A stretch of DNA of 64,000 nt from Amylostereum areolatum (Eukaryota > Basidiomycota > Agaricomycetes > Russulales > Stereaceae): the NCBI GenBank assembly GCA_012932865.1, contig SAXG01000035.1, positions 310,001 to 374,000 on the forward strand, given 5' to 3'. The translations under genes and the position numbers were made by a program. Shown piece after piece: positions 1-64,000 of this stretch (the first letter of the stretch is position 1; the number at the start of each line of letters is the position of its first letter). Below the pieces are notes generated by a model. That model saw only the letters and a program-made list of their open reading frames with translations. It had not been told where the DNA came from and made no database searches.

Positions 1-1301
1 TTCGTCCTTGGTCGGACAGCGGCGAGAACTGGGACGCGAAGCGCGAGGGCGCGATTTGGGTTTGGAAGCATCTGTTGCAGATGTGGAAGGTGGGTCCGAG
101 GGAGGGTATACCGTGCCATTGGGCGCCTGGGAGATGGAGTTGGCCATTTGAGGTGGGGCAGGCGGCGGGGACGCCGGACCAGGGGGCGACGAATGAAGAT
201 GCGTTGGATATGGAGGAATATGGAGAGGAGGCGGTGGGTGTAGGAGAGGAGGGCTAACAAGGGTGAAGATCAGCACTGTGCTAGAGAGCCATGTAGAGAT
301 GCAATTACCTGAGCTGGAGTCGATGTCATTGGTGTGGAATGCATTGGACTGGTACGTTGAGACTGAGACTGCGGAAAACTTCAAAAGACAGGTCGAGAGA
401 GACCACAGCTGTGACCGCATACCTGAGGGCGAGACCGTGGTGGTGGGCTTGTCGGTGTGCTTGAAGGCGTCAGGGAGCTCGATGACAAGTCCGCTGGAGT
501 TTCGGTGGGAGTTTGACCAGCAGAAGCTACTACAGGAGCTGGGGAGGGAGACGGAGAGGAGATGGACATGTTTTCCAGTGCCTGAACATATATCATAAGA
601 CGAGAACGCGATGAAAAGTTATGAGGTAGACCTACTCTGATAGGAGGGGAAGCCGCTTCAACAGATGCCGGTGGTGGATGCGAGTAGGAAGAAGTGTGTT
701 GTGCACTAGATTGGTATGGCGGAGGAGGAGGCTATTGGCAGTGTCATCAGTAATTCATGTATGCGAACAAACGAGCGGACGTACAGGCGTGATCTCGGCA
801 TATGGGTTGGGAGGAGCTTGATCTCGGGAAGGAGGTGGAGGCACACGTCGCACTTGTGGGATCTAAAAAGATGTTGGTCGAAGAAAAGTGCGCACAAAGA
901 GGGTGACTTGCGATCGAAGGGGAAACAGGTCGCCGATTTGCCGATCTCCCTGGATGAATCTGGCGCCAGCTATCAGCACGATACCAGCGATATATAAACG
1001 AAGAGTCACGCGCCTGAATTCCATACGATTGAGCATTGTAAGGTGGGCTCGAAGGCGGTGTAGGAACCGGGGTGCGTCGAGGGGGTAACGGCGGGGGTGG
1101 ATGAGCCTGTTGAGCCGATGGATATTGCGGCGGCCGAGGAGGAATCGGAGGGGGTGGGCCGCGTGGAGGGAGTGGAGGTGGAATTGATGTCGAATGTGTC
1201 GGGGCTGATCGCCACGTCGGGGGTTGAGGAAAATTGGGTGGCGGACGGTCCATTGTGGGTGGTAGCGAACTGGGCCAGTTGGGGGGCGTCGGTGTCCTCA
1301 T
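1..1301 (-). CDS. Proline-rich protein, 3' end outside window (partial)
   Basis: The reading frame starts at an ATG at 1301 and runs leftward off the window. The first exon is extremely proline-rich, with PPPLPPR and PPLPPRR runs that look like SH3-domain ligands. A short intron probably lies near 955-1010. Further exons around 380-600 are Ser/Thr/Pro-rich. At the left edge (about 1-120) the frame reads a W-H-G-I-P-S-L motif, then F-H-I-C-N-R-C-F and a short Phe-rich stretch. I recall a similar single CxxC pattern at the C-terminus of uncharacterised fungal proline-rich proteins, but I cannot name the family. Exon joints between 120 and 950 are not resolved. The protein is probably largely disordered and its function is unknown. 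Confidence 0.45.
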
Positions 1302-1938
1302 CTTCGCCCTCTACCTCGTCGATGCGTTATATGGCCATGTGAGGCGTGGCCGTTTGACAGCTGTCAAAGATTTCATCTGGAAATGAGACCGGTCGCGACA
1401 GAGCCAAGACATAAATTACGCACCGCATTTCTTCCCACTTTCATGTGCTCCCGAAAGCTTTTGAGCTCGCCTCTATCTTCCAGATTCCTTGAGACCACTC
1501 TGGACCGATGCAGGCTTGAAGGCGGGTCAGGTGAATGGCTCAGGTCCTTCGGAGAAGCCGTTCGTCAACCCAACCGGATCCTCGTGCTGGAAAGGAGGAG
1601 ACATGGCCTAATTTCGATTTTTTTTTTTCAGCTTAGGATGTTGGGTGAGACGAGAGTGTGTGTAAGGAGCGAGAAACGATGGTGGAAGGCAGACGGGAGG
1701 CGACGACGACGATCGCGACAACCACGACGCGGATTGTCATCGTCATCGGTATGACTCACCGGTCGATGCCGAGTGCCTTGCTTACATCAGCGAGCGACGC
1801 GTATGAACCGGTGGCGCACAGCTCACGTGATCGCGTACCTCTGAAGCCGAAGCGGCGACGAGGACGGTCGACAGCACACTCTTCTTTCTCGAGCTCCCCG
1901 CCTCGCTCTCCTAATTTGATAGGATCCCTGGAATCCTT

Positions 1939-4672
1939 ATGGCTGATGCTCAAGCCAGGTCCGTTCAAGACCAGCTCGCCAACGCCAAGTACGAGATTTG
2001 CAAGCTCACTGGCGACAAGCAGAGCCTCGAGGCAGCCCTCAAAGCACGCGAGGCGGCGCACCAAGATGCCATCGATTTTCTAGTCGCACGGCGCGAAGAA
2101 GCTATCTCTGAGCTCTCGTCCCGCGCTCAAGACGGGGAGGCAAAGTTGAAGGAGGCGGTCGACGAGTTGTGCAAGCTGCGCAAGCTGCATGGAACGACAC
2201 TGGAGGAGACGCAACGGATGGTAGCAGGTAGGCGTGAGCTAGAGGAGGAGCGGCGGAAGTTTATGGAACAGAAGACGAAACTGGAGGAGGATGCATTGAC
2301 TCTGGATGTGAGGATGAAAGCTTTGGACGAGGAAAGGGCGGCCTTCGATGAGCGACGACGCCAACTCGAGGAAACGTGGTCAAAGGAGACAACCGTACCA
2401 CAACGGGACAGTGCAGTAATGAAGGTGGAGTCCCCTTCAAATAAGCACGGGAAAGTGGAGGCTCTGGAAAAGGGCCAAGGGAGCGAACGGGTGGTCAAAC
2501 CCGAGCACTCGTCGTCCACGTCTTCTGGACCGGCAATGTCAAGACTGGTCAAGTCGGAGGTCTCAGCAGACAAGAAAGAAACCCCACCTGAAAGTACTGC
2601 CTGTGGACCGTCCATACCCTCGGTATTCATTCCTGTTTTACCTTTGAGCCACTCACTAATATCCAAGTCCAGTCTGTCCCAGGAACGCTCAAGGTCGAGA
2701 ACCCGTCCGCGGTTCGTCTGTCATGACCCACTCGATGCCATCCATTCGACCCAAAAAAATTACGACATAGGTACCTCCCATCGACGAAGCTAAAGTATGC
2801 CGAACTCCAAACGTCCTTCCACATACGAATGTCAACGTCGATCATGTACGTGATCTGGTCTTACACCGCTATCCTAGCTCAGTGCAACAGCATGAAGTTA
2901 TAGAGATCAGCAGCGACGAGGAAGAACCGTCGAATGTCATTACCATTGGTTCGTCACCAAGTCCCCCGGACCTACGGCGATTTGACAGTCCTCCACCTAA
3001 CCTCATGGACCTGGATGACGAAAACCTTCCCAGGACAGAGTCTCCTTACCCACCTCAAGATGCCCGACATAACAGACAATCCGTGCCATTGGAGGCGTCC
3101 GACTCCGGTCGAGTGCGTGAATCTCACTTCTAACCAAGATAATGCCTTCGCTCATTTACGAGATGTCGTCAGTATCCTTCTGTGCATGCGGAAACCAATA
3201 ACAAAGGTCTGTGGCTCATAATACTCTGCTTTTTGTCTCATCCTGATGCCAATGCATCGACCAGCGAAAAACCATGTCACCCATGCGTCGCTCTTCTCCG
3301 GATGCCTTGACGAAACGCCGAAAGCTCGAACCACTTCCTTCTCCAAGTTCGCAGCCAATCAAACCACCCTCTTCTCCCGAGTCTAAACCTCTCATAACCA
3401 AACCAGAAAGCGGCGGCCGTGCGACTTCGCCGGCATCATCGAGGTCGTCGGTCAAACCCGAGTTCGCTTCTTTTCCGCCGATCCCTCCCATCACGGCTCA
3501 AATACCCACAAGTCTCCGAGAACGTGTGGCATCGTTCAAGTGCATAGAAGTCCCCGCATCTCCCTATATTCCTTCCCCAGCGTCTCCCAACGTCGGCTGC
3601 TTCTCGCGTGCGTTCATTGGCGAAACATTCGGCGGGAGCCACCAAACGCTCATGGCCAACATCGAACTGCACCATCGAACTTCGAAGCCGAGGCATCGTG
3701 CCATCTTCCCTCAGCGCGACCAAAACCCGGGCCTTCCCTACGTGCAGGGCACACCAGGGAACCATCCTCGCCAGTCGGTTCGACATCCTCGGGTTTAGCA
3801 GTCTCTTCATCCGTGCGGAGCATCTCAATAAAGCGGTCTGGCTCTATTTCGGTGAGTATGAGCTAGAGAAGAGCAAGATGGACCTCAGCGGGGAAGAATT
3901 TCAACGCCTTCCGGCGAAGGTGCGTTTCGTCTTTCGCCTATCTGAGCACAACGTCCTAAACCATCTACAGACGCGCAACCAATGGGCGAAAGCCATTCAG
4001 AACGGCTCGCAGAGGGAGGGCCGATGTTATACAGAAATGTGTGCCCGGATTGCGCTCCGAAAACACAAGAAGGATGCATCGGAAGCCGCAGTTGAGGTGG
4101 CCGTTGACACCTTGATCAAGACAAAGAAACGGTTGGCGAAGCGCCCTTCCCATCTGATCGTGAGCACCGAAGATGTTCTAAAGGCGCTGGATTGCGGAGA
4201 CGAGGTACCAGTTCTTCTGCCAGTTGACCCGAACGAGCCGTATACTTACTTATGCGTACTAACCACAGACATTGAGCGTGATCATGCTGCGCCCCGTCTC
4301 TTTCGACGTGAAATTCCACGAGCATCTGTGCACACGACCCCCCGCCTCAAGCCCCTCTCAATCCCCTCAACCTACTCCAGAGCCCAAAGCTAAAGCTAAA
4401 GGGCAAGCGGCCGCCCTGCGCGAGTTAGATGGTGCGTTGTGGATGGCTCCGAATCACTGAGCCCAGTTAACTTCCTTTGTATACTGACCGCGATTGCCTA
4501 CACAGTCCACGCCGGTAGCTCATCCATGCCCGATTTGACGCCCGAGATCAGACGCAGTGCACGCCATCCAGTCGGCGTTCGGAAATCGTACGCGATTGAG
4601 GGCCCCGATATCGGCGAAGACAGTGATGCGTCCTTCGAGGAATCCGATGAGCTCATGGACTACGAGGAGTAG
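1939..4672 (+). CDS. Coiled-coil protein with DUF6697-like C-terminal region
   Basis: ATG at 1939 opens about 150 residues of heptad-like, Glu/Lys/Arg-rich sequence predicted to be a long coiled coil. A Ser/Pro/Lys-rich linker follows, with repeated VKxE patterns and a basic KRRK motif (3310-3340) that could be a nuclear signal. From about 3590 the protein reads F-S-R-A-F-I-G-E-T-F-G-G and then G-T-P-G. Further on comes R-A-E-H-L-N-K-A-V-W-L-Y-F-G-E-Y-E-L. This pattern resembles the basidiomycete domain DUF6697 as I remember it. Several introns split the gene (for example near 2620-2670 and 4215-4270) and it ends with TAG at 4670-4672. Near 3760 the family frame continues only if one base is skipped, so a frameshift or sequence error is possible. 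It converges on the P450 gene, with about 105 bp between stop codons. Function unknown. Confidence 0.55.
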
Positions 4673-4777
4673 CTGAGGATAATATCCATTTTTTCACCGC
4701 CCCCAAACTACATATACATACAGCATTTACTGCTTGATTTTTACGCCACCCCGCCTTTCCTTTGCCCCACAAACTAT

Positions 4778-6812
4778 TCACAGCCTCCGTTTGACCCCGA
4801 CCTTGCACTGCCAGACTGCAGTGACAACTCCCTCGTGTCTTTCGATCTAACACGTAGGATGAGCGGTAGAAATGCTTCAGCGCGGGTGTCAACCCACCGG
4901 AGCTTTGGGATCTTCGAGGACGAAGTCGTATCGTCGCACGAGGGACCCAATGATGATCAGGACCTCCATGATGGCGAGGTTTCGAGCGACGCATGCCCTA
5001 CAGCACCCATGAGCCGATGTGTACACTCGCCAACGGAAAGATCGCTCACCGGGGTCCAATCGAGAAAGGAGCGAAGTACTTTGCCCTAGCGCTCGCTCCT
5101 TCTTCCAGCCAGCGTTCTGGCCTGAACTCGTGCGCATCCAGACCCCACACGTTGACGTCGCGATGCACGGTGTACGTGGGCACGCTGACGACCGTTCCAG
5201 GGAGGAGGGTATGTCCGCGAATGGTCAGACCACCCTCCGGGACTTCACGTGGGAGGCCGATCCCGAAGGTAGAGTGCAGGCGCATTGCCTCGTTTACACA
5301 GGCCTCGAGATATGAAAGATTCTTGACGTCGGCGAACGAACAGACCGCGTCGCCATCTGCACCGATGGCACCGGTGAGCTCTTTTCTCAAGGTGTCTTGG
5401 CAGCGAGGGTTCGCGGCGATGTGGTGCACGATGCTGGCTAGCGTGCTATAATGAGGGAGATTAGAAAACGGGAATACATAAATCGAAGGAAAAACTTGCT
5501 TGAAGATCGTATCGCTTCCGCCAGTGAGCAGCGTCATCGACTCCGCGGTGAGCTCCTCGGCACACAGAGGGTTTCCTTCATCGTCCTTGCCTTGGAGAAG
5601 GCGTGTGAGGAAGTCCGGACGCGAGTCGGGATCGGCGAGGCGTTTTGAGACGGAGATGGCGGCGATTCCTGCGAGCGACGCCACGCACTTGTGGCCTCTG
5701 CTGAACCAGGGAACGAAGCGCACAAGAAATGGGCGCCAGTGGATAGGGATAACTCCGATGACGGTATTGAAGTCGGAGCGTCCACGGAGGAGACGAATGG
5801 CGGGCAGGTCGACGGTAGCGGTGGGTGCGGCATCCTTCCCGTAGGAGCCCATGGTTTTTTCGTTCGATGCGGCTACAGCGACTACATCCTTCCCAGCTTT
5901 GACCATGCCAAAGGGCGAGCCGAAGGCCAGGTCTCCTGTTCGAATAACAAGACAAGGATGAGTATGATGGGTGAGCGCATGGGTCAAAAAGGTGCACATG
6001 CCTATGATGTCGAATACGACATAGGCGAGCCCTTTCAAAATGTCAATCAGAATTGGCTCGAGAAGCTGATAGAGAAAAGGAAGGAACTTACATGGTACGA
6101 TGTCAAGCCACACCCGTCCATCGCTACTTACCCATCCCGTACCCTCATCGCTCTCGAATCCATGGCGTCCCTTTTCGCAGATCGAGTCCAACTGCGTGAG
6201 GAGTTCGGCGACGTGAGAGCTGATCAACGGCTCGAATTCGCTGATGGTCCTGGGCGAGAAAACGTGCGAAACTATCTTGCGCTTGCGGGCGTGGACGACG
6301 CGGCTGCGCGCGCTGACGATGCTGGTACTCGCGGCGACGTAGTACTCGTAGAAATCCGTCTTTGGCGCACCGGCCCCGTGGCCGTACACCATTTCGAGAG
6401 CCTCAGGCGCCGATATCGATACGTGGTTGGGGGCAATGCGGACAAAGGGCCCTGAATTTTTGTGGATCAGACGTCCGTCCGAAGCTAGGCGAGAAAATGT
6501 TGACACACCGTACAAATCATGGAGGGACTTCACGACCTCGGAGCGATGGCCTCCGAAAGCGATTCGCGTGAGCCACATGTCGGAGAACTGGGCCATCCAG
6601 GGCCCTGGGTAAACACGCAGGTTGAGAGCATCTCTGAACCACGGGACTACGTGGACGACGACGAGTGAGACAAGGACGAGGGCGAGAAGAGAACTATACG
6701 GAGAGTTATAGACAATGGAAGAAATATCTCCTAGTTCGAGAAGGGCCATTTTGTGGGTGGGGGCAGCGCGATTGGTCCTGGTACCGGAGCTCGAGGGTTT
6801 TATAGGTTTCAT
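4778..6812 (-). CDS. Cytochrome P450 monooxygenase, membrane-anchored
   Basis: This is a heme-thiolate monooxygenase of the microsomal fungal type. The N-terminus has a hydrophobic anchor (S-L-L-A-L-V-L-V-S-L-V-V-V) followed by the Y-P-G-P-W hinge. The I-helix motif reads G-G-S-D-T, the K-helix ExxR is E-A-M-R, and the PERW motif is F-R-P-E-R-W. The heme loop is F-S-I-G-P-R-A-C-V-A, split by an intron at about 5000-5046; the usual last Gly is Ala. A last small exon (4778-4848) encodes W-Q-C-K-V-G-V-K-R-R-L and the stop. Two introns appear to use GC donors: 5936-6001 (GCATGT) and 5446-5499 (GCAAGT). Removing them restores D-I-I-G-D-L-A-F-G and G-S-D-T-I-F-N-T-L-A-S. An alternative start is the ATG at 6749. 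It resembles the benzoate-4-hydroxylase/pisatin-demethylase-like group, but the substrate cannot be told. Confidence 0.9.
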
Positions 6813-9800
6813 GGTCGCAGTTAGACCGCGTTCGTTCGAGAGAGGGGGTACTTACTTACACGCCAGTAAACGCCAAGATCTGCGCGCTTGCTCTGTCACA
6901 CAGCGCCACAACCTCCAACGCGCAGACAATCGAAGGCGAATAACGCGCAATTCTCACATCTTGTAGGTCTCGTTCCCGGTTGTGGACTCCGTACGAGACG
7001 AAAAAGATGTCTGAAGCGCTCGAGCCCCCAATGACGAAAACGCGAGTGTTGTCCAGCGCCCAAGCCGTATGGTCACGATCCCGTTTGAGTTGACATGTGC
7101 GGTCGCTGTTACAGCCGCTGAATCGTAGAAGACTCGGGGAAGAGCACAACGGTTCAGCAAACATGGAGGCCCGGACTTAGCATGGAGTGATTTGAGACGC
7201 CCAGAATTGCGCCAGAGATGGAGACGCCAGAGAGTTGCCAGAGAGGGTGGAGAGCGCATTGGCGGAGAATGATTTGGGCGGGCATGCTCGGCTTCTTTCT
7301 GGACTTCGTGGAAGTGCCGGTGAACGCGGCGGCGTTTTTGAAGTTTGGGGAGGAACGTTGGAGAAGCGGAGTCTTGACTCGAAGTTGAAGCTGAGGCGTC
7401 TACAGCACGTACGCTCGGTATGGTGTCTTACAGGCCTCATCGCGTGTGTCCATCTCGTCTCGATGCTGTTCTGGGTGGAAACATAGCGGAGGGCTGAGGT
7501 AGACTAAAGCGACGGTGAGCGCGCGGAAACGGGAAACTGTGACTCAAGCTGATCAGAAGGACTCCCACTGATTCTTCGAGGCGATCACGGATTTGCGGCC
7601 GCGCGAATCCCGTAGAGCAATAGAAGATAAGAGCTACAAGATAAAACATCGATTAACACAAGATAAGGATTCTGTTCGGCGTTTCCCGGACCCGTTGTCG
7701 ACGCGCGTCGCATCGTCGGTCATCCTCGGTCGGACAGGCGGCTTGTCGCTTACATACATACATCCCAATCTTCTTCTCCTTCCCGCATCCCTTGGCAAAT
7801 AGAGTTCCCTAGAAAGGCCTTCGTTCGAAGGGAGACTTAGAGAGGCCAGAGAATCATTGTGGTCGATGCACAGCATCTTTTTTGTGCGTCCTTCCGAATC
7901 TTACTTTCCTGTTGAGGAGTCCCTCTGACAAGACTTGTACAGCTCTTATCTGGTTCTCTAGGGTTCTTTATCCTGTAATACCTTGAAAATAAACTTCCCG
8001 CCATTTTTCTTGCCTCTGTCGACCCAGTTGGTTGGCCCCGCAACGACCATCTTCACCGCTGCAAAACCACTGGCATCTTGGACACGACGACGAGCGTCCA
8101 GCGCTCAGCACTTTCGAGTGAGCTAGGACGTCTTGCGGACAACCTGCTCTCAGATTCAGTGCATTTCTGAGCTATGAGTCTCCTCGAGCTCTCCGTGAGC
8201 AGTGCTTGATCCAGTCTGTCCTTGCACTTCTGTTTATTTAATTTTGTTTTGGACGTTCTCTTTGGATACTGTACGGTGATTCCATTCTGATCCGGCGTCA
8301 CTTTTCCACTCGTGAGATTCAGTGTTCGTCTACGAAGTCTTTCCGTGCGTGGCCGCAAGCCACAAGGAGTTAAGGACGTCGAGCAGCTACCCATAACCAG
8401 GGCTACGCGGTGCGTTGGGCGTCTCTTTTCCGTCTTGTGCGGACCTCAGGCTTCAAGGCTCATGTCACTCCGTCCCATCAGCGTCTTTTTACCCGGCGTT
8501 TTTACACGGCGTCGAAAAGTTCTACCTGATGCTTCCCCTGAAGACAATCACCGGACGAATCTTCGCTCTACGAGCCGACAGGTAACTGGCCTTCGCGTTC
8601 GGATGATTGCCAGAGCTCATGAACTTAGCAGGGCTCGCTTTTCCTTCCTTCGCGCCAGTCGATTCGTGCAGATATTCTGGAAGTTTATGCTCGTTATCGG
8701 GTATGTCGACTCTGGTCACACTTCGACTAAAATTCCATTGGAACACTCGCCACTGCAATACTTTTTTCTGCTTTCCCACCTCGGCGGTTTGCTTCCGTGC
8801 TCATGATTCCTGTGGCCAAACACCCCCTAATATGCTCTCGGCCGCCTTCCTCCACTCTCGTCCAAAATCTCCGCAAGACACGTGGTACGTTCAGACCCTG
8901 CGTCTCTTGCTAATCGGTCTTTCAGGAGAGGCCGTGCTCCAAGCGCAATTTCCGCCGACTGTGGCTTCAAGCTCGCACGCTGTGTTTCACCGATGTTACC
9001 GAATTCAAGCACCGTCATTGGCCATCTAGGAGCATCTCGCGGACTTGGGCGTGAACCTCGCGAGCGCGCCTGTGGAAGAAAATCGTCGAAGGAGGCGGCT
9101 ACTGGGGCAGTTCGGCTATGCAGCGTGTGAGCTTAATTTTTTTTGTTGGTGGATAGAATCTTAATGTGAACGTCTAGCCAGCAGGTACCTCGCCCGAATG
9201 CAGCATTTGACGCCATCGGTGGGCACATAGTTATGATTCTGAGGATATATCGTCTCTAGGGCGCTGACCGCTGATTCGCTGACACTTCGTTCGATTTACT
9301 CTTCGGTTCGCGATAAAGGGCCCCCTACAGTGTAGAGGATTTTCTCATAAAGACATTGACGACGCAGGTGTCGCTTGACGAACGTGGTCATGAAGTTGTT
9401 GACGAAAGTTTGGCGTCGACGATGGGCGCCTATCCCCGCCATCCCCAACTCGTATCACCCTTTTCACTTGATCGTAGGTTCGTTTTCGCTATAACTTGGG
9501 GAGCATATGCTTATGGTATTATCCATTCTTTTTCGTTTATAGAGCATGTCTCGAATCGACTTTGAAGATGATGGATGTGAATATCTTTGTCCTGCCCTTC
9601 TCCTGTGACACAGCATGTTCTGACATATGCTCTTCTTTTCATATTCGCATCTCTGTATTGACAAGGGTCTCCATGACAGTGTTTCCATGGCATCGTACCT
9701 CTCCCGCCATGCTTTGTCTCCCCTTCACGGAGACCCATGTCGTCAACTCTAACTTGTGACACCGAAGGCGTCGTGCCCAACATGATCGCCACCTTCGGCT

Positions 9801-10322
9801 ACACGCGCGATGGCATCATCACCTCGACGTCTCCGGTACGTCCACGAGCCTCGGAGCGCCTTACCGTCGTCTATGTTTGACACTCCATTCAGTCTTAACT
9901 CGCAACCTCACTGTCTACCACGTCCCGCGTAATCACAGCGTACGTTCTGAAATCCTTCGTCTTTGATTTAGGCTTACAGAAGATTGTTAACCTTTCCAGT
10001 GAGGTTTATCGACACCCCGGCCTGCCGTCGCGGGCTTCCCGATATCCGTCCCTACGAAGCAGGGCACTGACCGACATTGGACCTCGCCCATTCAAGTACC
10101 TGGAAGGCCATCGACGGAAGGCAGAGGTCCTCATACGTCAATTCCCTTGTAGTAATACATTCACACTCATCCCTTTGTAGGTGTGAATACTCTCGAATCC
10201 CTTACACGGCTGCTCTTTTATGACGATCATCGATGAAATCCGTCCACATAGTCGAATGCGATATTCCAGTTCGTTCATTGTATGCATCATGCGGAGGAAC
10301 CAACAAGCCCGACGGGTACAAG
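6813..10322. other. Gene-poor interval with weak exon-like pieces
   Basis: No convincing gene spans this 3.5 kb. Between about 9356 and 10065 on the plus strand, several short frames are separated by plausible GT...AG introns (for example 9475-9542). They include S-L-D-E-R-G-H-E-V-V-D-E-S and G-V-V-P-N-M-I-A-T-F-G-Y-T-R-D-G. No family is recognisable and no clear start was found. This may be a decayed gene. The rest (6.8-9.3 kb) shows only short frames with no coherent composition. Confidence 0.3.
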
Positions 10323-12144
10323 TTAGGCTGCTGTGAGCCTACGACATTTCTTCTTGTGTCCGCCTTCCTTCCAGTCTCTATCCTATCAATGAGTAGACGT
10401 CGCAAGGACTGTGAACGAAATACGTACCGAGCCTGACATTCCTTATCGCAGTAAGAGACTTCTCTGCAGCCGACGCACTGGCGCATCGCGTCTGGAGGGC
10501 TATATGTGTGGAAGATGCATTCTTTCCACGAACAACAGATCTGGGAGGGCGTTGGGTTCGCGATAGGCTTCTGGGAGTGAAATTTCCGTGCTTCGTCCTC
10601 GTCAATACGAAGCTCGACACCAAATTTCACCCACGCCTCCACGACCTTCTGATGTTGCATCTTTGCAGCCAGAGGCATGTCCCGGAGCGCCTTCATAGCA
10701 GGGTACCAGTACCTCCAACCGTCCTTTTGGAAGTTTCGATAGTTCGTCCTCGCCTCTTCGATGGATCTATGCTTTGATTTGGCAGCGGCGACGGCCTTGA
10801 CCAGAATCCTTAGGAATGGGGCTAGAATATCTGGTGCTAAAAAAAATCAGTCGTCTCAGTGAAACGTACCACACGGGAAGAGCAAAAGCCACTGCGTACA
10901 TTCTTCGGTTGGCTCGTTCTGTGCACAGATAATGACAACATGAGCAGCTATATCCGATATCCGACCCTCGTGTACGATAGGATCAACAGTGACATAGTTC
11001 CGAGACCATCGAGGCAATCCCTGCCTATGGTAAATCCTCGTCGAACTATACATATCCGGAACAAATTTACCTGAGCAGCTCCACACAAGGCATCCAAAAG
11101 TATAGATCGCGTCCGACATGCAGTGAATCAGATTTGATTCTGCGTGTCGCGACGATCCCCGATTTGCCCAGAATGCCTTGTAGCTCGCATCACTGAACTG
11201 ACGCGGGACGAAGCACGGTTTGCACGATGGCCAGCATGATCATGACCACATTGATGTCCTGTTCTGTGTCCTCCAAGTGCCTCGCGAAGCCGTGCTATTA
11301 CTCGCGCAGCGCCAAACGTATCCTCTATGTCCTTTCGGATGATGTCCATGCGACCCGAGTCATCGCGAATGGGGGCCAATACCATCATGAGTGACCCATA
11401 TAATCCTGACGGATCGGATTTTTCGTGTCCGCAAACCAAGCAGAACTGCGACGAGAATAAATTGCTCATCCCCCCTGCGGTATCGAAATGGTAAACACCG
11501 GATAGTGGGTGGCGAAGAGTTCACTATCTCACGTACTTTCCTGCCGTTCGACTACATTGGTGAACCAAGCCGCCAATCGGCTTGAAACAGTCGTTTACAT
11601 TGAAAGTGTCTCGAAGAGTTGCTTGATTGCGTTCGTATCGCACTCTATATGATCTCTGAGTGGGACAACACCGCATTCACCGCGTCGCGGCTTTCAGGCG
11701 ATCGCTGTTTGTCGCATACCATGACTATTCGCGCGAGAATTCCGAAAACCTTGTCCCATCCATCCCTTGAGGTCTGATTAGAGTGAAAAAAGCAAACCAT
11801 GATTATCATACTCACAGGATACGAATGAAAGAATTCTTTGTCTAAGACGAGCTCGCAGAGCGTGCTTGCCAGGGCTTTGAGGGTAAGGGCCTCGCCATCC
11901 GTTAGTTCGACGTGTGCGTCTTCCCTCCCCGCGCTTTCCAGAAGTCTGTGAAACATTTCTGTAAGAGCATACAGGTCAGCGTTCAGGAGGTTTGGGTCTT
12001 CAGAGGCGTAGAGGAGCTGCAGGAGGAAATTTGCTTCGGAAGGCTATTCGAGAATGAGCGCGCCATAATCCTTTTTGACATAATTCCATTTTGTCCGACC
12101 CCATCGGGGGTCAATGCGTGTCATTTCTTTAAAGGCGTTGTTCA
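10323..12144 (-). pseudogene. MYND zinc-finger family gene A, apparently frameshifted
   Basis: This is a member of the MYND cluster. The C-terminus carries a full MYND finger: C-S-W-K-E-C, C-V-G-C, Y-C-D-K-E-C-Q, then after an intron D-W-K-E-G-G-H-K-K-K-C, ending with TAA at 10323-10325. Upstream exons match the family's helical region (10.70-10.85, 10.98-11.47, 11.65-12.05 kb). In the exon at 11.12-11.47 kb, alignment with gene C needs one base skipped near 11275 and another near 11213, otherwise stops follow. The start is uncertain: the ATG at 12144 is only the nearest candidate. The gene lies head-to-head with the FunK1 gene. MYND fingers usually bind Pro-rich peptides; the role of this fungal family is not known. 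Confidence 0.6.
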
Positions 12145-12410
12145 TGAGAGATAGGTAGCCGCGAACAGCACAAGTCGCGATCATCGATGGATGGTCGTGG
12201 TTTGAATTTGAAATTTGAAGTTTCAACTTCGCATGCCTACGCCGCAGATCACGTGGCATTTCCGCATATGGATGACAATAAACGGCGGCCCATTCTTCCT
12301 GGCCCCTACTACTTATAATCGTAACCGGCCCTAGTACCGATGCCTCCCTATTTCAACCACATCCAAGTTGGAGTACTTCTTGCCGCTACCATTTTTGCCT
12401 CCCTTCCGCA

Positions 12411-14833
12411 ATGTCCTCGAATTCCGACACTGTGCTTATTGCTCTCGAAAGATCCGCCGCCTCGGTGGAACAACACTTGGTAGGGCCTGCGCCTCCGGAT
12501 CTGTTTCTCGAACGCTTCCTTCCCGTCGACGCGGTCAAGCCCAACCCGCAATCTCGCAAGCGTCAGGACGAACCCATGTCAAAGGATAACTTCGTGAGTT
12601 TTTTCCGTTCTTCTCTGCTCAAGTGGCATAGTTCCCTCAGCTCATTGCGCTTGCCACATGTAGATGAACACCGCCGCGAAATACTGTCCAAAGTTGCGAT
12701 TCGTCCCCTCTTCGCAGGAGATCAAAACCGACATAGGATATGTCCCGATTGAAGGTGACATGGACGCCTTCGACAGCGCTTGTCGCACCACCAATCCCTT
12801 CCCAGCTGCCATCCAGTTTGTCGTCGTCGACTGTGATGTCGATCCCTTTATTTCCTTTTCCAGCGACGGTCCACAAAATGGCGAGTCTGTTAGCTCAAAA
12901 GCCTGCCAGGCTCTAGGCCGATCCGCTAGCTTCGCTCAATCGATGTTCGAAAACGCGCCACGCGTGTTTGCCTTCTCGATCATCCTACGAGACCAGCAGG
13001 CGAGTTTCGTTCGTTGGGATGCTTTAGGCGCCATTTATTCCGAGTGGTTTGATTGGACGAAAACCGACCTTCTGGCCGACTTCTTCTGGCGGTTTGGCCA
13101 CCTCGACGCGGCTCAGCGCGGCTTCGACACCAGCGTCACGGCTGCCTCCAAAAACGAGGCTAAGATAGCACGCGATGCTTTCAAAGAAGAGAAGAAGCGG
13201 AGGGATTATATCGACATCCCATCCCAAAAGGATAAGCTATACAGGATCGAAGTATGGGACGGGCGCAAAGCACATATCGTCGTTGCGGGGAGACCGCAGG
13301 CTATCTCGTTCTCCTTCGGGAGTGGTATTCACAACGAATACGTCGGGGTCGATGTTACAGATCCCGTCGCACCTCTCGTGCGGATCAAGGACGTCTGGCG
13401 CAAAGACTCCCCCGACTTGTTATCTGAAGCCGAGGTCTACCCCCGTTTGATGAAGCAAGGGGTTCCCCATCTTCCCGACTTCCGTTACGGCGGCGACTGT
13501 TCTGGAGTTCCCCGCACCCAAGGACATCGCGACTCTCCAAGCCCAGAGCACTAGGACGCAAGACTTCGTTCTCCACCCTTGGGCCTCTCCAATGGACGAG
13601 TTGACACAACTGTTACATTCGCGCTTCGTCTTCGGAAAGGTCGGGCGCCCCCTCAACACATTCAAGTCAACCGTGGAGCTCTGCACCGTGATGAAGGATG
13701 CCATTACTTGTACGTTCTCCCGTCCCCTCTCCCGCCTCGCATCTTCTCACTTCGTGAACAGGCCACTCGGTTGCGTACAATGACGCACACATTCTTCACC
13801 GTAACATCAACGATAACAACATCCTTATCGACGAGGATGGCCGTGGGGTACTCAGTGGCTGGGAGCGATGCCAGGACATCGAATTTATCGCTCCTGCTGG
13901 CAAGCGTATAGTAAGTCCTAATCACCATCCTGTGGTCTAATGTGTTTAATGGTTCTCAGGGAACGTTTGAATTCATGGCCTACGAGCACCTCCGGATACC
14001 TTGCGGGAGACAGCACGTGCGCCGCGACGATCTCGAATCGTTCATGTATGTGATGTTCTACGAAGTACTTCGCTACCGACCTTGTGGCCTCCCAAGAAAA
14101 CATTTCCTCGAGCGGTTCCACGGCATATTCGATGTGGTCATAGGTGAAGACGGATTCGGTCACCGGAGCCATCTACCGCCACCTCCTCCTCTCCGGACGG
14201 ACATTCCCTTTGTCCACCCTCGAAGCCGCCCCACTTCCCCGACCTCTCATTCACCTTATGGACGACTTCCGAAACACCTTCAAGCCCCTATACATCCAGC
14301 GCCCGTCACTCGACCGCTCGCTTACCGCCATCGGTGAATCTCAGCTGGGTATTCGCAAGATCGAGGAACACCTACGTCTGCACACCACCCTTGGGGAAGC
14401 CACGGTTTCGGTCCTTAAGGACCGCATGGAACGGTTGCGGACGATTGTTCAGAAGCAGGGGGCTTACCTGGCGCAGTTGAAGGAGAACGAGATTAGGCGG
14501 GAGAAGGCGATGGTCGCCTTGGATGAAACCGACGTTGTCGAGAATATTTTTCGCGCGTGGCTCGAGAGACCCGGGTGGGCTAAGGATGACGGGGCCATGG
14601 ACCAGCTCTTTGAAGATTCGTGTTTCGAGTCCGAACCTGGCACGGCGGCGGCGGGCGATGCAGTCCTATGCGACGACCAGCCCTTCTCGTCCTCTGACTC
14701 CTCCGACAACAGCTCCAATACCACTTCCACTTCCGGCAAGCGACCTGCCCGCGTTAGCAAACGTCGTTTGGACGGGGGAAACGCAGAGGGCACCACTGCT
14801 CGTCCCAGGAAGAAAGCGAAGTTGGCTGCGTGA
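12411..14833 (+). pseudogene. FunK1-type fungal protein kinase, catalytic motifs altered, likely pseudokinase
   Basis: ATG at 12411. Introns are placed at 12594-12663, 13710-13761, 13911-13959 and probably 14144-14225. The order of motifs fits the FunK1 (Pkinase_fungal) family: G-V-P-H-L-P-D-F, then R-T-Q-D-F-V and D-A-I-T-C-H-S-V-A-Y. After these come H-I-L-H-R-N-I-N, the G-T-F-E-F-M-A activation-end motif and D-D-L-E-S-F. The catalytic HRD is HRN, and the metal-binding Asp of the usual DWD/DFG-like motif is Gly (V-L-S-G-W-E-R). Near 13497 a single extra C shifts the frame; dropping it gives the family-typical G-G-D-V. A C-terminal extension of about 200 residues ends in a basic, nuclear-signal-like K-R-R and R-P-R-K-K-A-K stretch. 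It may be a pseudogene or a pseudokinase read through an assembly error. Confidence 0.75.
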
Positions 14834-15647
14834 TCTGTGTATATTTTCATTCCCTATATACACATTTGTACAATGTTTCGCCATGAATTAATATTGATGT
14901 ACTCTGTCAGCAGATTCCTGAGAGGAGACACCTTTGTTACTGTACGTCCAACATGTCTCTGACTCTCTGTACTTGGTCGCGAAATATCAAGCAGTCTCGC
15001 CAAGCGCATCGCGAGCTCTTAATGCGAGAGGTCACGGTATTATGGGGGTCGGTGCTCTGGAGAGTCAGCGCAGACTTGATGAACAAGAGCAAATAGTTGT
15101 CAGTTCATGACGTCGAAGCTGGCTTCACTTCGTACAAGCCACAACACGCAATCAGATAGACAGTAGATTTAAGATAAGGATATTTCGCGGCTAATAAGCA
15201 TCGTCTTCCTTCCCGCCACCCTGGCACTTACAGCTGGCAACCAACTGGCAACTCTAGCAATACCCCGTGAGTCCTTTCGGAAATCTCTGCATTCCAAGGT
15301 CGAGTATCGACTCGAGCCCGTGCCCCGGAAAGTTAAGCCCACCGAGGGCTTTCACCTTGCGGCGGCAGGCGACAACGGTAAGTACTAAGTGTTCGAGCCT
15401 TGCTCACTGACGACATTCGTTCATGACCGATTTTCAGAAGAGAAGACGGGATCACAGTCCTTCGTCCACGCTTTTCTGGAGCAACCTCTTCAAATGGCAG
15501 GTCCGAATCTGCTCATCTAATTGCGCCCAGTCAGTTGGGTCACGTTCTTTGGTCGAATCTCTTTCCTGTCAGTGCCTGTTCGTCTCTCTCTTTTCCCCAT
15601 CCCTCCCCCTACGACGATATCCCTCACCTTCTCAAAAAGCATTCGTA
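14834..15647. other. Intergenic interval with a small exon-like fragment
   Basis: About 800 bp between the FunK1 gene and MYND gene B. From about 15275 to 15375 the plus strand reads S-K-V-E-Y-R-L-E-P-V-P-R-K-V-K-P. A clean intron (GTAAGT ... TTTTCAG, about 15376-15437) follows, and then E-K-T-G-S-Q-S-F-V-H-A-F-L-E-Q-P and a stop near 15520. This may be a remnant of another gene or an upstream exon. It has no recognisable family. Confidence 0.25.
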
Positions 15648-17549
15648 ATGGATGATCCCACTCCTTCCGAGGTTTGGATGGAGGAAATGGAATACATCCG
15701 TTTCGAAGAGTGCAAAGGCGGCGACATCGGCGACGACCTCGTCGAACAAGCCATTAGAAGCAGCACGGTCTTCATCGTCCATGCACCTTCTATCGCAGCC
15801 CGAGAGCTTTTCGACCTCTACGAAGCAGTCTCTTCCCAGGGATGGGATATCGGCATCGATGTATTAACGCGTGCGTGGGTCAACATGCTACATGATACGA
15901 TGGCGGAGACCACTTGGGGACTGCTGGAATCGGAGGGCGGGGATCCAGAGTCGAGTCTTGTGCATTTGGCGAATGTGTGGAACCATCTGGCTGTCTCGTG
16001 TGGCTTTTTTGGATATAGCACCGGAAAGGTATGTTCTTTCGGCTGGTTCAAACCAAGGATACAATATCAATGTTCCCGACAGTTCATGCGGGCAGAATGG
16101 GCGGCTATGCGTGGAATCGGATACCTGTTCGAGATGATAGATATCCACCGGAGCAGTCTGTCCACACTCCGTGACGTTCTTCTCAGCGGTCGTGGTAAAA
16201 TATGCGACGTGCTGTGGGCGCGACGCGAAGACCTCCTCGACGACGGTATCGTCATCCGCCCCGGAGGGCCAATGGAGTTTAGGGACATGTTCATGGTAAC
16301 AGCGGTGGGCCATTACGTCAAAGTCGTTCCCCGGAGGTGCGTACATATGTGTTCCTTTCTTTTTCTGGATCAATATAACCGAAGACGAAAAGCAGGAATG
16401 GAATCTCGTCGGATAAGAGACGTGCGACTCACCTTGGACTATTTCTATGGTACCATCTCCCGCCCGGTATGCAGGTAGGGTCACTTTTGGTGGGTTCTTT
16501 CTGCATCGAAGACGAGCGGGGGTACTCCTCAAATCCAGAAACATTCCTTCAGGAGGCCATAGTGGACCAGTTTGGCGCAGGGCCCTTGATGAGACGCGTC
16601 TGCCGCGACCTGCAGGACAAAAATGGAGCATTCGCTATCGATCTCGCGGCACTCAGTCCGCTTCTTTAGGATGCTTTGCGCTCACCCAGATCTTCATCGG
16701 CTTCTCTTCTCTATGAACGCTTATCAATGTGTCTTGAGTGCGATGAAAAGGCAAATATACGGGACGAACGAGGATCGCAGGTACGACGGGGAGGTCTGGT
16801 CACAAGGGTTCCCATTGCTGCTGTTCGCTTTTAGCTTGTTATTGTTATGATTTCACTGACGTCTTGCTTTTAGGATGTGCATGGAAAACTGGGCTGAGGG
16901 CTGCGTGGAAATGCTCATTTGCCACGGAATCGTCGGCGTACTTGCTCATGGCATTGAGCTTTGCGCGACAAGGTCGTGGGCCGAAACTGGTACTCACATA
17001 CAACCATGTCCCTGTCGTCGTAACTCACGGACGCCGTTTTACAGAGGTGTATGTCCGGATCATCGTCAAGCTTACGGCTTCTGCCATTGTTTCCGCCGGG
17101 ATGTTTTCGACCGAGCAGCACAGCTCATTCAAGATCCTCTGCGACGATGTGCGGGCCGTTTGGTGGCCAGCTTTGCGAGCACTTCGCGAGATGCGACGTA
17201 CCGCACCCCGGAAGGAACACACTCGCTTGGTCGACGTTTGGACGGGGTTAGGAGATAAGACGGGTCTGAATGAGGAGGAAGAACGGCGACGACACGAACA
17301 GGGCGCCGCGGAGACGATGAAGGAGAAGTTGGCGTTCTGCGCCTGGATGGAGTGCGAGTTTCATTCCACGAAGCCATCGCATGCACTGAGGACGTGCGCG
17401 GGGTGTAACACGGTTCGTTATTGCGATAAGGTGTGCCAGATAAGGTGCGTATTTGACGTGTCTGCATGGGTTTATGATGATCTGAATCTATCTTTAGGGG
17501 TTGGAAGGAGGGCGGGCACAAGAGAACGTGCAAGCGATTGAAAGCATGA
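15648..17549 (+). CDS. MYND zinc-finger family gene B, apparent +1 frameshift
   Basis: The start is ATG at 15648 (M-D-D-P-T-P-S-E). Its N-terminus aligns closely with the 5' half of the transposon-split gene (shared D-I-G-[IV]-D-[VA]-L-T-R-A-W-V). The middle carries the family signature W-Y-H-L-P-P-G. The C-terminus has the MYND finger: C-A-W-M-E-C, C-A-G-C, Y-C-D-K-V-C-Q, then G-W-K-E-G-G-H-K-R-T-C after an intron at 17445-17497. Introns also lie near 16028-16081, 16337-16395, 16805-16873 and 16985-17044. At about 16665 a run CTTCTTTAGG produces a TAG. Skipping one T continues the paralogue alignment (S-P-L-L-R-M-L-C), so the gene is broken or the base is an error. Gene C converges on it, with 183 bp between the stops. 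Confidence 0.7.
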
Positions 17550-17731
17550 CTCGAATAAAATTGAGTTGTATTGACGGGTGGCATTGCTGGAAAGCTTCCC
17601 CAACGTTGTAAATGTATCACGCATGTAATGTTTGCGACTGGCGGCGGGGTTATCTGGCTGCCCGTTCCTTCTTTGTATCTTTTACGAAATGTTCAGATGT
17701 CTAAGGTTGATAAAGATACAACGAGGTCTAC

Positions 17732-19536
17732 TCAGTCGGCGTCGTCATCGCAAGTTTCCCGATGTCCACCTTCTTCCCAATCACTGTGGGGTGTACATGA
17801 GGAACACGATCAAGGGGCGGGGAAGATCCACGCACCGTCGCTGGCAGTCGCGATCACAATAGCATACATTCCTGCAGTCAACGCAGCGGCGCATACGATG
17901 CGAGGATAGTCGCATATAAAACCTACATTTAGAGTATCCGCAAAAGCGATGCGAGCGCTCGGAACCCTCATCGAGACCGAGTGCGTTCCCGAAACCGATC
18001 CAGGCATTGCAGAGCATCAGGTGAACAGGCCGATTGACGACCTCTTGGGCTAAAAGTGAGCAGATAGTCCGTATTCCTGGAAGCCATTCTCCACGTAGAT
18101 CCGCTCGAAGATCGTGGTAAATTTGGAAGCCATTCACTGCCTTCCGGGCGCTGGTACATCTCCGCGATGAGCGTAAGGCACTGAAGGAACTTCACGCATA
18201 CCGCTAGAGATAAAGCTGAGCGACCAGTCTTCTACACAAAGTGATTACCCACCGAGTCCACGCAAACGAGGACGGGAACCGTCAGGCGCTTCGCAAACCA
18301 GTAAAAGACCGCGCGCTGCTACCCCGACGATGTGGTACGTAGAAAATAAGTCTTCTATCTCCTCTCTCGTAAGTGCACCGATGGCATCACTGCCGAAGAA
18401 TTAGAATGAGACCTGTGATATGTAGTCGTCGAAGACATACCATAGCAATAAAGTTGCTTCAGGCCATATCGAGTCCTCCACCTCGCGGTTGCCGGCGCCT
18501 TGCTGCCTCCGCAGGGCTCTGATTAGTGCGGCCGATGGGAATGCGACAGGTTGACGCATCAAGGGACCGAAAACAGTAGGGACAAATTGCAAGATGGTAA
18601 GAAGATTGTGGTCGATGGTCGTGACCTTATCGAAGTCTCTCTCGAGGCGAACGAAGAGCGCCGTTGGACCGAATTCGGCCATGGCTTCGGAGCAGAGGGC
18701 CTCGAATTGTCGATTCATAGTTTCCTCGTTCATGCCCGCACCGCAGAAAAACGCTTCGTGGATAGAGCCCCATAACAGACCACTGCTTTCGACCCCAGAC
18801 AGTTCCAACTCTTCGGGCGTGTGGTACCAAGAGGCCAATGCGACACTGGCGAACTTTGTATTTTTCCAGGTGGGTACGCATGTCCTATGGATGTGCGTGG
18901 CACCTCAGCAGCTGGCGAAGGACGTCAAAGGCAGGGTACGTACCAGCGTTTGCAGCACTTGATGTGCATGTATGCTATATATGCCCATGACCTGCTGAGT
19001 CGTCGAGTAGCATCGCTTCCGAACAGCAAAGAGCGGCTCTTCCAAAGCATGTTCCAGAGTTCAGGGTCCATGACGTCGATGAATGATCGATTATATGGCC
19101 CATATACGCGCAGGATTGCACTCATCATACACACACTGTTTGAGAAAATACACTGGTAGCTGGCTCAGATGCGTCAATTCAGCCCTTGAGATCGAAATAT
19201 TTGGGAGGAAAAGGTACCGACAGAGTGCACGGATTCGATTGTTTTCAACATCGTCTTGGTGAGTTTGTAGCAGATCTTGAACAGGGAAAGCAGGGACTCG
19301 TCCAGATGTGGACAAATGGACGGTTCAGGAGTGTCTTCATAGAATAGAAGCAAACACCTAAGCAGCGTCGTGGTCAGCTTCTCCGGAGGAGGTTCTTTGA
19401 CCGCTCGGCGTCGTTTTTGTCGAAGCTTGATCCAAGAGTCGACCACCAGCCGTAGGCTAGTAACGAGATGGGGGATGTCGGCAACAGTAGTGTTGAGCAA
19501 AGTTTCGTCCACTTCGTGCTCGTGCTCGTGTGGCAT
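17732..19536 (-). CDS. MYND zinc-finger family gene C
   Basis: The start is ATG at 19536 (M-P-H-E-H-E-H-E-V-D). Family exons follow: a helical region at 19.2-19.5 kb, then 18.93-19.14 kb. The largest exon (18.41-18.88 kb) carries S-W-Y-H-T-P and R-L-E-R-D-F-D. The finger reads C-G-Y-S-K-C, C-V-D-C, Y-C-D-R-D-C-Q, then after an intron D-W-E-E-G-G-H-R-E-T-C, ending with TGA at 17732-17734. Near 18131 the family frame needs one base skipped (E-G then N-G-F-Q-I-Y), which may be an error, a decay mutation or a missed splice. This is the most diverged member of the cluster. It is transcribed divergently from gene D across about 750 bp and converges with gene B. Confidence 0.65.
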
Positions 19537-20288
19537 GTCGAGATTTAGTAGGGGGAGGAGGGTGATGCAGCGAAGAGGCTTAGATACAGTGTATGTGGTA
19601 AACGTAGAATGGCATTGACAGTTCATTGACAGGTTGTGTATGAGATAGGGCTTTGGTGGTGTGACAAGATAGCATCAAAGGAACAAGAACGATTGCAGGG
19701 GAGAATGGGTTGTGACGACCGTGGAACAGGAAAAAGGTTGCAGGTCGGAAACTCAGAGGAGGATGAAACGCACGGTTGTCAACGAAGGGTCACACATTGC
19801 GGAGAACAAGGCCATATTTTGGAAATGAATAGTTCAGGATGGGAACATAAAGAACTGCGACCACGCACCGGTACACCCTGTCTCTCTCTCAACTGGGTCT
19901 TTGTCCTCGTTCGCCTTTCACCGCCGACCGGTGTCCAAACGCTCTGATGACTCGGACCTGTGGAGCCGGTGACGAATTCCTCTTGTGGACGGTTGAGTAT
20001 CCGTATTTCAGTCCTTGACAAGATTCCTCCATGATCCATTTGGTATCGGTCGATTGGGACTCGGGAGTCACAGTGAAATGCTAGAAGATGAAACGTATCG
20101 GAGGAGTTTCGACTCGGAGTCTGGCAGTTGCGCAGCGGAGCTCGGGGGTGAGCGGTCCGTTATTCGGACCGTTCCTGCGAAATCAACGTTTTTCTTACAC
20201 GAGACCCCTCTCTCCCAAGTACAACGCACGAAGACTCCCTCGCTCGATCTACCTGTGCTTCCAATACGTGTAAATCCTCGTAAAGGTC
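19537..20288. promoter_or_regulatory. Shared upstream region of divergent MYND genes C and D
   Basis: A 750-bp interval lies between the two divergent start codons and must hold both promoters. No convincing coding frame or clear TATA box was picked out. Its role is inferred from gene orientation alone. Confidence 0.35.
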
Positions 20289-22148
20289 ATGCCAGACAAA
20301 GGATATAAAGAAGCTTTTCAAATTCTAGCCGAAGACATAGCACAATGCGGGCCAGCAGATAACTTCGCCAGCGCTGGCTTTGACAAGAACACACCTCTGC
20401 GACATCCCGATGAAATGCGCGAACTCTTTCTCGGTAGGGACTCGTCACGTACAGGTAAGTTCACGCTTGTCGAAGCATTGGAAAAATGGACGCTGGCGAT
20501 CAAAAGTCACGGACTCAGACGCAATGGTCCCAACGCGCCGAGTCCGAAGACGATTGCGGAGCTTTTCACGTTGATGGCACGGGTGTACCGCGAGATTCTT
20601 ACCACGAAGAATGTGTTGCGCGATCATATAGTACGTGTGCGTATCTGTCCGCCGAGCACGTATGGTTTAACGTCGACCACAAAGCGCGCCGCGCATGAAA
20701 GCATGCTCGGTATCATGACCCTCATGAACCTCGATGGATATCCGACACTCGAAGAAGCCATGCTCGACCATACCCCGTACATATGGGATGCTCTCTGGTA
20801 TGATCGAAACTTTTTGGCTGGAGGTGACGCCAGGGAGGTGTACCTCGATAGAGCAGACTTGAGGACGTCTCTTTCCGCTGCGCTGTGCAACTTCCTGTAT
20901 CTTTCGGAGACACGGTACGTGGCTGAAAGAGCCGTAATTTATACTGCGGGACTAACACGCTGTTATCAAGTGGACGTAAAGTTTCGCTGAAGAGCCACGC
21001 AGCCCACCTCTCTGTGTTTGGGTGGTTCCACGAGCCGCCTGGGGACTACGACACGGCGAACCGTTTCCTTCCCGTCTTCGGGTCTTTAGCTTCCAATTCA
21101 GATGGACCGGCATCGCTTCAGAAGTTTGCGAAGGAGATTGTCGTCGATTTACTTGGCGTCGAGGCGTTCATACAGCGCGTTCATCGCGACCTTGAGGATC
21201 CGAGTATTGTCCATGAGCCTCTGGCTCGGCGGCTCCAACTCTTTGCCGATCTATCTCTTCACGACGAGGTCAAATGCAAGCTCTTTGCCCTCCAATCATA
21301 CGACTACGTCATCCCATTGGCCGAACGCCAGAAACACAGCGGAAACAATGTTTTGGCTTGGGATATATGGTCCAGGATCGCATGCATCGTTCGGTATGGT
21401 CTTTTCAACTCCTCTCCATTTTCATCACCGTCGTTCATTAACATGGTCAGGGGGTGCAATGAATTTGGGAAGGCGAAAGGATCTACGACACCCATCATCC
21501 TGAAGCACAACATCGCCCGTTTCCTTGCACGGGGTTTTTATCTTTGTTGTGAAGAAACACATTGCAAAGGTCTCAGTACGTCCTCCTTGTATAACTCCCC
21601 GTCGCGTCTTTCAACCGTACTGTTCGCGCAGGACATTGTCTCGCTGCAATCAGCGATTTCACGACGGCTTGCCTTGTTGCCTCTCAGCTTCATCAAAACA
21701 CGCGCAACAAGGTATTTGTCGCCCTCCGACGGGACGCGATGGGAGAATGGTACCCAACCCTCAAGTATCTACTCGCCGTACCGGTACTCCCAGAAGCGAA
21801 AAAAGACCACCACGACCTCGTGGAATCATGGAGGACGTTCGGCGAAGCCTTGACCTTGGACGAAGACCGTGAACGTGAACGCTACGAGAAGGAAACGGCC
21901 GAAGCGAGGAAGGCGGCGTTGTCGGTCTGCGCGTGGAAAGAGTGCCGGTTTCATTCGGAGAAACCAAGCCATACTCTTCATACGTGCAAGGGATGCCACG
22001 ATGTGGCGTATTGCGATCGCCTGTGCCAGATGAAGTTCGTCTATTTGTGTTTTTTTTTCGCGGTCGTGGGTCACTACTTGATGGACTCTTCTACAGAGAT
22101 TGGAAGGAGGGTGGTCATAAATCCCGTTGCAAAAGAATTAAGGACTAG
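20289..22148 (+). CDS. MYND zinc-finger family gene D (apparently intact)
   Basis: The start is ATG at 20289 (M-P-D-K-G-Y-K-E). The helical N-terminal half runs to about 20.9 kb. The exon from 20.97 kb carries G-W-F-H-E-P-P-G and R-V-H-R-D-L-E-D-P. The exon at 21.45-21.57 kb ends at a GTACGT donor and joins cleanly to A-A-I-S-D-F. The last part has L-R-R-D-A-M-G-E-W-Y-P-T-L and a Glu/Arg-rich helix. The finger is C-A-W-K-E-C, C-K-G-C, Y-C-D-R-L-C-Q, then D-W-K-E-G-G-H-K-S-R-C after an intron. TAG is at 22146-22148. All exons join in frame, so this looks functional. Gene E is its nearest paralogue, with an almost identical finger; the two are in tandem, about 580 bp apart, with a lipase fragment between them. 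Confidence 0.8.
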
Positions 22149-22253
22149 TCTTCCGCCTCGACTGCGTTACTATTGCACGGGAAGCGACGGGAACTCTCAT
22201 CTTTAAATAATGCCATTATACTGCCTCTGTGTACATCTTTCTACTTGGTTCAA

Positions 22254-22615
22254 GGAGTGTGAACGTGTACGCGGACGCACTCGTGTCGGCTGGGGTCGGC
22301 ACCGAGACACGCATGCCCCGCTTCTGCGTGCTCACGGACCACGCCCGGGGGGAGATCGTGCTCGTCTTTCGGAGCGTCATGTCCATCAACGGGCTCGCGG
22401 TAGAACTCACCTGCGAGCCCAAGGAATTCGAGCCAGCGAGCGTGGATGCTGAGGAGGAATCCGACGTCGTGCAAGAGGGCAAGGACAAGGACAAGGAGTA
22501 TGCACAGATGCCTGGCTCGCTGCCGTTTCCGACCATGGGCAGCGCGCGGAATTTTCAACAGGCGCACCGTGAGATCATTATACTACAACTTCGCCGTCGG
22601 TATCTAGACGTCTGA
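22254..22615 (+). pseudogene. Fragment of a class 3 lipase (sn1-DAG-lipase-like)
   Basis: The frame reads N-V-Y-A-D-A-L-V-S-A-G, then R-M-P-R-F-C-V-L-T-D-H-A-R-G-E. It continues V-L-V-F-R-S-V-M-S-I-N and V-E-L-T-C-E-P-K-E-F, an acidic linker, and P-G-S-L-P-F-P-T-M. This is the region just before the catalytic GxSxG motif in fungal class 3 lipases as I recall them. The GxSxG Ser, Asp and His are absent: after P-F-P-T-M the sequence loses resemblance and stops at 22613-22615. Upstream there is only a splice-acceptor-like TTGGTTCAAG and no N-terminal membrane region. The piece is therefore a partial gene copy lodged between MYND genes D and E. The identification rests on motif memory only. Confidence 0.5.
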
Positions 22616-22727
22616 CTACTGAGTGCGCCTGACTTCAAACCTGCCTCCATAGCCTCGATCGCTTTGCACCGAATCGTCTCCTTAACCCCCCTACCCTAGC
22701 ACCTCTGCATACTATACTGGATCCATC

Positions 22728-24528
22728 ATGGCTGCGCCCTCCATCCCACTGATGTTTGCGGACAACATAACCAGCGGCAACGGACAGGGAATTGAAGAAT
22801 CCAATCGGAAAGAAGAATTCCACAGATTCCTTCGCTTGCATTCTCTCTACGAAAGGCCCACACTTTCGAACACCATGAAGGCCTGGATGAACGCTTATTC
22901 TGGGCTCCAAGGTGATGCACCCCGCACGGCAGACAAGGAGGTGCTCAACGACGGACTGGTTATCATTGATGTATACACCGCCATAATAACGAACGGGGAC
23001 ATTATGCGAAATGACATAGTGCGTGTTTTTACTCTGACTCGAATATGGATGTAACTAACCATAGCTGAGAAAGGGCATCACATTGCAAGCCTTGGCCGGT
23101 CTCGCAGCCCTCACCCACCTTCGTGGTAACCCCATGCTAGAAGACGCCCTCCTCGACCGCATGCCACTTCTCTTCGAAAGCTTATGGGACAATAGAAGGC
23201 TTCTAGTCCTGGCGCCGTACCGCATGACCATGTGCATGGTTCTGTGGGCGTACCAGGCACTTGCTAAGGACCGGTACGTCCAGCTTCTTCCGTGCTAACT
23301 GCCTATGTCTAACGAATTCACATAGATGTGCCTGGCGTGCCTCTCATAAGAGCCATGCTGCCAGACTTTGTCTGTTCGGATGGTTTCACGAACCCTCAGG
23401 CCGCGACGAAAATCAACGCTCAGACTCGGACAAATTCCTCCTTGTGCTCGGTCTCTTAGGGGACAACACCGAAGACAAAACGGTGACCCGAGAACTTGTT
23501 CACGATGTTGTCGTCAATGCACTTGGTGTTGGAGAATTCCTAGACCGCGTCCACCGTGATCTTAAGGATCCGGATGTTCTCAACCTCGCCCTTGCTCTCC
23601 GCCTCAAACTCCTGGTTGAATGCACCCTCAAGAATGAGGTCAAAAGCCACATGAAAACCCTCAAGTCACACGACTACGCTATTTCTGCTGTCGAGCGGCA
23701 GTGGCACACTGACGAATATTCTCGGTGGACCTGGGATATATGGGCAAAGGGGATGCTAATCATTCAGTGACCTCTCCTTTCTCCATCTCTGAATCAGGTA
23801 CTCGTACTGATGCCGAAATCATGAATTAGACACTGCAACGACAATGGGAATGATAAAAAATGCACAACTTCAATCATCCTACGTCATAACAGCCCCCGCT
23901 TCTTGTCGTGGGGTTTCAAGCTTTACAGCAGGGAGCCACGCCTTCCGAATGCACGTATGTTTTCAATCCAGTATCATCTCCTGCAGTATCCATCGGAGTA
24001 CTGACTATTTGCAGAATCCAGTCTCGGTATCCTCCATGACTTCCTGACGATGGCCATCGTCACCTCTCAACTCCATAATGCCAAGCGTAACAGTGTCTAC
24101 CTCGCCCTCCAACGTGACTTGCTCCCGGAGTGGTACCATACTCTCCGTGCTTTGCAAGCAATGCCAGAAGTCCCTGCGGAGCTGGAAGAGGACCGCAGAA
24201 CGGTCTTGCAGGTGTGGAAAGTGTTCGGGACGGTCTTGAATTTGGACGAAGCCAAGGAAAAGGAGCGCCACGAGAGAGCAGCGGCCGAGGCGAGGAAGGC
24301 AGTGTTGTCAGTCTGCGCGTGGAAGGAGTGTCGGTTTCACTCGGAGAAGCCGAGCCACGTCCTGCAGACGTGCAGAGGGTGCCGTGACGTCGCTTACTGT
24401 GACCGGTTGTGCCAGTCCAGGTTTGTCCGTCGAACCCTTTCGCATCCTCTGTTGTTGATGCTGCTTGTTCCGTTAGGGATTGGAAAGAAGGCGGGCACAA
24501 ATCTCGCTGTAAGAGAATCAAGGACTAG
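22728..24528 (+). CDS. MYND zinc-finger family gene E (apparently intact)
   Basis: The start is ATG at 22728 (M-A-A-P-S-I-P-L). Exons follow gene D one for one: the N-terminal helices, then L-E-D-A-L-L-D-R-M-P-L-L-F-E-S-L-W after an intron near 23020-23064. Next come G-W-F-H-E-P-S-G with R-V-H-R-D-L-K-D-P, and T-T-S-I-I-L-R-H-N-S-P-R-F-L at 23.83-23.95 kb. The last large exon has Q-R-D-L-L-P-E-W-Y-H-T-L. The finger is C-A-W-K-E-C, C-R-G-C, Y-C-D-R-L-C-Q, then D-W-K-E-G-G-H-K-S-R-C, with TAG at 24526-24528. The exons join in frame and no lesion was found. It arose with gene D by tandem duplication. It converges on the large disordered-protein gene. Confidence 0.8.
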
Positions 24529-24705
24529 CCAGACCGCAGGTGTACTTTCCATATACACTGTTGTTCTGTTCGTCGCCACCCTTTTTGCTCGAAAATATAA
24601 GCATACATAGGTTGCAGAAGTATCCACAAAAAAGCCTACTGATACAAACGATATATGCGCGAACAAAATGTATGCAGCCATCCAACCAAACGGTCCAACT
24701 ACCAC

Positions 24706-27700
24706 TCACCGCTCATCCGCTATGCTCGTCCTTGCACCCCCCACCGTCGGCGGCGCCGATTGAGGCATCTCGGGAAGCGGCCTCTGCAAGCGTCCCCGGT
24801 CGCTCTCAGACACGTCCTCGCTATCAAAGAACTTGGCGAGCAGCTTCGTGAATGGACGCGAAAACTTCTTCCAGCAGATGAGGCAGGGATGGCGCGGGTC
24901 GAAGTTGGCGTAGCCCGTGTTGTGACCTGCGTCCGACGAGATGTCAGTGTTTAGTAGAAGGTGACGAAAGAGGAAAGCGTACAGATGGGACAGGCGACGC
25001 CCTCGGGGTAGATGAGAGTTTGGCCGTCGCGCAGGAACGGTCGGCCTTCGACGGGGACTGCAGCGGGGAATGGGCAACTCGCACCCTCCTCGATCGACCC
25101 ATGCTCGTGCTCGTGTCCATTCCCATTCCCATTTCCGCTCCCGCCCGCCTCGCCGCTCCCATTCGCACTGATCCCACTCCGCGTCGAGCTCGCCACGCTC
25201 GTCCTCCTCGACGCCGTCTCGCCCGCACTCCGACCCCCGTTCGTCTCTGCTTCTGCTTCCGCCCTCCTCACCGCGTTCTCGTTCACGGCGCTCACGTTCG
25301 ACGTGCTCGCGGACGCGTTCGTCACGATCCGCCTCAACAACCCGCCCCTCGTCGGTCCCGTTTCTCCACCCGCCACAGACGCCGGCCTCTCAACCCACGG
25401 CGGCACCGCCTGGTCCGTTTGAACGCCTTCCCTTATATCCACCATCGACGCTAGCCTCTCCCTCTCTCTCTCGCCCCCGCTCGCGTTCCTCCCAAACACC
25501 GCTCGCAAATGGTTCCTGAGCCCCGACCCCTCCTTCTTCACCTTCGGCTTCTTCATCTTCGGTCGTGGCGGCAAAGAGTCGTACGACGGTGGCGGGCGGA
25601 CCTGCTGGTACGCGCGCCGGGGCCCGCGGTCGACGGTGCGCTCGCCGATTTGACGATTGGGGTAGAGCATGTAGGCGGGGAGGATGTCGTCGTCGGTGAT
25701 TTGGTAGTCGGAGTCGAGGAGAAGAAGGGCGCGATCGAGGGGGGAGAGGTCGCGGAGGGTGGAGGATGTGATGTTTGGGTTGGGTGTAGTGGTGGTGGAT
25801 GGAGCAGGAGCAGAGGGGAGAAGGGCGGGTGAGCGAGGTGGGGAACCTGGAGGAGGTGCGGCGTAATCTTGAACGGGAGCAGTGGCGATTTGGGGTGCGG
25901 TGGAAGGTTCAGAGGCAGCGGCCGTCGTTGAAGGTGGGATGGGTGCGCTTGGGGAGGTCCAGCCGTCTTCGGTGCTGTCGCTTTCCGTGGATGTATGCGT
26001 CGAGGGCGTCGAGGCACGTGACACAATAACCATGTCTTCGTCCTCCGCCTGCAGTGGGGAAGGTTCTATGGCGGGAGCTGCCTGGACAGCGCCTGCATAG
26101 CCAGCTTCGGAAAAAGGTGATGCCAAAGCCTCTGATGCTTCAGAAACATTAGCATCGTCGGCCAGCTCGAGCGAGAACGACGCGTCCTCGACAGGAGAAG
26201 ACGATAAGCCTCGGGCAACGAGGGCGTGCGGTTCCGGGGCTGGTGCTGCGTTGATATCAAGAGCTGAAATAGAAGCGCCGTCGCCGTCGGAATATGGGGA
26301 GGTAAGGGGTGTCAGATTGGGAGAGGCGAGGCCGCCGTCTTCGTCTACACCTTCGGGACCCTCGTCCTCAACGACTACACGGAGAGCGTCAACCCGGACC
26401 CTTCCTTCTTCTGCTACGAGGACTTGAGGTTTCTGGGTGATGATCGGCGAAGCATCCACTGGAGAAGGCTCTCCCGCCGAAGACGACGAAGACGAGGACG
26501 CGTGCCATCCTGGACTCGTTGGCGCCTCCACAACGCTCGCAGACAAGCTCTTCTGCCCACCCTCTCCATCTTCTCCATCCTCCTCCTCTGATTCATCATC
26601 CTCGTCCCGCGGTTTTGATCGATACTCCGATAGCTGGCGTGGCCTAACGGGGACGGAACCCGGAAGCTCTTGGTGCACCGACGCAGGCGTCCCCGGCGCG
26701 AAGTCCGAAAACTTATCGTCCTCATCGTCCTCCTTTTCGTCGGCAGATTCTAGGAGGCGCTCCCCGCCCGCGCCGTCGTCGGAGGCGTAGTCGCGTAGGC
26801 TGCGGCACGACGAGCAGTCCGAATGCGCGGAGGCGGGTGTATCGGGTACTGTGGCGTACGGCGGGGAGAGCACCGGGGGGTCGACCTCCGCCTCGTCGTG
26901 GAGGATTAGCGACGGTTTTTCGGGCGTGTTTTTCGCAGCGATCGGCATTTTCAAATCCTTGGGGAACGTGGAGGACGCCCGGTGCGCGTCGAACGTCGGA
27001 TCGATGTGCGTCTCGTGGTCAAGTGGCATGTCTTGGGTGGAGCTCGAGTCCAAGCCAAGCGCTTCGAACAGCGATCCGCCAAGGGAGACTTCGGGTAGGA
27101 GGACCTCTTTGAAAGGCTGGATGGCTGGGCTGAGCGACGGGGGCGTTGATGGCCGATTGAAGCCGCGCGCAGGAGCGGGTGAGACGGGGGTATTGTTTGT
27201 CTTGGAGGGTGGACGGCGGGCTTGGTAGACGTCCGGGAGGGGCGTCTCGGGAATGGGCCCAAGCTCGGGACTGGACGAGCGCGACGGAACGAAAGTGACG
27301 TTACGGAACCCGCGACCGACAGGTGCTGACGCGGGAGGTCGATGGACACTGGAGAGGTCGTCGTCGTCGTCAGACGTAGGGATAAAGGAGAGCTGGGAGG
27401 GTCGGATGGGTTCGCTGGGGGGTCTTTGAGCGCGGTGTTTCGGTGCAGTGCTGGGCACTGCGACCTGGATGTCATGGTCGTTGTGAAAGTGATGAGAGTC
27501 TTCGATTGAGGATGACATAGCCGTGCACGGGACGGGCGTCGACGCTTCGTAATCCGTAGGGAGCTGCGTGTCGGCCTGGTAGAGTTGTGGGGAGAGACGC
27601 TCGTCGAAGCTGTGCAGAATGGGATCTGAAGGTGGGAATGGCGTGCTGGGGGTTGGGTCTGCGTCGTCGAGTAGGGATTCGGAAGACGTCTGGGTGAAGA

Positions 27701-27845
27701 AGTGGTTGAATGTGAGCGCGAGTGTGCTCTCGCGGGATGGGGTCGGTGGAGGTGGAGGACGCGTCGAGGACGGACGAGGACCGCGAGGACCAGAGATGGA
27801 CGTTCGGGAAGAGATTTGCCTGGTTGCGACCGTGACGCTGGACAT
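24706..27845 (-). CDS. Large disordered protein with C-terminal Cys4 motif
   Basis: The start is ATG at 27845 (M-S-S-V-T-V-A-T-R). One long exon encodes about 955 residues rich in Ser, Pro, Thr and acidic runs (D-D-D-D-D, E-S-E-E-E-D-G-E), which is typical of disordered regulatory proteins. A P-P-P-S-Y-D motif near residue 760 could bind WW domains and is followed by a basic K-M-K-K-P-K-V-K-K. An intron (24927-24982) splits the C-terminal motif C-P-I-C-H-N-T-G-Y, then D-P-R-H-P-C-L-I-C-W. This is a Cys2-x13-Cys2 arrangement that probably binds zinc. I have seen this Cys4/Trp ending in other uncharacterised basidiomycete proteins, but no function can be assigned. The gene is compositionally distinct from its MYND neighbours. 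Confidence 0.75.
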
Positions 27846-28761
27846 GTTACGAACTCTGGCGTGGGAGGATCAGAAATGATGCGCTGTCGCAATGCGGAAA
27901 TAGACGCACCTTGTTGTCGTCGTCGAGGGCGAGGTGGTGAAGCCTTCAGTACGTTGCAATCGACGTATGTGGTTCCAGGGGAGGAAGGACAGAAGAGTGA
28001 ATGGAATGAAAAAAGGGAAGGTGGCGGCCTCGTTGCTTATTTCATTGCAATTGTGAGATCAGTTGAGCACAGCCTGGGTTTGGGCATCAGAACTCAAAGC
28101 ATGATGCCGGCGTACCCGGGCGTTTAGATGGACGACTCACCATTTTCTCCTCCACCATTTCTCTCTCTCATATTCCATTTCCAAAATCGACCCTCATCCA
28201 GCCCTCCTCCCAGAATCGTATCGATTCCTCCGCTTCGACAGTTCGGAGCCTATCACCCAGCCTGAGACACGCTGCAACGCTGACAAGAGCGTAGAAACAG
28301 TCACGGGATTGCTTGCTGATGACCGTACAGCACAGGTACAGCATCACCAAAGCGAGGAGGAGATGTCAGACCCGATGCGAGCAGGATAGGAAACAAATAC
28401 CGGGCGTACCAACGTCATCACCCAACTCGGTGAGCAGATCACTTGGCGGCCGTGTTCTGTGAAGTTTGAAAAATATGTCTCGATGGCGGTTTGAGGAGGT
28501 GCGCATCATATGGGATGGGGAGTGCGAGGTCGCGAAAGGACTGAAAGCAGGAAATTGAAGGCGGGCGAGAGCGGAGACCGCGGAGGGTTTGGCGAAGGAT
28601 TGGTTCAGAAAAAGTGGAGGCGGATCCGACATAACGATCACGTGATATGTCTACTTACTCAGTTTGACTCACGCGTACGACTGCACATTTTGGGGAACGG
28701 ATGCGATCAAGGCAATATTGGAGCAAACCAACACACGTTTTTGCTAGCTTGCCGAGTGAGC
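27846..28761. other. Intergenic interval
   Basis: About 900 bp between the disordered-protein gene and the 3' remnant of the split MYND gene. Short frames only; no RNA gene or repeat was recognised. The left part must hold the promoter of the gene starting at 27845. Confidence 0.4.
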
Positions 28762-29184
28762 TTAGTTCTTCAGTCGTTTGCACCTCTTCTTGTGCCCACC
28801 CTCCTTCCAGTCCCTACCGAGTGCCAACTCACGGATCAGCCAACTTGTGCAATGCAAGAAGACAGAAACGCACCTTAGCTGGCACACTTTGTCGCAGTAC
28901 CTCGTCTCTTTACACCCTGCGCACGTCCTGAGTGCACCCGCCGGCTTCATCACGTTGAACTCGCACGCCGCCCATGCACACCGCGCCATCGCGTTCTTCA
29001 ACCATGCCCTCATCTTCTCCTCATCCCAATCACTCCGGTCCTCCAGTCCCGCCTCCTTCCCGAACTCCATCCACTTCTCCACCAAGTACACCCGGCTTTC
29101 CTCGTGGGCCGGCGCGACGGATAACGTGCGGAGCGTTTGCAGTGTCGGAAACCACACCTGGCGCGCGTCGGTGCGCAGGATGTA
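28762..29184 (-). pseudogene. 3' part of transposon-split MYND gene (gene G/H)
   Basis: This piece begins abruptly at the left edge of the Plavaka element with Y-I-L-R-T-D-A-R-Q-V-W-F-P-T-L. That is the point where paralogues have, for example, L-A-L-Q-R-D-L-L-P-E-W-Y-H-T-L. It continues through a helical segment to the finger: C-A-W-A-A-C, C-A-G-C, Y-C-D-K-V-C-Q. After an intron it reads D-W-K-E-G-G-H-K-K-R-C, with TAA at 28762-28764. No N-terminal exon lies upstream on this strand inside the element. The missing 5' part is found in the same orientation on the far side of the element (36032-37560). An M-Y-I at 29187 is fortuitous, partly transposon-encoded. Confidence 0.75.
29179..29184. repeat. 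Left copy of GATGTA target-site duplication
   Basis: GATGTA (TACATC on the gene strand) lies at the edge of the MYND 3' remnant and is repeated at 36032-36037. The two gene halves align with paralogues in frame when joined through one copy. Confidence 0.65.
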
Positions 29185-29692
29185 CATCTGTAAAAACCTC
29201 TCGTGCGAATTGGATCTTTTTGGAGGATATTGGACCTAAACGGTGAGTTAGAGGATTTGACGCGTTTAGGAAGGTCCTCTTACTACTGGATCTAATTTGG
29301 CGGCTAATGGTTTCTCAAGACGGTACAATCTTGGTCCAGCCGCATACCAACAGTTATCTCAAACTGATCTCAACAGCATCCAAGCATTTTCTCAACATAG
29401 GTTTGGTTCATTTTTAGATACTGTTGTCCTGCCTTTGTCACGGCTTTTACAGCTTGCTCAGACACCATTAGAGAAACCGGGTATCCATTTTTCATACATT
29501 AGCACGAGGCACGGATTGTAAAGTAAGTGTTAATGCCAAATGAGCGGAAGGGGGGGGATGAAGCTACGGATGCGAGGGGAAATAGAGCGGGGGTGTGCGG
29601 AGCATGAGCGAGAACCGTTGTACACGAACACATATTACGAGAGTCGACTAAAGCGGAAGTAAACGTAAACATAGCGGGAGGGGGACACACAT

Positions 29693-32258
29693 CTACTCAT
29701 CATTATAGTCAATCAAGGCAGCAGGAACACCGGGGGCGGGCAGCACCGACGAAGGGCCCGTTCTGGACAGACAAATGAGTGGAATGGATTGAAAGGACAG
29801 GGAAACAACTTACGAGGCCGCCGTGTACAAACCGGACATGAAGCTGTGGTAGAACGGGGGGCGAGTGTTCTCCATCTCGTTCAAAGTGGCAATATGGCCG
29901 CCGTACACATCCAGGTATGTCCCCGCCGAGAAATCAGACTTGACATGATGCCCGGATCGACGCTCGTGCAAAGATGCGTAAACCTACACAAAGATAAGCA
30001 AAGGTTCATCATATTGGGATCAAACCGAGTTGCTCACCGCCGTGAATGCCAGTGCAACCATTGCCTTTGGGAGCTCGAGGCGGCGCTGGTTAGTTACCGA
30101 GTCGATCGTAAACGGGAACCTATCGCGGAAGCTGTCCGGAATTCCCTTGGCGAAAACGGTCTGGTGAAGAATTGCGATCCCGATTGGGTGACGGTAAGGT
30201 TGACCACGGCACACAGCCCCAGTCAACCCATCCTACAGGATGATATAGGTCAGTAGAAAACCACAGAGAAGTAACCGGCGGAAAACGCACAGGAGAGTTG
30301 CGACGGAATATGTAGTTATAATCCCGGACAGCAAAAGCTACCGCGGTTTGACTGTGCTCCCCTTCAGGAAGCAGGTTGTACATTCCAACAACATGATTGT
30401 CGCTGGATTCCTTGAACCTCAAGCGAAAGATACCAATACGAGCGATGGGCTAGTACAAAATGGTCTGAGAACCGTGCTGCCAGGAAAAAACCGAACCGAC
30501 TTACCAAGGGAATGAGACGGTTGATGTACCCAGGTTCCTGGAGCAAACGACGGTGCATGTCGATACAGACATTGCGGAGAGACGCCGCCCGGATCAGTGC
30601 ATTGCGCGAGAACGTCTCACTGAGCGTCGCGTCGGGAAACCCATGGACTAGAAGGATCTCATATATAATTTGAATGAAAGCATCACGGATTCCAAGTTGA
30701 ACGATGTGCGATTGCACTCGAAGAGACATCCGCTGGTGCGGGCCTCCAAGAACCAAGTTCGTATTCTCCGGAAACTCGCCTCCGACGGCTCCTGCTATTG
30801 CTGGTGGAAGGTTGATCACGCCGGCCGCTAGAGGACCTTCAGCATCAGAGACAAAACGGTCGCCTATGAGACCTAAAATCCGCCAAAGGTATCTCTGGCG
30901 GACATTACCTCCAGTGGTATCTTCGTTGATTTGAACTTGCTCTCCGGGGGCAGCATCGACAGATGCGACAGGAAGACCAGCGGAAGGAGCCGTGGCAAGA
31001 GGAGCCGTGGCAGGAGGAGCCGTGGCAGCGGTGGCAGCGGTGGCGGCGGCGGCGGCGGGTGGAGCGGCGGCGGCGGCGGCGGGTGCAGCCGATGTGGGGA
31101 CAAAATCCGAGGAAGGGGCAGCAGGGAGAGGAGCCGAGACAATGGCAGGGACGGCGGGCAGAGCCTGAGCGGCAGCGGAATGAGCGGCGGCGGGGACATG
31201 AACAGGGATGGCTGGAGGAAGAGGAGCCAAGACCGGGGCGACAGGAGGGACAGCGAACGGAGCAGAGGGACCTGTGTTAGAAGTTGACGGCCCTGCGATG
31301 GCTTGAGAGGTATCGAGGCGGGGATCAATGGGAACCGACGATTGGCTTGAAGACGCGGCCGAGTTTGCATTGGAGAGCCAGGTAGGACGCTATGGTAAGT
31401 AGCCGTTAGCACACTGCACTTGAGGTAGTTAAGAGTAACATACCTCAAGATTCACCTGACGCTGGAATTGCGTTGGGTTCATCTTTGCCAGTTCACGCAA
31501 CTCCTCCCCGTCGTCATCTTCAATTTGGTCGAAATCATCTTCAGAGAGCGGCGAGAGGCCGTTATCGTCATCATCGTCGTTTTCGTCCTACAAACAAGTC
31601 CATGAATCAGCAACTCGGAACCCAATACGAAGTACATACCTCAATCATGGCAACACCTGTGTGACCCGAGGTAACCGCCTTCGCCTTGCCTTTTGTGCCG
31701 TCCACGTAGAGCTTCAGGGCAATGGGCGGAAGCTCGTCCTCTTGAAGAACAAGCTGAGGAGCGCGCGCTAAAGAAAGTGGAACGACGATGTCAGCCCGTG
31801 GGAACGCATGCCATTGAACGCGAACGAACTCACTCTTCCGAGTTTTCGACTTCTTCGACACTGGGCCATTGGCCTGAACACCTTTCCCCCCCTTTCTTTT
31901 CTTGCCCGAAGCTAAACGAGGGAAGTGTGAGAGTTGGAAGACACAAAACAAAGCCAGAAATACAACGTACCGGCAGTACCAGGCTCGGACTCCGCAATAT
32001 CTATTTCAGCCACGGCCCACAGAGCCAGTGGACAAAAAACTGGTAAGTTGTCAGTTACTTGACGGGAAAAGCTATTGACATACCATCTACAGGATCTTGC
32101 TCTCGCTGTAATTGTGCTGCAGCGGCAGCCTTCGACGCCTTGGTGCGAGTGCGAGTAGCAGCAGCCTTCTGCGCTGGCGAGAGCGCCGCGCTGGCAGTCC
32201 CAGAGGCTGACGAAGTATTGCGCCGCGACGTTCGCAACGTTCGCGATTGGTAGCTCAT
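29693..32258 (-). CDS. Accessory gene of the Plavaka element, DUF6532-like
   Basis: The start is ATG at 32258 (M-S-Y-Q-S-R-T-L-R-T-S-R-R). The N-terminal part is basic and low-complexity, with K-K-R-K-G-G-K-G and S-K-K-S-K-T-R-K suggesting nuclear entry. An acidic stretch follows (D-E-N-D-D-D-D-N). Then comes a long Ala/Pro-rich linker (31.0-31.35 kb). The folded C-terminal part starts at R-Q-R-Y-L-W-R-I-L-G and includes I-R-D-A-F-I-Q-I-I-Y-E and E-G-E-H-S-Q-T-A-V-A-F. It ends with L-P-K-A-M-V-A-L-A-F-T-A-V and Y-H-S-F-M-S-G-L-Y. This resembles DUF6532, a domain common in Agaricomycetes, but only loosely by eye. At least six short introns are present, and the last exon ends in D-Y-N-D-E and TAG at 29693-29695. 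It is divergent from the transposase with about 315 bp between starts. It may be a second transposition protein or cargo. Confidence 0.6.
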
Positions 32259-32573
32259 GCCGTTGACGGTGGGGAACGGAAAAGAAAAAGAGGGGAGAAG
32301 GAAAGAGGGAAGACGAAGAGGAGCGAGGATGCCTGTCAACACGGCGAGGTTAGTGTTCGATTATAAGAAGTCCTGCACTGTTTGCTGACATGACCGTAGG
32401 TTTCGTAATAGTGCGGACTCGGAGCGCGAGCGTTCTCACGTCTGGTGGTGTCTTGGTGAGTTTTAGACGGACTTGGTGAATTTAGGCGGCTGACTTCCTC
32501 CGCGCATAGTGAAATTGGATATAGCGCACCTTCCCTCCTCCACATCACAGCCTCCAACGCACGCTGTATCCTC
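32259..32573. promoter_or_regulatory. Bidirectional promoter region inside the Plavaka element
   Basis: The 315 bp between the divergent accessory gene and transposase starts must carry both promoters. No specific box was recognised. Confidence 0.35.
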
Positions 32574-35500
32574 ATGGCGTATCAGCTGCCCACGGCCAAG
32601 GCTTCTGTAGTGTGCAACGGATGCAACAAAAGCTTCTCGCCGCGTGGGCGTACGAACCACTGGAGACAAACTGCGCGGGAAGAATGCAAAGCTGCTCACA
32701 CGGCGTACCAGGCTCTTCAAGAAAGCCTGTTCCCCGGTCTCGTAGCACCGCCGAATCATCAAGTTGCGGAGGGCATGTCAGCAGAGAACACCAGCGTCGG
32801 CGCAGACTACTTTTCGGAAAGTTACACACCTGCTGAACTCGGACTCGACGATCCAGCTGGCACCACTCCCGACGATCCTCGTGCAACTCCTATGGACATT
32901 GACAATGTTTTTCCGGCTCCTATGTCGGTCTCTGACAGGGATCAAGCAACCACGGAAGAAGATGAAGCGGATGAAGAGGAGGATGTGCGCAACTTTGAGG
33001 AGCTCGGACGCATCTTGGAGCCCGTAATCAACCCGAATGCACCCCAATCGGCGCCAGGAGAACTGCCTGCAGACGAACTAGTGGCTCCGCAAGATACTTC
33101 TGGCCGCCTCTTTACACCCGAAGAACGACAACGTGTTGAAGGAAAGCTCTGGGTGCACCCGACGATCGTGCCGTTCCCGAGCGAGAGCGCTGGCACACCT
33201 CTCACTTCAGAGGCATCCGCGTCGCAGTACGACACACTGCGTTCGCATTTGGAATCCGGGAACACGGGAAACATCTGGGCACCGTTCAAGTCGAAACTCG
33301 ACTGGTCCATGGCTTACTGGGCAAAAACACGTGGGCCAACATCAACCGCGGTGTCTGAGCTCCTCCAGATGGACGAGGTATGCATTCAATTGATCACGCG
33401 TCAAGTTCAATGCTCATTTCCCTCTTTTACTTAGCTTGCCGAGAAACTCGACCTCTCGTTCCGCTCGTCGGCTCAGCTCAACAAGATCATCGACGAACAA
33501 CTGCCTGGTCGGCCGAAGTTCATGATGGAGGAGATCCAGGTCGGCGGCGAGAACTTTGAGGTGTACTTTCGCGATATTGTTCCTTGCATCCGCGCGCTGT
33601 ACAGCGACCCTGAATTTGCACAACACCTGATCACGGTCCCGGAGCGCCACTACCAAGATGCCGACATGACGATTCGGATGTACGATGAGATGAACACGGG
33701 CACTTGGTGGTGGAACGTGCAGGTGCTTGGCATCATCTTCTACGGTTCCCTCCTCCGACCTAACATGAATTTTCTCTTCCGCAGACAAGCATCGAGGCAA
33801 AACTCCCTGGCGCAACAATCATCCCCCTCATCATATCATCGGACAAGACGCAGCTCACGCTCTTTCGCGGGAAGACAGCATACCCGGTCTACATGACAAT
33901 CGGAAACATCCCGAAGGACATCCGTCGCAAGCCCTCCCGTCGAGCGCAAGTCCTCATTGGCTACCTACCCACAGCAAAGCTGGACCACATCTCCAACAAG
34001 GCTGCCCGACGCCGTGCAACCGGCAACGTTTTCCATGAGTGCATGCGTCGGATTCTCGCACCCATCAAGGACATCGGAGAAACCGGAATCGCCATGGTCA
34101 GCGGTGATGGTGTTTGGCGTCGCTGTCATCCCATCTATGCTATATTCGTTGGGGATTATCCGGAGCAGGTTCTTGTGACGGCGACACTCTATGGTGACTG
34201 TCCAAGATGTCCGATTCCGCACGCTCTTCTCGGAGAGTACGATGATGACACGGACCTCGATTTCCGTGATGCGGACGATGCATTGGACGTCTTTGAACTG
34301 GCCGATGGTGATCCCACAACCTACCACGCTGCATGTCGTGAGGCGCGCCTCCGCCCTATCTTCCATCCGTTCTGGGAAGATTTGCCCTATGTAAACATCT
34401 TTGCCTCATGCACACCCGATATCCTCCACCAGATGTATCAAGGAGTCATCAAGCATGTCATTGCATGGATTTCGGACCCGCAAGCATTCGGGCCTGATGA
34501 AATTGATGCCCGTTGTCGTCGGATGCCACCAAACCACCATGCTCGCCTCTTCACACATGGGATCAGCTCGCTTGTCCGAGTGTCGGGTACAGAGCACAAG
34601 CACATCGCGCGCATTCTCCTCGGTCTGATTGCAGATCTTCCTCTCCCAGATGGCCGCAGTCCTGCCCGCCTCATCCGCGCTGTTCGAGGAATTCTCGACT
34701 TCCTCTACCTTGCCCAATATCCATCCCATACAGATGAAACCCTTGCGCAGATGGACGATGCTCTTCGACGCTTCCACGGCAATAAATCGATCTTCATCGA
34801 TCTCGGAATCCGGCTGGATTTCAACCTTCCGAAAGTTCATGGTGCACGGCACTACTCGCCAAGCATCGTGCTCTTCGGTACAACAGATAATGGCAACACG
34901 GAGCAATCGGAACGCCTGCACATCGACTTTGCGAAAGACGCGTACAGGGCTACCAACCGAAAAGATGAATATCCACAAATGACGGCATGGCTCGAACGTC
35001 GCGAGAAGGTCAACGCGCATGCGGCGTTCATTCAGTGGCGCTCTTCGGGGCACCCTCCTATCACTTCGGAACGGACGCCAGAGGTGCACCTTCACATGCA
35101 CACCCAGATGACGAAACATCCAACACTCCCCGCCGTCTCGTTCGATCGACTCCATGAACTGTACGGCGCCGTTGACTTTTCCGATGCACTTGCAGCATTC
35201 ATTGTCAAGTGTAACTACCCAGATCTCGGTCCTGGGCCCGCGCGTCACGAAGCTGATAATACACTCATCCCGACCAGACCTATCGCCGTGTATCACAAGA
35301 TTAAGCTCTGGAATCACGACGCTCTGCAACGCGAGGACGGAAAAGACGAGCAAGATGCTGTCCATGTTCGCCCTCAGCGGCGGGACACCCGTGGACGTAT
35401 CGTTCCCGGTCGGTTTGACACCGTGTTGGTTAAATCGGGAGCTGGAGGTGCTCGCGGCGTAGCAGGTGAGCTTTGCTGCTCGTCTGAGATTTCACCGCTG

Positions 35501-35875
35501 ACCGGTCATGACCAAGGCTACCGCGTCGCACAAGTGCGCGTGGTCTTCCGACTATCTGCCAAGACGGCCGACACCGTCTACCTACCCACACGTCCGACAC
35601 CCCCACAACACCTTGCCTACATCGAGTGGTTCACGCCGTTCGCAAAGGAACCAGAAGATGACACACAGATGTACCGCGTGTCTCGTTCCGTGCACAATGG
35701 GCGACGCGATGCCGAAATCATCCCTATCGAAGACATCCAACGGAGTGTCCAGCTCTTCCCGCGTTTCGGTGCGACCGCTCCCCGTCATTGGACGAGCTAT
35801 AATGTCCTTGAGGAGTGTACAAAATTCCGTGTCAGCTCATTCCTCGATCACCATACATACAGGACCGTATTTTAG
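32574..35875 (+). CDS. Plavaka-family transposase
   Basis: ATG at 32574. Three introns are clear: 33378-33434, 33723-33784 and an in-frame one at 35466-35516, giving about 1043 residues, a usual size for the family. Near the N-terminus Cys14, Cys17, His29 and Cys38 form a zinc-finger-like DNA-binding motif. An acidic linker follows. The core has S-S-D-K-T-Q-L-T-L-F-R-G-K, I-G-N-I-P-K-D-I-R-R-K-P-S-R-R-A-Q and the RNase-H-like acidic motif S-G-D-G-V-W-R-R-C-H-P-I. Downstream come C-P-R-C, D-I-L-H-Q-M-Y-Q-G-V-I-K-H, and E-Q-S-E-R-L-H-I-D-F-A-K with Y-R-A-T-N-R-K-D-E. These are hallmark Plavaka signatures. The reading frame is open throughout. It would act on the element ends in the nucleus. Confidence 0.9.
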
Positions 35876-36031
35876 CCCGAGAATCCGTACAATGACAATG
35901 TGTGTAACCTCTAAAAACCTCGGACTTGACTTAGACACCTTTTGACGCACTAGACCGCCTTAGAGGGCACCATCTAAACGGCACGCTAATTAGAGGACCT
36001 TGGCGCGGCATTTGCGGGAGAGGCTTTCCCT

Positions 36032-36037
36032 GATGTA
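36032..36037. repeat. Right copy of GATGTA target-site duplication
   Basis: Identical hexamer to 29179-29184, at the junction where the MYND 5' half stops aligning with its paralogues. Confidence 0.65.
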
Positions 36038-37560
36038 GAAGGTCTTGTCGCGGCGAGGAGCTTGCGAGAAGACCTCGTTGGACACGACGACACGCACGGT
36101 GAGATTGTATATCAGCCGGGAGTAAATGTCTTTCAGGCGCGGTCAGTCGTGACAACGCAAATTCCGACCAGACAAAAGGCGTACCGGATTGGATGCACGA
36201 GTCCTGGACGCAGAGTTCGACGGCGTGCGAGATGAATCTTACAAGGCCATTGCGAATCAAGGCGTCGACACATTTCGAAGGCGATTGTTCCATGCTCCAC
36301 CTATCAACGCGATCATCGTCAAAGGTTCTACGGGCACGAACAGTTACAAAGAGGGAAACGACCTACAGGAGTATGCGGCATCCAAACGACGAGCTTCGCA
36401 CATCCGATGTGCGATCTCTGCCAAGTTCGAGCTTCTCTTCCCTCTTCAGCACATCCATGACGTCATTGTACGTCGCGAGAGCGAGGAATGGACGACGCGT
36501 GTCCGGGTGCAAGCAGATGACCTCCAGGAAACGCAGGAGAGGTGCGAGACCGCATTTGCTAGCACTTCCATCCTTCAGGTCGCGCCCAATGCGCTCCAGG
36601 ATGGCCTCCGCGCCGAATTGGTCGAGGATGACGTCCTTTATGACCCCATGCTTGTTGAGCGCGAAGGATGGGTCATGCTCGAGGTGTAGGAAAGCTACCA
36701 TGAGAATTCCGTGGATCTGGCCTGGCGGGAGGTGATACCAACAGAAAATCGCGAGGCGGGTGGCGAGCCTTTTGATTGGTGAAGCCACTTCGGTTGGGCT
36801 TTGGATAGAGAAGTATGTATCAGTGCCGCTGGTAGGTCTAGTAAAACGATCGCAACGCTCACCTCAGATCTGTGCAATACTGTGTGAAGTAGTATCCCAG
36901 GAGAGTCATAACGAACATATCCCTCAGCATCTCGTCGGGAGCAAAGATACCATCAGTGAGAAGATTATCCCGTCTCTCCCAGAGGTGGGTGAGTATCTCT
37001 CCTGCAGTTTGGAGGAGAGAATTCTTGAGCTCCACGATGCACCCAGCATCCCTGACGAGGATGAAGAGCTATCCAAAAGCGTACAGCGCCAGCCACTCCG
37101 TTCGCAGCCCGTCCTTGTTCCGAGCTTCAATACCGGACAATCGTCCGCAGAAGCGATGAGAATGACGCACCTCTTTGCGCGCGGGTCCAAAGAAACCTTC
37201 AGAGAGAACGAGCCTCTTCCATCCCTCCGCAAGAGCTATGAGGATTTTCTGCGGATCCTCATCCCCCCACTTCAACAACGTCGTGATGGTGTCGTTCCCC
37301 TTCTCCGCCGCGTCCTGCACGATGTCGACCCATGCCCGCGTCAGCGCGTCGACTCCGATGTCGTATTTATCCAGCGTAGTCGTGTCGTATAAATCGCGGA
37401 GATGAAGCGCGGCGAGCGTCGGTTCGAGGATGATGAACAGCTTGCTGTCCCGCGCGGCGCGTTTGAGGAGGCCGTCGACCTGGATGTCGCCCTCTTCACA
37501 TGCGAGCCGTAAATCGTCCATGAGCTCCGTCCAATCCTCTTTGATTGTGGTTTCGTCCAT
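36032..37560 (-). pseudogene. 5' part of transposon-split MYND gene (gene G/H), with in-frame stop
   Basis: The start is ATG at 37560 (M-D-E-T-T-I-K-E-D-W). The N-terminal half aligns closely with gene B, including D-I-G-V-D-A-L-T-R-A-W-V and L-S-E-G-F-F-G-P. After a 47-bp intron (37141-37187) the next exon reads W-L-A-L-Y-A-F-G then TAG at 37069-37071, where gene B has G-Y-L-F. Past the stop the same frame stays aligned (L-W-E-R-R-D-N-L-L-T-D-G). Later exons carry W-Y-H-L-P-P-G and R-I-G-R-D-L-K-D-G. The final exon matches to F-Y-I at about 36035 and then enters transposon sequence, giving a spurious ending at 35990. The MYND finger is missing here and lies 6.8 kb away at 28762-29184. Confidence 0.8.
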
Positions 37561-37822
37561 AATGTGCGCGCGTGAAAGACGTATATGCGAGTGAGGAAGA
37601 GGGAAAAAGGAGACAATGGGTTGTGGACTTGTGGTCGGGAGGCCGGGCCCGGTGAAGCGTCCCGGCCAATAACGTGACCGTGCCGCGTCGTCGACCCTCG
37701 ACTGGCTCGACAACCACGACTGTTCTTCCTTCCCATTTTCTCCCCATCTCCTTCTACGCGTAGTATTATGACGCTCATTGTCCTAAGAAGCCCCGATTTA
37801 TCGCACGCTCGAATCTGCTGCC
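37561..37822. promoter_or_regulatory. Shared upstream region of divergent MYND genes G/H and I
   Basis: About 260 bp separates the two divergent family members, so they probably share regulatory sequence. A possible ATG at 37768 lies in the wrong frame for gene I unless spliced. Confidence 0.35.
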
Positions 37823-39547
37823 GTGCTGGATCCTCGTATCCACGACATCTTCAGCACCTTGGACAGTCTAATCCCAGACCCGGAATACGACCTCGGGCCC
37901 ACCACACAAATTGCCAATGTCCTCTCTTCGCTCATCGATCTATACTGCGACATCATCAGTGCCAATGGTTTCCTCTTAGAACAAGACGTACGTCTCGTGT
38001 TTCCGATTCTATTTTTGCCCTATATAATGTAGATGGAATGATCCTCACAGTCGTGGATATTCCAACCGTTCTCGGGGCTAGAAGCTGTCGCCATACGCAT
38101 ACGTCTTTCTTCAGACGATGTCGTGAGTGCGATAACTGGTAGACTGACGCCGAAGTTATCAAGAACGTGGGATTCCTTATGGACACATCGGTCGCGGCTC
38201 AAGGAGAAGGACCCGATGCTGATTTCGGCGGTTGGAAAGGCGATTGTCTACTATCACCGTGCGATGCTACGTGGGGAAACTTGGTCAGTGCCTCGTAGCG
38301 CATCGCGTGGATAGACCGTCTAACACATTTCCAGTGTCCTCGCATCTGTATTTATAACGATGATTACCCGGGCCGCGCATGTTGCCGTCTTCTGCTGGAT
38401 TTACGGCAATGCTGGGACATCCTGGAGCAGCACCATGTACCTCGTCTTATTCGGATCTGACAAGCCTGGAGAGCACGACCCCACGAGGTGTATCGATCGT
38501 GATGCCTTTTCCGAGGTCGCTGTCGAAGAATATGGCCCATCTGCCATGCTAGAACGTGTTCATGCCAAACTTATGGACACAGACACCATTGACGACGAGT
38601 TGATGAACTTCATCGAATTCTCCTGCACCTTTCTTCAAACAGCGGAAGTCCGCAAGCTCATGGTGAAACAAAAAACCTATGAATGTCTTTTTGGGGCGCT
38701 TCGACGGCAGAAAGAAAGGGGAGGGCGAAGCAAGCGCGATGGATACATCTGGTGCTTTTCCAGCATAATTCTCAAGTGCGCGTCCTTGTAGTCTGGTGCT
38801 CACACTTGTAATTGTACCTTCTCTAACTTCTAACATCCAGGTACATCGTATCCGGAAGTCCCGACGCAGGGCTCGCGAATCATGCGATGATTTTGCAGCA
38901 TGACATGGTCGGCTTCATGGCGCATACTGTGCGCTTGTGCATCGAGTATTCGGACCTGCCATCTGGTAAGTGAGCGTTCGCTTGCCCATAGGGAATATCG
39001 CGTGCCGACAAGCATCTTGCCAGCCTTCCTCGCAGGCCTCGTTTCCGGCCTTGCCGACTTCGCGCGCTATCTCCGAATCGCGTGCGCGCAACGCACCGCG
39101 ATCGACGGCGAGAAGGAAGTCCTCAGCGCGCTGCGCCGCGATCTGCGTCGAGACTGGTTCCCGGTGCTCGACGCGGGGTGGGACCTTCCCCAAACGTGGA
39201 AGAAAGAACACAACAGGGCGTGGATGGCTTGGATCGAACTCGGCATCAAGGCGGGTCTGAAGGAGCCCGTCGAGCGGGAGCGGTTCCACCGGAATGCTGA
39301 CTTGGCGAAGAAGGACGCACGTGCGCATTGCGCGTGGAGGCGCTGCGTGTATCATCGCACGGGGTCGACGAGTACCATGCGGACGTGCGCGGGGTGCGGA
39401 GAGGTTCGGTACTGTGGCAAGGAATGCCAGTCGAGGTATTTATGGCCTGCTGTCTGCTCCCGGGATTTTGCTGACTGCTGTACCGTACCCAGAGATTGGA
39501 AGGAAGGCGAGCATAAGAAGAAGTGCAGACGTATCAAAGCTGCGTAG
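37823..39547 (+). CDS. MYND zinc-finger family gene I
   Basis: The first exon (about 37800-37987) reads L-D-P-R-I-H-D-I-F-S-T-L, but no in-frame ATG precedes it before a TAA at 37784. The true start may be in an unseen upstream exon or lost. Later exons are clean: E-A-V-A-I-R-I-R-L-S-S-D-D (from 38058) and F-C-W-I-Y-G-N-A-G (38.34-38.78 kb) with R-V-H-A-K-L-M-D-T. After an intron comes Y-I-V-S-G-S-P-D-A-G. The last large exon has S-A-L-R-R-D-L-R-R-D-W-F-P-V-L and ends in the finger C-A-W-R-R-C, C-A-G-C, Y-C-G-K-E-C-Q. This is followed by D-W-K-E-G-E-H-K-K-K-C after an intron. TAG is at 39545-39547. The finger is complete. The gene is divergent from the split MYND gene. Confidence 0.75.
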
Positions 39548-42500
39548 ACGTACGGGATTTTCGGGCCCTGCACGACGGGGGATGCTTGCACTGTGCAGTG
39601 GTCTGGCCGTCGCTGGTGGTGCAGCGTGCGTTGAGAGGCGAGAGTCGTGTAAGCGGGTACGCCTTCATCCGAGGACGCCTGCAAGATATTCAAGGATGCC
39701 GTGGCGGGCGTTGTGGTCGAGGAATGAATTAGCTTCGGTCGCCGCGTGCCAGGCGATCCAGAGCCAACGTTAAGACGGATACCCTAAACGTAGATACACA
39801 TGCTCGAGCTCGTCACTCGAGGGCGCCCAGGCCCGGGCCGTGTCGTCTGCTCCGCGGGTCGAAAGCCACGTACAGTACAGTACCGCCACAGGCGAGATGT
39901 GCGCGATATCGATAGCATCTCTTCATTGAGCGCGATACACGGGCGTCCGGGCTGAGCGCGGTTCATCCCCGACCCCCGTTCATTCGTGAGGTTCATCTGC
40001 CAGTTATGAACGCCCGAGCACCGAAGTTCTCCGCACGACACTTAAGTCTTAATGAACGGGAAGAGAGGTCAAGGCGGGATGTGCCAATGACGGGCCGCGC
40101 GGCGAGACCTGGGCCTGTCGCGCGACGCGTTCACGAGGGCGAACTCGAAAAGGGAGAGTGGAGCTCTCGGAACGGTTGAGTTTCAGTACATACTCTATGT
40201 ATATGCGAGCTAGAATTTGTGGCGCATGGCTTATCAGCGTATATCGGACGGCTGGAACCAACATCGATACGCACCCTAGACTCGGAACGCCCGGTATTCT
40301 ACGCATGTACGCGCGGCGCGCGTGGGCGTAGATGGGAAATCTAGATGCGATGGACGTCGGGATGCGCGCGGGGTCTGTATATGGGGAACGGGGCGACGTC
40401 ACTTATGGACGAAGCCTGTGCTGCTCCGAATCCCCGCGGAAACGATCGCGACTAAGTTTGATTTATTCGGCGGGCTGGCGAAGGTAGATGTCGGGCACGC
40501 GCGAGCGACGTCCGACGGGCCTTGTCTTGCGCGACGGAGGGGAGCGTTCGAGGTGGCGAATACTCAGGTTGCGGTTGCGACGTGCGCGTGATCGAGGAGG
40601 TACGACAGCGCCGTCGTGGGGGGGAGTCGTCGGATGAAAGGCGTCGTCGAACGACGCGGGATCCAGTAAAGTTGTACGTTGAAGCAAACCACCGTCGACG
40701 GGTAATTCGCCGACTTTCCCTCTTCTGCACCGTCCCCATATTCCCAGTGAGTCCCCAAGCTGCGACCGAACCCGAGAAAAGCGCACCTTCGCCTCGAATC
40801 CTACACGACGACTTCGCCGCCACATCACGCAGATCTCCTCTCCGCCCTCCACCCATCCATCTCACCACCATCACCCTCTCGCCACCCATCATCGACGCCC
40901 TCGCCGTAACGCGCGTGAACCCGCTCCCCCCGCCCCCGCTCTTCCCATCTGATTCGTCCCCGCAGAAACAAATCTCCTCGATTGGCCGCGTACCCAAAAA
41001 GAACTGCGGTGGCGGTGGCGGCCCAGACAAGGGGTCGTGGCGGGGTCGTGGCTGTGAGATGCCAGGTAGGCTACATCAATTTCAAGGGGTTTGGCTGGAC
41101 GGGAAAATAGCCTTTTTGGGATGTCCCTTCATGTCATACCTATCGCATCATCACATTGACGGCTCGTGCACGTCGACGGTCGTTGCACTGTGACTTTGCT
41201 CTCGAATTGCCGATGTCGAGTGCAATATACACTGACACGGCTTTATCATTGAGTGCTTTTGCTCAGAAGGTCAGTGGTGTCATGCTCAGTGGTGCAAGGC
41301 GGCCGCTGGTGCTCATTAATAAGTACAGTGCGTGCATTATGCGTTGTGCAAGAGCTCGTGGTTGCATTTCTGACAGCCTTGGATGCTGACTTCATGAGCA
41401 CCGGTGTTTTCGACTTTTCGTGTCGCTGCCATTCGCTGTCGCGGGTCGCACTGTCACCCGTCATGTTGCATGATATACGATCCGCAAATGAGGCATACAT
41501 CCTGCACAGAAAGCGGTACGAGGTTGGTGGTTACGGCCTACACCAGTTTTCATGTTGACGAGATCCACTATCTGACAGCTGTCCGTCTATGACCTTCCAC
41601 AAACAATGCTTAGCTGGCCTACCATGGCTACAACTTATGGTGGTGCGGCCTCGGTATCGAAGTAGTACATATGCCGTCTTTCTGTTCTTACCGTGCAGCG
41701 CAAACCTTGTTCACAACGTGTTTACATACCCGTTTATCTCGCGGTCGATGTACTTATCGAAGTCCAGCCCGGTAGCTCGAGCCAGCAGTGTAAGTACTAG
41801 TAGTTTAAATAATCAGCTTGTAGCTCGTGTCCAGCCTGCTACCCCACTGCCGCAAGAGCACTGTTAGCATTCCCTTTATATGCATATCTGATGCGATGCA
41901 CGGCACAGAATTTATTTAAACTATCCACCACCATCTCCGTTTCAGAGCTCAGCCAGAGGAGGTCATCCGCATGACGAGCAAACCATGACATAAATGAATT
42001 TGATTGGCTCTCCAGCGCTCGAGAGAGCCTTTCGTGCCGTCCTAAAATGGCTATTTTCCCGTCCCGCGAGATCCCTTGAAATTGATGCAGACCTTATACT
42101 CAGAACGACTGTCTTCTGAGTAAGGTCAGCCACGGAGACTAGATGCCAGGGGGGGATACCGGGTGCGATGGAGATAGGGTAAAGGGACGCGGGGCCGCAG
42201 GACAGAATTGGAGGCGCAGGTTGCACCCGTCCGCGGTCGATCATTCCAAGGCTAAGCTGCGGAAATGACAGAGATAGGATACGCCGTCGACGTCGACGGT
42301 GGTATCGCTGGCGTAGGTCGGTGTAAAAGACTGAAGTGGACTTGGATTCGCAGACGCAGTCGAGGCGCTTGGAGCCTGCCGAGAACGACGGCGCAAGGCT
42401 CGCGATGCCGTGCGGCGGTATTCATAGCGTTGCTCAGGGACTTGGGGGCCGGTCGGGGTGAGTCTCGCGTTCTGGTGGAAAATCCGGGTGGCGTCTACAG

Positions 42501-43579
42501 AAAAAGGATACTCATGGTCTCAGAGAAACCGAATGTGAACACAGCGGCAATGAGACGCACCGTGCGGGGCCGGCTGGCGTTAGGGAGAGGTCGGCCAACA
42601 TTCGCAGCGCTACGAATAGCGCGTAAGACCGCGCTCGACGTCAGCGGGCAGATGTATGGTCCATGATGCCCGGGAGGTGGGAAACAGTGGACAGAAAAGC
42701 TCGAGGGCTCCGCGGGGTCCGCGCGCGATCTCAGGTGGAGGTAACGCGTTGAAAGGCGGGCGTGCGAAGAGCAGCCGAGCAAAGCGAGGAGAACGACGTT
42801 GAGGAGAACGATGGAGACGATGGGCACGCTGTCGAGCGCGCCGAGGGAGACGACGAGCAGGGGGAGACAGGCACCGAACCCCGGAGAGACTCGGCAGTTT
42901 CCGCAGACGCCTTACATAATCCCGGGGACGAAAAAAATGCTTCCGTCGCGGTTTCACCGTCTTCCTCTTCCTCCTCCTCGTCGTTCGCCCCGTTCTCCCC
43001 TCCCCGCACGAGACGACGAGCGTGAATTATACCCTTCATCTTCGCCCTCATCTCGGACTTCGGAATACGCATACCCTAATATCGCTCTCGGCCTTGGCTC
43101 CAACTCCCCCAATCCCGGCATCATCACGCGCGGAACTTCGGCTCCTGGACCGCTTCAAAAAACGGAACGCTCGCTACGCCGCGGCGCCGTCCCCCAAACA
43201 TCCCTGCCACCACTTTCTCGGCCTCGCCTCCTGCACCGCCCACGCCCGCTCCGGATTGTCGCCCCTCTCCAAGATCAGCAAGCCTTCTCGCCACAGCCCG
43301 TCGAACATATAATAGCCAGCGGCCCCACGGCGCTTGACCAATCCACCAGTCCTTCTCCCGTGGCCGCGCCCTTCCCATTGTCCTATTGTCCCTTTCCGCA
43401 TATAACTCCCTCAACGCTCGCCCTTAGCTTTCCCACCGCCCTAGTCCGTCCCTCTCCCTCTTTTTTTCGCGCGCATATACTCACGGTTTACCCCAGATTC
43501 CGCGCATACATCCACCTCCCGTCCCCACGCGGTCGCCACATCGCCCACACCCCCCTCGCCACAACCTCCTTCGCCCCCA
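39548..43579. other. Gene-poor interval
   Basis: About 4 kb with no convincing gene. Short frames on both strands are mutually overlapping and have no coherent family signature. The right end (from about 43190) belongs to the left edge of the segmental duplication and presumably holds the promoter of the His-rich gene. The sequence between 39.8 and 42.6 kb may contain old mobile-element debris, but no repeat partner is visible in this window. Confidence 0.35.
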
Positions 43580-44471
43580 ATGACGGAATACGACTACTCC
43601 CCCGAGGCCTTCGAACGCTACACGGCCACCCAGGCGCGCATCTCCAACTGGGTCCAAGAAACACGCGCCGCCACGTCCCCGCCCACCTCCCGCCTCGCCT
43701 CCCCACACTCCGCCTCCCCGCCCCCGCCCCCTCTCTCCCGCCACAACTCCTCCCGGCACAAACCTTCTTCCTCTTCCCACACCCGCACGCGCGGCGTCGA
43801 TGACCCGCACACCCACACCCGCTCGCGGTCCAACTCCCACGCATCCCGCCCGAACCCCACCCGTTCCCAAACCCTCGCGGCTCCCCAGCCCGTCGGCAAC
43901 CCGCACTCCCTGACCTACGCCTACGCCATGCAGCCGCCACCGGGCACGGGCCCGCCCCTCCCGATCTCGAACCTCTCCCCGCGGCGCGCCGCGACGCTCC
44001 CCGCCAACGCCCACGTGCAGACGCAGTACGGTCCGGACGGGCGCGCGCACGCGCATATCATTTACTACGACCCGCCGAAGAAAGCCGGGCAGACGCTCGT
44101 CGTCGTTCCGCCCTCCGGTGGCCGCGTAGACGTCCGCGTGCGTTCCTTCCCTTGCGTTTTCATACCCTTGACCGTGAAGTACTGACCCGTAACACCAGTA
44201 CGCCGCGCCGACGCCCCAACCCGCGCGCCAAGCGCCCTTCCTCAAGCGCCTCTTCACCTCCTTCCCGTGGTCGAGCTCGCGCGCGTCCCCGGCGCCTTCG
44301 TCCTCGCCTGCGGCGAGCCACCACGCCCATCACTCGAAGCACGCGCGCTCCAAGAGCCGCGACACGCAGCCGCACCGGCAGCACGGGCACAGCCACGGAC
44401 ATGGCCACGCGCACGGGCGCGACAAGGAGCGCGAGCGCGAGCGGCGGTCGAGGCGGCGGAGCAGCTTCTGA
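43580..44471 (+). CDS. Small Ser/Pro-rich protein with His-rich basic tail (intact copy)
   Basis: ATG at 43580 (M-T-E-Y-D-Y-S-P-E-A-F-E-R-Y). The N-terminal motif T-E-Y-D-Y-S-P-E-A and the segment R-I-S-N-W-V-Q look like an uncharacterised Agaricomycete family I have seen before. A Ser/Pro-rich linker follows. A conserved-looking block comes next: I-I-Y-Y-D-P-P-K-K-A-G-Q-T and V-V-P-P-S-G-G-R-V-D-V-R. A single intron (about 44136-44199) leads to A-P-F-L-K-R-L-F-T-S-F-P-W and then a tail rich in His (G-H-S-H-G-H-G-H-A-H-G) and Arg (R-E-R-E-R-R-S-R-R-R). TGA is at 44469-44471. The His-rich tail might bind metal, but this is inference. The copy at 57.9 kb is broken. Confidence 0.65.
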
Positions 44472-45155
44472 GCGCGCTCGCGAGCCTGCTCGACGCCGTT
44501 TCCGCGGTTTGTTTATATATATACATACGTTCTCCATGTCTTCTGTTTCTACTTTTTCGTCTGCCGTCTCCGTCTCACTGTTTACGCTCATCCGTCTCTC
44601 CACCGTTGTTTACCCTCGTCCTCCTGTTCCTCCGTATATGACTCGATGTCTTACCACACCTCCCTTGTTTAATCGACAAAGCCGTGTTGTTCCTTCTTCT
44701 CTTCTTATCTCTCCTCTCCTCACTTCCGTCTTGTCATTTCATTTTTTATCCTCGTATCCTGCATTCGCATTCCTCCGCACGCACCTTTTTATTTGTAGAC
44801 CGTCCCCCGCCGTACGCTCCGCTAATCCTCTCACGCACGCACGACTCCACTGCACGCATGCATCCTTCCGATGCATGTCATTACTTTATTGCCTTCACGA
44901 CTGCACGACTTTGACTCCCCGACCCGACCCCCGCGTCTTCTGCGCGCGCATTCTTACGACTACGATTTGATTATGATACTAAAACACTGTTCTTATTCAG
45001 TTTTGCAGAAAGTAGCGAGGTAGGTATTCGGATCACGACACAGTGCGAGCTCATGCACAAGACATGACGGAATAAGGTGTCATACTGCTAGTGAAGTAGT
45101 TTATGTCAGTGGTAAACAAATACAAGATAGATGGAAACTGACCTTCTCAAGCACC

Positions 45156-48100
45156 TCATTGAGGTGCAACCCAGCACTTTGTCCAGTCTTTACCATGAGC
45201 AAACTGGCTCAGATCCAGCGCTACAGGAGTTCTTCCAATGATATTGAGCATGTTTGGCTTCACCAGGAATTCACGGTAATAAAGAGGGACCCAGAGCAGG
45301 AGGTTTTCATTATGCCCAATGATCCAACCATCCTCCTGCAGTTTCACCCAGTCTCTTACATGGGTAGGTGGGGATCCCTCCAATATGAACTGTGCGGAGT
45401 TACAGAGGGCATGTTTCTTCTCTGATGAAAGATGTATGTGGGCTGGGGGAAAAGTGACTGGACCACTCAGGGAATGAAGTGCATTTTGGAACTCGATATC
45501 CCAGATATGGATAGTACCATCCCATGATCCAGAGGCAATCTGAGAGCCATCTGGGGAGAATGCAACAGAGTGCACATAATTAGTGTGTCCCTGCAATGGA
45601 TCACCCACTTGCGTTCCAGAGGCCACATCCCAGAGACGCACAGTGCTGTCCCATGATCCAGAGACAATCTGAGTGCCATCTGGGGAGAATGCAACAGGGG
45701 TCACAAAACCAGTGTGTCCCTGCAATGGATCACCCACTTGCTTTCCAGAGGCCACATCCCAGAGACACACAGTGTTGTCCCGTGATCCAGAGAAAATCTG
45801 GGTGCCATCCGGGGAGAATGCAACAGAGGTCACCTCGCTGGTATGTCCCTGCAATGGATCACCCACTTGCCTTCCAGAGACCACATCCCAGACACGCACA
45901 GTGCTGTCATATGATCCAGAGACAATCTGAGTGCCATCTGGGGAGAATGCAACAGACGTCACTCTATCAGTGTGTCCCTGCAATGGATCACCCACTTGCG
46001 TTCCAGAGGACACATCCCAGAGATGCACAGTGCTGTCCCATGATCCAGAGACAATCTGAGTGCCATCTGGGGAGAATGCAACAGAGGTCACAAAACCAGT
46101 GTGTCCCTGCAATGGATCACCCATTTGCTTTCCAGAGGCCACATCCCAGAGACACACAGTCTTGTCCCGTGATCCAGAGACAATCTGGGTGCCATCCGGG
46201 GAGAATGCAACAGAGGTCATAGAACGAGTGTGTCCCTGCAATAGATCACCCACTTGCCTTCCAGAGACCACATCCCAGACACGCACAGTGCTGTCATATG
46301 ATCCAGAGACAATCTGAGTGCCATCTGGGGAGAATGCAACAGACGTCACTCCATCAGTGTGTCCCTGCAATGGATCACCCACTTGCCTTCCAGAGACCAC
46401 ATCCCAGACACGCACAGTATGATCAGATGATCCAGAGACAATCTGAGTGCCATCTGGGGAGAATGCAACAGAGGTCACATAATCAGTGCGTCCCTGCAAT
46501 AGATCACCCACTTGCGTTCCAGAGGCCACATCCCAGAGACGCACAGTGTTGTCATATGATCCAGAGACAATCTGAGTGCCATCTGGGGAGAATGCAACAG
46601 ACGTCACTCCATCAGTGTGTCCCTGCAATGGATCACCCACTTGCCTTCCAGAGACCACATCCCAGACATGCACAGTATGATCAGATGATCCAGAGACAAT
46701 CTGAGTGCCATCTGGAGAGAATGCAACAGAGGTCACATAATCAGTGCGTCCCTGCAATAGATCACCCACTTGCGTTCCAGAGGCCACATCCCAGAGACGC
46801 ACAGTGTTGTCAGATGATCCAGAGACAATCTGAGTGCCATCTGGGGAGAATGCAACAGACGTCACTCTATCAGTGTGTCCCTGCAATGGATCACCCACTT
46901 GCTCTCCAGAGGCCACATCCCAGAGATGCACAGTGCTGTCCCATGATCCAGAGACAATCTGAGTGCCATCTGGGGAGAATGCAACAGAGGTCACATAATC
47001 AGTGTGTCCCTGCAATGGATCACCCATTTGCTTTCCAGAGGCCACATCCCAGACACACACAGTGTTGTCCCGTGATCCAGAGACAATCTGAGTGCCATCT
47101 GGGGAGAATGCAATAGAGGTCACTGAACTAGTGTGCCCACTGAATAATTTTTGACCTGATGGCCAAGATTTTACATCACCCGATGCAACTGTAGGAACAC
47201 TTTTCAGATGTGACCCATACTCCTGGAAAATATAGGACTCTGTTGGAGAGAGTGCAAGGGCGGAGAGATAGATATGTGGTAGTGATTCAGTAATAACCTG
47301 GCTAAAGTGAGCTATAAATTTGTTTGCATCTGAGACAAATTCTGCTAGGCTGGCTGTTGCTAGCTCAACTGGGAGTTTCTGTGTAAATGGTAAGTTGAGG
47401 ATATGATTCAATTAGTCTGGTAGAAATGAAGCTTACCTTACACCATCTCTGCAAATATCCCATATTTGTCTGGGCAATGAGGGCAGAGTTTATCAGACTC
47501 ATGACTTCAAGCCAATAGAGGAACTTGGTCTCTAGCATCTCAGTCACTTCATTTACCCAGAAGGATGAAGGAGATGTCTCTCTCAGGTGTTGCACCCAAT
47601 ACAATGATGAATATGTGACACCCGATGCATCAAGACTAGTGACAATGTCCTTGGAAATAGTGCCTTTATTAAGCTTGTAGGATGTCTGAATATTTCCCAT
47701 ATTAAAGTGTAGTTTGTGTTTCAGAATGCCTAGTGTAGCAGTAGCCAGGCAATCATGCATCATGGACAGATTAATGTAAAACTCTCCACTTCGCTGATTT
47801 ACCAGAAAATCTCGAAATGATATGTGTCGAGGAATCACTGGTTCATCTGATTTATCCACCCCTTTCAACAATGATCCCATGAAGCTAAGCACATCTCTAA
47901 CATTGTGACCAGATAGAGATTTCCCTGGAGAATGTGATCCATCTATCTTGCCAAAGTGTTCAAGGTGATTTAAGACATCCATAGGCAGTGGAGTGAACAC
48001 AGTGAATATCATCGCCATGACCTCCTTGAAAGTATCCAAGCCACTTTGATCATCCTTGAACATGTCTTTTAAGACTTGATGATAAAGACCATCTAGTGTA

Positions 48101-50659
48101 GCAGGTAAAGCCAAGCCCTTCTGGAAACGGCTCTTCAAATCTGTCCCCACTGTACGCTTTGTTATGTATGCACAAGTGATGTATGCCCACTGAAAACTAC
48201 CCTCTGCCTTCACTGTTAGATCATCACAGGCATTTGGTGGCAGGGAACTTGTGGGAAGCATGGAATGGATGAAAATTGATATATCTCTGTCTGTATCAGC
48301 CTTGGTAATGGAATCCATATGGCATTGCTTTATAGTTGTGGAGGTCTGAATGATATCAAGAACATCATTTTCAGGTCGTGATGAGACCAAAATCCGGACA
48401 TTGGATGGCAGTGTAGCACAGTCATTCACAAGAACTTTTAGTAGAGCTGCTCGGGAGGTGGCATCTTCACTCTCATCTAGAGCATCAATCACAATCACAA
48501 GAGGCCCAGAAAACACAAGAGAGCCAAGAGCTTGTTTGAGATAACCAAACTGCAAATCCAGATATGGAGAGGTTCGCTTAGATTTATTATCCTTCAAGAT
48601 GTTAAGAAGAGCAGCACAGAAAGCATTATCCTTGTGTCCCAGGTCAACAGCAATGGTTGAAAATAATTTGTTTGGACCAAGTTCATGTTGGCCACGACGG
48701 AAACAGAATGAAGACCCAAGACGATGCAGTGTCTCAAAGCGGGAAGCAATAGTGTGAAGGATGGCAGATTTTCCGGCCCCAGCACCACCTGTAAGGAGGC
48801 ATACACGAGGGTCATCCTCGGAGTTGATCCACTTTGTTATCTCATCGAGAACACCAGTGCGTGTGCCGATGAGACAGCCCTTTCCAGGGTCATAGTGTGC
48901 TCCTGCCGCATATGGCATCTCACCCAAGAGTGAGCGTTGACCTGGAGACTTGTTGAGTATATTAGCGAACACGGAAGGTGAGACATACTCATATCCTGAA
49001 CCACGTCTCGAGTTTCCTCCACGACGCCGAGAACACGCATGACCGTGATTGTGGTGCGTGTGATCACTCGGCCGTAGAACTCGTCCTTCAGCGATGTGAG
49101 TTTGGTTGTGTATTCCTGAACTTCCGAGCGCGCCGACGAGAACATATGCTTGAGCGTGCGATGTGCTGAGCGAAAGTGTGAATATTCTGATGGCTACTGG
49201 TAAGGTGGAACACTTACCGAATCCCTTGGCCTTTGCATATTCCGCGATGAAATAAGCACACTCCGTGACCTGCTGAGCGATGCGCGCGAGAATATCGGTT
49301 TTGCCGCCGAGGTCGACATGTTCTTTTCGAAGGTCATCGGTGATATCCAAGGTCGTTGATATAGACTTGAAGAGGTCGCTGACGCTGTCGTCGAGTTCAT
49401 TCTGTCCTTGGATGACCTGTCCCCAAGTTCAAACTACGACCGTCACGCCGAAAGACACCGCATGACGTACCTTCAGAAGGGCGGACAAGATCATCGATGC
49501 CATCTTCGCGTAGGGATGAACCTGGAGAAACGGTATGAACTATCGACAAACACGGAAAGGGCGCGATGCGACGAACTTCGGCAATCTTATCGACAACCTC
49601 GGTGAACGCTCCGAGTTTGGAGATGACATCGGACAGCACCGACGACCATGTGTCAGTGGCCTGGTTCATAGTGTCGACACTGGATACCACGCCCTGCACG
49701 CCGGAACCTTTGGCTTCTGAGAGTATATGCATTCCGCCCACCGCCTGCTCCGCACCGGCCAGAGCTTCCTGCGCGCCAGAAAAGGATTCCTCGACCTGGG
49801 ACGGGTTTGGGTGTACGGGTGGTCCTTGCGTTTGTGAGCCTTGCGTCGGGGTACCTTGCGTAGGAGCACCTTGCTTCGGGGTTCCCTGCGTCGGACTTTC
49901 ATGCGTCGGGGCGACCTTCATCGGGTCAGCCTGCGTCGGTGCGACTGGAGTAAGAGTGTCCGTCCGTGGGGCGATGGTGGCTTGTACTATGATCTGAGCG
50001 TCCGAAGACGAGTTGTTCAAGGGACGTGTGATGCGCGGCGAGCCTGTGGAACCGCCGGTTGAGGCGCGAGGATCAATCAGAAGAAACGGGCAGGCGTACA
50101 GTTATCCGCGTTTGGGCGGGATGCGTCGATGAGCGACGCAAGCGTGGCTTCGACGGAGCCGAGAGACTTGTCGCTCTTGCGGTGGCGATAGAATGCCTCA
50201 AGCTTGACGGCGTCCGAACGCGCAACTCGGGCACTGTCGCGCGCGAACGGTGGTGAGCACGATGAAGAAACCCGAGAGGTAGCGAAGACGCACAATGTCA
50301 AGCCCTCGTTCCACGTTGCAGTTCCCGCCGCCTTTACATTCCGAGTCCGCTCCGTCCTGCCCCCCACCGTCACCGCGACATATGCCTTCTTCCGACGCGA
50401 GAGCCCGCATGTGTTGCTTGAAGTCATCGGTAGATCGGTAACAGTAAATACTGCGAGAGCAGCGTCAGCTAACGGTATCGCGGACGGGCATCAGTGACGA
50501 GACAGCTCACCTTTGATTGTTGCGTTGAAGAGCGGGTCGCCACGGTCGTCGCTTTCCTGAGGACCGGGGGGTATAGTAGGATCACTGCCAGGTAGCCATA
50601 ATCAGCCCAAGCCGGTCGCGCGAAAGCCGAGAAACGCACGAAATCCCTGCAGAATCCAT
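45156..50659 (-). CDS. C2-NACHT-WD40 STAND protein (fungal NLR-like), 13 WD40 repeats
   Basis: The start is ATG at 50659, with a short first exon (M-D-S-A-G-I-S). Next comes a C2-like domain (50.08-50.55 kb: A-Y-V-A-V-T-V-G-G-R-T-E-R-T-R). A linker with a Pro/Thr/Gln-Gly minisatellite follows, then a helical segment (H-P-Y-A-K-M-A, V-I-Q-G-Q-N-E-L) and the helix around V-T-E-C-A-Y-F-I-A-E-Y-A-K. The NACHT domain (47.4-48.95 kb) has Walker A G-G-A-G-A-G-K-S-A and Walker B L-V-I-V-I-D-A-L-D-E-S. After an intron at 47379-47436, 13 WD40 units of 43 residues follow, then a unique tail ending at 45156. Proteins of this type are signal-transducing ATPases linked to non-self recognition in fungi, oligomerising when the repeats bind ligand. 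The ligand here is unknown. All exons appear open. Confidence 0.88.
45465..47150 (-). repeat. Tandem 129-bp WD40 repeat array (13 units) in first NLR
   Basis: Thirteen units of 43 codons each have a near-identical frame: G-H-T-x-x-V-T-S-V-A-F-S-P-D-G, then Q-I-V-S-G-S-x-D-x-T-V-x-[LV]-W-D-V. Variation is concentrated at the residues after G-H-T, after S-G-S, after the following D, and after T-V. Units 4-5 and 6-7 form a duplicated 258-bp pair. Confidence 0.9.
49822..49935. repeat. 15-bp degenerate minisatellite in the NLR linker
   Basis: The plus strand repeats CCTTGCGTCGGGGTA-like 15-mers about seven times, encoding P-T-Q-G-[TAS] units on the gene strand. The second NLR copy lacks this expansion. 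Confidence 0.7.
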
Positions 50660-51834
50660 CTGAGCGTGCTTTTGCTTGTTGTTGAGAAGTCGTTGAGGGT
50701 TTGAGGTTTGCTTGAGCGATCTGGATGTCGTGGTAAGCAGCAAAGGCGAGGAGCCTCGAGGCGCGGCGGACATCGCCTCGGCGCCCCACACGGGTGTGGG
50801 CACGGACCCTCCGTCTCAATTCCGACGGAGAACTACAGATACTGTGATAGGTGTACGGTACATCTATTTTGAGAATACATGCCGGGTTCAAAGCAGGCTG
50901 CACCGCCGCTCGTTTCGACCAAGCCACCGCGTCGCTTCGCATTTACGTAGAGGTCAAGATTTCAAACAGAGTACGAAGCGCGACGGGAGAGAGAGAGAGA
51001 AGGCGCGAGAGAACAAGGCCGCGACTTTGGCGACCGCAATCAGCGTGGAATGTGGAGGGAAGCGACAAGGAAAGATACTAGAATGCGCGCGAGGCTGACG
51101 GACTCTGCACATGTGCATGGGCCCTTGAACCGTTTTTCGCGCACCTTGTGTGTTTTCGAGCGGGGCAGACGAGGGCAGAAGAGGAATGTTAGATTTTCAA
51201 ATGGACCAGCCGATCGATTCGTTCACCACCACGGTCGCGCCGGATGCACCTTGCAAGACGCGTCCCCCGCCGATCCTCCCAAAGTCGAGCGCGTGATCGT
51301 AGGTCCGAACGCAGCGGCGGGCGAATATGGGGTGATCAAGCTACATGTCCGGGACATCAGAGGACTGAACAGGGAGGGACAAGGAAGGGGGTGAACGAAG
51401 GCTTTGGCGGACACACACCTGCTGATCAGTCGCCACCGGGCGATCCAGCACGGCGACAGATTTCCCGGGCACAAAGGGCGAGTGGTACGGATGCAGGGAG
51501 GTGAAGGATAGGTCCTTCGGCCAGTGAATCCTTCGGCAATGGAGACACGTATATTGAACGACAGACCGGGGAGTTACCTAGATGTCAAGTGAGTTCGTCG
51601 ACGGACTGGCAGGTGGACCGCGAATGCGAGGTGGCGAAGGCATGTTTTTGTACGGTCGCCAGCGAGAAGGGAGAGAGGACAGACTGGGATCTGCATGGCG
51701 GGGCAAGGTGAGCGGTGGGAATGAGAGAGGAGCTTGAGCGCGGAGGAAGGAAAGAGGAAAGGCATCTGAATCCGCCGCGAATTCGCGTCAAACTTTGTTT
51801 CGTACGACGACGACCAACATCACCACGTTCCTCT

Positions 51835-51856
51835 TCTCTCTCTCTCTCTCTCTCTT
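51835..51856. repeat. (CT)n microsatellite
   Basis: Perfect dinucleotide run of about 11 units in non-coding DNA. Confidence 0.9.
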
Positions 51857-53427
51857 TTTCTAAGGACCCGCTCACTTCCTCGTCATTCATTTCTACCAAC
51901 GTCGGTCGACCTTGCATATGCTCTCACATACCACGGCGTTTTCTCGTCTTATGGACGCTCGGGCAAAGTAGAACGTGCACGGGGTAGATGGACTTGGAGG
52001 GAGCTAGTCGATGGTTGGATGGTCGAAATGGCTTTCGATCTGTAAGCTTCGTTTACGCTACGCGCTCTATCGTGTGCCCCGTGCACAACGACGGCGGCTT
52101 CTGACGGCCAACATCCAGGTGTGGGCGAGGTGCTAGGTACCCGCGGGCAGCCTTTGTCACCCATCCTCCTCCCATTCCAATCTTCCCGGGGTTTCGAGCA
52201 CAATTCTGTTCCTCGAGACGGTCATCCCGACGCCCGCTCCCCTCTCCCGTCGAATTTCCGCTCAGTGCGGAGCACGAACTCGGAATTTCGCAGCCCCTTC
52301 GACCAGATAATAGCGCTCAAGTTCAATGCGCGCTCTCTTGGATCGTAGGTGCGATATGCCTCTCACTCACGCATTCGTACTGACGCCTTTATTCACAGTT
52401 AGTTCTCGATACATCTCAACGACGACGAGCCCGCGCGCGGCGAATGCGGAGCCAACAACGCGGCATACGACTTCGGTTCCGTTCGTTCCTTCAGTTCTAC
52501 TTACGTGCCCCGTTATATTCTGCGGCAGGGGATATGATTCGGGCGAGGAGGGTGTACGGTGCGAACCCAGAGGTGCGTATACCTGCATCTTCGTCCTTCC
52601 CAATACTCACGAAATCTGATAGGCATGACGCGGCATCTCACGCGGCGCGGGACGACGGGATGGCACGCATCAAGACGAGTCCGTCCACCTCAGAATAGCG
52701 CTAAATGCCCTTGGACTTCCGAGCGCTGACCGAGGTGTGTTTTCTGGGTGTTTTCGTTTCGGTCGGGCACTCGCTGACGCGGCATTGCTCATCCACGTAG
52801 CCACCACCCAAGTAACGACCTTTCGCGCCGACTCTCCTTCCAGAATTCGATCTGGTATCCATTTTCTGCTCGTCCACGACTGCCTCGTCTCCAATCGACG
52901 TCACGGGCGGGTCGAGCTGACGACTTGGTGCATCTATGTGAGATGGGTGCGTGGCGGTTGCGGGTACGTTCTGTTCCCCATCTCGCGTTTGCACAGACCA
53001 ACATTCACGCTGTGTTCTGCAGACGAGCGGCCCAGACCCTGCCATTAACCGGTATTATCTCCTTTGCCGCGCGATTGGGATCAAGACGGGGAACTCAAGG
53101 CAGGCTTCACGATCGTGGCTACGGGACTGAATCCTCCAGGACGCAGGTGCGTTTTTCTAGGTTTCTAGTCGCGCTACTCCCTGACGGCGGTGCGGCTCGC
53201 GCAGGCACCTTCCCTTCCTTCATCTCCTCCCTCCGAATCCGTCGCAGTGTCTATGGCTAACGGTTGACCACAATCAGCAGGCGTGGATTTTGGCCAGGAC
53301 ATGCCTCGATCGAGGCGAGGGAAGGGAGGTTCGTCTACTATCTCTGTCCAGCGTCCTGACGTCTAGAGGCCAGTCTTCCTTCGCAAGCCCGAAAACTCGT
53401 GGACTCGCGCCTGGATCGATGGCCCGA

Positions 53428-53471
53428 CGCTCCGCAGTGGGTGCGTGGAGGGTTCGACCCCCTCCGGAGTG
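53428..53471 (+). other. tRNA T-arm/B-box-like hairpin, copy 1
   Basis: GAGGG-TTCGACC-CCCTC forms a perfect 5-bp stem with a 7-base TTCGANN loop, as in a tRNA T-arm, and includes the Pol III B-box pattern GGTTCGA. It is enclosed by CGCTCCG and CGGAGTG, which pair over 7 bp with one G-U. Only about 13 bases replace the D and anticodon arms, so it is not a functional tRNA. A second copy lies at 55963. Confidence 0.4.
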
Positions 53472-55962
53472 GTTTCTATCCAATCGTTTCGTGTGTACGC
53501 GAACGTAAAAGGGGGCCGTGCTTCATTTCCGTCCTTGTACTCGCCGAGCTTACGAACGGTTTCTTTGACTTGATTTGGATGGAGGGAAGGCACGACCGAC
53601 AGTCCTCAGCCCGCTCATCAACGGCGCGCGCAGTACCCCGCCATCCTCGGCGTGGACGACATCCAGCTTCGGCGAGTGTTTGGTTGGCTGCGAGCGCACC
53701 TCTCACCCGAGGTTGACGTGAAGGACGCATACAGGCAGCATGCATTTCGGAACGGCGAACGGCGAGAAGGACGCCGCGAGCGTACGTATATTTACGAGGC
53801 CATTCTCGCGAGACGGATGTTTGGTGCGGAACGACGGGTGGATGGGCAGACATGATGATGTATCCGGGTGGCTGGTTTCGTGCGAGGCAGGGCTGATGGG
53901 GAGCGAGGTGTTATGCTGCGAGGGACCGAGGGTAGTAGGGAAAGGGAGGGAATGGAGAAACTTGCCGATTTACCTGGCGCATATCGAGCGTGAGCGCGAC
54001 GGAAAGGATGAGATCGATGAAACGTACCGACGCTTGAAGCGGTTGGGCTCTCCTGACACAAGAGGGACTGCACAGAACTGCACGGGTCGATGACGTCGCC
54101 GTCCTGGCGCCTTTCCACCCACCGCCGCCGCCGCCCGTCCTGACTTTCCTCCCTTCCTCAGGCCTCAATCTTGCCGCGCTGCATACTATCTCTACTCCTT
54201 CTTAACCTTCAAGACTCGCAAATTGCCATCACGACCAAGCGTGACAGCAGGCGGCGTCACACCGAGCGACACGGGACGACGTACCACCAATACCATCCCC
54301 GCTCTGACCTCTCTCCAATATCTTACCTAGATCGGCCACATTTTCCATCCGTGTTTTTGCCCACTAAAGCTGGGTTTTCCTGGTCGACAGAGCTAAGTCT
54401 ACGAGAAGGAACCTCTGCACGGGGGATGGTTGATGTTCGTAGTCTTCAATCGGTGCGTTTCCATCCTACATGGCGCGTCCCGTCCCAGCGTCGTCGGGCT
54501 CTGACGGTGCATTCTTAGGTATTCAAGACTTCTCATTCCCGAATCCCCACTCCACTTCAAATCAGGAAGACGGTCGTTCCGCGGATCTCTTCGGTTTCTC
54601 TCCTCGAGTTCTCCCCTCGTCTTGGCTCGCCACCCACCGTGGCCCCACCATCGAGCGCGGACCCTTGGCCCATGCATCGCAAATCACCAAGCCCACGTAT
54701 CGACTCCTTGAACGCGTGTACATGGCCAGACAACGCCAGCATGCTCTCGCCTCGGATGGCGGTCGACCTCGGTGCGTTCTGGTTTCTCTCCCACCCGAGC
54801 GTTCACTGACACATTTGACCAGATCCCACCCGTGTTTACTCTGGCCTCACCGCAACGGACGCGCACATTAGCTGGCATTCTCAAGGTGCATAGTCCTCGC
54901 TTTCTTCACACCCGCACGCCTGCTGATCCACATTTCAACTTTGTACAGACATGCATGCGCCGTCGTTGAATGTTTGAAGGTCTCCAATCTCGTCCGTTGA
55001 TCGGCTCAAGGCGACATAACACGTCGCTCTCGACTCCCACCGTCCTTTACAAACCCACGGAAGACTGGCCACGGCGCCTTCAGCATCCACGCTTCGTCAA
55101 AGCAAGCGGCCCGAGTATCCGAACTTTGTTCCGTTCACGGCGGCTCGCAAACGGTGCTGGTAGGCGGTGGCTTGCGTTGCTCACGCTCGCGTGATAAGCT
55201 AACTACATCTCACCTTTTTCGTAGCTCTCTGGTCCATTGTGCTCGGGAGTTCCGACGAGACTGCATGCGAAGACGCCTTACCGTGCCGACTTACTCTGGA
55301 ATCGGTCTGGGGCACGGACCGCGTTGAATAAAGTATGCCTTCAGTTCATTTTCGTTTTCGCTTTTTCTTAGCATTCTCATTCTTCTACCCCAGATTCTGC
55401 AGTAGGCGTTTGGAGCGTCTGGTTTCGAACAATATCAGGACCCCGTGGATGGAATATGACGGCCAGCGAGGGTCTGAAGAGCTCCTTCTCGTCACCGAGT
55501 TGGTGCATTCTGGGAGATGGGTGGATGGCGGCGACGGGCATGTTCTCTTCCTAATCCTACGTCCGCGTGAACTAACCTCTCCATCTTACTTGCAGATCGA
55601 CCACGGTCCGCCGAACTCCGTCCATTGAAAACCCTGCCGTCGCCCAGCATCGTCCGCTTCGTCGCGTGGTTGGAACCGTGGCAAAAAGGACATACATCTT
55701 CCAGGGTTTCCAGCCGTTTGCGGCCGCGCATTGATAGACAGGGCGCGCATTTCACGGATGGGGGAAGCACCTCGAGACCTCAAGGCCGACGGCCCTCTCG
55801 ACGACCGCCATGGCGGCGGTGGCTAGAAGTGACATTTTGCGGCTTTGCCACTCCAGGTGCGTTCTTGTAATCCTTTTCTCGTCGGCGTCCTAATGTCTGA
55901 CTACTTGTCGTTTGAAGGCTCATGCTCGTGGGCTCGCTTGCGAATACTTACGATGGCTCCGA

Positions 55963-56006
55963 CGCTTCGCAGAGGGTGCATGGAGGGTTCGACCCCCTCC
56001 GGAGCG
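55963..56006 (+). other. tRNA T-arm/B-box-like hairpin, copy 2
   Basis: Same layout as at 53428: CGCTTCG, 13 bases, GAGGG-TTCGACC-CCCTC, then CGGAGCG. Base changes in the outer stem keep pairing through G-U. Flanking similarity extends the repeat to roughly 90 bp (about 55921-56015 versus 53394-53482). Confidence 0.4.
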
Positions 56007-57203
56007 ATTCCTATTCCACCACCACGTGGGTCAAGCGAACATGTCGGTATGCTGTTATTCGTTCCTGTTACGTGTGCCCCCAGGCTTACGGACGCTCTTC
56101 GAAGGTCGGCGACCCTGCCAGAAGAAGAGCAGGTGCTCACCCCTGTTCGCGGGCCCGCGCTCGCACAGAAACCAGTCAAGCGCGTGCAGGCGTGCGTTTT
56201 CTGGGCGTGTACGAATGGCACTCATTCGGTAGCCCCGGCACTGGCAAGAAGCGCTGGCGGGACGTCGGCGCGCGTAGCGCGAGGGGACTTACGCGGCTCG
56301 TGGAAGGACGCGCGGACGAGTGGGCGCATGCTGGGAGCACAACGTGTTTCGTGGATGGAGATGGATCGCAACGGGAGTGGTACAAGAACGGTGTATCCAA
56401 GTTCGTGAGTACATACAAAGCGTTCACTGGCCGATGTACCGTCAAGCCAAGCGGTTCGTGCCAGCATCCTAGCCTGACACAACGCGACGACGAGGATGAG
56501 GACGACTACGACGAGGTGCTCACGCTGCAGACCCAGACACGTCCCAGAGTCATCAGTCGGGGCCCTGGACAAAGACCGCGCGCTGGAGCACGGATCGCGC
56601 TGGAAGTGACGATCGTCCCGGGGAGCGGCGGATGTGAAAAGAGGGATGCGGTGGGCGCAGTCAGCTGGATGGGGTGCTAGAGGCGGACGGTGAGAGGACA
56701 GGCTGTGTGCCCAGGGCGTATCGAGCGTGAACGGGCGTGCAGAGCGGTGAGGGAAAACCAAGAGGAAACAGCACGCACGGTGGGATAGGTTGACGTGAGC
56801 GTGTGGTCATCGACTCATCCGGTGGACGATGCTTGATGGTCCTTGCATGAGCCGTGCTTGGAGCGCGCGAGAGGATGACAGGAATAGCAGGCGTGTGTAG
56901 AGGGGCTTTCAGAGCACATTGAGCATGAGCGGGAGTGCGAGGGAAAACAAACGCACGGCTGGATATCCCAACGCGCATCCAATAAAGGTTCGCTTCCGTG
57001 GTGCATGCCACACGGAGGCTTGTCGACGCGGTGGTTGACACATATCCACGTCGAGTCTGAGCGGCGCCGTACCCTGCGGAAGGTTGGATGGTCGGTGGGT
57101 GGTCGATGATCGCGGAGATGAACGAAGAGGAGAAAGTCCAGGATGTCGTTGTGTTCGGCAACCGGCGACGATGTCAATTGCCGCCAAAACAACTTCTTCC
57201 TTA

Positions 57204-57232
57204 CACCACCACCACCACCACCACCACCACCA
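57204..57232. repeat. (CAC)n microsatellite
   Basis: About nine CAC units in non-coding DNA. Confidence 0.9.
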
Positions 57233-57869
57233 AATCACCACCTTTCTCGCTTTCACCTCTCAACTGCCACTTCGTCACACTGCTAACCTTTTAAGTACAC
57301 TGTTGGCTCGCGCGAGTCGCTTCTTCAACCATGGTGGGCGGTGTGTCGTTTCTTGGGCGCTGTCGACAAACTCGCATATATGCAATGAACGGAGGGCGAT
57401 GGGGAATGAGCATTAACTGAGGGGTTTGGGATAGGTGCGTCCTTTTTTACTGTTTATGCTCGCACGGTCTCTGACAACATGCTTTGAAGGTGTGTCCCTC
57501 TGGGCGGCGTCACGGCGTCTCAAACGCAACCATCCTCGGCACGGTCTCCTCTCCCCAGTTTTCGCCGTCCTTCAAGTCTCCTTCGCCCACACGTCCCACA
57601 AGCTGATGCCATCTCGTCGCTTCCATCCTCGCACTCCGATCGTCGCCCTGTTCCAAGACCAATCGGTTTGTCTGATATCCTCACTGCTCAACGAACGTGG
57701 TAACTGAACAAATTGAATCCCCCTCTCAACTCTCGTCATTCACTCCGCTTTCCCACCTCCCGCGTCCGTCCCTCTCCCTCCTTTCTTGTGCGCATATACT
57801 CATATTCTACGCCAGATTCCACGCATACATCCACCTCCTTCCGCTTCGCCATCCCCACACAGCCGCCGG

Positions 57870-58690
57870 ATGTCCCCTCCGGAATACGACTATTCTCGGC
57901 CACCCAGGCGCACATCTCGAACTGGGTTCAGAAAACACACACCGCCACATCTCCGCCTGCATCCCCCCCTCGCCTCTCTACACTCCTCCCCGCCTCCTCC
58001 TCTCACACCCGCACGCGCGGCGTCGGCCACCCGCACACGCACACCCGCTCGCGGTCCAACTCTCACCCTTCCCGCTCCAAAAACCCTCGCGGCACCGCTG
58101 CCCGACGGTAACTTAACTAGCACTCCCTGACCTATGCCTACGCTGTGCAGCCGCCACCTGGCACGGGCCCGCTCCTTCCGATGTCGAACCTCTCCCCACG
58201 GCGCGCCGCGACGCTCCCCGCCAACGCCCCCATACAGACACAGTACGGTCCGAACACGCACGCGCATATCATTTGCTACGACCCGCCGAAGAAAGCCGGG
58301 CAGACGCTCATCGTCGTTCCGCCTTCCGGTGGCCGCGTAGACATCCGCGTACGTTCTTTTCTACGCGTTCTTATACTATCCACCGAGAAGTATTGACCTG
58401 TAACAGCAGTACGCCGCGCCAACCCCCCAACCCGCGCGCCAAGCACCATTCCTCTAGCGCCTTTTCACCTCCTTCCCATGGCCGAGCTCGCGCGCGTCCC
58501 CAGCGCCTTCATCTTCCTCCCATGCGCCGAGCCACCACGCTCATCACTCGAAGCACGCGTGCTCTAATAGCCACGACACGCAGGCGTACCGGCAGCAGCA
58601 CGGGCACAGCCACGGACATGGACACACGCACAGGCGCGACAAGGAGCGCGAGCCCAATCGACGCCGTTTCTGCGGTTTGTTTATATGTAG
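57870..58690 (+). pseudogene. Broken copy of the His-rich small gene
   Basis: The sequence aligns base by base with 43580-44471. The start codon is lost: the place of ATGACG is taken by a CTCCGG-type sequence after an unrelated upstream ATG. Right after T-A-C-G-A-C-T-A-T-T-C-T about 20 bases corresponding to the P-E-A-F-E-R-Y segment are deleted, shifting the frame. The middle block (Y-D-P-P-K-K-A-G-Q-T, V-V-P-P-S-G-G-R-V-D) is still readable. Further stops occur in the tail region, for example at CTCTAATAG near 58562. This is therefore a decayed duplicate. Confidence 0.75.
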
Positions 58691-59301
58691 ACATATGTTT
58701 TCCCCGTTTTCTGTTCCGACTTTTCCATCTACCATCTCCATCTCACTGTTTACGCTCATCTGCCTGTTCCTCCGTATACGACCCGATGTCTTACTACACC
58801 TCCCTTATTTAATCAACAAAGCCGTGCTGTTCCTTCTTCTCGTCTCTTCTCTCCTCTCCTCACTTCCGTCTTTTCATTTTTTACCCTCGTATCCTGCATC
58901 ACTCCGCACACACCTTTTTATTTGTAGACCGTCCCCCGCTGTACGCTCCGCTAATCCCCTCACGCACACACGACTCCACCGCACGCCCACGTCCCGCACG
59001 CATGCATGCCTTCCGATGCATGCCATTACTTTATTACCTTCATGACTGCACGACTTTGACTTCCTGACCCAACCCCTGCGCCTTCTGCGCGCGCATTCTT
59101 ACGACTACAACTTGATCACAATGCTAAAATACTGTTCTTATTCAGTTTTGCGGAAAGTAGTGAGGCAGGTATTCGGATCGGAACATAGTGCAAGCTCATA
59201 CACAAGACCTGACGGAATCAGGTGGCATACTGTCAGTGAGGTTTATTCATGTCAGTGGTAAAACAATAAATGATAAATAGGAACTCACTTTCTCCAGCGC
59301 C

Positions 59302-62300
59302 TCAAATAGGAGCAACCCAACACTTTGTCCAGTCCTTCCCATGATGAACAAACTGGCTCAGATCTAGCTCTACTGGTGTTTTCCCAATAATTTTGAGCAT
59401 GTTTGGCCTCACCAACAAGTCACGGTAATAGAGAGGAACCCAGAGCAGCAGGTTTCCATTGTGGCCAATGATCCAACCATCCTCCTGCATTTTCACCAAG
59501 TCTCGTACATGGGTAGGTTTGAAACCCTCAGATAAGAACTGTGTGGAATTACAGAGGGCATGTCTCTTCTCTGATGAAAGATGTATATGCATTGGAGGCA
59601 ATGTGGCTAGACCTTTCAGGGAATAAAGTGTATTGTGGAACTCAGTATCCCAGATACGGATAGTACCATCATATGACGCAGACACAATCTGAGTGCCATC
59701 TGGAGAGAATGCAATAGAGGACACCGGGTCAGTGTGTCCCTGCAATGGATCACCGACTTGCTTTCCAGAGGCCACATCCCAGAGATGCACAGTGTTGTCC
59801 CTTGATCCAGAGACAATCTGAGTGCCATCTGGGGAGAATGCAACAGAGATCACAGAAGCAGTGTGTCCCTGTAACAGGTCACCCACTTGCTTTCCAGAAG
59901 CCACATCCCAGAGATGCACAGTCTTATCAGCTGATCCAGAGACAATTTGAGTGCCATCTGGGGAGAATGCAATAGTAAATACCATATCTGTATGTCCCTG
60001 CAATGGATTGCCTGCTTGGTTTCTAGAGGCCACATCCCAGAGACGCACAGTGTTGTCTGCTGATCCAGAGACAATCTGAGTGCCATCTGGAGAGAATGCA
60101 ACAGAGTTTACCCATCCAGTGTGTCCCTGCAATGGATCACCCACTTGCTTTCCAGAGGCCACATCCCAGAGATGCACAGTATCGTCATCTGATCCAGAGA
60201 CAATCTGAGTGCCATCTGGGGAGAATGCAATAGCAAATACCATGTCTGTATGTCCCTGCAATGGATTGCCTGCTTGGTTTCCAGAGGCCACATCCCAGAG
60301 ACGCACAGTTTTGTCAGTTGATCCAGAGACAATATGACTACCATCTGGGGAGAATGCAACAGAGGTCACCCCATCGGTATGTCCCCGCAATGGATGACCT
60401 ATTTGCTTTCCAGAGGCCACATCCCAGAGACGCACAGTGTTGTCCCATGATCCAGAGACAATCTGAGTCTCATCTGAGGAGAATGCAACAGAGGTCACCT
60501 CCTTAGAGTGTCCACTGAATACCTTTTGACCTGATGGCCAAGATTTTACATCACCTGATGCAACTGTAGGAACACTTTGCAGATGTGACCTATACTCCTG
60601 GAAAATACAGGACTCTGTTGGGGAGAGAGCGAGGGCTGAGAGATAAATATGTGGCAGTGATTCAGTGATGATCTGGCTAAAGTGAGCTACAAATTTGTGT
60701 GCATCGGGTACAAGTTCTATGAGTTTGGTTGTTGCTAATGGAACTGGAAGTTTCTATGTGAATGGCAAGTGGGGTTATAATTTAGTTAGTCTGGTGAAAT
60801 TGAGGCTCACCTTGCACCATGGCAGCAAATCTACCATATTTTCCCGAGCAATGTGGGCAGAGTTGATCAGACTCATCACTTCAAGCCAATAGAGGAACTT
60901 GGTCTTTAGTAGCTCGGTCACTTCATCGACCCAGAAAGATGAAGGAGATGTCTCTTTGAGGTGTTGCACCCAATACAATGATGAATATGTGACACCAGAT
61001 GCACCTAGCCTGGAGACAACATCCTCAGAAATAGTGTCATCATTAAGCTTATAGGATGTCTGAATATTTCCCATATTAAAGTGCAGTCCATGTTTCAGAA
61101 TGCCTAGTGTAGCAGCAGCTAAGCAATCATGCATCATAGACAAATCAATGTAAAACTCTCCACTTCGCTGATCCAGCAGAAAATCTTGAAATGATATGTG
61201 TCGAGGAATGACTGGCTCATCTGTGTTATCCACACCTTTTAGCAATGATCCCATGAAATTGAGCACCTCATTGACATTGTGTCTAGACAGTGATTTTCTT
61301 GAGTGGGCAGTGCTTCTCTCAAGAGCACCATGTTGTTCAAGACAGTTTAAGATTCCTATGGGCAGTGGAGTGAATATAGTGAATATCATAGCCATGACCT
61401 CTTTAAACGCATCTAGGCCACTTCTATCATCCTTGAACATATCAGTCAAAATTTGCTTGTATACATCATCTAGTGTTCCTAAAAAGGACAGGCTATACTG
61501 GAACCGCTTCTTTATATTTGTTCCCACTGTATCTCTCTGAATGTATGCACAGGTGACATATGCCCACTGGAAGATACCCCCAGCCTTCTCTATCAGAGTG
61601 GCAGAGTTTCCTGGCGACAGGGTAGGAAGCATGGAATGAATGAATGTTGATATATCACTGTCTGTATCATCCTTGGATATGCAGTCCATGTCACAGTGCT
61701 TGATAGATGCAGAGGTTTGAATGGTCTTAAGAACATCATGTTCTGGCCGTGACGAGACCAAAATCCGGACGTTAGATGACAGTGCAGTACATTCATTCGA
61801 CAAAATTCTCAGCAAAGCTTCTCGTGAGTGAGCATCTCCACTCTCATCCAGAGCATCAATTACAATCACAAGAGGTCCAGAAAACACAAGGGAGCTAAGA
61901 ACTTGTTTGAAACAGCTGAACTGGATCATGAGGTTTAATGAGGTTCGTTCTGATCTGTTGTCTTTCACAGCCTCAAGAAGAGCCGCACAGAAAGCCCTAT
62001 CCTTGTCCGCAAGGTCACAAGACATAGTAGAAAACAGCCTATCCAGCCCAAGCTCGCGCTGGCCACAGCGAAAACAAAATGAAGATCCAAGACGCTCGAG
62101 AGCATGAAAGCGAGAAGCTACACTGTGAATGATGGCAGACTTTCCGGCACCAGCACCGCCTGTAAGGAGACATACACGAGGGGCATCCTCTGAGTTAATC
62201 CAGTTTGATATTTCGTCGAGAATACCCGTGCGTGTGCCAGGGAAGCAGCCTTTCTCAGGATCGTAATGTGCTCCCGCCGCATATGGCATCTCACACAAGA

Positions 62301-63898
62301 GTGAGCGTTGACCTGGAGACTTGTTGAGTATATTAGCGAACACAGAAGGTGAGACATACTGATATCCTGAACCACGTCTCGAGTTTCCTCCACGACACCA
62401 AGAACACGCATGACCGTGATTGTGGTGCGCGTGGTCACTCGGCCGTAGAACTCGTCCTTGAGCGATGCGAGCTTGGTTGTGTATCCCTGGACTTCCGAGC
62501 GCGCGGACGAGAATATATGTTTGAGTGTGCGATGTGCTGAGCGAGAGTGTGAATGTTTTGATGGCTACTGGTAGGCGGAACACATACCGAATCCCTTGGC
62601 CTTTGCATATTCCGCAATAAAATAAGCACACTCCGTGACCTGCTGTGCGATGCGTGCGAGAACCTTGGTCTTTCCCAGGTCTACTTGTTCCCGCTGAACA
62701 TCCCAAGTGATGTCCAAGATCGTCGTTACAGACTTGAGGAGGTCGAGGACGCTGCCGTCGAGCTCACTTTGTCCTTGGATGACCTATCCTGAAACTCAGA
62801 CCACGGCCGTCACACTGCAAGACATCGCGTGACGTACCTTCGGAATGGCGGACAAAATCGTCCACGCCATCTTCGCGTAGGGATGAACCTGGAAAAACAG
62901 TATCAGCTATCGGCAAACGCGGAAAGGGTTCGATGCGACAAACCTCAGCAATCTTGTCGACAACCTCGGTGAATATCCCGATCTTAGAGACGACATCGGA
63001 CAGCATCGATGACCATGTGTCATTGGCCCGGTTCACATCATCGATGCCGAACTCCGTAACCTGCCAGCGAGTGGTATCCGAGAGCGTATGCATCCCGGCC
63101 GACGACTTATTCGCATCGGCCAGAGCTGCTTGGGCTTTCTTTACTGGGTCTTCAGCTGGCGTATCGTGTACTGGTGCATCTGGTGTCGAGATGTCGTGCG
63201 TCGAGGCGACCTGCATCCGACCGCCCACCGCTGCATCGGCATTGATTTCGAATATGAGTTTGGCAAAGGAGGACGATCCGTTCAGCTGGTACAAGAGCGC
63301 GGGGGATGCTGGGGACGACGTCGGGGCGGGCGCTAGACTAAAAAGGACGAATGAAGACGCACTGCTGCTCCAGGATTCGTGGAGGAGGGACGAAAGCGTA
63401 GCTTCGACCCGGCCGAGAGACTCGTTGCTTTTGCGATGGCAAGCGAAGACCTCTAGCTTGACGGCGGCCGAGAGCGCAACTTGGGGACTTGCGATCGCGC
63501 GCGGCTGTTGTCAGCAGAGAAGATGAAGCACGGATACGAATGGTACGCACAAAGACAGGTCCTTCCCCCATGCCACCGTTCCCGACGTCGCCTTCGCATC
63601 GCGAGTCCGCTCAGTCCTATCCCCCACCGTGACAGCCACAAACACCTTCCTCCGGCGCAACCATGTCTTCTTCATAGCCGGTAAGTCGATGACGGTGGAC
63701 ACTGAAAGAGCACTGTGAGCATATCGTATCGGGTAGGAAGAGAGGGGATTCAACGTGCCTTTGATGTTTGCATTGACGAGAGCGCCACCGCCCTCCTGAG
63801 GACCGGAGGGTATAGTAGAATCACTGCAAGACACGCATCAGCACAGACCCATCGCATAGAAGCCTCGAAGAAACGCACGGAGCACCCGAAGAATCCAT
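59302..63898 (-). CDS. C2-NACHT-WD40 STAND protein (fungal NLR-like), 7 WD40 repeats
   Basis: The start is ATG at 63898 (M-D-S-S-G-A-P), with the same exon plan as the gene at 45156-50659. The C2-like domain has F-V-A-V-T-V-G-D-R-T-E-R-T-R. The linker is shorter and lacks the P-T-Q-G repeats. The helical segment follows (V-T-E-C-A-Y-F-I-A-E-Y-A-K). The NACHT domain has Walker A G-G-A-G-A-G-K-S-A and Walker B L-V-I-V-I-D-A-L-D-E-S. After an intron at about 60758-60810, seven WD40 units follow and a tail nearly identical to the sister's. Unlike the sister, its repeats include N-Q-A-G-N-P variants. No stop or frameshift was seen, so it is probably functional. The two copies likely differ in ligand specificity through the repeat arrays, which is inference from how this family is thought to work. 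Confidence 0.87.
59630..60515 (-). repeat. Tandem 129-bp WD40 repeat array (7 units) in second NLR
   Basis: Seven 43-codon units with the same frame as the 13-unit array. Units 2 and 4 share N-Q-A-G-N-P-L-Q, and units 3 and 5 share D-M-V-F-x-I-A-F, indicating an internal two-unit duplication. Confidence 0.88.
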
Positions 63899-64000
63899 TG
63901 GGATGTGCTTTTGCTTTTGTTTGGGAGACGGTAGATGGTTTGAGGTTTGCTTGAGTGATATCGAGGTCGTGGTAAGCAGCAAAGGCGAGGAGCCTCGAGA

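Follow-up and report, generated by a model that had tools for sequence, protein, structure and literature searches.

Plant CACTA/EnSpm elements are two-gene elements, consisting of a transposase gene and a gene for a second protein, which acts as an end-binding or regulatory protein. Their transposase is related to that of the Plavaka elements according to Kojima 2025 (PMC12730594), where a PlavakaB lineage of the CMCT clade is described as having 2- or 3-bp target duplications and CATCA..TGATG ends. Heterozygous transposon insertions between the nuclei of dikaryotic fungi are also known (e.g. PMC12129025, PMC12411881).

Here we describe a locus in the genome of Amylostereum areolatum at which a Plavaka-type transposon lies within a gene for a MYND finger protein. 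We consider it very probable that in this dikaryotic fungus exon 4 of the gene is occupied by a PlavakaB-like transposon in one haplotype and empty in the other. According to our proposal, a PlavakaB-like cut-and-paste element would have inserted at a TA in exon 4 on one haplotype, the two target bases TA would have been duplicated thereby, and the other haplotype would have kept the empty, continuous MYND gene.

The element shares with PlavakaB the Plavaka transposase and 2-bp duplications (within the 2 or 3 bp described), and it would fit this lineage. Its termini are CATC...TGATG: the right end is TGATG as described, whereas the left end is CATCT, one base off the CATCA given for the lineage in PMC12730594. 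It differs from PlavakaB in carrying a gene with a DUF6532 domain and, as far as the five pieces scanned with Pfam go, in that no TET/JBP gene was named. With the plant CACTA/EnSpm elements it has in common a transposase plus a second protein; in the window element, however, the two genes are divergent, and the DUF6532 protein is likened to the second protein by analogy only. As in the heterozygous insertions of other dikaryons, the element would be present in one haplotype and absent from the other, here for one gene with an exact empty counterpart.

The stretch analysed ("the window") comprises 64,000 nt of the forward strand of contig SAXG01000035.1 (positions 310,001-374,000; assembly GCA_012932865.1), a contig labelled C112 here; further contigs are labelled likewise. 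A. areolatum is a woodwasp-associated fungus. The assembly searched has 57,130,172 bases in 182 contigs and is probably a filtered version of the published one, since PMC7227769 gives slightly different figures, namely 248 scaffolds with a total of 57.57 Mb in its table and 53.48 Mb in its text.

One gene in two parts

In the window, the two parts of the MYND gene flank the element and share the minus-strand orientation; each junction (29179-29184 and 36032-36037) carries GATGTA.

36036..37560, minus strand: 5' part of the MYND gene, as aligned with its unbroken C56 counterpart (1556/1569 identical)
37560-36863, 36798-36367, 36300-36185 and 36129-36036, minus strand: exons of the 5' part, own gene model
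28762..29184, minus strand: 3' part of the MYND gene with the MYND finger, comprising the remainder of exon 4 (29184-28874) plus exon 5 (28813-28762)

When searched against the 57-Mb assembly at E <= 0.001, each half matched only two places, namely the window itself and C56, and the junction pattern is therefore not a matter of chance. On C56 the matches of both halves adjoin and share six junction bases, so that C56 carries the gene in uninterrupted form. This empty counterpart (C56:941007-942992) contains one copy of the junction bases, with alignments of 1556/1569 and 482/484 identical positions; the match of the 3' part (28762-29184) spans all 423 bases at a rounded 100%, with one difference in the alignment. 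According to our five-exon model, the C56 gene (941047-942992) codes for a protein of 566 aa, in which the zf-MYND domain (PF01753) scores 30.5 bits against a curated cut-off of 22.7. The window fragment, read through the last intron, reaches 18.9 bits and stays below this cut-off.

Among the 7,994 best candidates scored in a protein search for the C56 gene, one relative was found, an A. chailletii hypothetical protein with 522 of 550 aligned positions identical. Most of the non-identical positions (19/28) form a single gap, which the A. chailletii annotation treats as a 57-nt intron; the inner intron 37170-37114 within our exon 1 follows that annotation. After the last intron, the annotated C-terminus of the A. 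chailletii protein departs from our C56 model. Across the insertion point the residues are the same, the joined reading FYILRTDARQVWFPTL being unbroken both on C56 and in A. chailletii. The initial annotation of this stretch, which had proposed a single MYND gene split by a Plavaka element and had given this pre-insertion reading, is borne out in these points: both halves are continuous on C56, and a Plavaka domain (PF18759) lies inside the element. The empty site it wished to see in related strains turned up in the same assembly. It had also held that the split would be refuted by a separate, complete and better-matching parent of either half at another locus; the C56 gene answers to this in form only, being the empty counterpart with both halves in order.

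Additional MYND-like pieces are located in the window at about 10.3-11.0, 15.6-17.5, 17.8-18.1, 21.0-22.1, 23.3-24.5 and 39.1-39.5 kb, and an exon-by-exon profile search detected at least 38 MYND matches over the cut-off in the whole assembly. A literature search found no paper linking MYND and Amylostereum.

State of the occupied gene

37069..37071, minus strand: stop codon within exon 1, in frame (codon 164; codon 145 if the inner intron is removed)
29185..29187, minus strand: outward-facing ATG made up of the three terminal bases at the left end of the element, in frame with the MYND part (MYILRTD...) by translation

At the position of the stop codon, a sense codon is present in the C56 gene as well as in A. 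chailletii. The segment 36032-37560, initially annotated as the N-terminal part of the gene, does represent its 5' part, but it contains introns and, owing to this stop codon, is not an open frame. Translation continued from the 5' part runs into the element and ends after 13 foreign residues, so that even an allele free of the exon 1 stop codon would lack the MYND finger. As judged from the predicted reading frame, the occupied MYND allele is broken twice, by the stop codon and by the element, and we infer that no full protein is made from it. Damage to a splice site of intron 1 in the occupied version was considered as well and ruled out: an in-frame acceptor, two bases beyond the out-of-frame acceptor first assumed, is present in both versions.

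Since an element with CATC...GATG ends terminates in an outward ATG on either side, an insertion may supply downstream host exons with a start codon. At this site the candidate start would be in frame with the MYND finger, a fit that has one chance in three.

Ends of the element and target duplication

29185..36035, plus strand: Plavaka-type DNA transposon of 6,851 bp, CATCTG...CTGATG, with termini taken from the flanks of other copies and PF18759 inside
29183..29184: left copy of the 2-bp target duplication TA
36036..36037: right copy of the 2-bp target duplication TA; for both copies the basis is the single copy at the C56 empty site and the 2-bp rule at 18/22 sites
29185..29210, plus strand: left terminal inverted repeat, imperfect, 19/26 positions pairing with the right end, flanking TA left out
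36010..36035, minus strand: right terminal inverted repeat, pairing with 29185..29210

Among the matches listed, the assembly contains at least 29 left and at least 29 right ends of the element, plus the C56 site. As read from their flanks, the copies of this family start with CATCTG and end with CTGATG; exceptions are C161, which starts with CAGATG, the divergent copy C34b, which ends with CTGAAG, and C50, which is without the last G. Both flanks were read at 22 sites. An exact 2-bp duplication is present at 18 of these, a 3-bp duplication at none, and four (C132, C66a, C13b and C66c) are without a matching duplication. The duplicated dinucleotides vary (TA, CA, GA, TG, AT, GG, AC, AG, CT and TT). 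At C50, outside the 22 paired sites, the flanks are also TA, with the element's last G missing.

Initially, the hexamer GATGTA had been taken as the target duplication, with an element of 6847 bp; the element itself stands, at a corrected length of 6,851 bp. The window does have GATGTA at both junctions and the empty site has a single copy, and from this site alone the 2-bp and the 6-bp reading are not distinguishable, as they give an identical empty site. The other copies, however, end with CTGATG beside unrelated flanks (apart from the one divergent copy and the one lacking the last G), and at 18 of 22 sites the flanks are 2-bp duplications, which assigns GATG to the element. GATG precedes the dinucleotide at only 1 of the 22 sites, the window, so that the shared hexamer is the element's end plus a chance match; in addition, the empty counterparts of four other sites match 98/98 bases with one dinucleotide. 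A 6-bp target duplication is thus refuted by the 2-bp duplications across the family, and we give it almost no credence. By comparison with the other copies, the target duplication in the window is TA, and GATG is the element's own end, matched in the target by chance.

Two versions of one region

The similarity between the window and C56 extends well beyond the gene. Positions 19979-29184 of the window align to C56 951779-942570 (98.84% over 9,213 bp) and positions 36032-41043 to C56 942575-937558 (98.77% over 5,019 bp); farther right, identity falls to 95.9% and 93.5%, the match extending across repeats as far as the compared stretch reaches. Beside the insertion, the substitutions amount to 97/9,213 and 54/5,019, i.e. 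1.05-1.08%. The other large difference is a 1.1-kb insertion near window 41044-42140. It is absent from C56 and has AGATGCCAGG at both ends; near both ends there is also an inverted CATCAATTTCAAGGG, starting like a Plavaka terminus. Tandem repeats at window 45498-47117 and 57995-63035 resemble C56 932300-935900 and confuse the alignment of the two stretches there.

Most simply, C56 and the window contig would represent the haplotypes of the two nuclei of a dikaryon, both retained in an assembly that is collapsed in part; the dikaryotic state of the sample is likewise our inference. They might also be copies of a segmental duplication within one nucleus, with the element inserted into one of them. 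For the MYND gene at 15648-17543 no second copy was found in the assembly, so the doubled region is limited, as a duplication would have it, and C56 ends 2.1 kb past its last match to the window (951780-953860, no match to the window). On the other hand, PMC7227769 reports that the authors removed heterozygous contigs and that 37 of 290 BUSCO genes were nevertheless duplicated, so that leftover haplotype contigs are to be expected in this material. Moreover, an empty counterpart with 98-100% identity lies on another contig for five further insertion sites of the element, and a duplication within one nucleus appears improbable to us.

Near-identical copies of 6.8 kb can mislead assemblers, and two copies on C66 show swapped flanks (see below), which raises the question if the window contig is a chimera joined through identical copies, in which case no such split gene would exist. 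Yet both flanks in the window carry TA and adjoin each other on C56, unlike a chimera of unrelated sites, and the window copy is 6% off the group of near-identical copies. We regard a chimera as very hard to sustain and retain the reading as two haplotypes, one occupied and one empty.

Copies, age and other empty sites

Ten full copies of the element were compared, the copies on C150 and C100 being left out. The window copy differs from the C132 copy at 20 of 6,850 positions (0.29%). Within a burst group of six full copies, pairwise differences number 0-4 over about 6,808 positions (0-0.06%); C34a, a seventh copy, is about 0.7% from this group, the burst group and C34a together are about 6% from the window copy, and C34b is 12-16% off. 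Because of these divergences, the window copy is placed in a small side group, next to a main group that expanded very recently, and as far as can be told from the copies the family is young. Dating the insertion by the 0.29% between the window and C132 copies was rejected, as this value dates the common source of both copies, not strictly this insertion. The value is below the 1.05-1.08% between the window and C56, as would suit an insertion that came after the two stretches had diverged.

Empty counterparts of other insertions were sought with the joined flanks of 16 of the 22 paired sites (the window, C132, C66a, C13b, C66c and C34b were left out). For five of the 16, a contiguous empty counterpart is present elsewhere: at C16, C94, C13a and C7 with 98-99 bases at 100%, and at C18 at 98%. 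C170 gave an 89% match only, and C1b was unreadable within WD40 repeats. For the other nine, no empty counterpart was found in the assembly with the joined flanks; an absent match does not mean a fixed insertion, since most of the second haplotype is probably missing from the assembly.

Two copies on C66 (271006-277817, plus strand; 310831-317649, minus strand) are inverted relative to each other, with swapped flanking dinucleotides (TA/TC and TC/TA). One cross-join of their left and right flanks was found whole at C86:10872-10969 (98/98), whereas the reciprocal join was not found whole in the assembly. The pair represents either a 33-kb inversion between copies or a misassembly through identical copies. 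The copies on C99, C48 and C127 have an identical left flank, and one insertion site is therefore present more than once in the assembly.

Genes of the element

32574..35875, plus strand: Plavaka transposase, 1,060 aa, open (exons 32574-33377, 33435-33722 and 33785-35875, own splice model)
29693..32258, minus strand: gene of the element with a DUF6532 domain, divergently oriented to the transposase; 677 aa in 10 exons (own splice model)

The Plavaka domain PF18759 scores 281 bits in 33764-35872 (curated cut-off 26.3); in the searched exon, the match covers positions 101-325 of the 325-position profile. Head-to-head with the transposase lies the DUF6532 gene, a two-exon piece of which scores 70.1 bits with PF20149. 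Across the assembly, 52 of 60 DUF6532 matches have a Plavaka match less than 12 kb away, and in 50 of these cases the two are divergent; the Plavaka profile search behind these counts scored 123 of 322 candidates, with 98 positions from 150 rows used. Outside the window's family, 27 of 32 DUF6532 matches are near Plavaka and 25/32 divergent, about 4% being expected by chance per match, although the 32 are not independent, as 12 of them have an identical score (25.2 bits) and seem to be copies from a single family.

Searches of the literature for DUF6532, Plavaka and PF20149 found no paper describing DUF6532 as part of Plavaka elements, and the sole paper found with both terms merely lists domains. 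A protein search returned two relatives of the DUF6532 protein, neither with a function. We tentatively suggest, as a possibility somewhat short of even, that the Plavaka elements of A. areolatum are two-gene transposons in which a divergently encoded DUF6532 protein is the regular partner of the transposase. By analogy to the second protein of the plant CACTA elements, it might perhaps be an end-binding or regulatory protein.

Implications

The interruption of a gene by a transposon is an ordinary event, here cleanly documented. The case is unusually complete, as it combines the occupied and the empty version of the site, a family of copies that fixes the ends of the element, and the intact protein of a relative. 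It illustrates that a hexamer shared at a single site can pass for a target duplication when the end of the element happens to continue into the target. It also documents a recently active Plavaka family, with copies in one stretch that are absent from its counterpart. The partner gene is likely the new thing here: DUF6532, a domain of unknown function, is pointed to as the product of a probable transposon partner gene, and this may outweigh the insertion itself in importance.
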